A DNA stretch of 64,000 nt, taken from NCBI RefSeq assembly GCF_036346105.1, contig NZ_CP107811.1, positions 6,715,501-6,779,500 on the forward strand, in the 5' to 3' direction. Below are positions 1 to 64,000 of this stretch, piece after piece (the stretch's first letter is position 1; each line of letters starts with the position of its first letter). The notes beneath the pieces are model-generated. The model worked only from the letters and a program-made list of their open reading frames with translations, was not told the origin of the DNA and did not search any database. This stretch comes from Streptomyces sp. NBC_00539 (GTDB lineage Bacteria; Actinomycetota; Actinomycetes; Streptomycetales; Streptomycetaceae). A program made the position numbers and the translations under genes.

Positions 1-1006
1 TGGCCTCGACCTGCGGGATCCCATCCCGCTCGCAGGCCGGCCGTTCCACCACCAGCGGGCCCGCGGCAAGCGCGGCGACTGCGTCCGGCCGCCGATCCAG
101 GCCGAACCCTCCCACCCGGGGCCCCCGGGCCTCGAAGCCGGTGATCAGCGCGTGCGGGAGGTAACCGGTGTGGACGGCCGGCGCCCATCCCAGGGTCCGG
201 TACGCGAGCGCGGTGAGGGCGAGGGGGACGAGCGGGAGCAGAGTACTCGGCGAGGCCGCGGGCCCCTGCAGGGCGGCGTGCCGGGCCAGAAGATCGGCGA
301 GTGCGGCATCGAAAGCCTGCCGGTCCTCGAGGACCAGGGCGCGCAACGCGTGGAGGGCCGCGCTGTCCGGCCGGTCCAGGAGCGGCTCGCCGGTTTCCTC
401 AGCGCGGGAACGGATGCGGTCCAGGGCGGCGTCGACGGCGGCGAGCTTGGCCCGCGTGCTCGGCGGGTACTCCTCGTCGTCGCCGGTGTCGTCCAGGACC
501 ACGGCCATCAGTGCGGTGGCGAGCTCGCCGGAGGGCGTGCCCTCGGCGTGTGCGGCGAACTTGTCCCGGGCGAAGTGGAAGGCCTCGCCGTGCCACTGCA
601 CCTTGTCGCGCAGCAGTACCAGACACAGCGCGTCGGTCCACTCTCCCGGCGTGACGCTCTCCGCGGGGGCATCCTCACCCGGGTCATAGCTCATGCCGAA
701 GTTCACGTAATCCAGGAAGACCTGGAAGCTGCAGTGTGGGTGGTAGGCGGCGTAGGCGACGGCGCCGGCCGCGGCCTCGCAGGCGTCCTTGAGGGCGGCC
801 TTGGCCTCCGGGGTGTTGAGGTCGGGCGTCTCGACGGAGAGGGCGCCCAAGTAGTCGAGGAACTCCTCGGCGATGGACTGCCATTCACAGGTGGTCATCC
901 GGCCCGCCCGCGACATGGACCGCACTTGGCCGCCGATCCGGTTCGTGAAGTCCTCCCGGGCAGCCGACACCGCGGCCTGGCCGACGTGATGACGCTCTAT
1001 CTGCAC
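1..1006 (-). CDS. Immunity 49 (Imm49) family protein, 3' end cut by window
   Basis: Reads leftwards off the window edge; 335 codons are visible and no stop is reached. GTG start at 1006 follows a GGGAGC Shine-Dalgarno; ATG codons about 24 and 30 codons later are alternatives. Visible motifs are FLDYVNFGMS, EWTDALCLVLL and WHGEAFHFARDKF, which I recognise from Imm49-type proteins of Streptomyces (immunity proteins of polymorphic toxin systems). The protein looks cytoplasmic and mostly helical, with no signal peptide or membrane segment. No toxin gene lies next to it inside the window; a partner could be to the left. Family assignment is from memory of the motifs, not a search. Confidence 0.7.
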   Translation of the reverse strand, partial: MQIERHHVGQAAVSAAREDFTNRIGGQVRSMSRAGRMTTCEWQSIAEEFLDYLGALSVETPDLNTPEAKAALKDACEAAAGAVAYAAYHPHCSFQVFLDYVNFGMSYDPGEDAPAESVTPGEWTDALCLVLLRDKVQWHGEAFHFARDKFAAHAEGTPSGELATALMAVVLDDTGDDEEYPPSTRAKLAAVDAALDRIRSRAEETGEPLLDRPDSAALHALRALVLEDRQAFDAALADLLARHAALQGPAASPSTLLPLVPLALTALAYRTLGWAPAVHTGYLPHALITGFEARGPRVGGFGLDRRPDAVAALAAGPLVVERPACERDGIPQVEA

Positions 1007-1552
1007 AGCCTTGCTCCCTGATCAAATGTTGTGAACAGCCTAGATGTCGGGTCTGACAGGCAGTCGGGGGGCCTGGGCGCGCCTCCCGGCCCAATGTCCT
1101 CGGCCGGATGGCGGGTGGTTGCGGGTCTTCGGCAGCCCCGCGCGGGGAGCGGCGCACGGGGTGCCGGGGCTGGCTCGGGCCAAGCGGTTCCCCGACGATA
1201 TCGCTCCAAGGGCACTGAACGGCGATCAGGGCCTGTCCTCGTTCCCGCCCCTGTGGTCCGCCGAGGCGCGCCAGGACATCTCTGCGGTCAGCCGGCGCGC
1301 CGTTCCCATGGCGGAGGTGCTCGGTCTCGCCCGGGACTCATGCCACCAGTTCGACGGGGTTGATCCGGGCTTGCTCGGTGCCGTGTGAACCGGTCGCCCG
1401 GTCCGGACGGCGGGAGCGGATCAGAGCGGCGGCGATCCCGGCAGAGGCCCTCATACAGAGGCCCTCACACAGAGCCGGGGCCACGCTGCGGCAAGCAGCG
1501 GTGAGGACGGGGTGGAGGACGTGCCCCTACATGACCGCCCGGACCTCGCTGC
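1007..1552. other. Gene-poor stretch, nothing recognised
   Basis: About 545 bp between the start of the Imm49-like gene and the end of the HopJ-like gene. It is open in several frames, as is usual for such GC-rich DNA, but no frame combines a ribosome binding site with a recognisable protein. It includes the Imm49-like gene's promoter region. Confidence 0.5.
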
Positions 1553-1894
1553 TCAGCTCTTGCGGGCCAACGGTTGTCCGGCGAAGCTCACCCCTGCCAG
1601 GCCGTGGGCCATGAGGTTGCGGATGTTGCCGTGATCGGTGCCGTTCGGCGTCGCCAGCACACTGCGGTAGTGCTCACCGAACGCCAGCAGCGCCTCTTGG
1701 TCGCTCAGCCCTTCCAGCAGGGCCAGTCCCAGCGTCTTGCAGGAACCCTCGTTCTCGCCCGCGGCATTTTCCAGTTCCCCGTTGCGGAACGCTTGCGGCT
1801 GGTACTCGTAGTGCGCGGCGATGAAGGCCAAGGTATCGGCGAACTCGTGCTCGCCTGACGAGAGGCTTGCACGCAGCGAGTCGAGATCAGTCAT
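1553..1894 (-). CDS. HopJ type III effector family protein
   Basis: 113 residues, the usual length for this family (about 110). Conserved features are the central ENAAGENEGSCK motif and the C-terminal HGNIRNLMAHGLAGVSF segment, both typical of HopJ-like proteins. Despite the name, the family is widespread in free-living bacteria without type III secretion, and its function is unknown; here it is probably a soluble cytoplasmic protein. ATG start (protein MTDLDSLRA) preceded by GAAAGCGAC. It stands alone, with no operon partner. Confidence 0.85.
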   Translation of the reverse strand: MTDLDSLRASLSSGEHEFADTLAFIAAHYEYQPQAFRNGELENAAGENEGSCKTLGLALLEGLSDQEALLAFGEHYRSVLATPNGTDHGNIRNLMAHGLAGVSFAGQPLARKS

Positions 1895-2286
1895 GTCGCT
1901 TTCCTCGGGTTGAACGGACGATCCGGTTGCCGTCCGTGACCGGACGACACTACCCGCCGGGAGGCCGGCCGGTAGAAGTCGTGTCAGATATCGGAACGGG
2001 CCGGTACCTCCGCGATCAAAGCCAACGGTGTGTGACCGCGCGACCCTCCCCGCCGTGGGCCGGTTCGGTCCGGGCGATCGCTCCCTGAGGTCAGTGCCGC
2101 CCGGCAGGCGGCTGCCGGCCGCGCACTACGGCAACGGGACCACACCGATCGGTGAGGACGAGAACAACAGGCTGCGGCGCACCATCGTGGCCTACGAGGC
2201 GACCGCGGCCGGGGTCCGCGGCGGTGGTGTCAGTGGGCCGGGCTATTCTTCCCGGCACCGCAAACCGACCGTGAGGACCACCCGAA
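1895..2286. other. Intergenic region, nothing recognised
   Basis: Roughly 390 bp between the divergent HopJ-like and DUF4246 genes. It must hold both promoters. No clear palindrome, RNA or small gene was seen. Confidence 0.45.
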
Positions 2287-3795
2287 GTGACCGGCCTGTC
2301 CGCCTTCCCGCTGCCCTTCCAAAGCTCCAGCTCCCCGGCGTTCGCGACGCCCCGGACGCTGCGGGAACTGCAGATGATGCAGTGCAGCGCGCAGCTGCGC
2401 GCGAAGCCCGCGTGGTTCGACAAGATGAACGACGCCGAAATCGCCGCCAGGTGGACGCGGGAGGCGGTGGCGCAGGGCCTGACCGAAGCGCAAGTGCGGT
2501 ACGTGCTCGCCGAGTTGGGGTACTACGCCGCGCTCCGGGACGGGCGGACCGGCATCGAGGTGTCCGCGGTGGACGGGGTCTGGCAGTCGGACTCCCTCGT
2601 CGACGAGCAGCTCAGGACCCGGCTGCGCGAGGCGGTCCGGGTCCTGGAAGAGGTCCCCGAAGCGGAGCGGGACTGGCATCCCGGATCCGCCGGCAAGGTG
2701 CTGGACCTCGTGCATCCCTCACTGTTCTGCCTGGTGAGGGACGTGAGCGGAGGCCCCGAGCGAGCCTGGCAGAACCCGACGAAGCACTATGCGAAGTACG
2801 AGTTCTCGGAGAGGTTCCAGTGGCTGCCCACCGACGTCGACGTCAGTGACGACGGCGCCGTCACCTTCCGCTCGTACGTCAACAACGTCCACCCCGAGAC
2901 GCATCACGCACTGGCCACCGTCCTTCCCGACGTGTTCGCGCGCCTGCGCCCGCTGTTCGAGAACGTGCTCACCGATCTGCGGCACCCCCGGCCCCCGCGG
3001 ATCGAGGCCGATCCCTACGGCTGGTACGACTCGGAGCCGGAGTATCCGGTCCATTCGTCCTTCAGTGACAAGGCGGCCTACACGGACGCCCGCGCCGCAT
3101 GGGAAGAGGCCTATGAGGCCTGGTTCGAGGACCGCCGCCCGATCGTCCCGGACGCCCCGGACTTCACCCCGCCCGCACTGCCCGACGCGTCCGCCCGGGT
3201 CGACCTCCGCGGCCGCCGGCTCCAGGTCATCGTCAAGCTGGCCACCGTCCACCTCACCCCGGACGAGCCCGAGTACCCCGGCGGTTCCTGGCACGTCGAG
3301 GGCATGCTGAACGAGCGGATCGTCTCGACCGGCATCTACTACTGGGACAGCGAGAACATCACCGAGAGCCGGCTGGGGTTCCGGGCCGCACTCGACGACC
3401 CGCACTACGAACAGAACGACGACACCGGGGTGCGCGAGGTCTACGGCCTGGAGGACGAAGCCGCGCTGAACCAGGTGCTGGGCTCGGTAGCGACCCCGGC
3501 GGGCCGCTGCCTGGCGTTCCCCAACGTCCTGCAGCACCGCGTGGACGGGTTCCGCCTCGCGGACCCCGCCCGCCCGGGGCACCGGAAGATCCTCGCGTTC
3601 TTCCTGGTCGACCCGGCGGAACAGATCGTCTCGACCTCCGACGTGCCGCCGCAGCAACCCTGGTCCGACACCTCGACCATGACGCTCGAACAGGCCAAGG
3701 CGTACCGCGAAGAACTCATGCAGGAAAGGAAGTTCTTCGTCGACGAACACAACGAGCAGCTCTACGAACGGGAATTCTCCCTCTGCGAGCACTGA
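2287..3795 (+). CDS. DUF4246 domain protein (possible Fe(II)/2-oxoglutarate-type enzyme)
   Basis: 502 residues, covering the full DUF4246 length. The N-terminal quarter carries the typical opening (LRAKPAWFDKM) and the middle has PTKHYAKYEFSERFQWLP. The C-terminal half contains GGSWHVEGMLNE with His336 and Glu338, then QHRVDGF with His417 and RPGHRKILAFFLVDP. A His-x-Glu followed about 80 residues later by His, with a downstream Arg, resembles the metal site of Fe(II)/2-oxoglutarate oxygenases, but that is inference because the family is uncharacterised. GTG start at 2287; a later ATG (near 2370) would remove conserved sequence. Single gene followed at once by a strong terminator. Confidence 0.85.
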   Translation: MTGLSAFPLPFQSSSSPAFATPRTLRELQMMQCSAQLRAKPAWFDKMNDAEIAARWTREAVAQGLTEAQVRYVLAELGYYAALRDGRTGIEVSAVDGVWQSDSLVDEQLRTRLREAVRVLEEVPEAERDWHPGSAGKVLDLVHPSLFCLVRDVSGGPERAWQNPTKHYAKYEFSERFQWLPTDVDVSDDGAVTFRSYVNNVHPETHHALATVLPDVFARLRPLFENVLTDLRHPRPPRIEADPYGWYDSEPEYPVHSSFSDKAAYTDARAAWEEAYEAWFEDRRPIVPDAPDFTPPALPDASARVDLRGRRLQVIVKLATVHLTPDEPEYPGGSWHVEGMLNERIVSTGIYYWDSENITESRLGFRAALDDPHYEQNDDTGVREVYGLEDEAALNQVLGSVATPAGRCLAFPNVLQHRVDGFRLADPARPGHRKILAFFLVDPAEQIVSTSDVPPQQPWSDTSTMTLEQAKAYREELMQERKFFVDEHNEQLYEREFSLCEH

Positions 3796-3799
3796 ACCG

Positions 3800-3834
3800 C
3801 CGGTACGGGGCCCTGATCGGGGGCCCCGTACCGG
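3800..3834 (+). terminator. Strong intrinsic-type terminator after the DUF4246 gene
   Basis: Perfect 14-bp stem (3800-3813 with 3821-3834) around a 7-nt loop, 4 bp after the stop codon at 3795. There is no U-tract, which is common for Streptomyces terminators. Confidence 0.8.
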
Positions 3835-3875
3835 GCACCGCCGCGAAAGCCGGAACCAAACGTCGGCCCGGCGCC

Positions 3876-4131
3876 TCAGAGGCTGGTGGCCGCGTGGACC
3901 CGGTTGAGGAGGATCAGGATGTCGTACGCCGGGCTCATCGCGGGGGTGTGCAGCGGGTCCTTCTCGAAGGACGAGCCGGCACACCGGATCGGGGCGTCCC
4001 CGACCAGTCCAGCACGCAGTCCGCACGTCCCTCACGCGTATTGCGTACTCGTCGGTGCTGAGCGCCATCAACGGGTGGGCCAAGCCCAGCGGGAGCTGGA
4101 AGGCCACGTCACCGGCGATGTTGGTCTGAGA
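3876..4131 (-). pseudogene. Frameshifted remnant of an unknown protein
   Basis: On the minus strand two reading frames each carry protein-like sequence that meets near 4010. One frame gives FQLPLGLAHPLMALSTDEYA and IRVRDVRTA; the other gives GDAPIRCAGSSFEKDPLHTP and AYDILILLNRVHAATSL, then a stop at 3876-3878. A frame change is needed to join them, so this is most likely the decayed C-terminal part of a gene. I do not recognise the family. Confidence 0.4.
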
Positions 4132-4450
4132 CCTGTGCATAGGCCGGCTGACCGGCGGCGGCCGCCACTGTCCAAGGGGGGGGGCGACCAGACAGCCGTA
4201 CAGCACGCACTGCGGCTGACCAGCGACGGTCCGCAACGCACCTTGACGGAGCCGCTTGGGAGCGGCCATGGGGTGTGGCGACCGGGTCGGCTTGGCGCGC
4301 AGGGGTCGGCCCCGCTCCGCAAGTTGTCGCGCACCGGACACGCTGTTGATCGTGGTGAGATCGCCGTACATAGGGTGGGAGGGGCGTGGATCCGCACAAG
4401 GTGTCCAACGCCGTCGGCGGTGCCGCCGCCTGACGGAAGGAGGGCTCTGA
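4132..4450. other. Gap with no recognised gene
   Basis: About 320 bp. It ends with a frame reading VDPHKVSNAVGGAAA and then a stop, just before the ribosome binding site of the next gene. This may be the tail of a lost upstream operon gene, but it is closed upstream by a TAG. Confidence 0.35.
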
Positions 4451-4675
4451 ATGCCCGCGACACTGCCCGTGCCGGTCGAAATGCGCCTGCCGGAGGACTG
4501 GCTTCCGGCCAAGTCGAACGCTGATGTCGCAGACGAAGTGGCCTTCGCCGCTGGCGAATCAGTGGAGAGACTGCGGCACATCGCCGATTCGGTGGAGGTG
4601 ATCGACCGCCGAGAGGCTGGCCCGGCGAACACACCGGCCCTGACCCAGCACGTGTCTCTCAGGGCGGGGGTGTGA
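4451..4675 (+). CDS. Short LpqN/DUF1795-like protein, probably internally deleted
   Basis: 74 residues starting MPATLPVPVEMRLPEDW after a good AAGGAGGG site. Streptomyces relatives that I recall open the same way but are about twice as long; here the opening passes directly into ESVERLRHIADSVEVIDR and ends soon after TPALTQHVSLRA. The central and C-terminal parts of the fold therefore seem missing, and function is doubtful. Its stop overlaps the GTG of the next gene by 4 bp (GTGA), showing translational coupling. Such genes often sit in type VII (WXG100) secretion neighbourhoods; no other such gene is present here. Confidence 0.5.
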   Translation: MPATLPVPVEMRLPEDWLPAKSNADVADEVAFAAGESVERLRHIADSVEVIDRREAGPANTPALTQHVSLRAGV

Positions 4676-5142
4676 CCATGAGCCGCTTCACGGACAGGTG
4701 GACCGGCACCACATATCCGCGCCCCGGTGTCGCAGCACGGTCGGCCCAGGAGGTCCGGGCCGCACTCCTCTCCGTCAGCGACCGTGACGGCAGGTTCGTC
4801 GTGCGTGAGGGAAGCCCGAAGGAAGGCGCCGACGTGGTAGCAGAGTTCGAGTACCCGGCGCTGGACGTCACCCTCAGAATCCGGATGCGTCTGAGACCTG
4901 CGACGCACGAGGTCCGCGTCCTCGAAGAGTGTTGGGAGCCGACGGCTGACGCAGCCCGTAGGCAGTACGGCCGTGGACCGGCCGACAAGGTGTACCGGCA
5001 GTGGGAGATCAAGTCAGGGGTGGATGGCCGCCGCCACAAGACCGAGACGTTCCGCTTCAGTACGCAGGACATGAGGAACCCCCTGCAACGAGCGGTCCTT
5101 GACGCGGGATGGATCTGGCGCGGCGTGCTCTTCAAGCTATGA
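4672..5142 (+). CDS. Conserved hypothetical protein coupled to the LpqN-like gene
   Basis: 156 residues, soluble, with no signal or membrane segment. It starts at the GTG that overlaps the previous stop; an ATG two codons later is equally possible. The body (SVSDRDGRFVVREGSPKEGA, VVAEFEYPALDVTLRIRM, TFRFSTQDMRNPLQRAVLDA) looks like a compact alpha+beta domain. I know similar hypotheticals in Streptomyces but no function. The overlap with the upstream gene says the two are made together. Confidence 0.6.
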   Translation: MTMSRFTDRWTGTTYPRPGVAARSAQEVRAALLSVSDRDGRFVVREGSPKEGADVVAEFEYPALDVTLRIRMRLRPATHEVRVLEECWEPTADAARRQYGRGPADKVYRQWEIKSGVDGRRHKTETFRFSTQDMRNPLQRAVLDAGWIWRGVLFKL

Positions 5143-5212
5143 CCGGGGCCCGGGGGGCGCCGATCGGGTTATGTGACACGGAGGGTTTGCGCGCTCCGCT
5201 AGGGTGCGCCGC

Positions 5213-5563
5213 ATGGGCGACAGCACTTCATGGCAGCAGCACTCAACGGCGACGCAGACCTTGTACTTCCATCGTGACTATCTCGATGCGGTACGCGCCG
5301 AACGGAAGACGACCACGATACGTTTCCGTGACCCGGTGGAGACGGGCTCGGTGAGCCTGGTGTTCGAGTTGGACGACGAGGTGGCACTATCGGGTGTCGT
5401 CACGCAGGTCACTGCTATGACAGTTGCCGAGCTGAGCGAGTCGGACGCCCGGGCGGACGGTTTCCGTGATCTCGCCGAGCTGCACGACAAACTGCGGTTT
5501 CACTACCCTCAGATCCAGCCGACCGACACCATCGCCATCGTGCACTTCCAATTGGTGAAATGA
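5213..5563 (+). CDS. ASCH domain-containing protein
   Basis: 116 residues. The core TLYFHRDYLDAVRAERKTTT followed by IRFRDPVETGSVSLVFEL matches the start of ASCH domains (PUA-like beta barrels thought to bind RNA or modified nucleosides), where a lysine-threonine pair after the first helix is typical. ATG at 5213 is 8 nt after an AGGG; a GTG at 5204 in frame is an alternative. Single gene with no operon. The RNA-binding role is family knowledge, not shown here. Confidence 0.75.
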   Translation: MGDSTSWQQHSTATQTLYFHRDYLDAVRAERKTTTIRFRDPVETGSVSLVFELDDEVALSGVVTQVTAMTVAELSESDARADGFRDLAELHDKLRFHYPQIQPTDTIAIVHFQLVK

Positions 5564-5795
5564 GTGAGTGACCCCGGGCATCGACTGGAGTGCCTCCCCG
5601 CATGATCACGGCGCTTCGGGACGCGGGCGCCCCCAGCGCTGCTGACGCCGCTGCGCATGCGGGGCACGTTCAGCCGCGCTGGGCCGGCCAGACCTTAAGG
5701 GTGGCGGGCATTGCTGTCGCGCCAACTCGTCGAGGCGGCCCGAACGCATCGAAGTCGAAGGTGCGTTGGTGGGAGACCGTGGCACGATGTACGGC

Positions 5796-5979
5796 ATGAC
5801 GACGAGTGGGCAACGTGCACTGGTACTGCTGCGGTAATCCCCTCGAAGCCCGTGCGCTCCTCGATACCGCGATGCAGGCCATGCGGCCTCGAACGGCTCG
5901 CGAACTCCGACAGGCCGTCGGCCGGTTCGACGCCGTCCGGAACCAACCGTCACCGTCGTACGATCTGGGCGAAGGCTGA
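5796..5979 (+). pseudogene. Small Cys-containing protein, N-terminus frameshifted
   Basis: A frame from GTG 5806 to TGA 5977-5979 reads VGNVHWYCCGNPLEARALL and ends with RELRQAVGRFDAVRNQ, which looks like a genuine conserved Streptomyces protein (WYCCGNPLEAR with paired cysteines). The natural start, ATG at 5796 or 5787 giving MTTSG, is in a different frame that stops after 13 codons. A one- or two-base indel near 5806 best explains this. If GTG 5806 were used, a 57-residue protein could still be made. Confidence 0.4.
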
Positions 5980-6026
5980 AGAAGGGCTCGTGTGGAACGC
6001 CGTCCCCGGCGTGTGATGCTGGTGTC

Positions 6027-6527
6027 ATGACTGATCACCGTGGGGTTGTCATCGTCCGCTGGCCGGACCAGGCCCCTGCGATCGAGGACGACCTGGCCGC
6101 GCTGCTGGCGGCCTACCACGTGCGGACGCAGGCCGAGAAGGGCGAATCCGTGGCCGATGTGGACGGGCTGCCGGACCGCTACGGGGCGGAGATCTCTGAC
6201 CCGCGGTCTGCATTTGCCGGTGATGTCGTGCTGGTGGCCCTCTTGGGGGAATCCGCTGCGGGCTGCCTGGTGGTGACCGCCCCCTCCAATGGTCGGTCGG
6301 AGATCAAGAGGCTCTGGACGAACCCTGAGTTCCGTGGTCGGGGCATCGCATCCGCCCTGCTCGGCGCCGCCCTTGCGCATGCCGTGGGAAACGGCGTGGA
6401 CACCGTGCGGCTCTCGGTGTGGGAGTGGCGGACCGGAGCCATCGCCCTGTACGAACGGTTCGGCTTCACCGTTACCGGGTCATGGGACGAGAGGGCTCAG
6501 CTGGTGTGCATGCAGCGGGCTGCCTGA
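6027..6527 (+). CDS. GNAT family N-acetyltransferase
   Basis: 166 residues, one GNAT fold: beta4 VVLVALLGESAAGCLVV, motif A EIKRLWTNPEFRGRGIASAL with the R-G-x-G-I-A acetyl-CoA pyrophosphate loop, and motif B with GAIALYERFGF near the C-terminus. ATG start at 6027. Transfers an acetyl group from acetyl-CoA to an amine; the substrate cannot be read from sequence. Single gene, followed directly by a transposase remnant. Confidence 0.88.
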   Translation: MTDHRGVVIVRWPDQAPAIEDDLAALLAAYHVRTQAEKGESVADVDGLPDRYGAEISDPRSAFAGDVVLVALLGESAAGCLVVTAPSNGRSEIKRLWTNPEFRGRGIASALLGAALAHAVGNGVDTVRLSVWEWRTGAIALYERFGFTVTGSWDERAQLVCMQRAA

Positions 6528-6649
6528 GTGGTCACATCCATTCGTTGATGGCCGCGACGACGACGGCCGACGCGCGGACCGGGATTCTTGCGGGAGGCGT
6601 AGGCCTTGTCGGTGACGCGTACCCGCCTCGGCCGGGTACGCGGCCTGCA
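6528..6649 (-). mobile_element. IS5-type transposase remnant
   Basis: On the minus strand, 41 codons read RPRTRPRRVRVTDKAYASRK and NPGPRVGRRRRG, which matches the region around the second catalytic Asp (x-D-K-A-Y-x-S-R) of IS5-like DDE transposases. The rest of the element and its inverted repeats are gone. It abuts the GNAT stop codon. Confidence 0.6.
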
Positions 6650-6753
6650 CGGCCCCAGACGGGAACCCGGATGCGGCCCAGGGCTCCTCGCGGGGTCCCC
6701 TATGCTCGCGAGACGGTCGGTAGGAACAGCTCATTTGGGGGGCGCGGAGCCGC

Positions 6754-7479
6754 ATGGCTGACGAGATCAAGTACGAGTACAAGACCGTGCAGACAGTTCG
6801 CGGCACCGACAACTTGGTGATCTCGAAGATGCAGAAGGAGGACTGGGAGCTCGTGGAGCAGGCCCAGGGCAGGCTGCGCTCCACCCTCACCTTCCGTCGG
6901 CCGAAGAAGCCGCAGCCGTGGCTCCTGATCGGCGCGGTGGCCGCCGTCCTGGTGATCCTCGCCATCGTCATCGGCGTTGGCACTGCACTGAGTGACGGAG
7001 GCGGGAAGAAGGACGGGGCCGGCAAGCCGACGACCGCTGCGAGCGCGAAGCCTTCGTCTGCGACGACTCCGACTGCGGCCGAGTCGGCTGCCAGCGAGGT
7101 GATCACGCCTCAGAACGACCCGGAGTTCGCGGCGCTGCTGAAGGCGGACTCATGCGACGAGGCGAACTCGGGCTTCGCGACCAGACACAAGGGCCAGACG
7201 GTCGCGTTCGACGGCTCGATCGTCAATATGGCGCGCCACGGTGACTACGACACGCGCTACGACTTCCTCCTGGGCCCGGGCGACAAGGGGCCGAAGACGG
7301 AACTCGGGCCGGCCTTCAAGTACGAGGACGTCAACATCGGCGACCTGAAACTGACCGGCAAGGCGATCCCCGCCACCGTGGGCGCAGGCGATAAGTTCCG
7401 CTTCGTAGCCGAGGTGCGCGAATTCAACGCGGACCAGTGCCTCTTCTTCCTCGACCCCGTGTCGACAGAAACCCGGTAG
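6754..7479 (+). CDS. DUF4839 domain membrane-anchored protein
   Basis: 241 residues. Residues 1-52 form a small DUF4177-like module (YEYKTVQTV, MQKEDWELVEQ, RLRSTLTFRR). Residues 55-78 are one transmembrane helix, 80-115 a Ser/Thr/Ala-rich linker, and 116-241 the DUF4839 domain (LLKADSCDEANSGF, GQTVAFDGSIVNM, DKFRFVAEVREFN). Topology suggests the C-terminal domain is outside the membrane. ATG at 6754. Single gene, function unknown. Confidence 0.82.
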   Translation: MADEIKYEYKTVQTVRGTDNLVISKMQKEDWELVEQAQGRLRSTLTFRRPKKPQPWLLIGAVAAVLVILAIVIGVGTALSDGGGKKDGAGKPTTAASAKPSSATTPTAAESAASEVITPQNDPEFAALLKADSCDEANSGFATRHKGQTVAFDGSIVNMARHGDYDTRYDFLLGPGDKGPKTELGPAFKYEDVNIGDLKLTGKAIPATVGAGDKFRFVAEVREFNADQCLFFLDPVSTETR

Positions 7480-7710
7480 TCAGGATGGGCAGCCGAGTCA
7501 TCGCGGACCAGAGGGGCCGCCACATGCTGATCATCCCGGCTTTCGTGGGTCACTCGGCCTCCCGTAGACCTGCGCCGTGGGCGGCCTGCGGGCAGCGGGA
7601 TCCCCGGACGGTCGGTTCGCGAGGCAGACGGACCCGTCGCCGGCTGATGCATCCTTGCCGGCCGGCTAACTCACGCGACCGCCGTCGGCAGTGATGCGAG
7701 ACTCGCTCCC

Positions 7711-8304
7711 ATGAAGCCCAATGATCCTAAAGACGACCTGCACCGCTACCTCAAAGCAGCTCGCGAAGCCGTCATGTGGAAGCTGGACGGATTGTCCGAA
7801 TACGACATCCGCCGCCCCCTGACGCCGACTGGAACCAACCTCCTCGGCCTCGTCAAACACCTCGCCAGCGTCGAGCTCGGGTACTTCGGCCCGACCTTCG
7901 GCCGCCCCCACAACGAGGACCTCCCCTGGCACGAGGAGGGCGCCGAGCCGAACTCGGACATGTGGGCGCCCGCCGAGGAGTCGCGCGAGGATGTTCTCGG
8001 CCTCTACCGCCGCGCCTGGGCGCACGCGGACGCGACGATCGAGGCGCTACCGCTCGACGCGATGGGCCGCGTCGCGTGGTGGGGCGACAGCGGAGACGTG
8101 ACGCTTCAGCGGATCATGCTGCACATGACGGCCGAGACGAACCGGCACGCCGGCCACGCCGACATCGTCCGAGAGCTGATCGACGGCAAGGTCGGTATGC
8201 GGGAGGACAACAGCAACATGGATGGCGGCGACGAGGCGTGGTACCAGGAGCACTGGAACCGACTGGAGGCGTCCGCCAAGGAGGCTCAGGCCAAGCAGCG
8301 CTGA
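7711..8304 (+). CDS. DinB family protein (DUF664)
   Basis: 197 residues, a four-helix DinB-like domain. Metal-ligand histidines of the family are visible: LLGLVKHLASVE near residue 52, and LHMTAETNRHAGHADIVREL near residues 134-152. Members are often thiol-dependent metalloenzymes or proteins of unknown role. ATG at 7711. Single gene; the 230 bp upstream hold nothing recognisable. Confidence 0.85.
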   Translation: MKPNDPKDDLHRYLKAAREAVMWKLDGLSEYDIRRPLTPTGTNLLGLVKHLASVELGYFGPTFGRPHNEDLPWHEEGAEPNSDMWAPAEESREDVLGLYRRAWAHADATIEALPLDAMGRVAWWGDSGDVTLQRIMLHMTAETNRHAGHADIVRELIDGKVGMREDNSNMDGGDEAWYQEHWNRLEASAKEAQAKQR

Positions 8305-8478
8305 GGTCGTTCGGGGAGGGGTGTGAGGCTGGGTTCCTCGGGTGCTGTCGAGACGGCCAGGGCGGTGACTTGTGCACGCGCCGTCGCTGCAGTCGCCCGC
8401 TGAAGGGCTAGCCTCGGCTCACCGGCCGGTCCGGCTCCGCCGCCCGCACGGGACCTGGCAGCCGAAGGAGTCTTTCCC

Positions 8479-8946
8479 ATGACCACACGTCTCGACAGAA
8501 GCCGGCCCTATGCCGTCGCCCTGTTCCGCATCGTCACGGGGCTGTTGTTCGCCTCGCACGGTGCCGCTGCCCTCTTCGGTGTCCTCGGTGGCGCGCACGG
8601 TGGCGGCACGGTCGCGTTCGGGGTCTGGCCCGACTGGTATGCCGCAGTCATCGAGTTGGCCGCGGGGGGCTTGGTCCTGCTCGGTCTGGGCACCCGGGCG
8701 GCGGCTCTCCTTGCCTCCGGCTCGATGGCGTACGCCTACTTCACCGTCCACCAGCCTCACGCCCTGTGGCCGTTGCAGAACCACGGAGAGGCTTCCGTGA
8801 TGTTCTGCTGGGCGTTTCTGCTTCTGGTGTTCACCGGACCGGGCGCTCTCGCACTGGACCGGCTGCCCGCCCTGCTTGCCGCGCGGCGCCTGCGCAGCCG
8901 TGGAGCCGTCCCCGCCGAGGCCGCTTCTTCCGGGTCACCCCACTGA
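8479..8946 (+). CDS. DoxX family membrane protein
   Basis: 155 residues with four predicted membrane helices. The first has the typical ALFRIVTGLLFASHGAAALF, followed by a Gly-rich loop and IELAAGGLVLLGLGTR, as in DoxX/thiosulfate:quinone oxidoreductase small-subunit relatives. ATG at 8479 after GAAGGAG. Exact function is unknown; some relatives form membrane oxidoreductase complexes. Convergent with the next gene. Confidence 0.85.
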   Translation: MTTRLDRSRPYAVALFRIVTGLLFASHGAAALFGVLGGAHGGGTVAFGVWPDWYAAVIELAAGGLVLLGLGTRAAALLASGSMAYAYFTVHQPHALWPLQNHGEASVMFCWAFLLLVFTGPGALALDRLPALLAARRLRSRGAVPAEAASSGSPH

Positions 8947-9038
8947 TCCAGGGGAGGTCGCGCCGGGTGGGGCGCGCCGCTGGAGGAACTGTCGTCAGAG
9001 TGATGCGTCAGCCCCTTGAGCGCGACCAAACACGCTCC

Positions 9039-9554
9039 CTAGCCGTAGGGGTTGAGTGCCCAGAAGCGGACGATGTCGCTGCGACGGTCGAACCACAGTT
9101 TGGTGGTGTAGCGGCTGCCGTCGCGGTCGAGCTCGTGCGACCGGATCCACTGGGGGTGGTCCGGCCCCTCGCCTTTGAGCGGCTTCTCGAACCACGAGTT
9201 GAAGTCATCGGCCGGCCCCTCGGAGACGAAGGCGTGGGCCGTCGTCAGCTCGGCAAGTTTTCCCGGTGCCAGCCGGGCGAGGCCCGAGAGCACCAGTTCC
9301 GGCGACGGTACGCCCCGATCGTTGTCCCGGCTGCTTACCCACTTGGCGTCGGTGAGCCGGCCCAGCAGCGGGAATGCCTGCTCCAGCGGCGTGGTGTCGG
9401 TGTGCCAGTCCCCCTCGGCCCCGTTCGCCACCTGACGCAGGGTCCACCAGGCGGGTAGGACCGCCAGCCCCGCCCCGATCCCGATCAGCTTCCGTCGCTC
9501 CAACGAGATCCCCCTCAGGCCTGACTTCGGAGGCACCTTATCCGGCTCGAGCAC
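9039..9554 (-). CDS. Hypothetical membrane-anchored protein
   Basis: 171 residues from GTG 9554. An N-terminal basic stretch (LERRKLIG) leads into a hydrophobic segment (IGAGLAVLPAWWTLRQV), so it is probably an anchored or exported protein. The remaining 130 residues are soluble (LGRLTDAKWVSSRDND, FNSWFEKPLKGEGPDHPQW). No known domain recognised. Alone between convergent DoxX and the HTH regulator. Confidence 0.6.
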   Translation of the reverse strand: MLEPDKVPPKSGLRGISLERRKLIGIGAGLAVLPAWWTLRQVANGAEGDWHTDTTPLEQAFPLLGRLTDAKWVSSRDNDRGVPSPELVLSGLARLAPGKLAELTTAHAFVSEGPADDFNSWFEKPLKGEGPDHPQWIRSHELDRDGSRYTTKLWFDRRSDIVRFWALNPYG

Positions 9555-9675
9555 CCCACTTGGAGCACGTAGCGATCACAATCACCTACGCGCCCCAGGG
9601 GGCCGCAGTCACGCCCCCACAGGAGTGGGGCGAGGGCGACCGGCACTGCCCAGGGCAGAGCCGGCTCCGGCGGCG

Positions 9676-10389
9676 TCATTCGGATGAAGAAGGGGTGAGC
9701 TCGACACAGCACTCGCCGGGGCGGGGGGCGAGGACCGCCTGGACGGCGGTGGCCCGCAGCCCTTGCAGGTAGCCGCTCAGGTAGGCGTGGTTCATACCGC
9801 AGACCAGCTCCGGAGCCTTGGCGGCGAGCGGGTGGAAGGGGCAGTTGCGCAGCCTCAGCCGGGTGGGGCCCTCGCGTGCGGGCTCGAAGCCCTGCTGCTC
9901 CAGCATCCGTTCGCAGAAGGTCAGACCGCGCTCGGCACCGAGCCGGCCGGGGCGCGACAGCGCACGCTCCGCCTCGCCCAGCTCCCGTCCGCGTTCCCCG
10001 GCCGTGCGCATCGCGGCCTCGGCGGCGCTCTCCGAGTCCCCCTCGGTCAGGACGGCCTGCAGCAGCAGATCGGCCAGCAGCTCGTGGCGGCGGTCGGGGA
10101 TGCTGACGCGGATCGGGGTGTCCGTGGGCTCGTAGACCTTCGGCTGTCGTCCGACCTTCCGGATGCCGCCCGGGCTCTCGTAGCGGGCGCGCAGCAATCC
10201 GGCGTCGACGAGCTTGTCGAGGTGGAAGGCGGCGAGCTTGCGCGATATGCCCACACTGGCGGCGGCCTCGTCGCGCGTGACAGGGCGGCGGGCGCGGCGG
10301 ATGAACTCGAACATCCGCCGGCGCAACTCCTCGCCGAGGACGCTGAGCGAGGCGATGGCGGTGTCGTCTGCAGACGCCGGCTGAGTCAT
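9676..10389 (-). CDS. ArsR/SufR-like HTH transcriptional regulator with C-terminal cysteines
   Basis: 237 residues. Residues about 12-80 form a winged HTH (LGEELRRRMFEFIRRARRPV, then ASVGISRKLAAFHLDKLVDA and GLLRARYES). The C-terminal half has Cys in FCERM, NCPFHPLA, LVCGMNH and ECC, spaced like the Fe-S ligands of SufR-type regulators, so a redox or Fe-S ligand is plausible. ATG 10389 chosen because GGGGGTG lies 12 nt upstream; GTG 10401 is in frame. Divergent from the membrane protein/folE pair, with an inverted repeat in the shared promoter region that it may bind. Confidence 0.8.
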   Translation of the reverse strand: MTQPASADDTAIASLSVLGEELRRRMFEFIRRARRPVTRDEAAASVGISRKLAAFHLDKLVDAGLLRARYESPGGIRKVGRQPKVYEPTDTPIRVSIPDRRHELLADLLLQAVLTEGDSESAAEAAMRTAGERGRELGEAERALSRPGRLGAERGLTFCERMLEQQGFEPAREGPTRLRLRNCPFHPLAAKAPELVCGMNHAYLSGYLQGLRATAVQAVLAPRPGECCVELTPSSSE

Positions 10390-10485
10390 GTCGGAAGCCA
10401 CACCCCCACGATAACGCCCACTTGTCTGGGCGCATCCCCTTCGCTTGCCTCGTCTTCCCCGCCACTTGACTCGCCTGCCGAATAA

Positions 10486-10503
10486 CACCAAAATTTATTG
10501 GTG
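10486..10503. promoter_or_regulatory. Inverted repeat, candidate operator
   Basis: CACCAA-N6-TTGGTG, perfect 6-bp arms with an AT-rich centre, unusual in this GC-rich DNA. A possible -35 (TTGACT, 10466-10471) lies so that a -10 would overlap the repeat, fitting repression of the rightward genes by the divergent HTH regulator. Confidence 0.5.
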
Positions 10504-10632
10504 AAACAGGAAGGCTCGCCGCCCTGGCCCCACCGTTGCAGCACGCGGCGAAGCAGCAGGTCTGCGCGGTGCCTGTCGGCCCGTACGGGCGCGCGTTCCG
10601 TCCGGTGCCGTCACGGACCGGAACTGATCGTC

Positions 10633-10656
10633 AGGCCGTATGCGTACGTACGGCCT
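10633..10656. promoter_or_regulatory. 24-bp inverted repeat upstream of the membrane protein gene
   Basis: Perfect 8-bp arms AGGCCGTA / TACGGCCT around TGCGTACG, 26 bp before the ATG at 10682. It could be a second operator or a 5'-UTR hairpin. Confidence 0.45.
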
Positions 10657-10681
10657 CCCCCAACACGTCTCTGGAGTTCTC

Positions 10682-11116
10682 ATGGACATCGCCGCACTCC
10701 TCATGTGGGTGGTCACCGCGCTGGGTGGCTTCTCCATGCTCGGCGTCTGGATCAAGCGCGGCGGCCCGCAGGGTGGCAGCAGTAGCCGCCTGCCCGTCCC
10801 GGTGGTCTTCGGCCACTTCGGGCTGGCGGCGGCCGGCCTGGTGGTGTGGATCGTCTACGTGATCACCGACAAGGACGCGCTGGCGTGGACCGCGTTCGGC
10901 CTGCTCGTGCCCGTCGCGCTGCTCGGTTTCACCATGCTGGCCCGCTGGATCCCCGTCTACCAGGCCCGCGCCACCACGCCGGCAGCCGACCCGCAGGGGC
11001 GAGGTGCACCCGCCGAGCGCTACTTTCCGGTTCCCGTGGTCGCCGGACACGGCCTGTCGGCCGTGACCACTGTCGTCCTCGTCCTGCTCACCGCGCTCGG
11101 TATCGGAGGCAGCTGA
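10682..11116 (+). CDS. Four-helix membrane protein upstream of folE
   Basis: 144 residues from ATG 10682, which follows GGAG. Four hydrophobic helices: ALLMWVVTALGGFSMLGVWI, FGHFGLAAAGLVVWIVYVI, AFGLLVPVALLGFTMLA and GLSAVTTVVLVLLTALGIG. The halves are similar (LPVPVVFGHFGL and FPVPVVAGHGLS), pointing to internal duplication. One base separates it from folE, so the two are one operon. No known family recognised. Confidence 0.7.
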   Translation: MDIAALLMWVVTALGGFSMLGVWIKRGGPQGGSSSRLPVPVVFGHFGLAAAGLVVWIVYVITDKDALAWTAFGLLVPVALLGFTMLARWIPVYQARATTPAADPQGRGAPAERYFPVPVVAGHGLSAVTTVVLVLLTALGIGGS

Positions 11117-11117
11117 G

Positions 11118-11765
11118 ATGACCCAGCCCTCCACCCTCCCCGTGCAGGCGGGCGACGAAGACGCGCCGATACCCCACCCGCCCACCGTGCGGGTGGCCCG
11201 CCAGGCGGCGGGTGCGGACCTGGCCGCGGCGGAAGTCGCCGCCGCGGACTTCCTGCGGGCACTCGGCATCAGCACCGCCTCCGAGAGCCTGAAAGGCACC
11301 CCCGGCCGGATGGCCCGCGCGTACGCCGAGCTGTTCACCCCCCGCCCCTTCGATCTGACCACCTTCCCCAACGACGAGGGCTACGACGAACTGGTCCTGG
11401 CCCGCAGCATCCCCCTGCGGTCGGTGTGCGAGCACCACTTGCTTCCGTTCGTCGGCACCGCCCACATCGGCTACCTCCCCGGCCACCGCATCCTCGGCCT
11501 GTCGAAACTCGCCCGCGTCCTGGAACACTTCGCCTGCCGCCCCCAGGTCCAAGAACGCCTCACCAAGCAGGTCGCCGACTGGCTCCAGACGCAACTGGAC
11601 CCCAAAGGCGTCGGCGTCGTCATCCAGGCGGAACACACCTGCATGACCCTGCGCGGCGTCCAGGCCACCGGCACCACCACCATGACCTCCACCCTCCTCG
11701 GCCTCCTGCGCACCGACGCCCGCTCCAGGGCCGAGTTCCTGACCCTGACCGGACTGCGGGGCTGA
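11118..11765 (+). CDS. folE: GTP cyclohydrolase I
   Basis: 215 residues. Converts GTP to dihydroneopterin triphosphate and formate, the first step of folate and pterin synthesis. Zinc-ligand motifs are intact: SVCEHHLLPF (Cys104, His107) and AEHTCMTLRGV (Cys175); GLSKLARVLEHFACRPQVQE is the signature region. Because it sits with a regulator and a membrane protein rather than the housekeeping folP-folB-folK operon, it is probably a second copy, perhaps for a pterin cofactor or specialised use (inference). Confidence 0.93.
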   Translation: MTQPSTLPVQAGDEDAPIPHPPTVRVARQAAGADLAAAEVAAADFLRALGISTASESLKGTPGRMARAYAELFTPRPFDLTTFPNDEGYDELVLARSIPLRSVCEHHLLPFVGTAHIGYLPGHRILGLSKLARVLEHFACRPQVQERLTKQVADWLQTQLDPKGVGVVIQAEHTCMTLRGVQATGTTTMTSTLLGLLRTDARSRAEFLTLTGLRG

Positions 11766-11795
11766 ACCCACCGGGTGGCACCGGCCTGCCACTGG

Positions 11796-12524
11796 TCAGC
11801 GGGCGGTCAGTGCTGCGACGAGCCGGACGAACTCGGTGCGCTGCCGGCCGGTCAGAGAGGCGTACAACGGCATCTGCATCTCGTCGGTGAGCCGCTCTGC
11901 CCGTTGCCACTGGAGGATCAGGGCGGTGTCGACGGGCTGCGGGTCCTGCCAGCCGTAGTGGGCTGCTTCCTCGACACCCAGGTTGATGACCATGGCCGCT
12001 TGGGCGCTGAGCCCGCACGCGCGTACGGCGGCCAGGTGGCAGGCGCCCCGATGTTCCCGCAGCACGTGGATGCGCTGCATGGCCGCGCCGACCGGGTCGC
12101 CGCCGGGGCAGGGCTGTGCGCGCCAGCCGGCGAACAGCGGCAGCGCGTCGGGGTCGGCGGTACCGATCAGCCGTTGTGCCAGGTGGTTGAAGTGCTCCAC
12201 GTCGACATCGGCAGGGATGTGCGCCCGCCCCCACGCGCGGACAGCCTGCGCGTAGCAGGCTGCGGCTTCTTCCGCCGGCATGACGAGCCGCCCCTCCATC
12301 CAGCCCGTGGTCACGAGTCGCGGGCCGAGGAAGCCCTGTGCCGCCTGGACCACGCCGGCCGGTGCCTCACCGAGTACTCCGAAGCGTCCTCGGCAGTAGA
12401 AGCCGCGGCCTGCGGCGAAACCGGCACGCAGACCGATCTCGGCGGTCGCCGCGTCGGACATGAACTCGTCGCCGAAGTCGTGGATGGGGCGGGCGACGGC
12501 GGCTATGCACTGGGAGATCTCCAT
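11796..12524 (-). CDS. SCO6745 family protein
   Basis: 242 residues. Conserved stretches typical of the SCO6745 family are visible: ARPIHDFGDEFMSDAATAEI, GRGFYCRGRFGVLGEAP, VVQAAQGFLGPRLV, and AHYGWQDPQPVD near the C-terminus. Soluble, helical, of unknown biochemical role. ATG 12524 (protein MEISQCIAAV). Convergent with folE (30 bp apart) and divergent from a LysR regulator 78 bp away, which probably controls it. Confidence 0.75.
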   Translation of the reverse strand: MEISQCIAAVARPIHDFGDEFMSDAATAEIGLRAGFAAGRGFYCRGRFGVLGEAPAGVVQAAQGFLGPRLVTTGWMEGRLVMPAEEAAACYAQAVRAWGRAHIPADVDVEHFNHLAQRLIGTADPDALPLFAGWRAQPCPGGDPVGAAMQRIHVLREHRGACHLAAVRACGLSAQAAMVINLGVEEAAHYGWQDPQPVDTALILQWQRAERLTDEMQMPLYASLTGRQRTEFVRLVAALTAR

Positions 12525-12589
12525 GGACTGATGGTCGCCACCTTTATTCAGTAGATCAAGAAGCGGTTTCCTGGTCTGACCCTTTAGGT

Positions 12590-12601
12590 AATCTATTGAT
12601 T
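12590..12601. promoter_or_regulatory. LysR-type half-site palindrome and -10 of the LysR gene
   Basis: AATC-TATT-GATT inverted repeat directly before the ATG at 12603. It overlaps a TAATCT that fits a -10 box, suggesting autoregulation and a leaderless or near-leaderless transcript for the LysR gene. Confidence 0.4.
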
Positions 12602-12602
12602 C

Positions 12603-13526
12603 ATGCTCGATGTCCGCCGCTTGCACATGCTCAAGACCGTCGCCGCCCGCGGCTCCATCACCGCCGCCGCCCGCTCCTTGGCGCTGACCGCCGGTGCCGT
12701 GTCCCAGCAGCTGGCCGCCTTGAGGAACGACGTGGGAGTCGACCTGCTGCGCCCCGACGGGCGAACGGTCGCGCTGACGGAGGCCGGCCGAGTCCTCCTC
12801 GAACACGCCGACCGGATCCTCTCCGCCGTGGAGGAGGCGGAAAGCGCCATCGCCGCGGTCAGGGGCACGGTCGGCGCCACCGCCACGCTCGCCGCGCTGC
12901 CCTCCACCGTCGCCCGGATCGTGGCCCCCGCCCTCGCCTCGCTCGGTACGTGCCATCCGCAGCTCACCGTGACCTGCTTCCTCACCGACCAGGCACAATT
13001 GCGGGAACTGGTGCTCGGCACCGTTGATGTGGTGTTGGGGCAGCGCTATCACCACCTGCCCGACGCGACCCCCAAGGGGATCGACGTCTCCCCCCTGCTC
13101 GACGATCCACTGCTCGTCGTCACCGCAGCCGACCAAGGGGACGCCCGGCCCGTCATCCTGCGGGAACTGGCCGCGCACGATCTCGCGCTACCACCGCCGA
13201 CCACGGATTGCGGACAAGCCATCCTGCAAGGGTGCCGACAGGCCGGCTTCACGCCCACACCCCGCTACGTCACCGCCGACATCGCCGCCCAGATCACCCT
13301 CGCACGGGCGGGCCTCGCCACCGTGCTCGTCCCCCGTACGGCCATCGACCCGGCCACACCCGGAATCCGTACGACCCCCCTCGCGGACCACCCGATCCAA
13401 CGCGTCCTGTTCGCCGCCACCCGTCACACCGAGAACGCGAACCCGACCACCACCGCCGTCGTCACAGCGCTGCGCGCAGCCTCCCGGGACGGGCAACCGG
13501 CCTCCCCGCCGCCACGCGAGGAGTGA
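12603..13526 (+). CDS. LysR family transcriptional regulator
   Basis: 307 residues: N-terminal winged HTH (LHMLKTVAARGSITAAARSL, ALTAGAVSQQLAALRNDVGV) followed by a periplasmic-binding-like effector domain from about residue 90 (VGATATLAALPSTVARIVAP). The start at ATG 12603 is needed to keep the first HTH helix. There is no Shine-Dalgarno; a -10-like TAATCT sits 9 nt upstream, so the transcript may be leaderless. Divergent from the SCO6745-like gene, its likely target. Confidence 0.88.
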   Translation: MLDVRRLHMLKTVAARGSITAAARSLALTAGAVSQQLAALRNDVGVDLLRPDGRTVALTEAGRVLLEHADRILSAVEEAESAIAAVRGTVGATATLAALPSTVARIVAPALASLGTCHPQLTVTCFLTDQAQLRELVLGTVDVVLGQRYHHLPDATPKGIDVSPLLDDPLLVVTAADQGDARPVILRELAAHDLALPPPTTDCGQAILQGCRQAGFTPTPRYVTADIAAQITLARAGLATVLVPRTAIDPATPGIRTTPLADHPIQRVLFAATRHTENANPTTTAVVTALRAASRDGQPASPPPREE

Positions 13527-13785
13527 CGTGTCGCCCCGAGGCCGCGAGCGGGACCACACGGGTAGGGTGCGCGGCGGCCAGGTCGAGGAGTTCGTCGGCC
13601 GCGCCCGCGCCAGTGCCGCGCTGCGCGTGGGCCTCGCCCGGCGGGGCGCTGTGCACGGACGGCCGGCAGTTCGTGGGAGGTGACGGTCTCCCGTTCAGCT
13701 GGTGCGGTTCGGCGGTCCGTGGCGGGGATACGGGAGATCATGGTCGCGGACCGGTCGAGGAAGACACGGGGTTAGGGGAAACACG

Positions 13786-15177
13786 GTGGGGTTCCACGCG
13801 TCCGCGCTGGACGGAGTCGCTCGCAATCCGGTGCTGCCGACCCCGCTGCTGCTGCGCCTGCTCACCTTCGACGGGGACGGTGGCCGTCCGCCCCGTGAGG
13901 CCCTCCGGCGGGCCGGACTCCCCGAGCCGGCCGTCAAGGTGATCCTGGCCCACCCGAACCCGGGCGCCCGGATCGACTTCGCCATGAGCGTCAGGGCGGA
14001 GCCTGCCCAGCGGGCCCGGCTCGTTGACGATCCTTCTCCCGAGGTGCGGGCTGCCCTTGCGTACGGACCCGAGTGGGACGACCCGCGCACGAAGGTCGCG
14101 CCGCTCCCGGACGCCGTGTGCGCCCGCCTGCTCGACGACCCCGCCCCTCCTGTCCGGACGGCACTGCTGAACTCCCCCCATTTGGCGCCGTCGTTCGTGG
14201 CCTCGATGGCTACTCACCACAGTTCGGCAGCGCGCCGGGAAGCCGTGCGTGCGTGGGAGATCCTGCCGCCGGGCGAGCGGTCGGCCCTGCTCGCCGACCC
14301 CGACTCCGAGGTGCGGCGGGCCGCCGCGCTGGGGGAGTGCCGTCGGGACGCACTCCTCACCGCCGAACTCCTGCGCGATCCGAAGTCCGCCGCCGAAGCG
14401 CTGCGCCGAGGTCTCCTGCTGCGCCCCGACGCCGAGCGGTGCGTCACCGGGCGGACGCACCTGGCAGCCCTCGCCGAGAACCCGTCGCTGCCCGCCGACC
14501 TCGTGGAGCGGCTCGCCGTCGACGCCGACGAGGCCGTACGGCTCGTGGTCTCCCTCAGACCCGAGCTGGATGAGATGCGGCGCATGGCGATCGACTTCAC
14601 GGTCGGGGACTTCGACAGGGGCGACGGCGTGCAGTGGGTACGGGACGGGCTCGATGACCCCGAAGTGCTGGGTCGGGCCGCGGCCTCCGCCCACCCGCTG
14701 CTCCGGCGCGCCGCCGCCCGCAGCCCCCACCTGGCACTCGACCTGCTGCGCCTCCTCGCACGCGTGGAGGACCCGGTGGTGGAGAACCTCTTGGGCATTC
14801 ATCATCCCGACACCCCGGAGGAGGTGCTCATGCGTGTGTACGCGAGGCTCGGCGGGACGTTCTCCGCCTGGATGGCGGAGACGCACCCCCGCTTTCCCCG
14901 TGAGGGCCTCGCCGCCCGCTACGCGGACCACCCGGACGGGAACTACCGTCGGCTGGCCGTCCGGGACCCGGCCGCCACACCCGCGCTGATCGAACGGCTC
15001 AGCCATGACCCCGCGGTCTGGACGCGCCAGGCGGCGGCCGGCGACCCGCGCCTCCCGCTCCACCGGCTCCGCGAGGCGCTCCAAATCCCCGAACTGGCCT
15101 CCAGCGCGGGCGCCAACCCGGCGCTCCCCGAGGACGAGATGACCGCCGTCCTGGACCGGGCCGGTGTTCCTGCCTGA
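13786..15177 (+). CDS. HEAT/leucine-rich-variant repeat protein
   Basis: 463 residues from GTG 13786 after AGGGGAA. The protein is a chain of about 25-residue helical units of the form L-x-x-D-P-x-x-x-V-R-x-A-x-A ([65 protein letters not shown]), typical of LRV/HEAT-type solenoids that act as protein-interaction scaffolds. No catalytic motif. Single gene, partner unknown. Between 13527 and 13785 nothing else is recognised. Confidence 0.8.
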   Translation: MGFHASALDGVARNPVLPTPLLLRLLTFDGDGGRPPREALRRAGLPEPAVKVILAHPNPGARIDFAMSVRAEPAQRARLVDDPSPEVRAALAYGPEWDDPRTKVAPLPDAVCARLLDDPAPPVRTALLNSPHLAPSFVASMATHHSSAARREAVRAWEILPPGERSALLADPDSEVRRAAALGECRRDALLTAELLRDPKSAAEALRRGLLLRPDAERCVTGRTHLAALAENPSLPADLVERLAVDADEAVRLVVSLRPELDEMRRMAIDFTVGDFDRGDGVQWVRDGLDDPEVLGRAAASAHPLLRRAAARSPHLALDLLRLLARVEDPVVENLLGIHHPDTPEEVLMRVYARLGGTFSAWMAETHPRFPREGLAARYADHPDGNYRRLAVRDPAATPALIERLSHDPAVWTRQAAAGDPRLPLHRLREALQIPELASSAGANPALPEDEMTAVLDRAGVPA

Positions 15178-15243
15178 CCGCCGAGGAGCAGCCGCGGCGC
15201 TTTCCGTCCCGATCTCCCTCCGCCGCTGGGCTGCAGGGCAGCG

Positions 15244-15639
15244 GTGAGCGAGTATGAGCGCATGCTGCTGCCCCACACCCATGCGAAGGCCGAGCTGATC
15301 GAGGTCGTCCGTATCACCGACCCCGCCAGGCACCTGACTTCAAAGGATCTCTCCGGTGACACCGTCGAGATCTGGGAGGGCCTGGAAGCCCAGCGGGCTT
15401 TGGAGCTGATCGCGGATCTCCCGAGGGGCGAGTGGCATCGGTGCTTCCTCCCGGGCTGGGGAGTCAGGGCACACAGCTCCACTGATCAACTTTTCGAGAT
15501 CGCTTTCTGTTTCCGCTGTCGGGGTACCCGCGTCTGGGGGCCGGACCTCTCTCGTGAAGAGCAGGGACAAGCCTTCGATGCCGAGAGTCCGGCCGGTCTT
15601 GAACTCCTGCGTCGCTTCCGAGAATGCCTGCCGCACTGA
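15244..15639 (+). CDS. Conserved hypothetical protein
   Basis: 131 residues from GTG 15244. Soluble; contains EWHRCFLPGWGVRAHS, IAFCFRCRGTRVWG with a Cys-x2-Cys-like pair (CFRC), and LELLRRFRECLPH at the C-terminus. I recall similar short proteins in Streptomyces without assigned function. Convergent with the GlxA-like regulator. Confidence 0.6.
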   Translation: MSEYERMLLPHTHAKAELIEVVRITDPARHLTSKDLSGDTVEIWEGLEAQRALELIADLPRGEWHRCFLPGWGVRAHSSTDQLFEIAFCFRCRGTRVWGPDLSREEQGQAFDAESPAGLELLRRFRECLPH

Positions 15640-15691
15640 CCGGTGATCTCTCGCGTGGCGGGGAAGGCCACGGCCCCATGGCCGGGTGCTG

Positions 15692-16684
15692 TCACCTGCT
15701 GTTGTCGCGTTCGGGTCCGGGGTGGGTGGGGGAGCGGAAAGTGCGGCGGTAGGTGTCCGGGGGGACGCCGATGGTCCGGTGGAAATGCCGGCGCAGGGTG
15801 GTGGAGGTGCCCATGCCGGTGGCAGTGGCGATGGTGTCGATCGTGTCGTCGGTGGTTTCGAGGAGTTCCTGGGCGTGGCGGATGCGTTGGGTGTGGAGCC
15901 ACTGGAGCGGGGTGGTGCCGGTGAGTGATTTGAAGTGGCGGCCCAGGTGGCGCGAGCTCATCCGTGCCTGCCGGGCCAGGTCTTCCACGGTGAGCGGCTC
16001 GTCCAGACGTTGGAGGACCCAGGGGAAGAGCTCGGCGAGGGGATGGTTGCCGGGGCCGGGAAGCGGGGTGGAGATGAACTGGGCCTGCCCGCCGTCGCGG
16101 TGTGGTGGAACGACCAACCGACGGGCGATCTTGTTGGCGTTCGCCGAGCCGTGGTCGAGGCGGACGAGGTGCAGGCACAGGTCCATGGCGGCGGCCTTGC
16201 CGGCGGAGGTGAGCACGTCGCCGTTGTCGACGTAGAGGACGTCCGGGTCCACCGTGACGTCGGGATGGCGTCGGGCGAGTTCCCCGGTGTGCGCCCAGTG
16301 CGTGGTGGCGCGTTTGCCGTTCAGCAGGCCGGCGGCGGCCAGGACGAACGCCCCTGTGCACAGCGATACGACGCGTGCGCCCGCCGCGTGGGCCGCGCGC
16401 ACCGCGTCGACGAGTTCCACGGGCGGGTCCACATCCGTGTCGGCCCAGCCGGGAACGATCACGGTGTCGACGTGCGGAAGGTGGTCGAGTCCGTGGTCCA
16501 TTTCCAAGCGGTAGCGGTCGATCCGCACGGCGCCCGGTCCGCAGAGGGAGAAGTCGTACCAGGGGTCCACGATGTGGGTCAGGTCCGACCCGAACACCTC
16601 GATGGCCAGGGACAGTTCGAAATGCAGCATGCCGTCGGTGACGGCCAGTGCGACGGTATGCATGTCCGAAAGTGTATGACGCAT
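15692..16684 (-). CDS. GlxA family transcriptional regulator (AraC type with DJ-1/PfpI domain)
   Basis: 330 residues. Residues about 8-175 are a DJ-1/PfpI-like domain with the nucleophile-elbow region VVSLCTGAFVLAAAGLL. The C-terminal 110 residues are an AraC-type double HTH (LTVEDLARQARMSSRHLGRH, TPLQWLHTQRIRHAQELLE, TIATATGMGTSTTLRRHFHR). ATG 16684 has GGAA 7 nt upstream; ATG 16663 is an alternative. Divergent from the saccharopine-dehydrogenase-like gene 99 bp away, the natural target. Confidence 0.9.
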   Translation of the reverse strand: MRHTLSDMHTVALAVTDGMLHFELSLAIEVFGSDLTHIVDPWYDFSLCGPGAVRIDRYRLEMDHGLDHLPHVDTVIVPGWADTDVDPPVELVDAVRAAHAAGARVVSLCTGAFVLAAAGLLNGKRATTHWAHTGELARRHPDVTVDPDVLYVDNGDVLTSAGKAAAMDLCLHLVRLDHGSANANKIARRLVVPPHRDGGQAQFISTPLPGPGNHPLAELFPWVLQRLDEPLTVEDLARQARMSSRHLGRHFKSLTGTTPLQWLHTQRIRHAQELLETTDDTIDTIATATGMGTSTTLRRHFHRTIGVPPDTYRRTFRSPTHPGPERDNSR

Positions 16685-16783
16685 GTCGTTCCAGACGCTC
16701 GTGAGTGGCGCTGTTCGGCGACAGGATGTTCACAACGGATCACGGCGGAGCAACCGCGGATCGGCGAGTACGGAGAGCAACTC

Positions 16784-17812
16784 ATGGGGTCTGACCGGCA
16801 GGTGGCGGTTTTCGGCGCGTACGGGCACACCGGACGGTTCGTCGTGGCGGAACTGCTCGAGCGCGGGTACACCCCTGTGCTGAGCGGCCGTGACGCGGAC
16901 AAGCTGAAGGCTCTGGCGCACGAGGCCGGCCTGGAGGCCCGTGTGGCATCGGCCGACGACCCGGGCGCACTCGACCGCGCCCTGGCCGGTACGTCGGCCG
17001 TGATCAACTGCGCCGGGCCGTTCGCCTCCACGACGGCCCCCGTCGTCGAGGCCGCCTTGCGGGCCCGGATTCCGTACCTGGACGTCGCGGCCGAGATCGA
17101 GGCCAACCTCGACACCTTCGCGCACTTCGCCGACCGGGCGCGCGAAGCGGGAGCGCTCATCGTCCCGGCGATGGCCTTCTTCGGTGGTCTGGGCGACCTG
17201 CTGGCCACAGCGGCGATGGGCGACTGGACCGAGGCCGACTCGGCTCACGTCGCCTACGCACTGAGCCACTGGCACCCCACCGCCGGCACCCGCCTGTCCG
17301 GCGCGGTCTCCCGGGAGCGGCGCGGCGACTACCGCCTCCGCTACACCGGCGGCCAGTGGGAGCGCCGCACCGATGCCCCGCCCGCCCTGGAATGGTCCTT
17401 CCCCGCGCCGATGGGATCGCGTGAGGTGATCGGGGAGTTCACCATGGCCGACGTGGTGACCATTCCCAGCCATCTGTCCATCCCGGACGTGACCACGTAC
17501 ATGACCGCCGAGGCGGCCCGCGACGTCGTATCGCCCGACACGCCCGCGCCTGCCGCGAGCGACGAGAGCGGCCGGTCCGACCAGACCTTCCTCATCGACG
17601 CCGTCGTCCGATCGGGGGACACCGAACGACGTGCCGTCGCACGCGGGCAGGACATCTACGCCGTGACCGCGCCCCTCGTGGTGGAAGCCCTCGCCCGCGT
17701 CCTCGACGGCCGCACCCACGCGGTCGGCGTCGCCTCCGCGGGCCAGATGTTCGACGCCGCCGACTTCCTGCGCGCGCTGTCCCCGCACATCACCCTGGAA
17801 CTGCGTCCGTAA
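16784..17812 (+). CDS. Saccharopine dehydrogenase NADP-binding domain protein
   Basis: 342 residues from ATG 16784 (GGAGAG upstream). N-terminal Rossmann fold with VAVFGAYGHTGRFVVAELL, then a typical INCAGPFASTTAPVVEAAL and PYLDVAAEIEAN, as in trans-acting enoyl reductase/saccharopine-reductase-like proteins. Probably an NAD(P)-dependent oxidoreductase; substrate unknown. It leads a tandem set with two alpha/beta hydrolases (gaps 52 and 125 bp), perhaps co-transcribed and controlled by the divergent GlxA-like regulator. Confidence 0.85.
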   Translation: MGSDRQVAVFGAYGHTGRFVVAELLERGYTPVLSGRDADKLKALAHEAGLEARVASADDPGALDRALAGTSAVINCAGPFASTTAPVVEAALRARIPYLDVAAEIEANLDTFAHFADRAREAGALIVPAMAFFGGLGDLLATAAMGDWTEADSAHVAYALSHWHPTAGTRLSGAVSRERRGDYRLRYTGGQWERRTDAPPALEWSFPAPMGSREVIGEFTMADVVTIPSHLSIPDVTTYMTAEAARDVVSPDTPAPAASDESGRSDQTFLIDAVVRSGDTERRAVARGQDIYAVTAPLVVEALARVLDGRTHAVGVASAGQMFDAADFLRALSPHITLELRP

Positions 17813-17864
17813 GGATCGTGGTAGCGGACAGCCCATGACAGCCACTCCCCGAAGGAACCCCGCC

Positions 17865-18701
17865 ATGCCGTACTTCGAGTCCGCCACCGACCGCACCCGC
17901 CTCCACTTCGTCGACTACGGCCCCTCGGACGGACCCGTCATCGTCTTCGTCAACGGCTCGTACTTCGGTACCGAGATGTGGGAGTACCAGATGCTGCCGC
18001 TGGCGGCCGAAGGCTTCCGCTGCGTGGGCTTCGACCGCAGGGGACACGGCAGGTCCGAAGACGTCTGGGGCGGCTTCGACCTCGACACCCTCGCCGGGGA
18101 TCTTGGCTCGCTCCTCGATCACCTGGACCTGCGCGAAGTCACCCTGGTCGGGCATTCGTTCGGCGCGGTCGAAGTGGTCCGGTACCTGACCCTGCGCGGC
18201 AGCGACCGCGTGGCGCGCGTGGCCCTCGTCGGCGCGATCGCCCCGGGCCCGGCCCGCTCCGCCGACCACCCGCAGGGACTGGACCCGGAGGTGATCCGCG
18301 GATTCAACGCAACCTTCCGCCAGGACCGGGCCACGTTCTTCGCCGACGGAGCCGACGCGTTCTTCGCCCGTCACCTGCCCGGCCCGCAGGTGTCGGACGC
18401 GTACGTGGCGTACATGGTCGACCGCTGCCACGGGGCAACGGCGCGGGCCGCCAACGCCCTGGGGGACATCCTGCCGACCCTGAACCTCGTCCCGGAACTG
18501 GTGAAGATCCGCTGCCCGGCCCTCGTCATCCACGGATCGGACGACGCCTCCGCACCCCTGGCCCTCACGGGCCGCCACACGGCGGACCTGATCCCCGGGG
18601 CGGAGCTGCACGTGTACGAGTACGCGGGCCACGGCCTGTTCGCAACCCACGCGGACCGCCTCAACGACGACCTGCGCGCCTTCGCTTCCACCCGCGCCTG
18701 A
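17865..18701 (+). CDS. Alpha/beta hydrolase
   Basis: 278 residues from ATG 17865 (GAAGGAA upstream); ATG 17835 is in frame but has no ribosome binding site. Canonical fold: oxyanion region VIVFVNGSYFGTEMW, GFDRRGHGRSED, nucleophile elbow LVGHSFGAVEVV, acid in ALVIHGSDDASAP and catalytic His in YAGHGLFATH. Small-molecule esterase or haloperoxidase-like enzyme, substrate unknown. Middle gene of the three-gene set. Confidence 0.88.
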   Translation: MPYFESATDRTRLHFVDYGPSDGPVIVFVNGSYFGTEMWEYQMLPLAAEGFRCVGFDRRGHGRSEDVWGGFDLDTLAGDLGSLLDHLDLREVTLVGHSFGAVEVVRYLTLRGSDRVARVALVGAIAPGPARSADHPQGLDPEVIRGFNATFRQDRATFFADGADAFFARHLPGPQVSDAYVAYMVDRCHGATARAANALGDILPTLNLVPELVKIRCPALVIHGSDDASAPLALTGRHTADLIPGAELHVYEYAGHGLFATHADRLNDDLRAFASTRA

Positions 18702-18826
18702 CAGCCGAGCCCACGACTGAGGAGTGCGGGTACTTCCGCCCCACCTTGCCGCCGAGACACTCACCTGGACGGCGTCCGCCGAAGGACCGCCACCCAGACA
18801 CCCCGACCCGAGGAATCCCTGCCGCC

Positions 18827-19618
18827 ATGACCGTCCAGCCCACCCGCGCCGCCCTGACCATCGACGGCCGCACCCTGTCCTACCTCGACTTCGGCGGAGC
18901 CGGCCGCCCCCTGGTGAGCCTGCACGGCCACCTCTCCGAGGGGGCGTCCTTCACCGCCCTCGCTGCCGCCCTCGGGCCCGAGTGGCGGGTGATCAGCCCC
19001 GATCAGCGCGGCCACGGCGACTCGGACCGCGCCCCCGACTACACCCGCGCCGGCTACGTCGCCGACCTCCTCGCCCTCGTCGACCACCTCGGCATTGACC
19101 GCGCGGTCTTCCTGGGGCACTCCCTCGGCGCGTTCAACGCCGTCCACCTGGCCGCCGAACGCCCAGAACTGGTCGAGGCCCTGATCAGCGTCGACACCGC
19201 CGTCGACCTCCCCGACCACGGCACGAGCCCCCTTGCCTTCGTCCTCGACTTCCCTTACACCGCGGCCACCCGTGAGGAACTGGCCGCCGCCTGCGGACCT
19301 CTGGCCGCCGTCCTCGGCCCCGTGCTGCGCCCGCTGCCCGGCGGCTCCGGCTGGCGGCTGCCGTTCCACCCGCAGGACACCGTCGACTCCGAGAACCTCG
19401 TCCACGGCGACCACTGGAAGCAGTGGCTCGCCACCGACTGCCCGGCGCTCCTGATCCACGGGCTGCGCAGTCAGGTCCTGCCCGTCGAGCAGGCCCAGGC
19501 CATGTGCTCCAGACGACCCGGCACGATCTACCGCCCCCTGGACACCGACCACTTCGTCCAGCAGGCCGACCCCGAGGGCTTCGCCACCGCGGTCCGGGAC
19601 TTCCTCGCGAGCATCTGA
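18827..19618 (+). CDS. Alpha/beta hydrolase
   Basis: 263 residues from ATG 18827 (GAGGAA upstream). Motifs: VSLHGHLSEGASF, SPDQRGHGDSDRA, nucleophile elbow FLGHSLGAFNAV, ALLIHGLRSQVLP and the His-containing LDTDHFVQQADPEGF. The same fold as the preceding gene but clearly diverged, so not a recent duplicate. Substrate unknown. Convergent with the LysR gene at 19662. Confidence 0.87.
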   Translation: MTVQPTRAALTIDGRTLSYLDFGGAGRPLVSLHGHLSEGASFTALAAALGPEWRVISPDQRGHGDSDRAPDYTRAGYVADLLALVDHLGIDRAVFLGHSLGAFNAVHLAAERPELVEALISVDTAVDLPDHGTSPLAFVLDFPYTAATREELAAACGPLAAVLGPVLRPLPGGSGWRLPFHPQDTVDSENLVHGDHWKQWLATDCPALLIHGLRSQVLPVEQAQAMCSRRPGTIYRPLDTDHFVQQADPEGFATAVRDFLASI

Positions 19619-19661
19619 ACCAACGAGGGCCTCGCACACGTTGGCTTCAACATGTACATGC

Positions 19662-20459
19662 CTAGCCGGCTTGCAGAGCGGCGAGGAGCCGCGTTCGCAG
19701 TAGCTGTACGGCTGGGGAGTGCCGGCCCCGGCGGGTGATGAGTCCGAGCCGGGCGTGCGTGGCGGCGTCGGTGAGCGGGACGGTCCGCAGGCCGGTGCCC
19801 CGTGTGGAGGACGCGCTGAGAACGGCGGCGCCGGCACCGCGCTCGGCGAGGCGGAGCAGGATGCCGGTGCCCGGGGAGAGGCAGAGGATCTTCTCACCCC
19901 GGAGGTCGGAGAGGCGCAGTTCCGTACGGTCGAGAGCGTGCCCGGCCGGGACGACGGTGGTGATCGGCTCGTCGATGACGATGCCCACCTCCAGCCCTGG
20001 GACGACGTCACCCGCGTAGCCGATGAGGGCCAGGTCGAGAGAGCCGGAGAGGACTTTGGCCTGGAGGTCGTCGGAGTAGCCCTCGTGAAGGCTGAGCTCG
20101 ATGCCGGCGTGGGAGCGTCCGAGGTCGGCGACGGTGTCGAGGAAAGCCGGGATCGAGCAGCCCATGATCATGCCGAGACGGACCCGGCCGCGGACGGCAT
20201 CGGCGAACTCGGCGGCGGTGTGCTGGATGGTCTCGAGAGTGGCGAGGGCGCTCTTCGCAAGAGGGAGAACGGCCTCGCCGGCCGGGGTGAGGCGGACTTG
20301 ACGGCCGGAGCGGTCGAGCAGTTGCTGACCCAGTTCCGCCTCCAGCTTGGCCACTTGGGTGCTGATACCGGACTGGCTGACGTGCAGGCGATGGGCGGCG
20401 GCGGTGAAAGTGCCCTCGTCGATGACCGCGGCGAAGTAGCGCAGCTGGTGTACCTCCAT
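19662..20459 (-). CDS. LysR family regulator with a probable internal deletion
   Basis: 265 residues, about 30 short of the family norm. The HTH is complete (LRYFAAVIDEGTFTAAAHRL, HVSQSGISTQVAKLEAELGQ). In the effector domain GEKILCLSPGTGI runs straight into LLRLAERGAGAAVLSAS, while relatives carry about 28 residues between these blocks, so an in-frame deletion is likely and ligand sensing may be impaired. Divergent from a SnoaL-like gene with a palindromic site between them. Confidence 0.8.
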   Translation of the reverse strand: MEVHQLRYFAAVIDEGTFTAAAHRLHVSQSGISTQVAKLEAELGQQLLDRSGRQVRLTPAGEAVLPLAKSALATLETIQHTAAEFADAVRGRVRLGMIMGCSIPAFLDTVADLGRSHAGIELSLHEGYSDDLQAKVLSGSLDLALIGYAGDVVPGLEVGIVIDEPITTVVPAGHALDRTELRLSDLRGEKILCLSPGTGILLRLAERGAGAAVLSASSTRGTGLRTVPLTDAATHARLGLITRRGRHSPAVQLLRTRLLAALQAG

Positions 20460-20465
20460 ATCCAG

Positions 20466-20483
20466 AGATGATAGATGTCATCT
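20466..20483. promoter_or_regulatory. LysR-type operator between divergent genes
   Basis: AGATGA-N6-TCATCT, perfect 6-bp arms fitting the T-N11-A LysR pattern, located 7 bp from the LysR start and 48 bp before the SnoaL-like gene. Confidence 0.5.
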
Positions 20484-20530
20484 GATCCATGTGTTGGACG
20501 GATGGATCGCGGTGGTTGGAGGATGGAGGC

Positions 20531-20899
20531 ATGACCACGACGAAGACTGCACGAGAGCTTGCCGAGACCTACTTCACCGCCTGGGAGGAGGGCGACTTCG
20601 AGGCCTTGCGAGGGTTGTTGGCCGAGGACGTCGACTTCGTCGGAGCGCTGGGAACGGCGTCGGGGGTGGAGGAGGCGCTCGCCGGTTTGAAGGGGCTCGG
20701 TCAGGTCCTGGAAAAGATCGACGTGAAGGTGCGGGTGGCGGACGGCGATGAAGTGATCACCTGGTTCGACCTGCACACGAGCGTTGCGCCGCCCACACCG
20801 ACGGCGAACTGGATGCATGTGGAGGACGGGAAGGTCACCCGGATCCGGGTGACCTTCGACCCCCGCGGACTGCTGGCGGGATTCGAGAGGCACAACTGA
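20531..20899 (+). CDS. SnoaL-like/nuclear transport factor 2 family protein
   Basis: 122 residues, a single cone-shaped SnoaL/NTF2 domain: AETYFTAWEEGDFEALRGLL, then AEDVDFVGALGTASG and the C-terminal MHVEDGKVTRIRVTFDPRG. ATG 20531 follows GGAGG. Family members are polyketide cyclases, isomerases or ligand-binding proteins; no function can be fixed here. Probably the target of the divergent LysR regulator. Confidence 0.83.
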   Translation: MTTTKTARELAETYFTAWEEGDFEALRGLLAEDVDFVGALGTASGVEEALAGLKGLGQVLEKIDVKVRVADGDEVITWFDLHTSVAPPTPTANWMHVEDGKVTRIRVTFDPRGLLAGFERHN

Positions 20900-21127
20900 A
20901 CGGGGACGACTCGGGCACCACGTTGATCAAAAACCATTGCGCGCCCCCGTCGCCGCATCAGGCCGTGTTCGCCCTGCCGGCTCGCCGCGCCGAGGTACGC
21001 GCACGGCTGCTTCCGGGTGATCGCACACGCAAGCGCGCGTGGCGGAGACGTCGTCTCACGGCGGACGGGCCATGCTTCCGATCCTGTACGCCGGTCCGGC
21101 CGTACGAAACGCGCGTAGGGGAGTCCC

Positions 21128-21562
21128 GTGTCGAGCGAAGAGAACAAGAGGTTGGTTCGCCGCTTCTACGCGGAGATCGACAAGGGCAACGTGGAGGCCA
21201 TGGACGCACTCGTGGCCGAGGACTACCAGGACCACTCGCCCCCTCCGTTCCCCGGGTTCGGGTCCGGTCGCGAGGGGCTCAAGCAGGCGTTCCGTCTCTT
21301 CTGGGAGGCCACTCCCGGGACACATGAGATCGAAGACCAGATCGCGGAAGGCGACAAGGTGGTGACCCGGATGACGGCCCGTGGAGTTCACGAGAAGGAC
21401 CTTCCCGGCATCCCCGCCACCGGGAACCAGCTCACGATGACGGCGACGGTGATTCACCGCATCGAAAACGGCAGGCTTGCGGAGAAGTGGTCGGACAAGG
21501 ACCTCCTCGGCTTCCTCCAGCAGCTCGGCGTCATTCCCACGCACGGCGGTACGCCGGAATAA
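21128..21562 (+). CDS. SnoaL-like ester cyclase family protein
   Basis: 144 residues from GTG 21128 (GGGGAG upstream). SnoaL-type fold: RRFYAEIDKGNVEAMDALVA, EDYQDHSPPPFPG, GLKQAFRLFWEATPG, and DKVVTRMTARGVHEKDLPGI, where the His and Asp match active-site positions of ester cyclases. Not an obvious duplicate of the upstream SnoaL-like gene. Single gene. Confidence 0.82.
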   Translation: MSSEENKRLVRRFYAEIDKGNVEAMDALVAEDYQDHSPPPFPGFGSGREGLKQAFRLFWEATPGTHEIEDQIAEGDKVVTRMTARGVHEKDLPGIPATGNQLTMTATVIHRIENGRLAEKWSDKDLLGFLQQLGVIPTHGGTPE

Positions 21563-21703
21563 CCCGGGCGCCACCACGACCTGGCAGCCCGGGCGAGCCA
21601 TGTGCGCCGGGCGGCACGAAACAGGGTCCGTCGGCGGCCATGGAGTGTCGGCCCAGCGGTGGAAGGAACGGCCCGCCCCACAGGCGACCCCGCGCGCCCG
21701 TCC

Positions 21704-22462
21704 TCAGTCCTCCGGCCACGTTCCGAGAGCGCGGGCGAGTTGGTCACTCTGCTCCCGGGTGATGCCCTGGGCCAGTCCCGTTCCGCACCGCGGGCTTCCC
21801 GGTTCGTCGCAGTAGAGGATGCCGGTGAAGGGTGCCTGGCTGCCGGAGAGCGGTGAGGGGGCCGGCAGCGTCCATCCGGCCGGCTCCCACAGCGGATGGT
21901 CCACCAGGAGGGCCCCGACCGCTTTCCGGGCCTCCTCCGCCGGGGCTCCCGTCCAGACCAGTGCGCCGTGGAGTACCTCGGCCGCGTCCGCGGGGAGGTC
22001 TTCGTCGCCCAGGGCGGGCAGCAGGAGCAGCAGCCGGGCGTTCGGGTCCTGCACTCCGGGGGCGGCCGGATCGGGGGTGCGGGCGATATGGATCAGTTCC
22101 CGCCAGGACAGGCCGGGGCCGGCCTGGTGCCCGTCCAGGGTGGCCAGGTACCCGTCGCGGCCCCAGGACGGATGGGTGATGAGGTACTCCGTCCCCGCGT
22201 CCTCCGCCAGGTTGCGCGCCAACACGACCGCGCAGTGGCCGCCGCCGAACGGAACCCGGAAGGCCGGCCACCGTTCCTCGTCCGACAGGGACTCGTAGGC
22301 GGAGTCGGTGTCGGCCTCGTCCGCACCGAACCACGAAGGCTCGGGTTCGTCGCCGTCCTCCGTCGAGCACAACCACATCAGGTAGGCGGCCCAGAACCCC
22401 GGCAGGGAGAGCAACTCCTCCCCGGGCACGACCGGGTCGGTCTCATATCCACGGATCATCAC
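21704..22462 (-). CDS. Conserved hypothetical protein
   Basis: 252 residues, Trp- and acid-rich, soluble. Conserved-looking segments: LLSLPGFWAAYLMWLCSTED, THPSWGRDGYLATLDGHQAG, LSWRELIHIARTPDP and LPALGDEDLP. I recall close relatives annotated as hypothetical in many Streptomyces; no domain known. ATG-ATG start at 22462. Single gene. Confidence 0.7.
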   Translation of the reverse strand: MMIRGYETDPVVPGEELLSLPGFWAAYLMWLCSTEDGDEPEPSWFGADEADTDSAYESLSDEERWPAFRVPFGGGHCAVVLARNLAEDAGTEYLITHPSWGRDGYLATLDGHQAGPGLSWRELIHIARTPDPAAPGVQDPNARLLLLLPALGDEDLPADAAEVLHGALVWTGAPAEEARKAVGALLVDHPLWEPAGWTLPAPSPLSGSQAPFTGILYCDEPGSPRCGTGLAQGITREQSDQLARALGTWPED

Positions 22463-22616
22463 CAGGCCAGACTGCCAGCCGCCTCGGACATCCCCAGGCC
22501 GGCCCCTGCGTCACGAGGACATGCAACCCAGGCGCTCCCGTGTCTCGGCCACATCACGCATCGAGGGCCTTGCCCTGAGCCCCAGGGGCACGATGCGTGC
22601 GTCTCGGAGGCACGTG

Positions 22617-23450
22617 TCACACGTCGCGATGCCGGACGACGACCACCGCGAGGGCGACCGCTGCCAGCGGCCAGAGGGCGTACACGACCCAGGAGCCGGG
22701 GAGCGTGGCGGTGTAGCCCAGGGATCCGGGGTCGGGCTCCCAGGTCTCGACCAGGCGGGTCCAGGCGGCCGACACCATCATGTGTCTGGCATCGGCCGAC
22801 CAGCGGTTGCTCTCCGAGAACATGGTGGGCAGCATCAGCAAGGCGAATACGCTGGTGAGCACGGTCCCGGCGGTATGCCGGAGCAGAACGCCGAGGCCCA
22901 GACCGACGAGGGCGCACACCGGAGCCAGCAACGCGGATGCCACCAGCGGCCGGAAGACATCGGGGTGGGTGATCGGAACGCCGGCAGCGCGCCCGTTCAG
23001 GATGGCCTGGGAGACCAGGAAGGATCCGATGGAGGCGGCCGTGCCGACCGCGGTCCACAGCACGGCGGTGACGACCGCCTTGGCCAGCACCACCGCGCCA
23101 CGGTCGGGTACGGCCACGGTGGTCGTGCGGATCATCCCGCTGCCGTATTCGCTCACGACGGTGAGGGCGCCCATGCTCCCGGCGACGAGGATCAGCGTCA
23201 TGTACCCGGTCGCCGGATAGGCGTCGTAGGCCAGGAAGCCGGCGGGTTCGGAGCCCGCGGCCTTGTCCGCCAAGGTGGCCACGGCGGCGGAACCGGTGAC
23301 GAACAGGATGGTGAGCGCGAGGGTCCACGGGGTGGAGCGCAGGGACCGCATCTTGATCCACTCAGAGGCGAGCAGGTCACGGAAGCGGGCGGGCGGCTCG
23401 GCGAGGGACGCGGCCGCAGTGCTCGCGAGGGCGGAGGCGGGTGTGGTCAT
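22617..23450 (-). CDS. ABC transporter permease (ABC-2 type)
   Basis: 277 residues with about six membrane helices after the amphipathic opening RFRDLLASEWIKMRSLRSTP, the hallmark of ABC-2 permeases of Streptomyces. TVVSEYGSGMIRTTTVAVPD is the conserved cytoplasmic loop. Start ATG 23450 overlaps the ATPase stop by 4 bp, so the two are translationally coupled. Forms the membrane part of an exporter; the substrate (lipid, antimicrobial or signal) is unknown. Confidence 0.9.
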   Translation of the reverse strand: MTTPASALASTAAASLAEPPARFRDLLASEWIKMRSLRSTPWTLALTILFVTGSAAVATLADKAAGSEPAGFLAYDAYPATGYMTLILVAGSMGALTVVSEYGSGMIRTTTVAVPDRGAVVLAKAVVTAVLWTAVGTAASIGSFLVSQAILNGRAAGVPITHPDVFRPLVASALLAPVCALVGLGLGVLLRHTAGTVLTSVFALLMLPTMFSESNRWSADARHMMVSAAWTRLVETWEPDPGSLGYTATLPGSWVVYALWPLAAVALAVVVVRHRDV

Positions 23451-24367
23451 CGGGGCTGTCCTGCCTGGTATTCGACGCTGTCGGCGGTGAGTTTCATGAA
23501 GGCCTCCTCCAACGAGGCGGTTCGGGTGGTCAGCTCGTTCAGCAGGATCCCGTTCTCGAGGGCGAGCGCGGCGATCCGGTCCGCCGGCAGTCCGGTCACG
23601 GCGAGTTTCTCGGCGCCCGCCGATCCCTCCGGCTCGACCGACGCGCCCGCAGCGCTCAGTACTGCGGTCAGCTCGGCTGCCTCCCGCGTGCCGACCACCA
23701 CGCCGAGGCCGGTGCTGCGGGCCGCGAAGTCCCGTACCGACTCGGCGGCGATGAGCCGGCCCCGGCCGATGACGACGAGCTGGTCGGCGGTGTTCTCCAT
23801 CTCCGACATGAGGTGGCTGGAGAGGAAGACCGTGCGGCCCTCCGCCGCGAGGCGGCGGAAGAGGCGGCGCATCCAGAGCACCCCTTCCGGGTCCATGCCG
23901 TTGACCGGCTCGTCGAACATCAGCACCGGCGGGTCGCCGAGCAGGGCGGTGGCGACTCCCAGCCGCTGCTTCATGCCGAGCGAGTAGCCGCCGATGCGGC
24001 GGGTCGCCGCCTCGGCCAGGCCCACTTGGTGCAGCACCTCGTCCACCCGGCGGGGGGAGATCCCGTTGCTGCGGGCCAGGGCGGACAAGTGGGCCGTGCC
24101 GGTGCGTCCGCCGTGGACCTGGCCCGCGTCGAGGAGGGCGCCGACGTGCCGCAGGCCGCGAGGGTGGCTGTGGAAGGGGACTCCGCTGACGGTGGCGGCG
24201 CCGCCGGTGGGCGACTCCAGGCCGAGGATCATCCGCAGGGTGGTGGACTTGCCGGCTCCGTTGGGGCCGAGGAAGCCGGTGACCTGGCCCGGCCGCACGA
24301 TGAAGGACAACTGGTCGACGGCGGTCTTGCCGCCGTAGCGCTTGGTGAGTTCATTGACTTCGATCAC
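23447..24367 (-). CDS. ABC transporter ATP-binding protein
   Basis: 306 residues from GTG 24367. Walker A GPNGAGKSTT, signature region YSLGMKQRLGVATALLGDPP, Walker B VLMFDEPVNGMDPEG and switch His in FLSSHLMSEM are all present. The C-terminal extension ends with RTASLEEAFMKLT, typical of drug- or lantibiotic-export ATPases. First gene of the exporter operon, divergent from the histidine kinase/response regulator pair, which probably controls it through the palindrome at 24437. Confidence 0.93.
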   Translation of the reverse strand: MIEVNELTKRYGGKTAVDQLSFIVRPGQVTGFLGPNGAGKSTTLRMILGLESPTGGAATVSGVPFHSHPRGLRHVGALLDAGQVHGGRTGTAHLSALARSNGISPRRVDEVLHQVGLAEAATRRIGGYSLGMKQRLGVATALLGDPPVLMFDEPVNGMDPEGVLWMRRLFRRLAAEGRTVFLSSHLMSEMENTADQLVVIGRGRLIAAESVRDFAARSTGLGVVVGTREAAELTAVLSAAGASVEPEGSAGAEKLAVTGLPADRIAALALENGILLNELTTRTASLEEAFMKLTADSVEYQAGQPR

Positions 24368-24436
24368 GTGGACAACCCTGCCGGGAGGGTCCCGTCCGGT
24401 CATGGGGCCGTGGGCGGCAATCGTGCGGCCGGGTTC

Positions 24437-24460
24437 GCCCGTGGGCGTACGCCCACGGGC
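24437..24460. promoter_or_regulatory. Perfect 24-bp palindrome between ABC exporter and two-component system
   Basis: GCCCGTGGGCGT followed by its exact reverse complement, no spacer. It lies 70 bp from the exporter start and 37 bp from the kinase start, so it can govern both. Candidate binding site for the adjacent LuxR-type response regulator; a hairpin role is less likely in a divergent promoter region. Confidence 0.6.
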
Positions 24461-24497
24461 CGATGCCGCGGGGTCGGTGGCTGGATAACCTCGCGGG

Positions 24498-25775
24498 ATG
24501 AACGGCATATCGACCACCCCGTCGCCCGCGCGCGTCGCACAGCACGACGCGGGCACACGGCCGCGGGACGGCACAGCGCCTCGAAACGGCACACCGTCGA
24601 TGACGAGAGCGAAGGTCATGGCCTGGGTGGGAGGCGTCCTCTACGTCCTCGCGGTGGGTCTGCTCATAGGAGGTGGGCCGCGGGCTTCGGGCACGGTCCA
24701 CGGCATCGGGGCACTGCTGGCGGCGTGCCTGCTCGTCGGAATCCTACGGAGCAGGCCCATTCTGGCCCTGTCCATGGTGCTCCTCGGATCCATCGCCGTG
24801 GTCGTGGGCCCCCCGAGCTCCGCCCGGGTGGACCTGTCGGCTTCGTACCAGGGCCAGTTCCTGCCCTGTCTGGCGGTGGACCTCGCCCTGGCCTTCATCG
24901 TCGCCACCCGCCCGCGGCGGGCTTCGACCGTCGCTGTGGCTACGTCCCTCGTCGTCCAAGTCCTGCTCGTCGGCGGCTTCGCGCACGGCGAGGGCATGAC
25001 AGTCAACCTCGTGATCGCCCTTCTGGCGATGGCCGCGGCCTGCACGGTCGGCCTCCTGAGCCGCGAGCGCCGCGAGCACGCGGTGGAACTGCGCGCGCAG
25101 GAGGTGGCTGAGGCCGTGGTCGCCGAACGGCTGCGGATCGCAAGGGAGTTGCACGACATGGTCGCGCACAGCATCGGCATCATCGCCATCCAGGCCGGGG
25201 TGGGGAGCCGGGTCATTCAGACCCAACCCGAGGAGGCCCGCGAGGCCCTGCGAGCCATCGAAGCCACCAGCAGAGAGACCTTGTCGGGCCTTCGGCGAAC
25301 GCTGGTCGCACTCCGTCAAGCTGACCCGGACGCGGCGGCTTCGGGTCGGGCACCGCTCACGCCTTCGCCCGGTCTGGCCGACATCGAACGGCTGGCGACG
25401 GCGACGACGGACGCCGGCGTACGTGTGGACGTACGCCGCGGCGGGGAACAGCGCCCGCTGCCGGCCGACATCGACCTGTCGGCCTACCGTATCGTCCAGG
25501 AGGCTCTGACCAATGTGGTCCGCCACGCGGGCACCGGACACTGCCGCGTGAGCATCGAATTCGGGGACGGGGAACTATTCGTGGAAATCGTCGACGACGG
25601 GCGCGGTGCCACCGAGGGCGGCCCGACCCACGGCTTCGGCATCGTGGGCATGCGCGAGCGGGTCGCCTTGCTGCACGGCCGCCTCAGCGCCGGGCCGCGT
25701 CCCGAGGGCGGCTTCCGGGTGGCGGCGCGGCTGCCCTTGCCCGAGCCCACCGGAGTTGCGGTAGGGGCCCGATGA
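24498..25775 (+). CDS. Two-component sensor histidine kinase (NarL/DesK type)
   Basis: 425 residues from ATG 24498 (an ATG at 24600 is possible). Residues about 40-190 form four to five membrane helices. The HisKA_3 dimerisation domain has ERLRIARELHDMVAHSIGII with the phospho-accepting His219. The HATPase domain has EALTNVVRHAG (N box), DDGRGATEGG and HGFGIVGMRERV. Overlaps the response regulator by 4 bp. Probably senses a membrane-active or cell-envelope signal that the divergent exporter removes (inference). Confidence 0.92.
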   Translation: MNGISTTPSPARVAQHDAGTRPRDGTAPRNGTPSMTRAKVMAWVGGVLYVLAVGLLIGGGPRASGTVHGIGALLAACLLVGILRSRPILALSMVLLGSIAVVVGPPSSARVDLSASYQGQFLPCLAVDLALAFIVATRPRRASTVAVATSLVVQVLLVGGFAHGEGMTVNLVIALLAMAAACTVGLLSRERREHAVELRAQEVAEAVVAERLRIARELHDMVAHSIGIIAIQAGVGSRVIQTQPEEAREALRAIEATSRETLSGLRRTLVALRQADPDAAASGRAPLTPSPGLADIERLATATTDAGVRVDVRRGGEQRPLPADIDLSAYRIVQEALTNVVRHAGTGHCRVSIEFGDGELFVEIVDDGRGATEGGPTHGFGIVGMRERVALLHGRLSAGPRPEGGFRVAARLPLPEPTGVAVGAR

Positions 25776-26443
25776 CGGCCGCTCCCGTACGCGTCCTGCT
25801 GGCCGACGACCAGCCCCTGGTGCGGTCCGGCCTGCGCGTGATCATGGCTGACCAACCCGACCTGGAGGTCGTGGGCGAAGCGGCCACCGGCGCCGAGGCG
25901 GTCCAACTGGTCGGGGACGTACACCCCGACGTCGTGGTGATGGACATCCGGATGCCCGGCATGGACGGGATCGAGGCCACTCGACTCATCACCGCCGGTC
26001 CGGCGGCCGCCCGCGTCCTCATCCTGACCACCTTCGACGAGGACGACCACGTCTACGGCGCGCTCCGCGCCGGAGCGAGCGGCTTCATGGTCAAGGACAT
26101 GGCGCTCGACGACATCCTCACGGCGATCCGCGTGGTCGCCGCCGGCGACGCGCTGATCGCCCCGGGTGTCACGCGCCGCCTGATCGCCGAGTTCGCCGGG
26201 CGCCCCGAAGCACCTCCGGCACGCTCTCCGCGGCAGCTCGAGGGCATCACGGAGCGGGAACGGGAAGTCCTCACCCTGGTCGGGCGGGGCCGGTCGAACA
26301 CGGAGATCGCGGAGGACCTCTTCATCACGGTGGCCACCGCCAAGTCCCACGTGTCGCGCCTGCTCACCAAATTGGGTGCCCGGGACCGGGTCCAGCTCGT
26401 GATCACCGCCTATGAGAGGGGACTCGTCACGCTGCCCGGCTGA
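25772..26443 (+). CDS. LuxR-family response regulator
   Basis: 223 residues. Receiver domain with acidic pocket ADDQ, phospho-acceptor Asp58 in VVVMDIRMPGMDG, and Lys in GASGFMVKDM. The C-terminal LuxR HTH reads LTEREREVL-like (ITEREREVLTLVGRGRSNTE) then IAEDLFITVATAKSHVSRLL. Start ATG 25772 overlaps the kinase stop (ATGA). Likely activator or repressor of the divergent ABC exporter. Confidence 0.94.
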   Translation: MTAAPVRVLLADDQPLVRSGLRVIMADQPDLEVVGEAATGAEAVQLVGDVHPDVVVMDIRMPGMDGIEATRLITAGPAAARVLILTTFDEDDHVYGALRAGASGFMVKDMALDDILTAIRVVAAGDALIAPGVTRRLIAEFAGRPEAPPARSPRQLEGITEREREVLTLVGRGRSNTEIAEDLFITVATAKSHVSRLLTKLGARDRVQLVITAYERGLVTLPG

Positions 26444-27038
26444 GCGCGTCCGACACCCGCACCGATCATCGGTCCGCTCCTCACACAGCCCCACCGCCGA
26501 CCGCTCACGACGTTGCCGGGGCTCCGGCAGCCGGGGCCATCACACCGGGATGCATGCCGGCTCCCCCTGCGGAGTGCGCGGGTCGGGCATCGCCGCCCGG
26601 ACGGACAGGTTCAGACCGAGCCGGCTGGACTGTCCAGCCCCAATCCAGTCAGGGCTGCCGCGACTGGCTTGGTCGTCGGCATGCGATGAGCATGACACGT
26701 CGGTGGCGCTGCCATAAATCGGCATCGCGTTGAGGCCAGTCGATACACGGGGTCTACGTCGTCACGTGCAATGTCCTCGTCAGGACGACGGCACTGGTGG
26801 CGAAGTCCCCCATGATGGGGGGCCCGCAGCGGTTGCAGTCGGTGACCGGCTGAGAGACGACTCGGGCGCTGCACATCACCACAACGCGACCGACCACACC
26901 GGTCACGATGATGTTGTCGCATATGCCAAAAGAATGTGCCCAACAGGTGGCTTTCCCGGATCAGACCGGCGTGCTGCGGCAAGGTTTCGAACCAGTCATG
27001 TATCCCTTGGGCGTCACGGCGATGGAAGGCGGGAGACG
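26444..27038. other. Long leader/intergenic region before the multicopper oxidase
   Basis: 595 bp without a supported gene, with lower GC than its neighbours. Holds the CCCCC/GGGGG palindrome listed separately and presumably the oxidase promoter. No tRNA, small RNA or mobile-element end recognised. Confidence 0.5.
26807..26821. promoter_or_regulatory. G/C-tract palindrome, possible copper (CsoR-type) operator
   Basis: CCCCCAT-G-ATGGGGG, perfect 7-bp arms, 217 bp before the oxidase ATG. Actinobacterial CsoR sites are palindromes of C- and G-runs with a short centre, so copper control of the multicopper oxidase is a reasonable guess. No csoR gene is in the window. Confidence 0.35.
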
Positions 27039-29027
27039 ATGGTCGGGCGCAGGGAATTCCTCATGGCCGGTGGAGCTCTGGGGGGTGCGGCCATGCTTTC
27101 CACGGGGTGCTCTTCGAGCACAGGCGGATCGTCGGCAGATCACGGGACGCGCCACGGGGGTCACGGCATGGGCACTGCGGACGCCCCGGTGCCGCAGACC
27201 CCTCCCCTGGAGAAGTACGTGGACCCGCTGCCCAGGCCGATGACGGCCGTCCCGGATGTTTCCGCCTACCCGGGCGCCGACTACTACGAGCTCACGATGC
27301 GGCAAGGCACGTGGCGCTTCCACCGCGATCTCGGGCCGGCAACCGTGTGGGGTTACTGGGCCACGAACCCGCACGATCCTCACAAGCCGATCGGCATGGG
27401 CTATCTGGGGCCGACCTTCAACGTGACCAAGGACCGGCCGACGGTCATCAAGTATCGCAACCACCTGCCGACCACCCATCTGTTCCAGTCCGTGATCGAC
27501 ACCATTCGCAAGGCGGACCCCGAGCTCGCCCCGATTGCACCGCCTCCCTACAAGACCAAACCGCCATTTCCGCAGAACGTCAACGTGTGGAACGTCGTAC
27601 ACCAGCACGGCGGTTTCACAGCACCACAGTCCGACGGCATGCCGCTGCACTCGTTCAGCCCCGACGGAATCCACGCCGAGTCCTATACCACTTTGAACCC
27701 GAGCCGGGTCAAACGCAACGAAGCGATCTGCGCCTATACCAACCAGGACCGTTCGTGCATGCTCTGGTACCACGATCACGGCATGGGGATGACCAGCCTC
27801 AACGTGTACGCGGGCCTCGCCGGTCTCTATCGTGTGGGTGACCCCGCCGATGAGGGGCTCGGCCTGCCGCGAGGGGAATTCGAAGTCCCACTCATCCTGC
27901 AAGACCGGACCTTCAACCGGGACGGATCGCTCGCCTATACGATGGCTCAGCGGGAAGGGGAGGACACCCCGGTCGTCAACGGGAAGGCGTATCCCTTCCT
28001 CGCCGTCGAACCGCGACGCTACCGGCTGCGCATTCTCAACGGTTCGAACGAGCGCTTCTGGCGACTGAGGTTCGACGTTCCCAGGGACGTACTGCCTCAG
28101 CCCACGTTGCCGTTCTGGCTGATCGGCACCGACGGCGGCTTTCGCACTCCATTGCAGATGCTGAACTTCCTGATCGGGTCAGCCGAGCGGTACGACCTGA
28201 TCGTTGACTTCGGTCAAATGCCAATGGGCACGAAGATCACATTGAGCAACTACCACGCGCCGGTCCACTACCCCGGTATGCCGGGCCTCGGACCGCAAAT
28301 CTCGGAAATCATGCAATTCCGGGTCACGAAACCGTTGTCCGGAGGGTCGGACAAGACGACTCCGCCCAAGGACCTCAAACTGCCGGTAGCCGTGCCCATC
28401 GTGCCGAAACCGAACACCCGTCGGCGGGAATGGGTCGTGTACCAGCACAAGCTCTTCAGCACCATGACGTTCAACGCGGTGCCGTTCATGGAACCGTCCG
28501 AAGACTTCATCAAGGCGGGCTCGTCAGAGATCTGGGAGTACGTCAATCCCAACCATGACGCCCACCCGATGCATGTCCATCTCGTCAACTTCCAGGTCGT
28601 GAACAGGCAGCCGATCGATGCAGCCGGCTACCAGGCGGCTTACGAAAAGTGGATCGACGGTGGCCGCAAGCGGGAGGACAGGCCGGTATTGGCCAAATAT
28701 TTCACCGGCCCACCGATTCCGCCGGACCCGGACGAAGCGCAATCCGACAAGGACACGGTCAAAGCGTATCCGGAGACGGTGACCAGGATCATCAGTCAAG
28801 AATTCAGCCCGCCGACGAATCCGATCGCGTCGATTCCGGGCAGCGGAACCGCATTCCCAGCGACGTACGTCCACCACTGCCACCTTCTTGAACACGAGGA
28901 CGACGACCTGATGCGTCCGTGGACGATCGTGGGCCCTGGTGATCACAGCGGAGACCCCAGCGGCGACCACGGCGGCGACCACGGCGGCGACCACGGCGCT
29001 GACGACGACGAAGGCGACGACCTCTGA
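27039..29027 (+). CDS. Multicopper oxidase, Tat-exported lipoprotein
   Basis: 662 residues from ATG 27039 (GGGAG upstream). The N-terminus has twin-arginine RREFLMAGG and a lipobox LSTGC (Cys24), so it is probably exported folded and lipid-anchored outside the membrane. All four copper motifs are intact: HQHGG (188-192), WYHDHGMG (His245, His247), HPMHVH (509-514) and HHCHLLEH (612-619, with Cys614 for T1 copper). Resembles CotA/phenoxazinone-synthase-like three-domain oxidases that oxidise phenols, metal ions or bilirubin using O2. The C-terminus is an Asp/His/Gly-rich tail. Codon use (ATT, TAT, CCA) and GC are lower than in neighbours, suggesting transfer. Confidence 0.93.
   Translation: MVGRREFLMAGGALGGAAMLSTGCSSSTGGSSADHGTRHGGHGMGTADAPVPQTPPLEKYVDPLPRPMTAVPDVSAYPGADYYELTMRQGTWRFHRDLGPATVWGYWATNPHDPHKPIGMGYLGPTFNVTKDRPTVIKYRNHLPTTHLFQSVIDTIRKADPELAPIAPPPYKTKPPFPQNVNVWNVVHQHGGFTAPQSDGMPLHSFSPDGIHAESYTTLNPSRVKRNEAICAYTNQDRSCMLWYHDHGMGMTSLNVYAGLAGLYRVGDPADEGLGLPRGEFEVPLILQDRTFNRDGSLAYTMAQREGEDTPVVNGKAYPFLAVEPRRYRLRILNGSNERFWRLRFDVPRDVLPQPTLPFWLIGTDGGFRTPLQMLNFLIGSAERYDLIVDFGQMPMGTKITLSNYHAPVHYPGMPGLGPQISEIMQFRVTKPLSGGSDKTTPPKDLKLPVAVPIVPKPNTRRREWVVYQHKLFSTMTFNAVPFMEPSEDFIKAGSSEIWEYVNPNHDAHPMHVHLVNFQVVNRQPIDAAGYQAAYEKWIDGGRKREDRPVLAKYFTGPPIPPDPDEAQSDKDTVKAYPETVTRIISQEFSPPTNPIASIPGSGTAFPATYVHHCHLLEHEDDDLMRPWTIVGPGDHSGDPSGDHGGDHGGDHGADDDEGDDL
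28962..28997 (+). repeat. 12-bp tandem repeat in the multicopper oxidase C-terminus
   Basis: Three perfect copies of GGCGACCACGGC, coding for Gly-Asp-His-Gly units in the tail. A slippage-prone tract that can vary the number of possible metal-binding His/Asp units. Confidence 0.8.
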
Positions 29028-29149
29028 GGGATCGATCGACCCGCCTGTGCTGGTCCGTTCCCAACGGCCGACAGGTGCCGGAACAGCATTCGTGCCACCA
29101 CTCGAAATCCGTGCTAGAGCGATGATTCCTCCTGCTGCAGGAGAGGCCC

Positions 29150-29734
29150 ATGAGCGAACCCAGCCCGCGTGAGACCCCGACGCCGGCATCCGCGGCAGCA
29201 GGCGATGACACTCCCGCCCCTGGTGTCATCGGCATCGGACTCGCCGTTGTGCTGACGTTCGCGCTCGCCCAGGGCTCGTGGCAGTGGTTCGCCACGTTCA
29301 TCGGAGTGACGCTCCTCGCGGTGATGCTCGCCTTCCAGCACCGGGCGGAGTGGACGCCGGGCATCCGTTCGGCATACCTGCGCGGCCTGGTCGCCTACGC
29401 GCTGGTCGTAGGCCTGTGCGTGGCGCTCGCTCTCGCCCCCCTTCTACAGCGTCAGGCCTGGCTGTTTCCGATGCCGGGCACGCGTCGTGAGTGCGAGCTG
29501 CTGGGCAGGTACCAGGCCCTCCAGGCGGAGGCCGCGCTCGGCAACATGACCGGCACTGACGGCGCGGCCCTGGCGCTCGCACAGGAAGTCCAAGCCGGTA
29601 AGGCTGTTGCCGAGTGCCTCGCGGCCACGACGACCCTGTGGCTGCCTCTCTACGGTGTGGGAGTGGCAGTGCTGGTGGGCACCGGTGCCTGGTTCCGCGA
29701 TCGGGCCCGGCACCGCACGGGTCGGGTCGGCTAG
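29150..29734 (+). CDS. Hypothetical membrane protein
   Basis: 194 residues from ATG 29150 after GCAGGAGAGG. A Pro/Ala-rich N-terminus is followed by four membrane helices (IGIGLAVVLTFALA, FATFIGVTLLAVMLAF, LVAYALVVGLCVALALAPLL, and LYGVGVAVLVGTGAWF). Between helices 3 and 4 is a soluble loop with two Cys (TRRECELL, AVAECLAA) that could pair outside. No known family. 122 bp after the multicopper oxidase; co-transcription is possible. Confidence 0.65.
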   Translation: MSEPSPRETPTPASAAAGDDTPAPGVIGIGLAVVLTFALAQGSWQWFATFIGVTLLAVMLAFQHRAEWTPGIRSAYLRGLVAYALVVGLCVALALAPLLQRQAWLFPMPGTRRECELLGRYQALQAEAALGNMTGTDGAALALAQEVQAGKAVAECLAATTTLWLPLYGVGVAVLVGTGAWFRDRARHRTGRVG

Positions 29735-30076
29735 CGGCGCCTGGACACGGCGCGGGTTCTGGTCGGCAACGGCGTGATCACATGCAGCAACGCCGATCAC
29801 CGGAGCCGGCAGCCGGTGGTGCGGCCTGCGTTCCCCCGCGACCAGGTGGGCAGGTACGCCCCGTGATGAGCGACGGCGCCGTGCAGGATCTTCGGGTACG
29901 CCGCATGTCGGGCCGCCTGCTCTGGGGGATCATTGTGGCCGCTCGGCCTGTACATGCCCTCGGTGCGGGGAGAGTTGATCGGTTCTCTTGCCCGCCTCGC
30001 GCAATAAGAAACGCATAAAATTCGAACGCATGGGTGGAGCGTGGCCGGGCAGTAGGCGGTTCGGAGGTTGATAACT
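29735..30076. other. Intergenic region, nothing recognised
   Basis: About 340 bp with promoter and leader of the small hydrophobic protein gene. The last 80 bp are AT-richer than average. No gene or RNA recognised. Confidence 0.45.
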
Positions 30077-30238
30077 ATGGTTCCCCTGCTTCTTGTTCTT
30101 CTGCTCGCTCTGATCCTTTTCGGTGCCGGTTTCGCGGTGAAGATCCTCTGGTGGGTCGCCATCGCAGTTCTGGTGCTGTGGCTGATCGGGTTCGTCGCCC
30201 GCCCGAAGGGCGGCAGCGGTCGCTGGTACCGCTGGTAG
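30077..30238 (+). CDS. Small hydrophobic membrane protein (lmo0937-like)
   Basis: 53 residues: MVPLLLVLLLALILFGAGFA, then a second helix WWVAIAVLVLWLIGFV and the basic tail GGSGRWYRW. This is the typical length and ending of the small 'hydrophobic protein' family of Streptomyces, often stress-related but uncharacterised. ATG 30077 has GGAGG 10 nt upstream, and a strong terminator follows, so it is an independent short transcript. Confidence 0.8.
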   Translation: MVPLLLVLLLALILFGAGFAVKILWWVAIAVLVLWLIGFVARPKGGSGRWYRW

Positions 30239-30275
30239 TCGCACACGACAATAGCCAGGAGCTGACACCGCAAGC

Positions 30276-30311
30276 CGGTGGCCTGCGCCCTTCCCAGGGT
30301 GCAGGCCACCG
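30276..30311 (+). terminator. Strong terminator after the small hydrophobic protein gene
   Basis: 16-bp stem (30276-30291 with 30296-30311) containing one G-U pair and a 4-nt loop, 38 bp after the stop. Confidence 0.8.
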
Positions 30312-30568
30312 TCATGTCCAGGGCCGGGGCGGAAACCGCTATCGGGTGAAATGGGACGTCGGGGGTATCCGTGAGGTAGCCGGGGCGGTCGCCGTGACAC
30401 AGCAGGGAACCTGCTCACCTCCAACGATCGACGGCCGTCCCGGCCCCGGTCATGAGGCGGCGGCTTGATGTGAGGCACGGACGGTGCTCTGCGTCGAACC
30501 CTTGTCAGCGCCCCGACTGGACTGCCCCGGCAGCATGCCGTGGCCGCCGCTCGGCGCGGCGGAGACTG

Positions 30569-30862
30569 CATGATGACGAGAGTGTACGGATGCCGCGTCG
30601 CCACATCGGATACGTCGAGCCGGAGGCCGGAGAAGTGCACACCCTGCCTGCGGAAGCCACGTTCGAGAAACCGGTCGAGGAGGCCCCGCTGATCGAGCGT
30701 CTCCATCGTGCGGATGTGCAGCCCTCCGGCCCGCGACTCCACCGTTCGAGGCTTCGGGAGACGCTCGAGCACATCGATCCCGGCAAGCCCCGGCTCGCAC
30801 GCGCGCATCAGTCCGGTCGGCCCCGCGCCGACGATCACTACCAGCGTGTCGGTCAAGGTCAA
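30569..30862 (-). pseudogene. N-terminal remnant of a PheA/TfdB-type FAD monooxygenase
   Basis: From ATG 30862 about 98 codons match the FAD-binding N-terminus of aromatic hydroxylases: VVIVGAGPTGLMRACEPGLA, RTVESRAGGLHIRTMETLDQ, RGLLDRFLERGF, RHPYTLVIMQ. Compared with the family, two residues are missing near DVLERLP, and after TLVIMQ the similarity ends abruptly, so the substrate-binding part (300 or more residues) is lost. Nonfunctional relic next to the ECF41 operon. Confidence 0.65.
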
Positions 30863-30990
30863 CTCCTTGGTCGTCGTTCAGTCGAGCTGGTCAAACCGGG
30901 GTGAGCCCTGCAGCGGAAATCGACGTGGAGCCGCCGACGTCCGTCCGCCGGTGACGGACATGCGTGATTACACCTGATTGCCGCCTGCTC

Positions 30991-31881
30991 CTACCGGCTG
31001 ATCCGACGGGGGACCGCCACCGCGAGGAGTTTGTCCGGATTGCGCATGGCGTAGAAATGGGTGATCTTCCCGTCGTCGGTCTCGATCAGGAAGACGCCTT
31101 CCAGGCGTTCGCCGCTGAGGACGAGGGCGGGCGTGTTGTTGCAGTTCACCCTCTCGATCCGCAAGTCCGCCAGCCGCTCCAGGCGGAACAGGCTCATGAG
31201 GACCGCGGCCACCCTCTCCGCTCCGACCACCGGCCGGCGTGCCGCGGTGGCTTTGCCGCCGCTGTCGGCGGTCCAGGTGACGTCCGGTGCGAGCAGCGAG
31301 AGCAGTCCGTCCAGGTCGCCGGTGGTCGCCGCGGTCAGGAACTGCTCGGTGATCCGCGCGGTCGTGACGGCATCGAGGGGCTCGAAGCGCTTGCGCCGCG
31401 CCCGTACGTGCTCACGGGCACGGTGCGCCACCTGACGCACCGTCGACACGGACTTGCCCACCGCCATGGCGACGTCTCGGAACTCGAAGCCGAACACCTC
31501 GCGCAGCACGAACACCGCACGCTCATCGGGGGTGAGTGTTTCGAGCAGCACGAGCATCGCCATCGAAACCGACTCGGCGAGCAGCACGTCGGCTGAGGCG
31601 TCGTTCTCGTCCAGGAGCAGCGGCTCGGGCAGCCACGGGCCGATGTAGTCCTCGCGGCGGCGCGCGCTCGTCCGCAAAGCGTTGAGTGCCTGTCGGGTCA
31701 CCAGTTGGGCCAGATACGACTTGGTGTCCCGTACCGTCGCGAGGTCCACTTCGGCCCACCGGAGATAGCTGTTCTGCAGCACGTCGTCGGAGTCGGTCGC
31801 CGAGCCGAGGATCTCGTAGACGATCGTGAACAACAGCGGCCGCAGCAGGGTGAACCGCTCGGCGTGCTCGTCGGTGCTCAC
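30991..31881 (-). CDS. ECF41 family RNA polymerase sigma factor (SigJ-type)
   Basis: 296 residues from GTG 31881. Sigma2 at residues 10-75, the ECF41 signature WLPEP at 83-87, and sigma4 at about 108-160 (LTPDERAVFVLREVFGFEFR, SVSTVRQVAHRAREHVR). A C-terminal SnoaL-like domain (LTAATTGDLDGLLSLLAPDV) ends with the second ECF41 signature NPDKL (281-285). In this group the C-terminal domain replaces an anti-sigma factor and modulates activity. Overlaps the upstream flavoprotein gene by 4 bp (GTGA), the usual ECF41 partner arrangement. Confidence 0.94.
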   Translation of the reverse strand: MSTDEHAERFTLLRPLLFTIVYEILGSATDSDDVLQNSYLRWAEVDLATVRDTKSYLAQLVTRQALNALRTSARRREDYIGPWLPEPLLLDENDASADVLLAESVSMAMLVLLETLTPDERAVFVLREVFGFEFRDVAMAVGKSVSTVRQVAHRAREHVRARRKRFEPLDAVTTARITEQFLTAATTGDLDGLLSLLAPDVTWTADSGGKATAARRPVVGAERVAAVLMSLFRLERLADLRIERVNCNNTPALVLSGERLEGVFLIETDDGKITHFYAMRNPDKLLAVAVPRRISR

Positions 31882-33068
31882 GGAGAGGTGGCCTTCCGCG
31901 CGGCGGAGTCCGCTCCCGAGGGACGCGGGCCGCCCTTCGGCCAGCCCATGGAACCCGGCTTGACCGCCTCGCGGCGGATCCGCTTCGCGACCACGAACCT
32001 GCAGGTCACCTCCTTGATCGCCGCTCCCGCGCGGCCGCCGATGTAGAGGTTCACCGCGGTGTCGTCCTTGCGGGCGAGCTGTCGGATGCCGGCACGCCGA
32101 CCGAGGCTGACGCACGCCCCGGTGAAGGCCAGATCGATCACGGCTGGTTCGGTTCCCGCGATACGGCTCAGCACGGTGTCGGCAGCATGCGCCCCGAGCG
32201 GCCCGGCGGCGTAGCCGCTCATCCGCAATGGCTGTCCCGAGGGTGCGGCGGCGTCGCCGGCCGCGACGATGCGGTCGTCGTCGACGCTGGTCAGCGTCTC
32301 GTCGGTGAGCAACCGGCCGATCGGGTCGGTGCGCAGCCCGCTCTCCGCCGCCAGTTCCGGCACCCCGAAACCTGCCGTCCAGATCGCCAGCGCGCTCGGA
32401 CGCACCCCACCGTCGGCAAGGACGACCGCGTCCTGTCGGACCTCGCTCACCGAGGCGGCCTCGAGTACGGCGACACCGTGCCGGGACAGCCACGTGGCGA
32501 TGTACCGGCGGCCGGGCGCGCTGAACGTCGGCGCCAGGGTGCGCCCGCACACCAGCGTGATCCTGCGCCCTTGCTCGGCCAGCTCGGCGGCCGTCTCGAT
32601 GCCGGTCAATCCGCCGCCCACCACGGTGACCGGAGCATCGAGGGGCAACTCCTCCAGCCTGGTACGCAGCCGCTGTGCGGACTTCAGCTCAGCGACGTCG
32701 TAGGCGAATTCGGTCGTGCCGGGCACCGATGCAGGTGTCGCTCCGGTGCTGCCGACCGCGTAGATCACATAGTCGTAGTCCAGTGTGCGTCCCGATGCCA
32801 GCCGTATCGTGCGGGCGGCGGCGTCGATGCGCGTGGCACTGTCGACGACCAGCTCGATGCCCTCGCCGAGCAGCGTGCCGTAGTCGATCGTGGCCTCGCC
32901 GGTACGGGCCACGAACTGATGCAGCCGGATGCGTTCGACGAACTCCGGGCGCGGATTGACCAAAGTGATGTCGACGTCGGGGCGTGCCCGCAGGCGGTTG
33001 GCCGCGAGCGTCCCGGCGTACCCACCGCCGATGACCACGACCTTGTTGGGGCTGCTGTGTTTGCTCAT
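31878..33068 (-). CDS. FAD-dependent pyridine nucleotide-disulfide-type oxidoreductase (NDH-2-like)
   Basis: 396 residues from ATG 33068. FAD-binding VVVIGGGYAGTLAANRLRAR at the N-terminus, NAD(P)-binding VTVVGGGLTGIETAAELAEQ near residue 155, and the second FAD motif DDDRIVAAGDAAAPSG near 285. No active-site CxxxxC, so it groups with type II NADH dehydrogenase-like enzymes. Co-transcribed with the ECF41 sigma factor, which in known cases drives its own operon. Confidence 0.9.
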   Translation of the reverse strand: MSKHSSPNKVVVIGGGYAGTLAANRLRARPDVDITLVNPRPEFVERIRLHQFVARTGEATIDYGTLLGEGIELVVDSATRIDAAARTIRLASGRTLDYDYVIYAVGSTGATPASVPGTTEFAYDVAELKSAQRLRTRLEELPLDAPVTVVGGGLTGIETAAELAEQGRRITLVCGRTLAPTFSAPGRRYIATWLSRHGVAVLEAASVSEVRQDAVVLADGGVRPSALAIWTAGFGVPELAAESGLRTDPIGRLLTDETLTSVDDDRIVAAGDAAAPSGQPLRMSGYAAGPLGAHAADTVLSRIAGTEPAVIDLAFTGACVSLGRRAGIRQLARKDDTAVNLYIGGRAGAAIKEVTCRFVVAKRIRREAVKPGSMGWPKGGPRPSGADSAARKATSP

Positions 33069-33076
33069 GCCCTCAA

Positions 33077-33104
33077 GACACCGTGTGCCGACGGAAACGT
33101 GACA
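33077..33104 (-). promoter_or_regulatory. ECF41-like promoter before the flavoprotein/sigma operon
   Basis: On the minus strand TGTCACG (33104-33098), 17 nt, then TGTC (33080-33077). This is close to the reported ECF41 consensus (TGTCACA and CGTC). The -10 lies 8 nt from the ATG, implying a leaderless transcript. Confidence 0.4.
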
Positions 33105-33111
33105 CCACGCG

Positions 33112-33129
33112 AAGTGACGTGCGTCACTT
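33112..33129. promoter_or_regulatory. 18-bp palindrome upstream of the flavoprotein gene
   Basis: AAGTGACG-TG-CGTCACTT, perfect 8-bp arms, 44 bp before the ATG and just upstream of the ECF41-like -35. Candidate operator. Confidence 0.5.
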
Positions 33130-33208
33130 ACGGGCTGAGCCGCGATTGATTTTGTCCGCAGGTCGCGGCAGCAGTTGCCGGCTCGTCGAGCAGCAGCCTG
33201 GCTGGCGC

Positions 33209-33322
33209 AGAGTCGATGTATACGAGCACGGACAGCACCCTGTGCCCTTCTACGAGAAACTGACGGGAAGCACCGCATCCCGTTTCGCCTTCGCCGGGGT
33301 CACCCTGGCAAGCGTCGGCCCC
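33209..33322 (+). pseudogene. VOC (glyoxalase-like) protein fragment cut by an IS element
   Basis: 38 codons read RVDVYEHGQHPVPFYEKLTG then STASRFAFAGVTLASVGP, the first beta-alpha-beta-beta unit of VOC/bleomycin-resistance-type proteins (VPFYEKLTG and FAFAGVTLASVG are typical). The frame stops exactly where IS transposase sequence starts at 33322, so the gene lost everything downstream. Confidence 0.55.
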
Positions 33323-33973
33323 TGACGGCAGTCGCGGAGGATCTTCCAGTTCTTCATCCGGGCGAAGGTGTGCTCCACGCGGGCGCGGACGCGTCGGTGT
33401 TCGGCGTTGTGCTCTTCCTGGGCACGCAGGAGGGGCGGCCGGCTCGTCTGCGGTGCGGGAGGATGAGCCCGGGTGCCGAGGTAGGCCCCGCCTGCGATGG
33501 CTGTCGTTCCGGCGGCCCTGGCGGGCAGGTCCGACTCACGCCAGACGTGGGCGTCTGCCTTGTTTCCCGGCGCCGGGCGGGCGCTCGCGACGATCAGTCG
33601 GCTGTCCGTGTGGATGATGACCTGCACGTTCGCCGAGAATCGGTAGTTCCTCGACGAGGCGGCAAGGTGCGGTCGCGGACCGGAATCAAGGTGCCGTCCA
33701 CGATCCACAACCGGTCCACGTCGGCCACCGGCCGCGGGGCCGGCTCCAGCGCCGGCAGCGGCCGCGCAACCGCTGGATCACACGGCAGACCGTTGCCGAG
33801 GAGACCCCAACCAGCAACACCCGTTCCGCCAGCGGCAGGCACCACGGACGGTCACTACCAGGACCGTTTCCGCCCCGCTCCCGGACCACCCTCACCAGCC
33901 TCGCGAACCGGTCGATCCGCAAGCCCGTGAACGTCTCCACCCACACCGGCTCAGCCCGCAACGCCCCACCCAT
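33322..33973 (-). pseudogene. IS5-family transposase, multiply frameshifted
   Basis: From ATG 33973: MGGALRAEPVWVETFTGLRI and RLVRVVRERGGNGPG, then LAERVLLV joins directly to GVSSATVCRVIQRLR, lacking about 18 residues that relatives have. A frame change leads to RPVADVDRLWIVDGTLIPVR (first catalytic Asp), another to SSRNYRFSANVQVIIHTDSR and ARVEHTFARMKNWKILRDCR (Glu motif). The second Asp position reads GGAY instead of GDGAY. At least two frameshifts, one deletion and loss of the C-terminus make it inactive. Confidence 0.8.
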
Positions 33974-34013
33974 AAATGGAAAATGCCCAAGCCTGAGCCT
34001 TCTGCAACAACCT
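33322..34013 (-). mobile_element. Decayed IS5-family insertion sequence
   Basis: Left boundary is the sharp junction to the VOC fragment at 33322. The right end before the TetR gene (about 33990-34013) has sequence that looks like the terminal region of this IS type (TTGTTGCAGAAGG on the minus strand). The matching inverted repeat on the other side is gone. Internal transposase gene is broken (separate entry). Confidence 0.65.
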
Positions 34014-34631
34014 TTAGCCGGGTTCGGGTCCGTCATGGATGGTCAATGCTCCGGCGAGGTCGAGGTCGGCGACAGTGCCGTTTGCTCCGGCGCGGACGAG
34101 CAGCACTGCGCCGAGCGCGGTGCTCCAGAACGTCCTGGCCTCCACGCTGAGCGGTCGACGGGTCCTCCAGCCGCGACTGTCGATGAGCTGGCTCACGAAG
34201 CGCTCGGATTGCCGGAACAGCAGCTGGAGGTGCTGGTCGACCACGGGAGCGAGTTCGGGCTTGGAGATCCCGGCGGCGAGTGCGCGCGCGACCGAGGGGA
34301 GCGAGGGCATGGCCAGGACGGCGCGGGCAACGTTGCGCCGGAATGCCGCCGCGTCGGGGGCCTGGCGCCCGATGCGCTCGATGCGTCGGGCGTCGTGCAG
34401 CAAGCCGAGAAAAGCGGCGTGCACGAGCAGCGCGTCCTTGGAGCCGAAGTAGTAGGTGACCTGATTCGGGAAGGCGTCTGCCGCTTTCGCGATCGCCGCG
34501 ACGCTCAACTCGGCACCGGGCCGCTCCTTGCAGAGCTGTGCAGTGGCCTCGATCAGCCGGCGCCTGGTCGCGCGACCGCGGTCACGCGACCGACCCGGCG
34601 TTGATCGGGCTTCGGTTCGCTTCGTCTCCAC
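34014..34631 (-). CDS. TetR family regulator of the ketosynthase/oxylipin-like cluster
   Basis: 205 residues from GTG 34631. HTH at about 18-65 (RRRLIEATAQLCKERPGAEL, SVAAIAKAADAFPNQVTYYF, GSKDALLVHAAF); the rest is a helical ligand domain with LAAGISKPELAPVVDQHLQL. Its stop codon touches the IS end, so the last residues may have been altered by the insertion. Divergent from the FabF-like gene; two near-identical TTGTAT-N3-ATACAA palindromes in the 66-bp gap are very likely its operators. Ligand probably an acyl compound (inference). Confidence 0.9.
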   Translation of the reverse strand: METKRTEARSTPGRSRDRGRATRRRLIEATAQLCKERPGAELSVAAIAKAADAFPNQVTYYFGSKDALLVHAAFLGLLHDARRIERIGRQAPDAAAFRRNVARAVLAMPSLPSVARALAAGISKPELAPVVDQHLQLLFRQSERFVSQLIDSRGWRTRRPLSVEARTFWSTALGAVLLVRAGANGTVADLDLAGALTIHDGPEPG

Positions 34632-34638
34632 GCCCAAA

Positions 34639-34653
34639 TTGTATGTGATACAA
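34639..34653. promoter_or_regulatory. TetR operator 1
   Basis: TTGTAT-GTG-ATACAA, perfect 6-bp arms; 8 bp upstream of the TetR GTG. Shares both arms with operator 2, and the centres are 30 bp (about three helical turns) apart. Confidence 0.8.
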
Positions 34654-34668
34654 CAGGGTTTCGCTCGC

Positions 34669-34683
34669 TTGTATCGCATACAA
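34669..34683. promoter_or_regulatory. TetR operator 2
   Basis: TTGTAT-CGC-ATACAA, perfect 6-bp arms; 14 bp before the ketosynthase ATG and overlapping the region just upstream of its ribosome binding site, so binding would block transcription. Confidence 0.8.
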
Positions 34684-34697
34684 GAAAGGTCCATGGA

Positions 34698-35978
34698 ATG
34701 CACGGGACTGAAGTCGTAGTGACCGGACTCGGCGCCATCACGCCACTCGGTGGGGACGTGGTGTCCACCTGGGACGCCCTGCTCGCCGGCGAGTCCGGCA
34801 TCCGCGGCGGCGTCCTGCCCGGCCACGAGGGCGCCGGCCTTCCCGGCGCCGTGGCGGGGACGATGGCGATCGACCCCGCTGCATCGCTGCCGCCGGTGCA
34901 GGCCAGGCGGCTCGACCGCTCGCAGCAGGCAGCCCTCACCGCGGCGGCGGAAGCATGGGCCGACGCCGGCGCCCCGGACGTGGACCCCGACCGGCTCGCA
35001 TCGGCCATCGGCACGGGCATCGGGGGCATACGGACGCTGTTGAAGGAAGACGACGCACTGGAGGCGGCCGGGACCCGGCGCGTCTCGCCACGCACGGTCC
35101 CGATGCTCATGCCCAATGCCGCGGCGGCGCTGATCAGTATCGAGTACGGCGCACGGGCGGGGGTCTACACGCCCGTCTCGGCGTGCTCCTCCGGTGCCGA
35201 GGCGATCGCCCTGGGGGCCAGGCTCATCCGCGCCGGCGAGGCGGACGTGGTCATCGCGGGCGGGACCGAGGCCGCGATCACCCCCATCACCGTCGCCGGC
35301 TTCGCCCAGGCCCAAGCACTCTCGCGGCACACCGCTGAACCCGCCTCGGCGTCACGGCCGTTCGCCGCGGACCGCAGCGGATTCGTCCTCAGTGAAGGCG
35401 CGGCTGTCGTGGTGCTCGAAAGCGCCGAGCATGCCAACGCACGGGGCGCCCACGTCCACGCGGTGCTCGCGGGCGCCGGCATCGCCGCCGATGCCCACCA
35501 CATCACGGCGCCCGCTCCCGACGGCTCCGGTCAGATCTCGGCCATGCGGAAAGCCCTCGCACAAGCCGGCTTGGCGCCCGAGCAGATCAGCCACATCAAC
35601 GCCCACGCCACCGGCACACCAGTCGGCGACGTCGCCGAGGCACACGCGATCGGAGAGGTCTTCGGCCGCGCTACCGTCACGGCCCCCAAGGCGGCGCTCG
35701 GCCATCTCTTCGGCGCCGCCGGCGCGATCGAGGCGCTCATCGCCGTCCTCAGTGTGAAGCACGGCGTCATCCCGCCCACCCGCAACCTCACCGCGGCCGG
35801 CGTCGGTCCCGACATCGACCTGGATGTCGTCGCCGAGCGACGAGACGTCCCCCAGGAGGCCGTGCTCAGCAACTCCTTCGGCTTCGGCGGGCAGAACGTC
35901 TCGCTCATCGTCACCGGCGCACGGCACCACACGTCCCTTGCGGCAGGCGAGTCGCATGCGCAGCATCGTCGTACGTGA
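34698..35978 (+). CDS. 3-oxoacyl-ACP synthase II (FabF-like ketosynthase)
   Basis: 426 residues from ATG 34698 (AAGAAAGG upstream). Full KAS fold with Cys163 (SACSSG), His303 (NAHATGTPVGD), Lys331 and His336 (KAALGHLFGAAGA), i.e. the complete C-H-H(-K) active site at the same spacing as FabF. Condenses acyl chains with malonyl-ACP. No acyl carrier protein, reductase or other fab/PKS genes adjoin, so it is a stand-alone enzyme under a dedicated TetR, perhaps adjusting fatty-acid chain length or composition for the downstream oxidation genes (inference). Confidence 0.93.
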   Translation: MHGTEVVVTGLGAITPLGGDVVSTWDALLAGESGIRGGVLPGHEGAGLPGAVAGTMAIDPAASLPPVQARRLDRSQQAALTAAAEAWADAGAPDVDPDRLASAIGTGIGGIRTLLKEDDALEAAGTRRVSPRTVPMLMPNAAAALISIEYGARAGVYTPVSACSSGAEAIALGARLIRAGEADVVIAGGTEAAITPITVAGFAQAQALSRHTAEPASASRPFAADRSGFVLSEGAAVVVLESAEHANARGAHVHAVLAGAGIAADAHHITAPAPDGSGQISAMRKALAQAGLAPEQISHINAHATGTPVGDVAEAHAIGEVFGRATVTAPKAALGHLFGAAGAIEALIAVLSVKHGVIPPTRNLTAAGVGPDIDLDVVAERRDVPQEAVLSNSFGFGGQNVSLIVTGARHHTSLAAGESHAQHRRT

Positions 35979-36162
35979 CACCACCGCAGCGCGGTCGGCG
36001 TGAGCCGCCGCCCGGGGCATGACGCATGGCGAGGCTGCTCCGATCGGGACGATCAGAGCCCCGATCGGCGGCTTCCGTGACCTTGCGGCGCCCCCCGCCC
36101 CGCCGAAATGCCGGGAGGTGCGGGCTGAAATACGCTGGTGATGTGGCCCACGGAGGTGTGCG

Positions 36163-37911
36163 ATGAGCCATGACACGGGGGCGGACGTCGATCAGCTGAT
36201 GGCCCTTTCCCGCCCCGCTCTCGACGACCTGTTCCGCATGAGCCGCGCCGGCGGGATACCCGTCGGTGAGACGCGCGGCACGGTGCTCGTGGCGCGCGGG
36301 GCGATGGTGGCGAAGGTGGCGGCGCGGTGGGCACGGCTCCTCGCGTGGAAGGGCAAGGTCTTCGACGCCGAACGGGGTGAACTGCGCAACAGGGTCACGC
36401 CGCTCGGAGTGCGCGCGATACGGGCCAAGGTCTACCGGGGCGCGAGCCGGCTCGACAACGGGGAGTGCACCGTACTGGACTACTCCCGGACGTCGCTCCT
36501 CGCGCACTGGATCCGCGACGAGATCCGGGAGGTCAAGCCCGGCGTCTATCTCGGCATCGTCTACTGGGGGCGGCGCAAGGTCCTCAACTTCGCCCTGTCC
36601 TACCCCGGTTCGCCGGCACCGGCTTCGGCCCGCCGCGCGTCGCAGCAGATCGCCGTCACCATCGGGGCCACGCTGCCTCCGGAGCGGGTGGCCGAGGTGC
36701 AAGAGGTGTTGGCCGAGGCACATCGCAGGGGGACCGGGGGCGAGTTCCTCCCCTTCGCCGAGCTGGCGGGCGTCCACTTCGCTCGTGTGGTCCTCGTTCC
36801 CGAGGAAAAGGACCACGCCGGGCAGACGATGCCGGCGAGCATCGTCTACATGAGCGAGGTCGACGCTCCGATGGACGCGCACCTCGCCGACCTCGTCGGC
36901 AAGGCCGGCAGCGGACTGGAAAAGGTGTTCGGGCACTGCGAGGGCTATCCGCCGCCCCGAGAGCCGGATGCCACGCGGGTCGCCTGGCTACGGGCCCATG
37001 CCGTGCCCAGCTCGGCCTTCTACGTCAACACCGTCGGCCGGGGCCTGCACCGGATCCGGCAGGAGGACCGGCTGCGCGAGGCGATCCAGGAGTTCCTCGA
37101 CCAGCGCGGCGCCGAGCCGGCCGGCGCGGATCCGGCACAGGTACGGGCCGCCATCCAGCGGTACGTCACCGGTCGCCCGGACCTGGCGTGGGCACGGGCG
37201 GGTCCCGCGCCGCCCACGCTGCGGTGGAGGATGCGGGAGGCGGCGCACCTCGTGGGGGTTCCGCTGGCCGCGATCGCCCTGCTGCCCGTCATCCTGATCG
37301 GCCTGCCGGTCTGGGTCGTGGTGCTGCGCCGGCACGAAAGGCGTGACGTCCCCAGCCGGGAGCGGCCCTCCCCCGACCACGTGGCCAGGCTGGCGGCCTG
37401 CGAGGACTTCGCCACGCAGAACCCGTTCACGGCAGTGGGCCTCGTCAAGTACGGCCGGTTCCGGCGGGCCACGCTGACCGGGGTGCTGTTCGCCGTCGAC
37501 TACGGCGTGCGCCACTTCTTCAACCGGGGCAGCCTCGCCGGGGTCAAGACCATCCACTTCGCCCGCTGGCTGTTCATCGATGACAGACGGCGAGTGATCT
37601 TCGCGAGCAACTACGACGGCAGCCTGGAAAGCTACATGGACGACTTCATCGACAAGGTCGCCTGGGGCCTCAACGCCGTCTTCAGCAACGGCCACGGCTA
37701 TCCGCGCACCAGGTGGCTCGTGCGGGACGGTGCCGAGGACGAACTCGCCTTCAAGCACTATCTGCGCTGCCACCAGTTGCCGACGCAGGTGTGGTACTCC
37801 GCGTACGACGCGCTGACCACGCGCAACCTCGACACCAACGCCCGCATCCGCGCCGGTCTCTTCGGAGAACTCGGCCCGGCCGAGACCCGGGCCTGGCTCG
37901 CCTTGTTCTAG
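36163..37911 (+). CDS. 582-residue protein with duplicated HFAR domain, peroxidase-cluster associated
   Basis: ATG 36163 after GGAGGTG. Residues 15-150 form one module (LFRMSRAGGIPVGETRGTVL, WKGKVFDAERGELRNRV, LLAHWIRDEIREVKPGVYLG). Residues 203-303 and 463-565 are two copies of one domain: each has HFAR (205 and 465), then a strand pair, acidic xxDxxxxxxDxxxDxV helix, and a GHCEGYP or NGHGYP motif, then an aromatic FYV/WYS plus R-x-R ending. Residues 360-390 contain a transmembrane helix, so the second copy may be membrane-proximal. Function unknown; similar proteins sit beside DyP peroxidases, as here. 18 bp before the DyP gene. Confidence 0.7.
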   Translation: MSHDTGADVDQLMALSRPALDDLFRMSRAGGIPVGETRGTVLVARGAMVAKVAARWARLLAWKGKVFDAERGELRNRVTPLGVRAIRAKVYRGASRLDNGECTVLDYSRTSLLAHWIRDEIREVKPGVYLGIVYWGRRKVLNFALSYPGSPAPASARRASQQIAVTIGATLPPERVAEVQEVLAEAHRRGTGGEFLPFAELAGVHFARVVLVPEEKDHAGQTMPASIVYMSEVDAPMDAHLADLVGKAGSGLEKVFGHCEGYPPPREPDATRVAWLRAHAVPSSAFYVNTVGRGLHRIRQEDRLREAIQEFLDQRGAEPAGADPAQVRAAIQRYVTGRPDLAWARAGPAPPTLRWRMREAAHLVGVPLAAIALLPVILIGLPVWVVVLRRHERRDVPSRERPSPDHVARLAACEDFATQNPFTAVGLVKYGRFRRATLTGVLFAVDYGVRHFFNRGSLAGVKTIHFARWLFIDDRRRVIFASNYDGSLESYMDDFIDKVAWGLNAVFSNGHGYPRTRWLVRDGAEDELAFKHYLRCHQLPTQVWYSAYDALTTRNLDTNARIRAGLFGELGPAETRAWLALF

Positions 37912-37928
37912 AGAAGGGTGTGACGGTG

Positions 37929-39329
37929 ATGACAGCAGCTGCGCGCCTGGAACTGGACGACATCCAGGGCCTCGTCGCACGCGGCTACAGCGCACTGGAG
38001 TCGGCCTGCTTCCTGCTGCTCACGGTGGACGACCCGGTTGTCGCACGCTCCGCGCTGGGACGACTCGCCCTGCTGGCGACGAGCGGCAGCGCGGAGCCAC
38101 CGGAGTCGGCCCTGAACCTGGCCTTCACCTCGGAGGGCATGCGCCGCCTCGGACTGGACCCCAGCGAACTCGACGGATTCTCACATGAGTTCGTCTCGGG
38201 CATGACCGACCCCAACCGCTCCCGTCTCCTGGGAGACGTGGGGGAGAACGCGCCGAGCCACTGGCGCTGGGGTGGCCCCGACTCCCCGCCCGTGGACGTC
38301 CTCGCACTGTTGTACGCCCGGGACGAAGGGCGCCTGGACCGGCTGGAGTCGCAGGTTCGCCACGACGTCCTCGCCGGGGGCGGGCTCACCGAGGCCGTCC
38401 GCCTGGGCACGTCCCGGCTGACCGATCGCGAGCCCTTCGGCTTCCGTGACGGCATTTCCCAGCCGCTGGTCGAGGGGCTGTCGAAGGCCACCGCCGACGA
38501 CGACGCGGTCAAGGCAGGGGAGTTCGTCCTCGGCTACGCCAACGAATACGGACTGCTCACCGACCGGCCGCTGCTGCCCGCCGCGTGCGACACCTTCGGC
38601 TTGCTGCCCCGCGCGCCCGACGGCGGCGGCGCCGCCGACTTCGGACGCAATGGAAGCTATCTGGTGTTCCGGCAGCTCAGGCAGGACGTCGCGGGCTTCC
38701 ACCGGTACCTCGAAGAGGCGACGCGTCACCCCGACGGCGCCGACGATCCCGAGGCCCGCGAGGTGCTCGCGGCACGCATGGTCGGCCGCTGGCGCAGCGG
38801 CGCGCCACTGGTGCACGCGCCGCTGCGGGACGCCCCGAGCCTCGGCTCGGACAACGACTTCGGTTACTTCGCCACCGATCCGGAGGGCCTGAGCTGCCCC
38901 CTCGGCGCCCACGTCCGCCGGGCCAACCCGCGCGATTCGCTGGATCCCCGACCCGGATCGGCCCAGTCGGTCGCCATCGGCCGACGCCACCGGATCCTGC
39001 GCCGCGGCCGTGCGTACGGCGACGGGGACGGGGACAGAGGCCTGCACTTCCTGTGCCTGGGGGCGAACATCTCCCGCCAGTTCGAGTTCATCCAGCACAC
39101 CTGGCTGAACAACGCCCACTTCAATGGGCTGTACGACGGCCCGGACCCGCTCGTCGCGGCCCGTCAGAACCACGATGCGACGTTCACCGTCCAGGCGAGG
39201 CCGGTCCGCACCCGCTACCGCGACCTGCCGCAGTTCGTCTCGGTCCAGGGCGGCGCCTACTTCTTCCTGCCCGGCCTCCAGGCGCTGCGCTACCTGTGCG
39301 AGGGCGCGCGACCGGGCGGACACCGGTGA
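37929..39329 (+). CDS. DyP-type heme peroxidase
   Basis: 466 residues from ATG 37929; GTG 37926 and 37920 are alternatives after GAGAAGG. Signature GFRDGISQP with catalytic Asp174, proximal heme His328 in CPLGAHVRRANPRDS, and the C-terminal FIQHTWLNNAHFNGL region. No Tat signal, so cytoplasmic or membrane-associated through partners. Uses H2O2 or organic hydroperoxides. Its stop overlaps the GTG of the catalase-like gene by 4 bp, so the two are made in a fixed ratio; likely processes hydroperoxides formed by the downstream dioxygenase (inference). Confidence 0.93.
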   Translation: MTAAARLELDDIQGLVARGYSALESACFLLLTVDDPVVARSALGRLALLATSGSAEPPESALNLAFTSEGMRRLGLDPSELDGFSHEFVSGMTDPNRSRLLGDVGENAPSHWRWGGPDSPPVDVLALLYARDEGRLDRLESQVRHDVLAGGGLTEAVRLGTSRLTDREPFGFRDGISQPLVEGLSKATADDDAVKAGEFVLGYANEYGLLTDRPLLPAACDTFGLLPRAPDGGGAADFGRNGSYLVFRQLRQDVAGFHRYLEEATRHPDGADDPEAREVLAARMVGRWRSGAPLVHAPLRDAPSLGSDNDFGYFATDPEGLSCPLGAHVRRANPRDSLDPRPGSAQSVAIGRRHRILRRGRAYGDGDGDRGLHFLCLGANISRQFEFIQHTWLNNAHFNGLYDGPDPLVAARQNHDATFTVQARPVRTRYRDLPQFVSVQGGAYFFLPGLQALRYLCEGARPGGHR

Positions 39330-40492
39330 ACGCGCGACAGCGGCTCAACGACGCGGTCCTGGCCTGTGTTCGGCTTGAGCGGCGCATCGACCCCTACATC
39401 CGCCCCACGGCCGACCGCCTCCTCCGCGGGCCGGTCCAGACCCTGGTGCAGTGGTGCGTCAACGTCCGCCGCCACGACGAGCACCTGCGCATCGCCGAGG
39501 AGAGGTCACTGCCCGACGAAGCGGCCACCACCGAGGCCATTGCCCACCAGATGGCCCGGTTCATCATGCGCGAGTACACCCCCGGTACCGCCCAGCGAGC
39601 CGGAAACACCAAGACCTACGGCGTCGTCCACGGAGAGTTCACGGTGCCGGACGGGCTCCCCGAGCGGCTGCGCCACGGAGTGTTCAGCCACCCGGCGACG
39701 TACCGGGCCTGGGTCCGCTTCGCCGGTCCGGGCCCCCTCGCACCACCCGACATCCAGGACAACGGAGTGCTCAGCATCGCCGTCAAACTGCTGGGCGTCG
39801 ACGGCGCGACACTGCTCGACGACGAGCGGGGCACCCAGGACTTCACGGGCATCACCACGCCCACGTTCACCACGCCGGACATCACCGAGAACCTCAAGCT
39901 GCAACAGCACGTCTACGCGGGCACCCCCGTCCTGTACTTCATCGGCCCCCGCCACCCGCACCTGTGCGACATGGTCATGCAGGGCCTGTACGCCAAAACC
40001 CACTCCAGCCCCCTGGAGGCGCGCTACTGGAGCTGCGTTCCGTACCTGCTCGGCGAAGGCCAGGCCATGCAGTACGCCATCGCCCCGCGCGACGGCGTGC
40101 GAAGCCGCGCCCCGTGGCACCCGGTCGACGACTACCTGCGCCAGGCCCTGGCCGCCACCCTGCGCGAGCGCGATGTCGTCCTCGACTTCCTCGTCCAACT
40201 GCAGACGGACCCCCACCGGATGCCGATCGAGAACGCCTCTGTGGTGTGGCCCGAGCGCCTGTCGCCCTTCGTGCCCGTTGCCACACTGCGGCTGCCGCGA
40301 CAGGAGTTCGCCGGCGCGGAGCAGTTCGCGCTCGCCGATCGGCTGACCTTCAACCCTTGGCACGCCCTGCCCGAGCACCGCCCCCTCGGTAACCAGAACC
40401 GCGCCCGCCGTGCCGTCTACCTGCGCCTCTCACACCTCAGGCAAGCGATGAACGGTACCCCGCACACGGATCCCGGCACGACAGCCGCATGA
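39326..40492 (+). CDS. Catalase-related heme protein (allene-oxide-synthase-like)
   Basis: 388 residues, shorter than true catalases (about 480 or more). Distal heme His102 in TKTYGVVHGEFTVPD and proximal Tyr365 in the R-x3-Y motif (RRAVYLRL) are present. The sequence NPWHALPEHRPLGNQNRARR is characteristic of catalase-like hydroperoxide-processing enzymes rather than catalase. Animal relatives fused to lipoxygenase convert fatty-acid hydroperoxides to allene oxides. Translationally coupled to the DyP gene and two genes before an alpha-dioxygenase-like protein, which supports such a role. Confidence 0.82.
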   Translation: MNARQRLNDAVLACVRLERRIDPYIRPTADRLLRGPVQTLVQWCVNVRRHDEHLRIAEERSLPDEAATTEAIAHQMARFIMREYTPGTAQRAGNTKTYGVVHGEFTVPDGLPERLRHGVFSHPATYRAWVRFAGPGPLAPPDIQDNGVLSIAVKLLGVDGATLLDDERGTQDFTGITTPTFTTPDITENLKLQQHVYAGTPVLYFIGPRHPHLCDMVMQGLYAKTHSSPLEARYWSCVPYLLGEGQAMQYAIAPRDGVRSRAPWHPVDDYLRQALAATLRERDVVLDFLVQLQTDPHRMPIENASVVWPERLSPFVPVATLRLPRQEFAGAEQFALADRLTFNPWHALPEHRPLGNQNRARRAVYLRLSHLRQAMNGTPHTDPGTTAA

Positions 40493-40582
40493 CGCGCGGA
40501 CAGGCGCAATGTCTACTATCGTCGTATATGGGCCGGTAGTTCCCGCAGCGCCTCTTTCCCGCACTGTCCCTTCGGAAGGGTA

Positions 40583-40969
40583 ATGGCCATGGACGCGCGC
40601 TCCTTCGCGCGATACAGCCTCGCCGGAATCCGGCTGGTGAACGGTGTGGCGGCGCTACTGGCCCCACAGGTGGTGGCCCGTCGGCTGGGGGCGGATGAAA
40701 CGCAGCCGGCCCTCGGCCACGTCCTGCGCATGTTCGGTGTGCGAACGGTGTTCATCGGAGCCGAACTGCTGTTCCTCCAGGACCCGGGCCGGATCGCCCG
40801 GGCCTTGCGCGTCGGCACGGTCATCCACACCAGCGACGCGCTGTCGGCCGCCGCGGCCGGCCGGCGCGGCACGCTTCGGCCCCGGGCGGCGGCAGCCGCC
40901 ACGGCGATCTCCTCGCTGAACGTCGCCCTCACGCTGGTGGCCCAGTGGCCGCGGCGGGGTCCGAACTGA
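40583..40969 (+). CDS. Small membrane protein in the peroxidase cluster
   Basis: 128 residues from ATG 40583 (GGAAGGG upstream). Two to three hydrophobic segments: LAGIRLVNGVAALLAPQVV, HVLRMFGVRTVFIGAELLFL, and AAAAATAISSLNVALTLVAQ. No known family. 90 bp after the catalase-like gene and 38 bp before the dioxygenase gene, hence in the same operon; may help place the enzymes at the membrane (inference). Confidence 0.65.
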   Translation: MAMDARSFARYSLAGIRLVNGVAALLAPQVVARRLGADETQPALGHVLRMFGVRTVFIGAELLFLQDPGRIARALRVGTVIHTSDALSAAAAGRRGTLRPRAAAAATAISSLNVALTLVAQWPRRGPN

Positions 40970-41007
40970 CCCCTTCGACCGAGTTGGCTGCCGAAAGGAA
41001 CCCCACG

Positions 41008-42870
41008 ATGCGAAAAGGCCCTTTCCACGCCCGGTCCCGTGCGAACCCGACGGTCCACGCCGACGGCAATGGCGCCTGCTCGCCGTTCGTGCGCCTGCAC
41101 GACCAGCTGGCGCTGGCCGTCGACCGCAAGGTCGGCTGGCAGTGCCTGCCCAAGCCGCTCGGCCTGCTGACCCTCATGGGCCTGCGCGACAATCTGCGCC
41201 GCAACAACCTCCACGACACCAGCGGCTACCCCGCGCAGGGGGTGCCCGACATCGAGCCGCCGGCCGCACGGCACCTCACCGAGCGCACCGCCGACGGCTC
41301 CTACAACGACCTCGACAACCCGCGCATGGGCATGGCGCACTCCCGTTTCGGGCGCAACGTCCCGCCGGACGTGACCTTTCCCGAGCCGGAGCCGCAGATC
41401 CTCACTCCCAGCCCGCGCGAGGTCAGCCGTACGCTCCTCACCCGGGACGAGTTCATCCCTGCCACGTCCGTCAACGCACTGGTCGCCGCATGGCTGCAGT
41501 TCATGATCCGCGACTGGGTCAGCCACGGACAGGGTGCCATCGACGACCCCTGGCGGATCGAACTCGAGGGCGACGACCTCTGGCCGACGCCACCGATGCT
41601 CGTGCCCCGGACCCTCCCCGACGCCACCCGCAGCGAAGGCGGCGACGGCCTGCCGCCGACGCACATCAACGAGAACTCGCACTGGTGGGACGCCTCCCAG
41701 CTCTACGGGAGCGACCTCGCGACCCAACGGCGGCTGCGCTCGGGCGCGCACGGCAAACTCAAAGTTGCACGCGACGGCAGGCTGTTCCCCGATGCCCCGG
41801 AGCTGGATCCCGCGAACACTCCCGGCTTCTGGCTGGGCCTGCTGATGATGCAGTACGTGTTCATCCTGGAGCACAACACCATCTGCGACCGGCTGCGCCG
41901 GGAGTTCCCCGCCTGGTCGGACGAACAGCTCTTCCAGCGGGCGCGCCTGATCAACGCCGCGCTCATTGCCAAGATCCACACCGTGGAGTGGACCCCCGCC
42001 GTCATCAGCCACCCGACGACCGTGGCCGCGCTGCGCGCCAACTGGTACGGCCTGCTGGGCGAACGGGTGCAACGGCTGCTCGGCAGGATCAGCAGGAACG
42101 AGCTGCTCAGCGGCATCGTGGGCGGCAGCACCGATCACTTCGGCGTCCCGTACGCCCTCACCGAGGAGTTCGTGGCGGTCTACCGGATGCACCCCCTGGT
42201 GCCCGATGACTGGAGCTTCCGCTCGGCCCTGGACGACTCGCTGCTCCAGGAGACGGATTTCCGGGAACTGACCGGCAGGCGCGCGTACGAGGTGTTCGCC
42301 GGCCACGAGCTGCCGGACCTCTTCTACTCCTTCGGCACCTCGCACCCCGGCCTCGTGACCCTGCACAACTACCCCAAGTTCCTCCAGGAGTTCCAGCGCC
42401 CGGACGACAAGCTCATGGACCTGGCGGCCGTCGACGTGCTGCGCATACGCGAGATGGGCGTGCCCAGGTACAACGAGTTCCGGCGTCGGCTCCACCTGGA
42501 GCCCGCCGCCGACTTCGCGGCGCTGACGGACAACCCGGTCTGGGCCGAGGAGATGCGCCGGCTCTACGACAACGACATCGAACGCGTGGACCTGATGGTG
42601 GGCATGTACGCAGAGCCCCGCCCCAAGGGCTTCGCCTTCAGCGACACGGCCTTCCGGATATTCGTCCTCATGGCCTCACGCAGGCTCAACAGCGACCGAT
42701 TTCTGACCAGGGACTACACGCCACAGGTGTACACGCAGACCGGCCTGGACTGGATCGAGAACAACAGCATGACCAGCGTGATGCTGCGCCATTTCCCGGA
42801 ACTGCGCTCAGCCCTGCGGTCCGTGGACAACGCCTTCACCCCGTGGACGACGCTCCGGCCCCCCGCATGA
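41008..42870 (+). CDS. Heme peroxidase superfamily fatty acid alpha-dioxygenase-like enzyme
   Basis: 620 residues from ATG 41008 (GAAAGGAA upstream). Belongs to the animal/COX-type heme peroxidases. Matches plant alpha-dioxygenase in detail: distal His173 (DWVSHG), HINENSHWWDASQLYGS, EHNTICDRL (288-296), AALIAKIHTVEWTPAVI, ALRANWYGLLG, and LTEEFVAVYRMHPLVPD with catalytic Tyr392 three residues before proximal His395, as in COX (Tyr385/His388). Expected reaction: O2 insertion at the alpha carbon of fatty acids to give 2-hydroperoxy acids. No signal peptide. Last gene of the rightward operon. Confidence 0.9.
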   Translation: MRKGPFHARSRANPTVHADGNGACSPFVRLHDQLALAVDRKVGWQCLPKPLGLLTLMGLRDNLRRNNLHDTSGYPAQGVPDIEPPAARHLTERTADGSYNDLDNPRMGMAHSRFGRNVPPDVTFPEPEPQILTPSPREVSRTLLTRDEFIPATSVNALVAAWLQFMIRDWVSHGQGAIDDPWRIELEGDDLWPTPPMLVPRTLPDATRSEGGDGLPPTHINENSHWWDASQLYGSDLATQRRLRSGAHGKLKVARDGRLFPDAPELDPANTPGFWLGLLMMQYVFILEHNTICDRLRREFPAWSDEQLFQRARLINAALIAKIHTVEWTPAVISHPTTVAALRANWYGLLGERVQRLLGRISRNELLSGIVGGSTDHFGVPYALTEEFVAVYRMHPLVPDDWSFRSALDDSLLQETDFRELTGRRAYEVFAGHELPDLFYSFGTSHPGLVTLHNYPKFLQEFQRPDDKLMDLAAVDVLRIREMGVPRYNEFRRRLHLEPAADFAALTDNPVWAEEMRRLYDNDIERVDLMVGMYAEPRPKGFAFSDTAFRIFVLMASRRLNSDRFLTRDYTPQVYTQTGLDWIENNSMTSVMLRHFPELRSALRSVDNAFTPWTTLRPPA

Positions 42871-42964
42871 GGCTCCGCCCTTGGGCCTTCCCCAGCCCGG
42901 CAGCGGTGTTCTCGGCGCCCGGGACGACCGCCCCTTCGTCGTCACTCTGATCGTTGGTCTCGAT

Positions 42965-43525
42965 TCAATGCCGCAGGAGTTCGCAGAAGCGGTCCAGGGC
43001 GCGGTCGGTGCGGCGGCGGTCGGCTGTGGTCGTGAGATCGAACAGGAGACCACGGATGACGGCCATGACCAGCGTGGGAGTGACAGAGTCGTCAGGGCCG
43101 GTGGCGATGTCGCGGAACGTGGAGCCGAGGATGTCGAACCAGTCCGTGATCGCCTCGGCCCGGTCCGGGTAGTTCTCGGGGTGAGCCAGGCCGTCGGCGT
43201 GCACCTCGAAGAACAGCCGGACGAACGGGGCGCGCTCCGGTGCGCTGATCCAGGCCCAGATGCCGCGCAGTCGTTCCTCCGCAGAGGCCGCCTCCGGAGG
43301 GAGGTTCTCGGCCAAACGTGTCGCACCGCGGCGGCGGGCCTCGGCCAGGACGGCAGCTACCAACTCCTGTTTGCTGCCGAAGTCATAGAGCAGCATCCGC
43401 GGACTGGTATCGAGAGCCGCAGCCAACGGCCGCAGGCTCAAACCGGCCAGACCGTGCGCCAGCACGTAATCGGTCGCCCGCGCCAGCGTGGCCTCCCGCC
43501 GGGCGGGATCCGGGGGTCGTCCCAC
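42965..43525 (-). CDS. TetR family transcriptional regulator
   Basis: 186 residues from ATG 43525. HTH: REATLARATDYVLAHGLAGL, SLRPLAAALDTSPRMLLYDF, GSKQELVAAVLAEA. C-terminal helical domain with FVRLFFEVHADGLAHPENYP. Divergent from the patatin-like lipase (82 bp gap), which it probably controls. I see no perfect palindrome like that of the other TetR in the gap; the -10-like region TATATGGTAC is AT-rich. Confidence 0.9.
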   Translation of the reverse strand: MGRPPDPARREATLARATDYVLAHGLAGLSLRPLAAALDTSPRMLLYDFGSKQELVAAVLAEARRRGATRLAENLPPEAASAEERLRGIWAWISAPERAPFVRLFFEVHADGLAHPENYPDRAEAITDWFDILGSTFRDIATGPDDSVTPTLVMAVIRGLLFDLTTTADRRRTDRALDRFCELLRH

Positions 43526-43607
43526 GGTGAACCATCCTCTCCGTACTGCCGGTCTGAGCCTGCGTCAGTATATGGTACGACTGTTTCAATAACGGGAGGA
43601 GACAGTC

Positions 43608-44477
43608 ATGCACACGCTCGACCGGGCACTCGCACTGGGCGCCGGAGGGCCCGTCGGCGCGGCCTGGATGGCAGGACTGGCCTGCGGACTGCGCCGCGGC
43701 GGGGTGGATCTCAGCGAGGCAGATCTGATCGTCGGCACCTCGACCGGCGCGATCATCGGTGCAGTGCTGGCCACCGGTCAGGACCCCGGCCGGCTCGCCA
43801 CTCCTGTGCGCCCCGCCGACTCCGACGGCACCCCGCCCCAGGTGGACGGGCGCCGACTGGGCGAGGCGTTCGCCGTGCTTCGCAATGCCGCCGCGAACCC
43901 GTCCGAGGCGCGGCGCCGAGTGGGCCAGATCGCGCTCGCCGCCGAGACCGGCCCCGAGCAGGCACACATCGCCCGGATGCGCGCCCTGGCCGGCGCAGAC
44001 CAGTGGCCGGACCGGAAGCTGCTCATTACCGTGCTGGACGCTGAGACCGGCGAGCAGGAGGTCTTCGACCGTGCCAGTGGCGCCCCGCTGCCCTCCGCCG
44101 TGGCGGCAAGCACGGCCTTCCCGGGCATCTACCCGCCGATCACCGTCAACGGCCGCCGATACATGGACGGCTCCCTGCGATCGGCTACCAACGCCGGACT
44201 CGCAGCCGGAGCCCGCACGCTCGTCGTGATCGACCCACAAGCGCACCTCTTTCCCCGCGAGTTGCTCGACCAGGAGCTGGCGGTCGCCGGGGCGCACACA
44301 GCGGTCGCCATCGAGCCCGATCCGGCATCAATACGCGCGTTCGGCTCAGACCTGAACGACCGCAGGGCTTGGGAACCGGCGTACCAGGCGGGTCTGCGCC
44401 AAGCCGCCGATGCCGCGGAGAAGCTCCGCCTCGCATGGGAGACCCGATCCGACACGGACGGAGCGCCCCGACGGTGA
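43608..44477 (+). CDS. Patatin-like phospholipase
   Basis: 289 residues from ATG 43608 after GGGAGGAG. Patatin fold with oxyanion Gly-rich ALALGAGGPVGAAWMAG, nucleophile Ser45 in VGTSTGAII (G-x-S-x-G) and catalytic Asp187 in MDGSLRS (D-G-x). Cytoplasmic; cleaves acyl chains from phospholipids or other lipids. Under its own divergent TetR and next to the dioxygenase cluster, so it could supply the free fatty acids (inference). Confidence 0.9.
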   Translation: MHTLDRALALGAGGPVGAAWMAGLACGLRRGGVDLSEADLIVGTSTGAIIGAVLATGQDPGRLATPVRPADSDGTPPQVDGRRLGEAFAVLRNAAANPSEARRRVGQIALAAETGPEQAHIARMRALAGADQWPDRKLLITVLDAETGEQEVFDRASGAPLPSAVAASTAFPGIYPPITVNGRRYMDGSLRSATNAGLAAGARTLVVIDPQAHLFPRELLDQELAVAGAHTAVAIEPDPASIRAFGSDLNDRRAWEPAYQAGLRQAADAAEKLRLAWETRSDTDGAPRR

Positions 44478-44506
44478 CGAGCCACCGCACCACCGGAACA
44501 GCCCCA

Positions 44507-44541
44507 CCACAGTCGCGGAGCATAGCGCTCCGCAACTGTGG
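44507..44541. terminator. Bidirectional terminator between patatin and carboxypeptidase genes
   Basis: Two 7-bp stem blocks (CCACAGT/ACTGTGG and GCGGAGC/GCTCCGC) separated by one C-A mismatch, with a 5-nt loop. It lies in the convergent gap, 30 bp after the lipase stop and 18 bp after the carboxypeptidase stop, so it can serve both. Confidence 0.75.
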
Positions 44542-44558
44542 GCCTCGGGGGACCGCGT

Positions 44559-47150
<2,592 letters not shown>

Positions 47151-47572
47151 CCACGTCCACCTTGCTGTTCACGCCCGGCTCCGCCGGTCTCACCGTCACG
47201 TCGCGCGTGCCCGTCCCGGGCCCGTTGATCAAGTAGATGTTCGACCCGGCTCCCGCGTTCCATCCTCGCCGGTACGGGCGCCCGAAGGATGGACAAGCCT
47301 GGTGCGAAGATCGCCCTAGAGCTACCGTCCGCCCTGTCTCTCTACGCGTCAGAGGCGGCTCGCCGCTTGGACGGAAGCACCGGAAGCAGCAGGGAAGGGA
47401 ACGGGGGACCTGCACGCCGGCCTCGCGCTTGAACCGCTCGTGCGGGGCGTCCCGCCGGTCCGGTCCCGAGCGATGACCCCGCAGGCGGTGTCCCGGCAGG
47501 CTCCATGCAGGCAAGGGCTGCGACCATGTCCACAGGACATCATCCTCGTGGCCGCGGCTGCCTCGATGCTCC
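47151..47572. other. Intergenic region upstream of the carboxypeptidase gene
   Basis: About 420 bp between the carboxypeptidase start and the end of the transglycosylase gene. No gene, hairpin or RNA recognised. It carries the carboxypeptidase promoter. Confidence 0.45.
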
Positions 47573-48825
<1,253 letters not shown>

Positions 48826-50013
48826 GTGTTCCGCTTAACGAGATCCCTCGTATCCGCTGTCTCGGCGATGGTGGGAGCCGCCGGTCTCCTGTTCATCGGG
48901 CCCTCGTCGTCCGCAGAGGCCGTACCGGCGACCATCCCGTTCACGATCAAGAACACCTCGGCCCGCAGTGAGCCGGTCTACCTCTACAACCTGGGCACCC
49001 TGCTCGCGTCGGGCCAGCAGGGCTGGGCCGACGCCAACGGCACGTTCCACCCCTGGCCCGCGGGGGGCAATCCGCCGACCCCCGCGCCCGACGCGTCGAT
49101 CGCGGGTCCGGCCAACGGGCAGACCAAGACGATCCGGCTGCCCAAGTTCTCGGGACGGGTCTACTTCTCCATCGGCCAAAAGATCGTCTTCAAGGTCAGC
49201 ACCGGAGGCCTGGTGCAACCTGCCGTGCAGAATCCCTCGGACCCCAACCGGGGCATCCTGTTCAACTGGTCCGAATACACGCTCAATGACGCCGGACTGT
49301 GGATCAACAGCAGCCAGGTCGACATGTTCTCGGCTCCCTACGCGGTGGGCGTGAAGGCGGTCGACGGCACGGTCAAGAGCACCGGTCGGCTCAAGCCGGG
49401 CGGGTACAGCGCCGTCTACGGCCGGCTGCGCTCGGCCGGCTGGGGCGGATTGATCCAGAGCCGCCCCGACGGCACACCGGTGCGGGCACTCTCGCCCGGC
49501 CACGGTATCGAAGCGGGCGGAATCCCGGCCGACGCCATGAACGACTACATCAACCGGGTCTGGAGCAAGTACAGCAGTTCCACGCTCACCGTGACACCGT
49601 TCGTGAACGAGCCGAACACCAAGTACTACGGTCGGGTCTCGGGCGACGTCATGAACTTCACCAACGGCTCGGGAGCGGTGGTCACCAGCTTCCGGAAGCC
49701 GGACTCCGACAGCGTCTTCGGCTGCTACAAACTCCTGGACGCACCCAACGACACCGTTCGCGGTCCGATCTCCCGCACCCTGTGCGCGGGCCTCAACCGG
49801 TCGACGCTCCTGACGAACCCGAACCAGCCCGATGCGAACGGCACCGACTTCTACCGCGATGCCTTCTGCAACCACTACTCCCGCATCATCCACGAACAGA
49901 TGGCTGACGGTAAGGCGTACGGCTTCGCCTTCGACGACGTGGGCGCTCACGAGTCACTCGTCCACGACGGCGATCCCCAAGAGGCCTTCATGACACTGGA
50001 ACCGCTCGACTAG
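48826..50013 (+). CDS. Glycoside hydrolase family 64 beta-1,3-glucanase, TTA-containing
   Basis: 395 residues from GTG 48826 after AAGGAGGA. Residues 1-37 are a Sec signal (SLVSAVSAMVGAAGLLFIGP). The GH64 domain follows: ATIPFTIKNTSARSEPVYLY, SGRVYFSIGQKIVFKV, FNWSEYTLNDAGLWIN, QVDMFSAPYAVGVKAV, FVNEPNTKYYGRVSGD and YGFAFDDVGAHESLVHDGDP. Secreted enzyme hydrolysing beta-1,3-glucan of fungal walls to laminaripentaose. Codon 4 is TTA (48835-48837), so translation should depend on the bldA tRNA, tying it to development. Confidence 0.92.
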   Translation: MFRLTRSLVSAVSAMVGAAGLLFIGPSSSAEAVPATIPFTIKNTSARSEPVYLYNLGTLLASGQQGWADANGTFHPWPAGGNPPTPAPDASIAGPANGQTKTIRLPKFSGRVYFSIGQKIVFKVSTGGLVQPAVQNPSDPNRGILFNWSEYTLNDAGLWINSSQVDMFSAPYAVGVKAVDGTVKSTGRLKPGGYSAVYGRLRSAGWGGLIQSRPDGTPVRALSPGHGIEAGGIPADAMNDYINRVWSKYSSSTLTVTPFVNEPNTKYYGRVSGDVMNFTNGSGAVVTSFRKPDSDSVFGCYKLLDAPNDTVRGPISRTLCAGLNRSTLLTNPNQPDANGTDFYRDAFCNHYSRIIHEQMADGKAYGFAFDDVGAHESLVHDGDPQEAFMTLEPLD

Positions 50014-50062
50014 GACGTCTCCGGGCCGTTCTCGCCCCTCCGCGCCGTCACCGGGCGGAGCT

Positions 50063-50093
50063 CTGCGGCCGGCGAAGTCGACGCCGGCCGCAG
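50063..50093 (+). terminator. Terminator after the GH64 gene
   Basis: Perfect 12-bp stem (50063-50074 with 50082-50093) and 7-nt loop AAGTCGA, 50 bp after the stop. Confidence 0.75.
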
Positions 50094-50285
50094 GAAGCGC
50101 CCGGCGGAGAGCTTCTCGATCCGTTCCGGGTGGGTGTGACGCGCCACCGCCGGATGGGACCGCGCGGATGGCGCGGCGGGGTCGAGGGGCATGAGGGCGA
50201 GGCGGGTGCGCTGAGTGGGTCCTGCGCTGCCTCGTGTAGGGCGCGCATCGATCGCGGATCGCGTTCAGGTGACTACTTTGCCTGC

Positions 50286-53200
50286 ATGCCGAGTGCTCAG
50301 ACGCCGTTGAAGCTGCGAGACGTTCCGCGCTGGGCGGTGGGGTTGTGTCTGTTCGGGCTTGCCGCCGGTCTCTTCATGATCCTCTGGTACGGGGCAGATC
50401 CGCCGTTCCGGGCCAGACCCTCAGCGGACGGCGAACTGCTGCTGCAGTTCGCGGCGACGGCGGATACGGCCCGCGCCATCGTGAAGGACGGAGGCGGGTC
50501 CAAGCTCTTCCAGGACGGCCTCGTGCTGGACTGGCGCTGGTTCATCCCCGGATACGGCGCGGCCCTCGCCGGGGCTTTCGGGCTGGGGCATCTGCTCCTG
50601 TACCGGAAGTCCACCCGCCTGTGGGCCTGGCGCGCGCTCCTTCTCACCCCTGTCGCGCTGGCGGCGGACTGCGTGGAGAACATCTTCCTCTGGAAGGCCC
50701 TGGACCGGATCAAGGCCGCCCCGGACGGTCCTGCACTGCCCTGGGTCGGCGTCTTGCGGACGGCCGCGGAGCGTGATCTGGAGCGGGACCTGCAGTGGGC
50801 GACCTACTTCGCCCAAGTGAAGTGGGCGCTCGTCATCCCGCTGGTGGCAGCGGCCGCGCTGATCGTCGTCACCCTCTACTGCCGTCGTGTGCAGGACCCC
50901 TCCTTCATGGAAAGCGCGCGGGAGAACCATCCCCGTCCCGTCGTCGCCCACACCGATCGGCCTGCCGACGAGACGGAGTGCCAGCGGAGCCACCCCGACG
51001 TGATCCTTCCGCCCGCCGCGCCCCACGACTGGGAGCCCCTGCCCGAGTGGACCGCCCCCGACCCGGCACGACCACACCAGGCCCCGGCTCAGGACCCCGA
51101 CGGCAGCACGGTCACCCGCTGGCGCACGCGTGCGTACCAGCCGCCGGACCGAAAGCCCGCGGAGCTCGGCTTCTGCGTTTCCGGCGGCGGTATCCGGTCG
51201 GCCTCGATCACCCTGGGCGCGCTGCAGGCGCTGCGCGGGCAACTGCTCAAGGCGGACTACCTGGTGGCGGTGTCCGGAGGCGGGTACACAGCCGGAGCCC
51301 TGCAATTGGCCCTGACCGGTGCCCGGCTCAAGGACGCGGAGGGGAACCCTTCGGTGCGGCCCGGCCTTGCCGAGCCCGCCGACGCGTTCGCGCCGGGCAG
51401 TCCCGAGGAGGACCACATCCGCCGCCACGCCAAGTACCTGGCTGATACGCCCAAGGAGAGGATGCACGCCGCGGGGGCGGTGCTGCGGGGCATGGCCGTT
51501 TCCTTCGGCATGCTGGCGCTGGTCTTCACCGTGGTGGGACAGTTCCTGAACGCGTTCTACTCGCACCTTCCGCTGACCGACCTGCACCGCTTCATGCCGC
51601 AGGTGAAGGAGTTCCCGTCGACGTGTGAAGTTCCGGACGTCTCGAAGTGTCCCGTGGTACCAGAGGTGTTCCTGCCGTCCTTCCAGCTGTATCCGCACGC
51701 CTGGCACCCGGTTCTCGCCCTGTTCGGCCTGGCAGGTCTGCTGTCCGTGGGAGCCGCATTCGTGGGGGCGCGGAACATGAGGTCCCGCCCCGCCTGGCTG
51801 CGCGGCATCGTGAACTCGATCGTGGCGATGGCCCTGGCGGTCGCCCTCATCTCCATCGTCCTCCCGGCAGTGATCTGGTTCTTCGCCTGGCTCGCGCACG
51901 AGCAGGGGGTGGTCTACAACGACGGCAGGGGGCTGTCGCTGCTCGCCGCGCTCACGGCGGCGGCGACTGCGGTCGGCACCTGGTTCACCGTCGTCCACAA
52001 GACGGTGAAGGAGTTGCAGCCGGACGGGGAAAAGGCGGGCATGTTCGGCAAGGGCGGTCCGTCCCTCGTGGTTCAGGTCGGCACCGGCTGGGTGAAGATG
52101 CTGGTGTGCTGGCTGGTGCTGCTCCTGGTCGTGTTCTTCTACCTCGCCCTCATGTCCTGGGTCGCCGTTTACGCCGGTAGCTGGGACACCTGGTGGAAGG
52201 CCGGGATCCCGATCGCCCTGTTCGTGCTGTCGTTCGTGATCGACCAGACCACCTTCAGCCTGCACCCCTTCTACCGACAACGTCTGGCGGGTGCCTTCTC
52301 CGTGCGGCGCGCGGTGTTGAAGGACGGCTCGGTGGGCGCGCTTCCGTACGATTACAACCACGAGCCGACCCCGCTGGACCCCTACGCGGAGCGGGTGCAG
52401 GGCTTTCCCCGGGTCATCTTCGCCGCCTCGGCCGCCATCTCGCTGCGCAATCGCACCGCCCCCGGGCGCCCCGCCGTGCCCTTCACCTTCGCCTCCGACT
52501 ACTGCGGTGGCCCCGACACGGGCTGGGTCCGCACCGAGACCCTGCAGAACACGGCGCCCGCCCTGATCGGACGCGACCTGACCGTACAGTCCGCCGTCGC
52601 CGTGTCAGGAGCGGCCTTCGCCTCCGCGATGGGCACTCAGACGATGTTCATGGAGCGGCTGCTCGCCCTGTCCAACGTGCGGCTGGGCACCTGGATCCCC
52701 AACCCGCTGTACCTCGCGGAACTGGCGAAGTACGGGCCCTGCCGGCTCATGCCGCGGCTGCCACGGGTACGGCGGCTGCGCTACCAACTGCAGGAACTGG
52801 TGGGCTGGTACTCGGATACGACTCCCTTGCTGCTGTGCACGGACGGCGGGCACTTCGACAATCTCGGTCTGGTCGAGATGCTCCGGCTCCGCTGCCGGAC
52901 GATCTACGTCATCGACTCCTCAGGGGATTCGCCGCCACTGGCCACCACCCTCGCGCAGGCGGTCACGCTCGCCTACGAAGACCTCGGAGTGAAGATCACC
53001 TTCGAGGTCGCGGGGCAGAACCTGCTGGACCTGGTACCCGGCAGCGCCGAACCGCTCCAGCCCGAGACGCCGATGGCCGCGCTGAACGCCCGGTTCTCCG
53101 CCACCAGCGTGGTGCGCGGCACGATCGAGTATCCCGAGCCGGTCGAGTTCTCGCCCGGCACGCCGGCCGACACAATGGGGACGATCATCTTCGCGAAGGC

Positions 53201-53366
53201 CAGTCTGACCCCCGACATGCCGTACGAACTGCTCAGTTACGCCCTCAGGGAGAAGGCCTTTCCCCACCAGGCCACCTTCGACCAGTGGTTCGACCATGCC
53301 CAGTTCGACGCCTACCGGGAGCTCGGGCACCACATCGGCACCAAGGCCGCGGGCAGCGCGTCCTGA
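50286..53366 (+). CDS. Large membrane patatin-like phospholipase family protein
   Basis: 1026 residues from ATG 50286. Residues 10-200 have about four membrane helices (WAVGLCLFGLAAGLFMILWY onwards). Patatin elements follow: oxyanion loop SGGGIRS (299-305), nucleophile Ser330 in VAVSGGGYTAGAL, and Asp853 in LCTDGGHFDNLGLVEML. Some 500 residues, with about five more membrane helices (for example AVSFGMLALVFTVVGQFL), are inserted between Ser and Asp, where simple patatins have roughly 150. Intact catalytic dyad suggests an active lipase embedded in the membrane. No clear ribosome binding site; single gene. Confidence 0.85.
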   Translation: MPSAQTPLKLRDVPRWAVGLCLFGLAAGLFMILWYGADPPFRARPSADGELLLQFAATADTARAIVKDGGGSKLFQDGLVLDWRWFIPGYGAALAGAFGLGHLLLYRKSTRLWAWRALLLTPVALAADCVENIFLWKALDRIKAAPDGPALPWVGVLRTAAERDLERDLQWATYFAQVKWALVIPLVAAAALIVVTLYCRRVQDPSFMESARENHPRPVVAHTDRPADETECQRSHPDVILPPAAPHDWEPLPEWTAPDPARPHQAPAQDPDGSTVTRWRTRAYQPPDRKPAELGFCVSGGGIRSASITLGALQALRGQLLKADYLVAVSGGGYTAGALQLALTGARLKDAEGNPSVRPGLAEPADAFAPGSPEEDHIRRHAKYLADTPKERMHAAGAVLRGMAVSFGMLALVFTVVGQFLNAFYSHLPLTDLHRFMPQVKEFPSTCEVPDVSKCPVVPEVFLPSFQLYPHAWHPVLALFGLAGLLSVGAAFVGARNMRSRPAWLRGIVNSIVAMALAVALISIVLPAVIWFFAWLAHEQGVVYNDGRGLSLLAALTAAATAVGTWFTVVHKTVKELQPDGEKAGMFGKGGPSLVVQVGTGWVKMLVCWLVLLLVVFFYLALMSWVAVYAGSWDTWWKAGIPIALFVLSFVIDQTTFSLHPFYRQRLAGAFSVRRAVLKDGSVGALPYDYNHEPTPLDPYAERVQGFPRVIFAASAAISLRNRTAPGRPAVPFTFASDYCGGPDTGWVRTETLQNTAPALIGRDLTVQSAVAVSGAAFASAMGTQTMFMERLLALSNVRLGTWIPNPLYLAELAKYGPCRLMPRLPRVRRLRYQLQELVGWYSDTTPLLLCTDGGHFDNLGLVEMLRLRCRTIYVIDSSGDSPPLATTLAQAVTLAYEDLGVKITFEVAGQNLLDLVPGSAEPLQPETPMAALNARFSATSVVRGTIEYPEPVEFSPGTPADTMGTIIFAKASLTPDMPYELLSYALREKAFPHQATFDQWFDHAQFDAYRELGHHIGTKAAGSAS

Positions 53367-53806
53367 CCGCAGGCGACCGGCGGAAGGTACCGGACGCCGC
53401 GGGCCTCCTCCCCGGCCCGCACGCGGTGGCCGGCCCAGGTCACCTCCGCAACCAGGTGGTGACGGCGGACCCCCTGGGGAAGCACAAGTGCGCCGACAGC
53501 GCGTCGCGGGCGACAGGCGACCTGGTTGCGCCGACGTCCGTAGCCGTGAGCCCCCTGCGCGGTGACCTCGGCGGACGGGGCGGCGTGGCTGCTTGTCCCG
53601 ATGCGGGTGCCGTGCGTGTCATGGGTCCCGTCCCGTGAACGCCCGGCCGCGTGAGGGAAGGGCCCCGCCGCTCCCTCGCCCGGGAGCGGCTACGAGCATC
53701 GGCGCTTCGCACACCCGGCGCAGGGCGTGGGTTTCGCCGCATTCGGACCGCCGGGCACCGGCCGGGGACGGCGGGACGAACGAACGCTGCCGACGGTGAG
53801 GGAACC
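53367..53806. other. Intergenic region with a short hairpin
   Basis: 440 bp. A 7-bp inverted repeat (53399-53405 with 53414-53420) 33 bp after the patatin stop may act as a weak terminator. Nothing else recognised. Confidence 0.4.
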
Positions 53807-54832
53807 ATGGTCAAATTTCCCACGCGCCGCTCCCTGCTCACCGCCGGGACCGGCGGATCGCTCGCGGCCGTAGCCGCGGCCTTCCTGCTCCGGGGCCGCC
53901 CCGGGGAGCCGGTCCCGGAGCCGTCCTCCACCCAGCCCGCAGCGTCCGCCTCCGGGACCGGTTCGCTGCGCACCGACCTGACCGCGCACAGCCGGCTACT
54001 CGGCCGGAACGTCCCGTACAGCCTCTACCTGCCCGCGGCGGTGAGCTCCGTGCTTAGGCGCGGTGGGCAGGACGGCGGGCTCCCGGTCGTGTTCCTGCTG
54101 CACGGAGTGAGCGGTAAGCACACCGACTGGGTCTCCAAGGGCGGCATCGTGGCGACCCTGGAACGGGCCATCGCGGCGGGCCGGATCCCGGCGTGCGCCC
54201 TCGTCATGCCCGATGCCCGGCGCGACCCGGGCGAGCCCGGGGGAGGCCAGGACGAGACGTTCTACATCAACGACGCCGGATCCGGCCCCGGCGTCCTGCG
54301 CTACGAGGACATGTTCATCGAGGAGTTCGTCCCGACCGTCGAAAAGGCCCACGGGCTGGGAGGCCGGGCGGAGAACAGGTCCGTGGCCGGGCTCTCCATA
54401 GGGGGCTACGGCGCCCTGTGGTACGCCCTGCGGTACCCGGGTCTGTTCAGCGCCGCCGCCGGGCTGAGCACGGCACACTTCACCGACGAGGGCTACCGCG
54501 CCATGCCGATGAAGGAGTGGAACCGCTTCTTCGGCCATGCCTTCGGCAGAGACCGGGCCGGATCCGCCCGGCTGACGGACCGCTTCATGAACTACAACCT
54601 GGCCGCCGTCATCCGGCGCACCGCGCCCGCGCGGCTCCGGCACACTCGCTGGTACCTCGGTTGCGGGACCGAAGACACCAACTTCCTGCCGGGAACCGGA
54701 GACCTGCGCACCGCCTTCGCGGCCCGCGGAGTGACCCCCGAGGCAGTCCTCCAGCCGGGCGTCCACGGCTGGTCCTACTGGAGCGTCGCGGCGGAGCCGA
54801 TGCTGGACTTCCTGGGGAGGCAGTTCTCTTGA
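53807..54832 (+). CDS. Esterase D/antigen 85-type alpha/beta hydrolase, Tat-exported
   Basis: 341 residues from ATG 53807 (GAGGGAACC upstream). The N-terminus has a twin-arginine motif (TRRSLLTAG) and hydrophobic stretch, so it is a secreted Tat substrate, possibly anchored. The body is a putative-esterase fold: PVVFLLHGVSGKHTDW, nucleophile Ser197 in VAGLSIGGYGALWYAL, and His321 in PGVHGWSYW. Likely acyl esterase or mycolyltransferase-like enzyme acting outside the cell; substrate unknown. Lies 38 bp before the deacetylase gene, possibly co-transcribed. Confidence 0.88.
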   Translation: MVKFPTRRSLLTAGTGGSLAAVAAAFLLRGRPGEPVPEPSSTQPAASASGTGSLRTDLTAHSRLLGRNVPYSLYLPAAVSSVLRRGGQDGGLPVVFLLHGVSGKHTDWVSKGGIVATLERAIAAGRIPACALVMPDARRDPGEPGGGQDETFYINDAGSGPGVLRYEDMFIEEFVPTVEKAHGLGGRAENRSVAGLSIGGYGALWYALRYPGLFSAAAGLSTAHFTDEGYRAMPMKEWNRFFGHAFGRDRAGSARLTDRFMNYNLAAVIRRTAPARLRHTRWYLGCGTEDTNFLPGTGDLRTAFAARGVTPEAVLQPGVHGWSYWSVAAEPMLDFLGRQFS

Positions 54833-54870
54833 CCCCGGACCGGGCCCGTAGCCTTGCTACTGTCGGCCCT

Positions 54871-55968
54871 GTGAGGGCTTCCCGCCATCTCCTACGGTCG
54901 TTGACCGGCCTCGCCGCGGCCTTTGCCATGGGCGCCTGTGGCTCCGCGCAGCCGGGTCCGGTTCCCAGCGCCAAGACCTCTCCTGCCTCCGCCGGCGCTT
55001 CACGGCCGGTCCGGAGCGCGACGCCATCACCGGCTTCCGTACGGCCGGTACCCGTCGACTGTCGCAGGATCCACTGCGTCGCCCTGACGTTCGATGCGGG
55101 CCCGGGCCCCGACACGGCGCGCCTGCTGGACGTCCTCAGGGCGAAGGGCGTCAACGCGACGTTCTTCCTCCTGGGAAAGAACACTCTGGCCCGTCCGGCA
55201 CTCGTACGACGAGAGGCCTCCGAGGGGCATGAACTGGCCAACCACACCTGGACACACAAACACCTGACTGAAGCCTCCGCAGAAGAGATCCGCCACGAGC
55301 TCGTCCTTCTCCAAGAACGAGTCAAGGAACTCACCGGCCGCACGCCCACCTTGATGCGCCCGCCTCAGGGACTGACCAACTCGCGTGTCGCCGAGGTCTG
55401 CCGCTCCCTCGGCCTCGCACAGATCCTGTGGACCGTCACGGCGAAGGACTACCGCGACCACGACCCCGAGGTCATCACGAGTCGCGTCCTCCAAGGCGCC
55501 GGCACTCGGCCCCACGGCGGACCATCGACGACTTCCTGCTGCGCTTCGGCACCGCGCAGGGCGGGTCACCGATCCGGGCGGGTTCTTCGACAACGGCGGG
55601 CAACAGTGGTTGCGCGACCCGGACGGGCTCCGGGCGCCCGAACACGACAGGGGCGAGAGGCGGGTGGGTGGCGGCGATGTCGCCGTCGCGCCGGCCCGGC
55701 AAGAACCAGCCGAGCACTGCGACAAGTGAGCATCTCCGGCGCTGCGGCGGACTACCCGGTTCCTGACGGTGCGCCGTGGCCACGGCGCACCCGTCGATTC
55801 GGCCGACTGCCGCCCGAAATGGCGTGGTCGTCCTCGGCCGGGCAGCGTGGTGCGCCCACGCCCCTTCGCCCCGGAGGTACGCCGATGCCCCAGAAGGCAG
55901 CCGCGGTGCCGGGTCCGCCGAAGTCCGGGCCACCTCTGTCACGGTCCGGGGCCGCTCAGGCGACCTGA
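54871..55968 (+). CDS. Polysaccharide deacetylase lipoprotein, C-terminus replaced
   Basis: From GTG 54871. Lipobox MGAC with Cys23, a Ser/Pro linker, then the NodB domain: motif 1 ALTFDAGPGPDT (Asp75; the usual second Asp is Ala76), motif 2 HELANHTWTH (His125, His129), motif 3 RPPQG (163-167). Around 55500 the similarity stops in all frames: the closing NodB motifs, including the catalytic His (L-x-H-D), are absent. The open frame runs on through non-conserved sequence to 55968, reaching the next gene's ATG. Most likely inactive after a deletion or rearrangement. Confidence 0.7.
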   Translation: MRASRHLLRSLTGLAAAFAMGACGSAQPGPVPSAKTSPASAGASRPVRSATPSPASVRPVPVDCRRIHCVALTFDAGPGPDTARLLDVLRAKGVNATFFLLGKNTLARPALVRREASEGHELANHTWTHKHLTEASAEEIRHELVLLQERVKELTGRTPTLMRPPQGLTNSRVAEVCRSLGLAQILWTVTAKDYRDHDPEVITSRVLQGAGTRPHGGPSTTSCCASAPRRAGHRSGRVLRQRRATVVARPGRAPGARTRQGREAGGWRRCRRRAGPARTSRALRQVSISGAAADYPVPDGAPWPRRTRRFGRLPPEMAWSSSAGQRGAPTPLRPGGTPMPQKAAAVPGPPKSGPPLSRSGAAQAT

Positions 55969-57394
55969 TGCGGCTGGGGGCCGTCGCCGCCGGGTACGCC
56001 GTCGTCCAGCTTTTCCTCGTCGTACCGGGGACCGGCCTGGGGTGGGACGAGACGGTGTACGTCAGCCAGGTGTCCCATGCCTCTCCGGCCGCGTTCTTCA
56101 GCGCCCCACGCGCCCGCGGAATCACCTACTTGGTCGCCCCGGTCGCCGCGGTCACCTCCTCCGTGCCGGTACTACGGGTCTACCTGGCGGTTCTGGCGGC
56201 AGCGGGACTCCTGCTCTCCCTGTGGGTGTGGAGGCGGCTGTTTCCCACCCCCGTGCTCGCTCTGGCGGGCGGCCTGTTCGCGGGGCTGTGGATCACCGTC
56301 TTCTACGGTCCCCAGGCCATGCCGAACCTCTGGGTAGCCTTCGGGGCGCTCTTCACCGTCGGGTGCTTCCTGCGGGCCGCCCGCAATCCGAGGACCGCCT
56401 CGCGCTGGCCGGCGTCGCCTCGGGGGTGGCATTCGCCGCACTCATGCGTCCCGATGACGCGGTGTGGCTGGTCATACCTCTGCTCTGCGCCGCGTTGGCC
56501 GTTCCGCCTTGGCGGCGGGCCGCCCTCGCGGCGGTCCTGGTTGCCGGCCTCGTCGTGGGCGGCGCGGAATGGGCAATCGAGGCCCACCTTCGCTATGGCG
56601 GCCTCCTGCCCAGGCTCCGAAGGGCGAGTGAGATCCAAGGCGGTCTGGGCTGGAACCCGGCGTTCGCCGACCAGATGCGCTCGCTTGGCGGCCGGACCCT
56701 GTGTCGTCCGTGCGATGGGCCGTTGTCCCGGCCTTACCCGGCCCTGTGGTGGTTCGCCGTGCCACCGCTGACCGCGGGCGCGCTCTTCGCGGCCTACCGC
56801 AAGGGAAGGGTGCAGCTGGTCGCCGTACCCACTGCGGTCGCGCTGTTCCTCGCCCTGCCGTACCTCCTGATGATCGGATATGCGGCTCCCCGCTTCCTGC
56901 TGCCCGCATACGCGCTGCTCGCCATCCCGGTCGCCCTGTGCCTGACACAACTGATCGCCGCGTGCCGAACCCGCCCGCTCGCCCTGAGCGCGCTCTGCGC
57001 CGCCCTGGCCGCCCATCTGGCGCTGCAGTTCACGATCGCTGGTGGTGCAGCGGCCCGCAGCCGCGCCGACCGGGTGGCATTCACCGCAGTCGCCGGCGAA
57101 CTACGCCGCTTGGGCGTGCGCCCGCCATGCATCCTCAGCGGCGCAGAGGCGGTCCGTGCCGCGTTCGCCACCGGATGCGCTGCCCGTCAGGTGTACGGGG
57201 GCCACGACGGCAGCATCACCGCCGACGGGCTCATCTCCCTGGCGCGGACCCGGCCGACGGCAGTGCTTGTGTCAGGAGACCTTCCACCGCCGCATTGGGC
57301 CCGCAACTGGCGCCCCCACCCGCTGCCCGACCTGCCGGACCAGCCCGGTTACCGCGCATATCTGGCACCATCGACGCACCCGGAGCATTTTTGA
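55968..57394 (+). pseudogene. GT-C type membrane glycosyltransferase, frameshifted
   Basis: From ATG 55968 the protein starts as a mannosyltransferase-like membrane enzyme (GAVAAGYAVVQLFLVVPGTG, then GWDETVYVSQVS with the Asp-Glu pair of the first outer loop). It stays in frame to CFLRAARNP near 56390. The continuation (EDRLALAGVASGVAFAALMR, RPDDAVWLVIPLLC and several more helices to ARNWRPHPLPDLPD) is in the frame one base earlier. A single-base deletion near 56390 explains it. It could be a real mutation or a sequencing error; if corrected the protein is about 475 residues with 9-10 helices. Confidence 0.75.
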
Positions 57395-57512
57395 TCACGT
57401 CACCCCAGCCTCATTCCCGCCGCCGCGGGCGCTGCCGCCTGCGGCGTGCGACGCTGGAGGGAGAACGCCCACGAGCACCCGGACCCGAGCGCCGGGGGAC
57501 GCGGGAGGTCCG

Positions 57513-58985
57513 ATGGGACGGGATGTCCCGGCGTTGATGTTCACCCGGGAGGACCGGCGCCGCTACCGGGAAAAGACGCAGTCCTGCCTCGACGCGTTCG
57601 CCCGCATGCTGCGCGAGGCCCGCTTCGATTACGAGCGGCCCCAGGTCGGCCTCGAGATCGAGCTCAACCTGGTCGACGGCTCGGGCGAGCCGGCCATGTG
57701 CAACAGCGATGTTCTCGCCGCCATCGCAGACCCCGCCTGGTCGACAGAGCTGGGCCGCTTCAACCTGGAGATTAACCTTCCGCCCCGGCGGCTGGCCGAC
57801 GGCGGTCCTGACGCCTGGGAGCGTGAGATCCGTGACGCGCTCAATCACGCCGAGGAACGGGCCGCGACGGTCGGCGCCCACCTCGTCATGATCGGCATCC
57901 TGCCGACGCTCCAGCAGAAGGACGTGGGAGGGCACGCCCTCTCGGAGAACCCGCGCTACCAACTCCTGAATGAGCAGGTGTTCGCGGCCCGCGGCGAGGA
58001 CCTGCGGATCGCGATCGACGGGGTCGAAAGGTTGCGGGCGTACGCCGACACGATCACCCCCGAGGCGGCCTGCACCAGCGTCCAGTTCCATCTCCAGGTC
58101 GCCCCCGACGACTTCGCCCCCTACTGGAACGCGGCGCAGGCCATCGCCGGGATCCAGGTCGCCCTCGCCGCCAACGCGCCCTTCCTGTTCGGCAAGGAGC
58201 TGTGGCGCGAGACCCGTATCCCGCTGTTCGAGCAGGCCACCGACACCCGTCCCGAGGAGATCAAGGTGCAGGGCGTACGGCCCAGGGTGTGGTTCGGGGA
58301 GCGCTGGATCACCAGCGTGTTCGACCTCTTCGAGGAGAACCAGCGCTACTTCCCCGCGCTGCTGCCCCTCTGCGAGGACGAGGACCCGCACGCCACCCTC
58401 GAAGCGGGGAACGTGCCCGAGCTGGCAGAACTGAGCCTGCACAACGGAACCATCTACCGGTGGAACCGGCCCGTTTACGCCGTCGCCCACGGCAAACCGC
58501 ACCTGCGCGTGGAGAACCGGGTGCTGCCGGCCGGCCCGACCGTGGCCGACATCCTCGCCAACGGCGCCTTCTACTTCGGCCTGACTCGGGCGCTGGTCGA
58601 AGAGGAGCGCCCGGTGTGGTCCCGCATGTCCTTCTCCGCCGCGGAGGAGAACCTGCACCTCGCCGCCCGGCACGGCATAGACGCCTCGCTCTACTGGCCG
58701 GGCATGGGCGAGGTCCCGGCCGCCGAACTCGTCCTGCGCCGGCTGCTGCCGCTTGCGCACCGGGGCCTGGAAGCCACGGGCATGGACGACGTGTGGCGCG
58801 AACAACTGCTGGGCGTGATCGAACAGCGCTGCGTGTCCGGGCGCAACGGCGCCACCTGGCAGTCGGAGATGTTCCACCACCTCGACGACAACCTGCGCCG
58901 CCACGAGTCGTTGCGTCGGATGACGTGCCAGTACATGGACTTCATGCACATGAACGCCCCGGTCCACACCTGGCCCGTCGACTGA
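57513..58985 (+). CDS. Glutamate-cysteine ligase family protein
   Basis: 490 residues from ATG 57513 (GGGAGG upstream). GCS2-like fold: RPQVGLEIELNLVDGSGEPA with the Glu pair binding Mg-ATP, LGRFNLEINLPPRRLADG, ACTSVQFHLQVAPDDFAPYW, PLFEQATDTRPEEIKVQ and ENRVLPAGPTVADILANGAF. Actinobacterial members link glutamate to an amine, as EgtA does with cysteine for ergothioneine. The rest of an egt cluster is absent, so the exact substrate is open. Single gene, convergent with the next. Confidence 0.85.
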   Translation: MGRDVPALMFTREDRRRYREKTQSCLDAFARMLREARFDYERPQVGLEIELNLVDGSGEPAMCNSDVLAAIADPAWSTELGRFNLEINLPPRRLADGGPDAWEREIRDALNHAEERAATVGAHLVMIGILPTLQQKDVGGHALSENPRYQLLNEQVFAARGEDLRIAIDGVERLRAYADTITPEAACTSVQFHLQVAPDDFAPYWNAAQAIAGIQVALAANAPFLFGKELWRETRIPLFEQATDTRPEEIKVQGVRPRVWFGERWITSVFDLFEENQRYFPALLPLCEDEDPHATLEAGNVPELAELSLHNGTIYRWNRPVYAVAHGKPHLRVENRVLPAGPTVADILANGAFYFGLTRALVEEERPVWSRMSFSAAEENLHLAARHGIDASLYWPGMGEVPAAELVLRRLLPLAHRGLEATGMDDVWREQLLGVIEQRCVSGRNGATWQSEMFHHLDDNLRRHESLRRMTCQYMDFMHMNAPVHTWPVD

Positions 58986-59004
58986 ACGGTCCTCTCGCCC
59001 GGTC

Positions 59005-59880
59005 TCAGCCGGTGCCCTCGTGCGCGCCGACCTTCCCCGAGACCGCGTCCTGGAGCGGGGTCATCCGGTTCACCAGCTGCTGGAAGTCGGCGGTCCGGCC
59101 GTCGGACCACTGGCCCATGGCGACCACCATGACCCGGCCGTGCCCGGTGAAGGCCTGGACCAGCCCGCTGTCCGCGGGCAGAGCCGGCAGACCCGATCCG
59201 GGAGGCGGAGCCTGAACAGCGACCTGGTAGTCGTCGAAGGCCATCGACAGCTCGGTCACCAACCTCAGAGTGTCCTGCGGGTCCTTCATCGTGAAAACGG
59301 CCATGTTGTACTGGTTGTTCCGGTCGTCCTTGTAGAGGGCGATCTGCTCGCCGACGCAGCCGGCGCTTTCCTCGATCATGGCGGCCAGCCGGCGTCCGAC
59401 CCCGCCGGGCTCCGTGCAGGAGTCCATCAGGCGCGAGCCCAGCCGGGTGAAGGCGGCCCCGGAAGGACCCTTGACCTGCTCAGGGAACAATTCGACGAGC
59501 GGCATCACGGCCCGCGCGCCGGCGGTCGCGGCCGTCGTGCTCCGCGGCGATACGGCCGACGGCGGCGCGGTCGACGGCGGCGCAGTCGCCGACGCGGCGG
59601 ACGTGGCCCCGGCAGGTGTGGGCGCGGCCGGAGCGGGGGCGGCGGTTCCGTTGCCCGGTGCAACCCCGGTGTACTTCAGCACGGCGAAGGCGGCCCCCGC
59701 CGCCAGCAGTGCCAGCGCCAGGTTCCGCGGCCACACGCGCCGCGTCCGGGGCGCGGGCTGCTGACCTGAGCCTCCCGTGCCCAGCCCGGCCCGGTCTGCT
59801 TCGAACCGCCGGACGAAGTCATCCCACTCGTCCGGGTCCGGGCCGCTCCGACCCGTGGGTATCTCGCTGTTGTCAGTCAC
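59005..59880 (-). CDS. Hypothetical membrane-anchored protein
   Basis: 291 residues. N-terminal 45 residues cytoplasmic (PDPDEWDDFVRRFEADRAGL), one transmembrane helix at about 53-70 (LALALLAAGAAFAVLKYTGV), an Ala/Pro/Thr linker, then an outer domain with two Cys (LMDSCTEPGG, ESAGCVGEQIALYKDD) and YNMAVFTMKDPQDTL. Similar proteins are common in Streptomyces without a known role. 20 bp from the convergent ligase gene. Confidence 0.7.
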   Translation of the reverse strand: MTDNSEIPTGRSGPDPDEWDDFVRRFEADRAGLGTGGSGQQPAPRTRRVWPRNLALALLAAGAAFAVLKYTGVAPGNGTAAPAPAAPTPAGATSAASATAPPSTAPPSAVSPRSTTAATAGARAVMPLVELFPEQVKGPSGAAFTRLGSRLMDSCTEPGGVGRRLAAMIEESAGCVGEQIALYKDDRNNQYNMAVFTMKDPQDTLRLVTELSMAFDDYQVAVQAPPPGSGLPALPADSGLVQAFTGHGRVMVVAMGQWSDGRTADFQQLVNRMTPLQDAVSGKVGAHEGTG

Positions 59881-60041
59881 CCAGGAACCCTAGTGATCAA
59901 CGCGGCCCAACTGAACAGCAGCAGGTCACAGCCGTATTACTCTGCAAACTGGCAGGGGACCGACGCGCTCGCGAACGCCCGGTGTCCCGGCGCCGGAATG
60001 TGGCAGCGGCAGCGGAGCGGGCCGTACCGGGGCACGCACCG

Positions 60042-60938
60042 TCAGACACCTCGGCGGGCCCGCAGCACGTCCGGCGTCAGGTCGTCCTCCAGTACGAGGC
60101 CGGCCGCGGCGAGTTCCCGGCCCAGCTCCCGCCTCGGCAGCGGCCACAGGAGGAAGGACTCCCGGGCGTGGCGCAGGACCCGCCCCTGACGGCACACCAG
60201 GTAGGAGTAGTCGTAGCGGATGCGGCCGTCCTCGGCGCACTGGGTGAGCAGCCCGTGGTAGGTGTCCATGCCCAGCCGGACCTGCCCCAGCCCGCGCCGC
60301 ACCGGCTGCGCGGGAACGCCCGACGGCGGCCGGTCCAGGAACAGCAGGCCGCCCGGCACCAGCAGTCCCGCCAGCACCCGCCACAGCGCGCGGCGCTCTA
60401 CGGGCGGCAGACAGGGCACCAACCGCAGGCAGACGGCCAGGTCGGCGGGCCCGTCCAGCGACAGGTCGAGGGCGGAGCAGGCGTGCACCGTCACCCGTTC
60501 CCCCGCGGAACCGCCCACCGGGGGGTGCAGCCGGGACAGCAGCACGGTCCGCATCGCGGGCGAGGGTTCCACCGCGTGGACGGGTACGTGCGAAGCGCCG
60601 ATCAGCACCCCGGTGACCAGGCCCGTCCCCGCGCCGACCTCGACGATCCCGAGCCGCGCGGCGGCTGCCGGAGCGGCGAGGGCGAGTGCGTGCCGGTGGT
60701 AGGCGCGGGCGTGCAACAGGTCGTAGAACTCGGCCGACACGGCGTACGCCTCACCGGGCGCCTCCCCGGAAATGCCGGGGAGCCCGGAATGGCCCGATGA
60801 CCCGGGGACGCCGGGGACATCGGGGATGCCGGGGACGCCGGGGCGGCCACAGCGCTCCGGCGGCGCTTCGCGTTCGGCCGGTCGTAAGTCCACCCGTCTG
60901 TCCATCGGGCCATCATGGCCGCACGCGTCCCGCCCCAC
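60042..60938 (-). CDS. Class I SAM-dependent methyltransferase with collagen-like N-terminus
   Basis: 298 residues from GTG 60938 (GAGGG upstream); ATG 60905 is an alternative. Residues 30-60 are Gly-Pro-rich triplets (GRPGVPGIPDVPGVPGSSG). The methyltransferase domain follows: AVSAEFYDLLHARAYHR, motif I IVEVGAGTGLVTGVLI, AVEPSPAMRTVLLSRL, VCLRLVPCLPPVERRALW and LLVPGGLLFLDRPP. Target molecule unknown. Single gene upstream of (divergent side) the EF-G-like gene's end. Confidence 0.85.
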   Translation of the reverse strand: MGRDACGHDGPMDRRVDLRPAEREAPPERCGRPGVPGIPDVPGVPGSSGHSGLPGISGEAPGEAYAVSAEFYDLLHARAYHRHALALAAPAAAARLGIVEVGAGTGLVTGVLIGASHVPVHAVEPSPAMRTVLLSRLHPPVGGSAGERVTVHACSALDLSLDGPADLAVCLRLVPCLPPVERRALWRVLAGLLVPGGLLFLDRPPSGVPAQPVRRGLGQVRLGMDTYHGLLTQCAEDGRIRYDYSYLVCRQGRVLRHARESFLLWPLPRRELGRELAAAGLVLEDDLTPDVLRARRGV

Positions 60939-61016
60939 GAGCCCTCGATCCGGCCACGGAGGCCGGTCCGCGTCCCGCTCCGCCCCGGCGTCACGGGGCG
61001 GAGCGGGAGCCTCCGG

Positions 61017-63128
61017 CTAGCGGGTCAGCACCGCGGCGGCGACCGAAGGCGGAACCGGTGCGAGGGCCGCGGGCCGGGTGGTGAAGGTGCCGCGGCCCCG
61101 GGTCCGCCCGCGCAGCCGGGTCGCGTAGCCGAACAGCTCGGCCAGCGGCACGACCGCCGTGACCAGCGCCGTCCCCGGCCCGGACGTGGAGCCCGAGATC
61201 CGGCCGCGCCGGGCCGCGAGGTCACCGAGCACCGCGCCGACACCGTCCTCGGGCACGGTCACGGTGACCTCCACCACGGGTTCCAGCAGTTCGACGGTGC
61301 TCGCGGCCAGTGCCTCGCGCAGGGCGAACCGGCCCGCCGCACGGAACGCCGGCTCCGAGGAGTCCTTGGAGTGGGTGGCCCCGTCGGTGAGCGTGACCCG
61401 CAGCCCCGTCACCGGGTACCCGCCGAGCGGTCCTTCGGCGAGGGCGTCCCGGCAGCCGGCTTCGACTGCCCGCGCGTACTCCTGCGGCACCCGGCCACCG
61501 ACGACCGTGGACCCGAACGAGAAGCCCTCGGCCTCGTCCAGCGGCTCGACGTCGATGACGACGTGCGCGAACTGGCCCGCACCGCCGTCTTGTTTGACGT
61601 GCCGGTAGACGAAGCCGGTGACGCCGCGTACGACGGTCTCCCGGTAGGAGACCTGCGGGCGCCCGACGACGACCTCCAGGCCGTGACCGCGACGGATCTT
61701 CTCCACGGCCACCTCCAGGTGGAGTTCACCCATCCCCGACAGCACGGTCTGGCCGGTCTCCGGATCAAGGCGCACCCTCAGCGAGGGGTCCTCCTCCACG
61801 AGGTGTGCCAAGGCCGCCGAGAGCCGCCCGGTGTCGCCGGTGCGGGCCGCCTCGACCGCCACCGACACCACCGGTTCGGCGACCGATGGCGGTTCGAGGA
61901 CCAGTGGAGCCCCCGGCGCCGACAGGGTCGTGCCGGCCCGGGCGGCCTTCAGCCCGATCACGGCGACGATGTCGCCCGCCACCGCCTCCTCCCGTTCCTC
62001 GTGCCGGTCGGCCTGGACCCGCAGGATCCGGCCGATCCGCTCCGTACGCCCCGTAGCGGCGTCCAGTACGGACTGGCCCTTGCGCAGCGTGCCCGAGTAG
62101 ACCCGTACGTAGGTGAGCCGTCCGGTCGGCGTCGCCGTCACCTTGAAGGCCAGTGCCGCGAACGGCCCGGTCGGATCGGGGGAGCGCTCCTCGGCCGGAC
62201 CGCCCGCCGCACCGGTCGTGCCCCTTACCGGCGGCATGTCGGCGGGCGACGGCAGGTACGCGAGTACCGCGTCCAGCAGCGGCTCGATCCCGCGGTTGCG
62301 GTAGGCCGACCCGCACAGCACGACGACGCCCTCCCCGGCGAGCGTCAGCTCGCGCAGTGCGCGGGCCAGGGTCGGCCCGCTCAGCGCCGAAGCCGCGCAG
62401 AACTCCTCCAGGGCGTCCGCGTGCAGAGCGGCGACCGTCTCCTCGAGGAGCCGGCGGCGCCGCTGGGCCTCCTCCCGCAGTTCTTCGGGCACCGGTCCGC
62501 TCTCGTACGTGCCGTCCGTGCCCGCGCGCCCGTCCGCGTGACCGTCCGTATGCCAGTGCAGCGCGCGCATCTCCAGCAGGTCGACGACCCCGGTGAATCC
62601 GTCCTCCCGGCCGATGGGCAACTGGACCACCAGCGGTATGACGTCCAGCCGTTCGCGGAGGGAGGCGACGGCCGAGTCGAGGTCGGCGCCCGCCCGGTCG
62701 AGCTTGTTGACGAACGCGATCCGCGGCACCCCGTGCCGGTCGGCCTGCCGCCACACCGACTCGCTCTGCGGCTCGACTCCGGCGACGGCGTCGAACACCG
62801 CGACGGCGCCGTCGAGGACGCGCAGGGACCGCTCGACCTCGTCGGCGAAGTCGACGTGGCCCGGGGTGTCGATCAGGTTGACGCGGTGGCCGCCCCAACT
62901 GCAGCTCACGGCCGCGGCGAAGATGGTGATGCCGCGATCGCGTTCCTGGGCGTCGAAGTCGGTGACGGTCGTTCCGTCGTGTACCTCGCCGCGTTTGTGG
63001 ATGGCGCCGGTCGCGAACAGGATGCGTTCGGTGACGGTGGTCTTGCCCGCGTCGACGTGGGCGAGGATGCCCAGATTGCGGACGGTGGCGGGGTAATGGG
63101 TGGCGAGGGGTCGCCGGTTGCTGCGCAT
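61017..63128 (-). CDS. Elongation factor G-like GTPase (paralogue)
   Basis: 703 residues from ATG 63128 (GAAAGG upstream). GTPase motifs: G1 [10 protein letters not shown]2 region RDRGITI, G3 [13 protein letters not shown]4 NKLDRAGAD. Domains II-V follow with [20 protein letters not shown] and the domain IV/V parts ([25 protein letters not shown]-like [20 protein letters not shown]). It diverges from housekeeping FusA and is not next to rpsL/rpsG/tuf, so it is an accessory EF-G or TetM-like protein, possibly for stress or antibiotic tolerance (inference). Confidence 0.9.
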
Positions 63129-63257
63129 GGCCCGGGGCCTTTCGAATGATGAGGGAACAGGCAGCGCGATTCCCGGAACTGCACACGGCACACGGCCCCG
63201 CCTCGCCCGGCCAGGCCGGCGTGAGCCGGCAGCGGGGTGCGGAGGGAGGGGCGGGAA

Positions 63258-63377
63258 CTAGGACAGAGTCACGGGCATACGGTGGCGGCCGCGCAGCCGG
63301 CACCGGGCATCGCGAGACACCGGGATCACGTCGTACCGGGCCGGGGGAACGAAGGCGGTGGTGCGTCGCATGCACAT
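63258..63377 (-). CDS. Possible 39-residue leader peptide upstream of the EF-G-like gene
   Basis: ATG 63377 follows a good AAGGGG site; the peptide reads MCMRRTTAFVPPARYDVIPV and SRDARCRLRGRHRMPVTLS, with a stop at 63258-63260. Arg-rich C-terminus (R-x-R-x-x-L-R-G-R-H-R) could stall ribosomes and control the EF-G-like gene 129 bp downstream. Short, with no family recognised, so uncertain. Confidence 0.4.
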   Translation of the reverse strand: MCMRRTTAFVPPARYDVIPVSRDARCRLRGRHRMPVTLS

Positions 63378-63674
63378 GGCCCGGTTCCCCTTCTCTTCAC
63401 TCGGCGTGGTCACGCGGTGCCCTGTCGGCAGCGCGTGGGGCGAGTGTAGTGAAGGCGCTCGCGAGCGGGCGCGGCATTTTCCGGCTTGCGCGGAGGGCGC
63501 GAGAACACGGCAGTGGACCGCAGGCGCCGGCGGGCGCCCGTAGGGGTCAACGATCATCGGCAGGTGGCCCGTGGTCCCCTTGCGTCAGGGGGTAGCCCGC
63601 GGCCCACCGCCAGGCATTTTCATCGGTAGCGCAGTGGTGTCTGGGATCGCCGGCCGCGGTGGTGCGGCCGACGG

Positions 63675-64000
63675 TCAGGCCACCGGGCGGATGCGGTCAC
63701 CGGTTGCTTGGCGCAGCGCAGCCTGCAGTCGGTCGCGGGTCTCGGTCTGGGCGGCGATCCGTTGGTTGAGGACTGCCAACCGTTCCCACGCGATGCGCAG
63801 GCCCTTGCCCGAGGGCGGGGCGGCAGCCACGTCGCCGTCCAGGCAGGGCAGGAAAACGCGCACGTCGTCCAGGGTGAGTCCGGCGGCCAGCAGGTAGCGG
63901 ATGTTGCGCACCCGCACCACCGCCCGCTCGTCGTAGACGCGGTAGCCGTTGGAGGCCCGCTCGGATGAGATCAGCCCGGCCTGCTCGTAGTGCCGCAGCG
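63675..64000 (-). CDS. MerR family transcriptional regulator, 5' end cut by window
   Basis: The N-terminus lies beyond the window. The visible part begins in the second half of the MerR HTH (LRHYEQAGLISSERASNGYR, VYDERAVVRVRNIRYLLAAG) followed by LTLDDVRVFLPCLDGDV and the dimerising coiled coil LAVLNQRIAAQTETRDRLQA. One Cys (PCLDGD) but no multi-Cys metal loop. Effector unknown. Confidence 0.9.
   Translation of the reverse strand, partial: LRHYEQAGLISSERASNGYRVYDERAVVRVRNIRYLLAAGLTLDDVRVFLPCLDGDVAAAPPSGKGLRIAWERLAVLNQRIAAQTETRDRLQAALRQATGDRIRPVA

Follow-up and report, generated by a model that had tools for sequence, protein, structure and literature searches.

Introduction

Two kinds of described systems join a fatty-acid dioxygenase to a second heme enzyme. 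In the coral AOS-LOX and HPL-LOX fusions a catalase-fold enzyme with a proximal tyrosine accompanies a lipoxygenase, and the distal histidine of the coral allene oxide synthase (AOS) starts hydrogen abstraction (available part of PMC5617202). In the fungal DOX-CYP fusions (LDS, AOS and EAS) a COX-family dioxygenase is likewise combined with a heme enzyme that reworks the hydroperoxide, and some of these P450 partners acting on fatty-acid hydroperoxides carry an asparagine near the heme iron (available part of PMC13049297). The third related group are the alpha-dioxygenases of plants and cyanobacteria (4kvj and 4hhr; CalDOX and LepDOX of PMC8720084), and the accessible sections of this paper describe those outside of plants as little known.

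Here we describe a locus of Streptomyces sp. NBC_00539 located in a window of 64,000 nucleotides, the window being the whole stretch of DNA that was analysed. Judged from its sequence, the gene set looks like an undescribed pathway that makes and processes fatty-acid peroxides in distantly related bacteria, and we found no description of it among openly licensed papers, seen mostly as title and opening of the abstract. Its alpha-dioxygenase (aDOX) shares the family as well as Tyr392, His395, His324 and Arg559 with the plant and cyanobacterial enzymes, as far as the available sections on the latter go, but differs from them by an arginine (Arg168) in place of the distal His and by being clustered with a DyP-type peroxidase (DyP), a catalase-like protein (CatL) and two unnamed families. 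In contrast to the coral fusions, as described in the excerpts at hand, the partner of the catalase-fold protein is aDOX and not a lipoxygenase, CatL has exchanged the distal His for Asn and the distal Asn of catalases for Thr, and no allene oxide is expected. CatL resembles some fungal partners in its Asn, yet the second heme enzymes here are of the predicted catalase fold and the DyP type and not P450s.

Results and Discussion

The locus comprises the following features, with positions counted in the window:

34014 to about 34690, minus strand: TetR1 (TetR_C_12, Pfam), divergent from the ketosynthase gene
34639 to 34683, no strand: palindrome pair TTGTATNNNATACAA between TetR1 and the ketosynthase gene (shuffling test)
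34698 to 35978, plus strand: stand-alone, FabF-like ketosynthase (KS; Pfam, NCBIfam)
36163 to 37911, plus strand: 582-aa protein with N and MC parts (unnamed families)
36163 to 36650, plus strand: N domain (about 160 aa of the 582-aa protein; family without a name)
36658 to 37911, plus strand: MC part of the 582-aa protein, with an unnamed domain present twice
37929 to 39329, plus strand: DyP-type peroxidase, 466 aa (NCBIfam TIGR01413, PDB 8re3)
39326 to 40492, plus strand: CatL, catalase-like, 388 aa, GTG start (profile match to 3e4w and catalases)
40583 to 40969, plus strand: small membrane protein, weakly DUF4267-like (below the Pfam cut-off)
41008 to 42870, plus strand: fatty-acid alpha-dioxygenase (aDOX), 620 aa (An_peroxidase, plant enzyme 4kvj)
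42968 to 43525, minus strand: TetR2, divergent from the patatin gene (TetR_N 26.2 bits, cut-off 24)
43608 to 44477, plus strand: patatin-like lipase (Pfam Patatin, E 3.3e-20)

The gene order and the common direction from KS to aDOX, with a gap of 17 bp, a 4-bp overlap and gaps of 90 and 38 bp, had been read correctly throughout in the first-pass annotation. The core of the locus is 36163 to 42870 with the N domain, the MC domain, DyP, CatL, the small membrane protein and aDOX; KS, both TetR regulators and the patatin are neighbours outside this conserved core.

aDOX matches Pfam An_peroxidase (E 1e-104), being the single match of this family in the whole source genome, and among PDB entries it is far nearer to the plant alpha-dioxygenase 4kvj (E 7e-112) than to cyclooxygenase (E 3e-18). 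Together with the conserved catalytic Tyr and carboxylate residues this makes its earlier assignment as alpha-dioxygenase a strong one. Tyr392 and the proximal His395 have equivalents in all 97 aligned aDOX domains, and the residue facing Tyr392 in the alignment with 4kvl is Phe. His324 and Arg559 align with the plant residues His311 and Arg559, which, going by a title cited in PMC8720084, presumably hold the fatty-acid carboxylate in the rice protein, and are invariant in 17 of 17 aligned sequences. For this numbering we take 4kvj to be the rice alpha-dioxygenase chain shifted by 3, with alignment positions counted by hand. The distal His (His157 in rice) is aligned with Arg168.

The origin of CatL became visible only with a profile of its relatives. 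As a single sequence it reached no Pfam family, NCBIfam family or PDB entry; the profile, made from 24 of the 33 CatL stretches (L144 and eight others were left out), found 3e4w as its best PDB relative with an E-value of only 2.4e-9, followed by catalases such as 4b7f (E 4.8e-7), and reached the coral allene oxide synthase 1u5u with E 0.017. Pfam Catalase was matched by seven of the 24 members, the window CatL not being among them. On this profile evidence CatL is kin of the catalases. The entry 3e4w is titled putative uncharacterized protein; by our reading it is catalase-related and comes from M. avium subsp. paratuberculosis. It has a distal His. CatL keeps the proximal motif R361-x3-Y365, the Tyr being present in 39 of 40 tree rows with a gap in the remaining one, and its distal His is replaced by Asn94 in the alignments. 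In addition, the distal-Asn motif GNNTP of catalases (148 in human, 137 in coral) faces ITTP, so that this Asn is absent. All rows with the distal Asn (15 of 40) come from this cluster type, whose 15 CatL all have it, and form one clade of a quick tree, which has long branches for L187 and L189 and from which eight weak CatL matches were left out; on this tree the change from His to Asn happened once, and no CatL outside this cluster type shows it.

The heme ligands of all three enzymes had been called intact. This holds for the proximal ones (His395 of aDOX, Tyr365 of CatL and His328 of DyP) and for the distal Asp174 and Arg248 of DyP, but not for the distal His, where aDOX carries Arg168 and CatL carries Asn94 instead. 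Allene oxides, named in the same place as products, are judged unlikely because CatL is without the distal His used by coral AOS and because a 2-hydroperoxide, which need not have an adjacent double bond, may offer none to the enzyme.

CatL and aDOX lie in one stop-to-stop frame in nine aDOX loci, in the order CatL-aDOX (L019, L020, L067, L068 and L085) as well as aDOX-CatL (L061, L130, L146 and L147), and the frame of L020 is annotated as a single protein. The genomes of the close relatives L074 (S. lavendulae) and L075, which keep the rest of the set, contain no catL match anywhere; between L074 and the window the alignment breaks at the end of DyP and restarts within the last 31 bases of catL. 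CatL is therefore dispensable for the rest of the set.

DyP scores 109.2 bits against NCBIfam TIGR01413 (cut-off 100.5) and matches 8re3 with E 7.5e-63. Asp174 (GFRDG), the distal Arg248 and the proximal His328, which we take to have the usual active-site roles of the GxxDG Asp, distal Arg and proximal His, are invariant in 19 of 19 sequences. Of the three heme enzymes, DyP alone is predicted to have a complete peroxidase site. It shares this site with 8re3 and the TIGR01413 family but differs from them in being paired with a two-copy partner domain lacking a Pfam name.

This partner domain lies in the 582-aa protein, which is by sequence comparison a fusion of two unnamed families, an aDOX-associated N domain and a duplicated MC domain. 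The duplication, already noticed in the first reading, is borne out by a match between the two copies (one-to-one blastp, E 6e-9), with HFAR at 205 and 465 and a hydrophobic stretch, seen by eye, between them from residue 363. For the N domain there was no Pfam or NCBIfam match (across the 17 members of its family the best was a single DUF6025 hit at E 0.2) and nothing meaningful in the PDB (best E 0.95); MC gave nothing usable in either Pfam (Pectate_lyase22, E 0.0088, in one member) or the PDB (best E 0.016, a fragment). Profile comparison also led us to reject MC as a degenerate part of DyP (probability 0.2 of 100), as well as a kinship of CatL and MC (0.3 of 100). N is a separate frame in nine of 14 loci holding both parts, and it lies close to aDOX, with both MC and CatL missing, in the Thermomonosporaceae loci L080, a 5.5-kb contig only, and L084, whose whole genome has no match to MC or CatL, and in the cyanobacterial loci L132 (1.6 kb away) and L145 (5 kb away). 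Each of the 24 loci retrieved with the MC domain also contains a DyP match. The recurrent cluster gives both unnamed families a first context, that of MC being DyP in every fetched locus.

In order to judge the recurrence of the set we used the best 80 of 587 aDOX loci, a sample that favours relatives of the window aDOX and in which 50 loci are at least 20 kb and 30 shorter. MC and DyP are found in 17 of these 80, DyP accompanying MC in every one that has it, and CatL in 14 of the 17; these 14 belong to Actinomycetota and Chloroflexota. At least seven gene orders occur among the 17, with the content kept and the order varying. MC plus DyP is absent from 63 of the 80 and CatL from 57, in a sample with 30 loci below 20 kb. 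The small membrane protein, at 19.6 bits below the DUF4267 gathering cut-off of 27.8, is a recurrent aDOX neighbour (33 of the best 80). The neighbour counts are based on frames selected for their length and codon composition, with Pfam run on one representative per group; the genes of the Nonomuraea record were read by HMM.

Among 396 sampled genomes, searched with a limited number of candidates scored per genome, a strong CatL match was found in seven, all with aDOX, compared with aDOX in 20 overall. Excluding the window, aDOX accompanies CatL in six of six genomes (hypergeometric p 5e-9, genomes taken as independent) and MC in five of eight (p 8e-6, likewise taken as independent with shared ancestry ignored), the other three MC genomes giving no aDOX match in this sample. 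A whole-length match to the 582-aa protein, and also the full set, was found in the window alone among the 396. In 20 chosen genomes with an aDOX locus lacking MC and CatL, CatL lies elsewhere in four and MC elsewhere in four. For the core, the neighbourhood analysis suggested in the first-pass annotation speaks in favour of the proposal: its genes are linked in many loci, and CatL and MC occur mostly in aDOX-bearing genomes. The converse is not true, as most aDOX loci are without the rest and the full set is rare.

KS and TetR1 had been listed with the cluster but find no support as pathway members: the KS family occurs in two of the best 80 of 587 aDOX loci, distant in L103 and inverted in L077 and never in the position seen in the window, and TetR1 has no strong match in these 80. 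For TetR2, left out of the HMM step, neighbour clustering found one relative, in L079 only; KS, TetR1 and TetR2 were rejected as core members, KS and TetR1 being not conserved. The palindromes TTGTATNNNATACAA at 34639 to 34683 (two perfect copies versus 0.00 expected in 100 shuffles) are likely operators. Of the lipase step only a weak link to the core is left, with strong matches to this patatin family in L079 and L108 and a weak one in L081 among the best 80 of 587 loci. A different patatin-type family is present in three loci and a patatin also on one Calothrix plasmid, and the window enzyme might possibly supply fatty acids.

From the observed gene content, its recurrence, the shared frames and the residues we infer that the core is a membrane-located bacterial alpha-oxidation module, in which aDOX makes a hydroperoxide that CatL and DyP process (probability roughly 0.55). 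Using the Tyr392 radical and O2, aDOX would oxygenate a free fatty acid at carbon 2 to give the hydroperoxide. CatL, with its Tyr-ligated heme and distal Asn, would have no catalase action and may rearrange, dehydrate or cleave the 2-hydroperoxide to a 2-oxo acid or an aldehyde shorter by one carbon, while DyP would reduce the hydroperoxide or spend it in oxidising a second substrate and could be tethered to the membrane through the MC protein. A further-reaching and tentative idea, doubtful as a whole, is that the three heme enzymes form an oxylipin assembly at the bacterial membrane, which evolved separately and corresponds to the AOS-LOX of corals and the DOX-CYP of fungi. There, aDOX without its distal His would need peroxide delivered or taken away by a DyP that is dedicated to it and kept at the membrane, one His-to-Asn change would have turned the catalase fold into a new 2-hydroperoxy-acid isomerase or lyase, and N and MC, as two new protein families, would act as scaffold.

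The full peroxidase site kept in DyP would also suit mere peroxide protection, with aDOX clearing an excess of free fatty acids and the peroxides formed in this way being scavenged by CatL and DyP, and MC, DyP and CatL of the His form indeed occur together away from aDOX loci (L072 and the places of L184–L186). We consider this unlikely, as the cluster-type CatL is without the His expected for catalase chemistry, the frames shared by CatL and aDOX suggest a single pathway, and scavengers packed with a peroxide-making enzyme would be an odd detoxification. It is quite unlikely that the clade of the window aDOX (tree by a quick method, with long branches for L021, L138, L145 and L064) is no longer an alpha-dioxygenase, the Arg having led to another position or substrate or to a peroxidase. 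Such a change would agree with R, K or N at the distal position in 51 of the 97 aDOX domains, 47 of them having R, and with the description of the distal His as no more than "partially conserved" across the family (available sections of PMC8720084), but the Tyr and proximal His are kept in all 97, the residues facing plant His311 and Arg559 are invariant in the 17, and the distal His is present in aDOX of two full clusters of the same content, L124 and L133. Arg168 was also rejected as a mark of the full cluster, given these two and the many Streptomyces Arg enzymes without MC or CatL in the locus.

With KS immediately upstream on the same strand, and with TetR1 and its two palindromes, the locus could be a local secondary-metabolite cluster in which KS builds an unusual acyl chain tailored by the heme enzymes. 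This is very unlikely, as KS and TetR1 are not kept with the core and no acyl carrier gene is among the nine genes recognised in 34014 to 44477. Chance neighbourhood may describe the loosely linked patatin, KS and TetRs; for the core its probability is close to nil, since 14 of the best 80 of 587 aDOX loci, from two phyla and arranged in several orders, combine MC with DyP and Asn-type CatL.

With a cluster that recurs and gives aDOX a catalase-fold partner of its own, the role of a bacterial alpha-dioxygenase becomes directly testable, and CatL, with its distal Asn in a catalase pocket, is a candidate for new heme hydroperoxide chemistry. Plasmid records match the 582-aa protein in 26 cases (3 opened) and aDOX in 25 (5 opened).

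Results and Discussion

The nine genes that the first-pass annotation had placed between 34014 and 44477 are present as it stated, and aDOX, the fatty-acid alpha-dioxygenase, is the sole match to the animal heme peroxidase family in its 7.5-Mb genome, on whose large contig the window lies. The set was followed by a scan with 17 aDOX sequences, which confirmed at least 587 loci; in the best 80, neighbouring proteins were called by iterated HMMs. Among these 80 loci, the duplicated-domain part of the 582-residue protein (MC) together with the DyP-type peroxidase (DyP) was found in 17 and missing from 63, the N domain of the 582-residue protein was found in 18 and the DUF4267-like small membrane protein in 33, and the catalase-like protein CatL carries Asn at its distal position in 14 and His in nine. 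MC, DyP and Asn-type CatL occur together in 14 loci, 12 of which also have the DUF4267-like protein (DUF), and all six parts are united in ten. The ketosynthase (KS) and its divergent regulator TetR1, whose common intergenic region holds two perfect palindromes, are not conserved alongside the core in these 80 loci. The originally proposed cluster borders were too wide.

Loci with MC and DyP, and gene orders
Streptomyces: L074-L078, L081, L127, L144
Other Actinomycetota: Kitasatospora L079; Amycolatopsis L089; Geodermatophilus L114; Modestobacter L117; actinobacterial MAG L083
Chloroflexota MAGs: L082 (Ktedonobacteraceae), L124, L133
Granulicella: L109
MC-DyP-CatL-DUF-aDOX: L076-L079, L127, L144, window
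N-CatL-MC-DyP-DUF-aDOX: L114, L117
DUF-aDOX, then MC-DyP-CatL: L081
aDOX-MC-DyP-CatL: L089, L124
MC-DyP-DUF-aDOX-CatL: L082
CatL inverted: L083, L133
No CatL at the locus (3/17): L074, L075, L109

As the gene order changes and the content is kept, a shared function is favoured over plain descent. Among 396 genomes of the window's phylum, 20 contain aDOX. CatL is found with E below 1e-50 in seven, all of which have aDOX (6/6 excluding the window, p 5e-9, shared ancestry uncorrected), and MC with E below 1e-30 in nine, six of which have aDOX (5/8 excluding the window, p 8e-6, shared ancestry uncorrected; four of the MC genomes belong to one genus). Including the weaker matches (eight more genomes for CatL, two more for MC), aDOX is present in 8 of 15 CatL and 6 of 11 MC genomes. 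The core is a real, recurrent system, for which we found no description in the openly licensed papers searched, and it consists of known enzyme classes in altered form and two unnamed families. The full set is widespread but uncommon, because the 582-residue protein has a partial match in 12 of the 396 genomes and a whole match only in the window's own, and because, of 20 chosen genomes whose aDOX locus lacks both CatL and MC, four hold CatL elsewhere and four hold MC elsewhere.

The window aDOX is clearly related to plant alpha-dioxygenases (E about 1e-111; COX, E 3e-18), and its closest relative among the matches listed is from Streptomyces lavendulae (91–92% identity). Tyr392 aligns with the Tyr replaced by Phe in 4kvl, His395 with the proximal His, and His324 and Arg559 with rice His311 and Arg559 (the last two counted by hand on the alignment). 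We take 4kvj to be the rice and 4hhr the Arabidopsis structure, an assignment reversed in PMC8720084; the aligned residues match in both, whichever is rice. In the plant chains the distal-His helix has the sequence QFMVHDW or QFMIHDW; the window has QFMIRDW, with Arg168 in place of the distal His. Across 97 aDOX domains Tyr and proximal His are always present, and the distal position is R in 47, H in 46, K in three and N in one, with two changes between His and non-His on the tree; in the 14 rows with MC, DyP and Asn-type CatL it is non-His in 12 and His in two. Absence of the distal His is not itself a discovery, because a passage of Kim et al. (PMC8720084) already calls it partially conserved in this family; what is added here is its clade and gene context.

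For the single CatL sequence no family was found in Pfam, NCBIfam or PDB searches, and a profile of 24 relatives matches 3e4w, catalases and, weakly, coral allene oxide synthase (AOS). The proximal ligand is kept (R361-x3-Y365), GNNTP of catalase lies opposite ITTP, and the His of the catalase R-x-x-H-A-K lies opposite Asn94 in RAGNTK. Of the three heme enzymes, described previously as having intact heme ligands, two have therefore lost the distal His (aDOX Arg168, CatL Asn94); DyP is a normal member of its family with an active site complete by sequence. Among 40 CatL rows the distal residue is His in 24, Asn in 15 and Phe in one, and the Asn rows, all from the aDOX-MC-DyP set, form one clade (SH-aLRT 100) with a single change. 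CatL is absent from the entire genomes of L074 and L075 in genome searches. The alignment of L074 (Streptomyces lavendulae) with the window breaks at the DyP end and restarts within the last 31 bases of catL, leaving the final bases of the gene, flanked by DyP and the gene for the small membrane protein, as a deletion scar (L074:9440-9590).

CatL also lies next to aDOX in loci of Mycobacterium, Nocardia, Streptomyces, Nonomuraea and Rhizobium, and the two share one stop-to-stop frame in nine loci, in either order. The only annotated case seen is a single peroxidase-family protein of Rhizobium phaseoli (L020), directly followed by a RoxA-like cytochrome c (L020:9775-11433). MC-DyP-CatL with His-type CatL and no aDOX nearby was found at L072, and also in the L184-L186 genomes; these genomes all have aDOX elsewhere, three of them having been chosen for aDOX. 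A His-type module away from aDOX is also seen in L189, where CatL precedes MC and DyP. A GMC-oxidoreductase group, classed from one representative, lies near aDOX in 11 loci, eight from Streptomyces, mostly without MC, DyP or CatL (L085, L088, L091, L097, L098, L099, L103, L107, L108, L116, L123).

Neither the N nor the MC part gave a usable match in Pfam, NCBIfam or PDB. In the 14 named loci with both parts, from the best 80 of 587, they share one frame in five (L074, L075, L081, L089, L127) and are separate in nine (L076, L077, L079, L083, L114, L117, L124, L133, L144). MC consists of two copies of one domain with a hydrophobic stretch between them; Granulicella (L109) encodes each copy in its own frame. 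When genomes were searched with the MC domain, 11 of the 396 yielded 14 matches and six of 22 chosen ones yielded ten. DyP was matched in all 24 loci fetched by this domain (some overlap), and three alphaproteobacterial plasmids (L014-L016) encode annotated single chains of about 1420–1620 residues with two MC-type domains and DyP. The MC domain is therefore a DyP partner. L015 and L016 also carry a Pfam P450 domain; the chains are putative multi-heme proteins.

Alpha-dioxygenases convert fatty acids into hydroperoxides at C2, as outlined in PMC13049297. The window's patatin may supply the fatty acids: in the best 80 of 587 loci its family lies near aDOX in L079 and L108 (weak match in L081). 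A second neighbour group (L096, L104, L105) has a patatin as representative (L096), and one patatin is found on a Calothrix plasmid. Allene oxides are unlikely as products, because CatL lacks the distal His which, according to a section of PMC5617202, starts hydrogen abstraction in coral AOS. Catalase activity should likewise not be expected from such a pocket, judged from its residues. An Asn close to the iron may aid O–O cleavage in P450s that act on hydroperoxides, although it can be dispensable (PMC13049297), and by analogy CatL might be a hydroperoxide lyase, dehydratase or isomerase, with DyP as a putative working peroxidase that MC would hold at the membrane. This proposal is weakened by L074 and L075, which lack CatL genome-wide, and by the 63 of the best 80 of 587 loci without MC and DyP. 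Of the earlier pathway idea the outline stands, without its heme ligands and borders.

Outside the core three further window regions were noted.
29930-30862 (-): open frame starting FAD monooxygenase-like and then seeming to lose this likeness, perhaps a decayed gene (read by eye)
30991-33278 (-): FAD/NAD oxidoreductase (Pyr_redox_2) beside a putative ECF sigma factor (the latter read by eye)
61020-63257 (-): reads as an EF-G-type translation factor with HVDAGKTT (read by eye)
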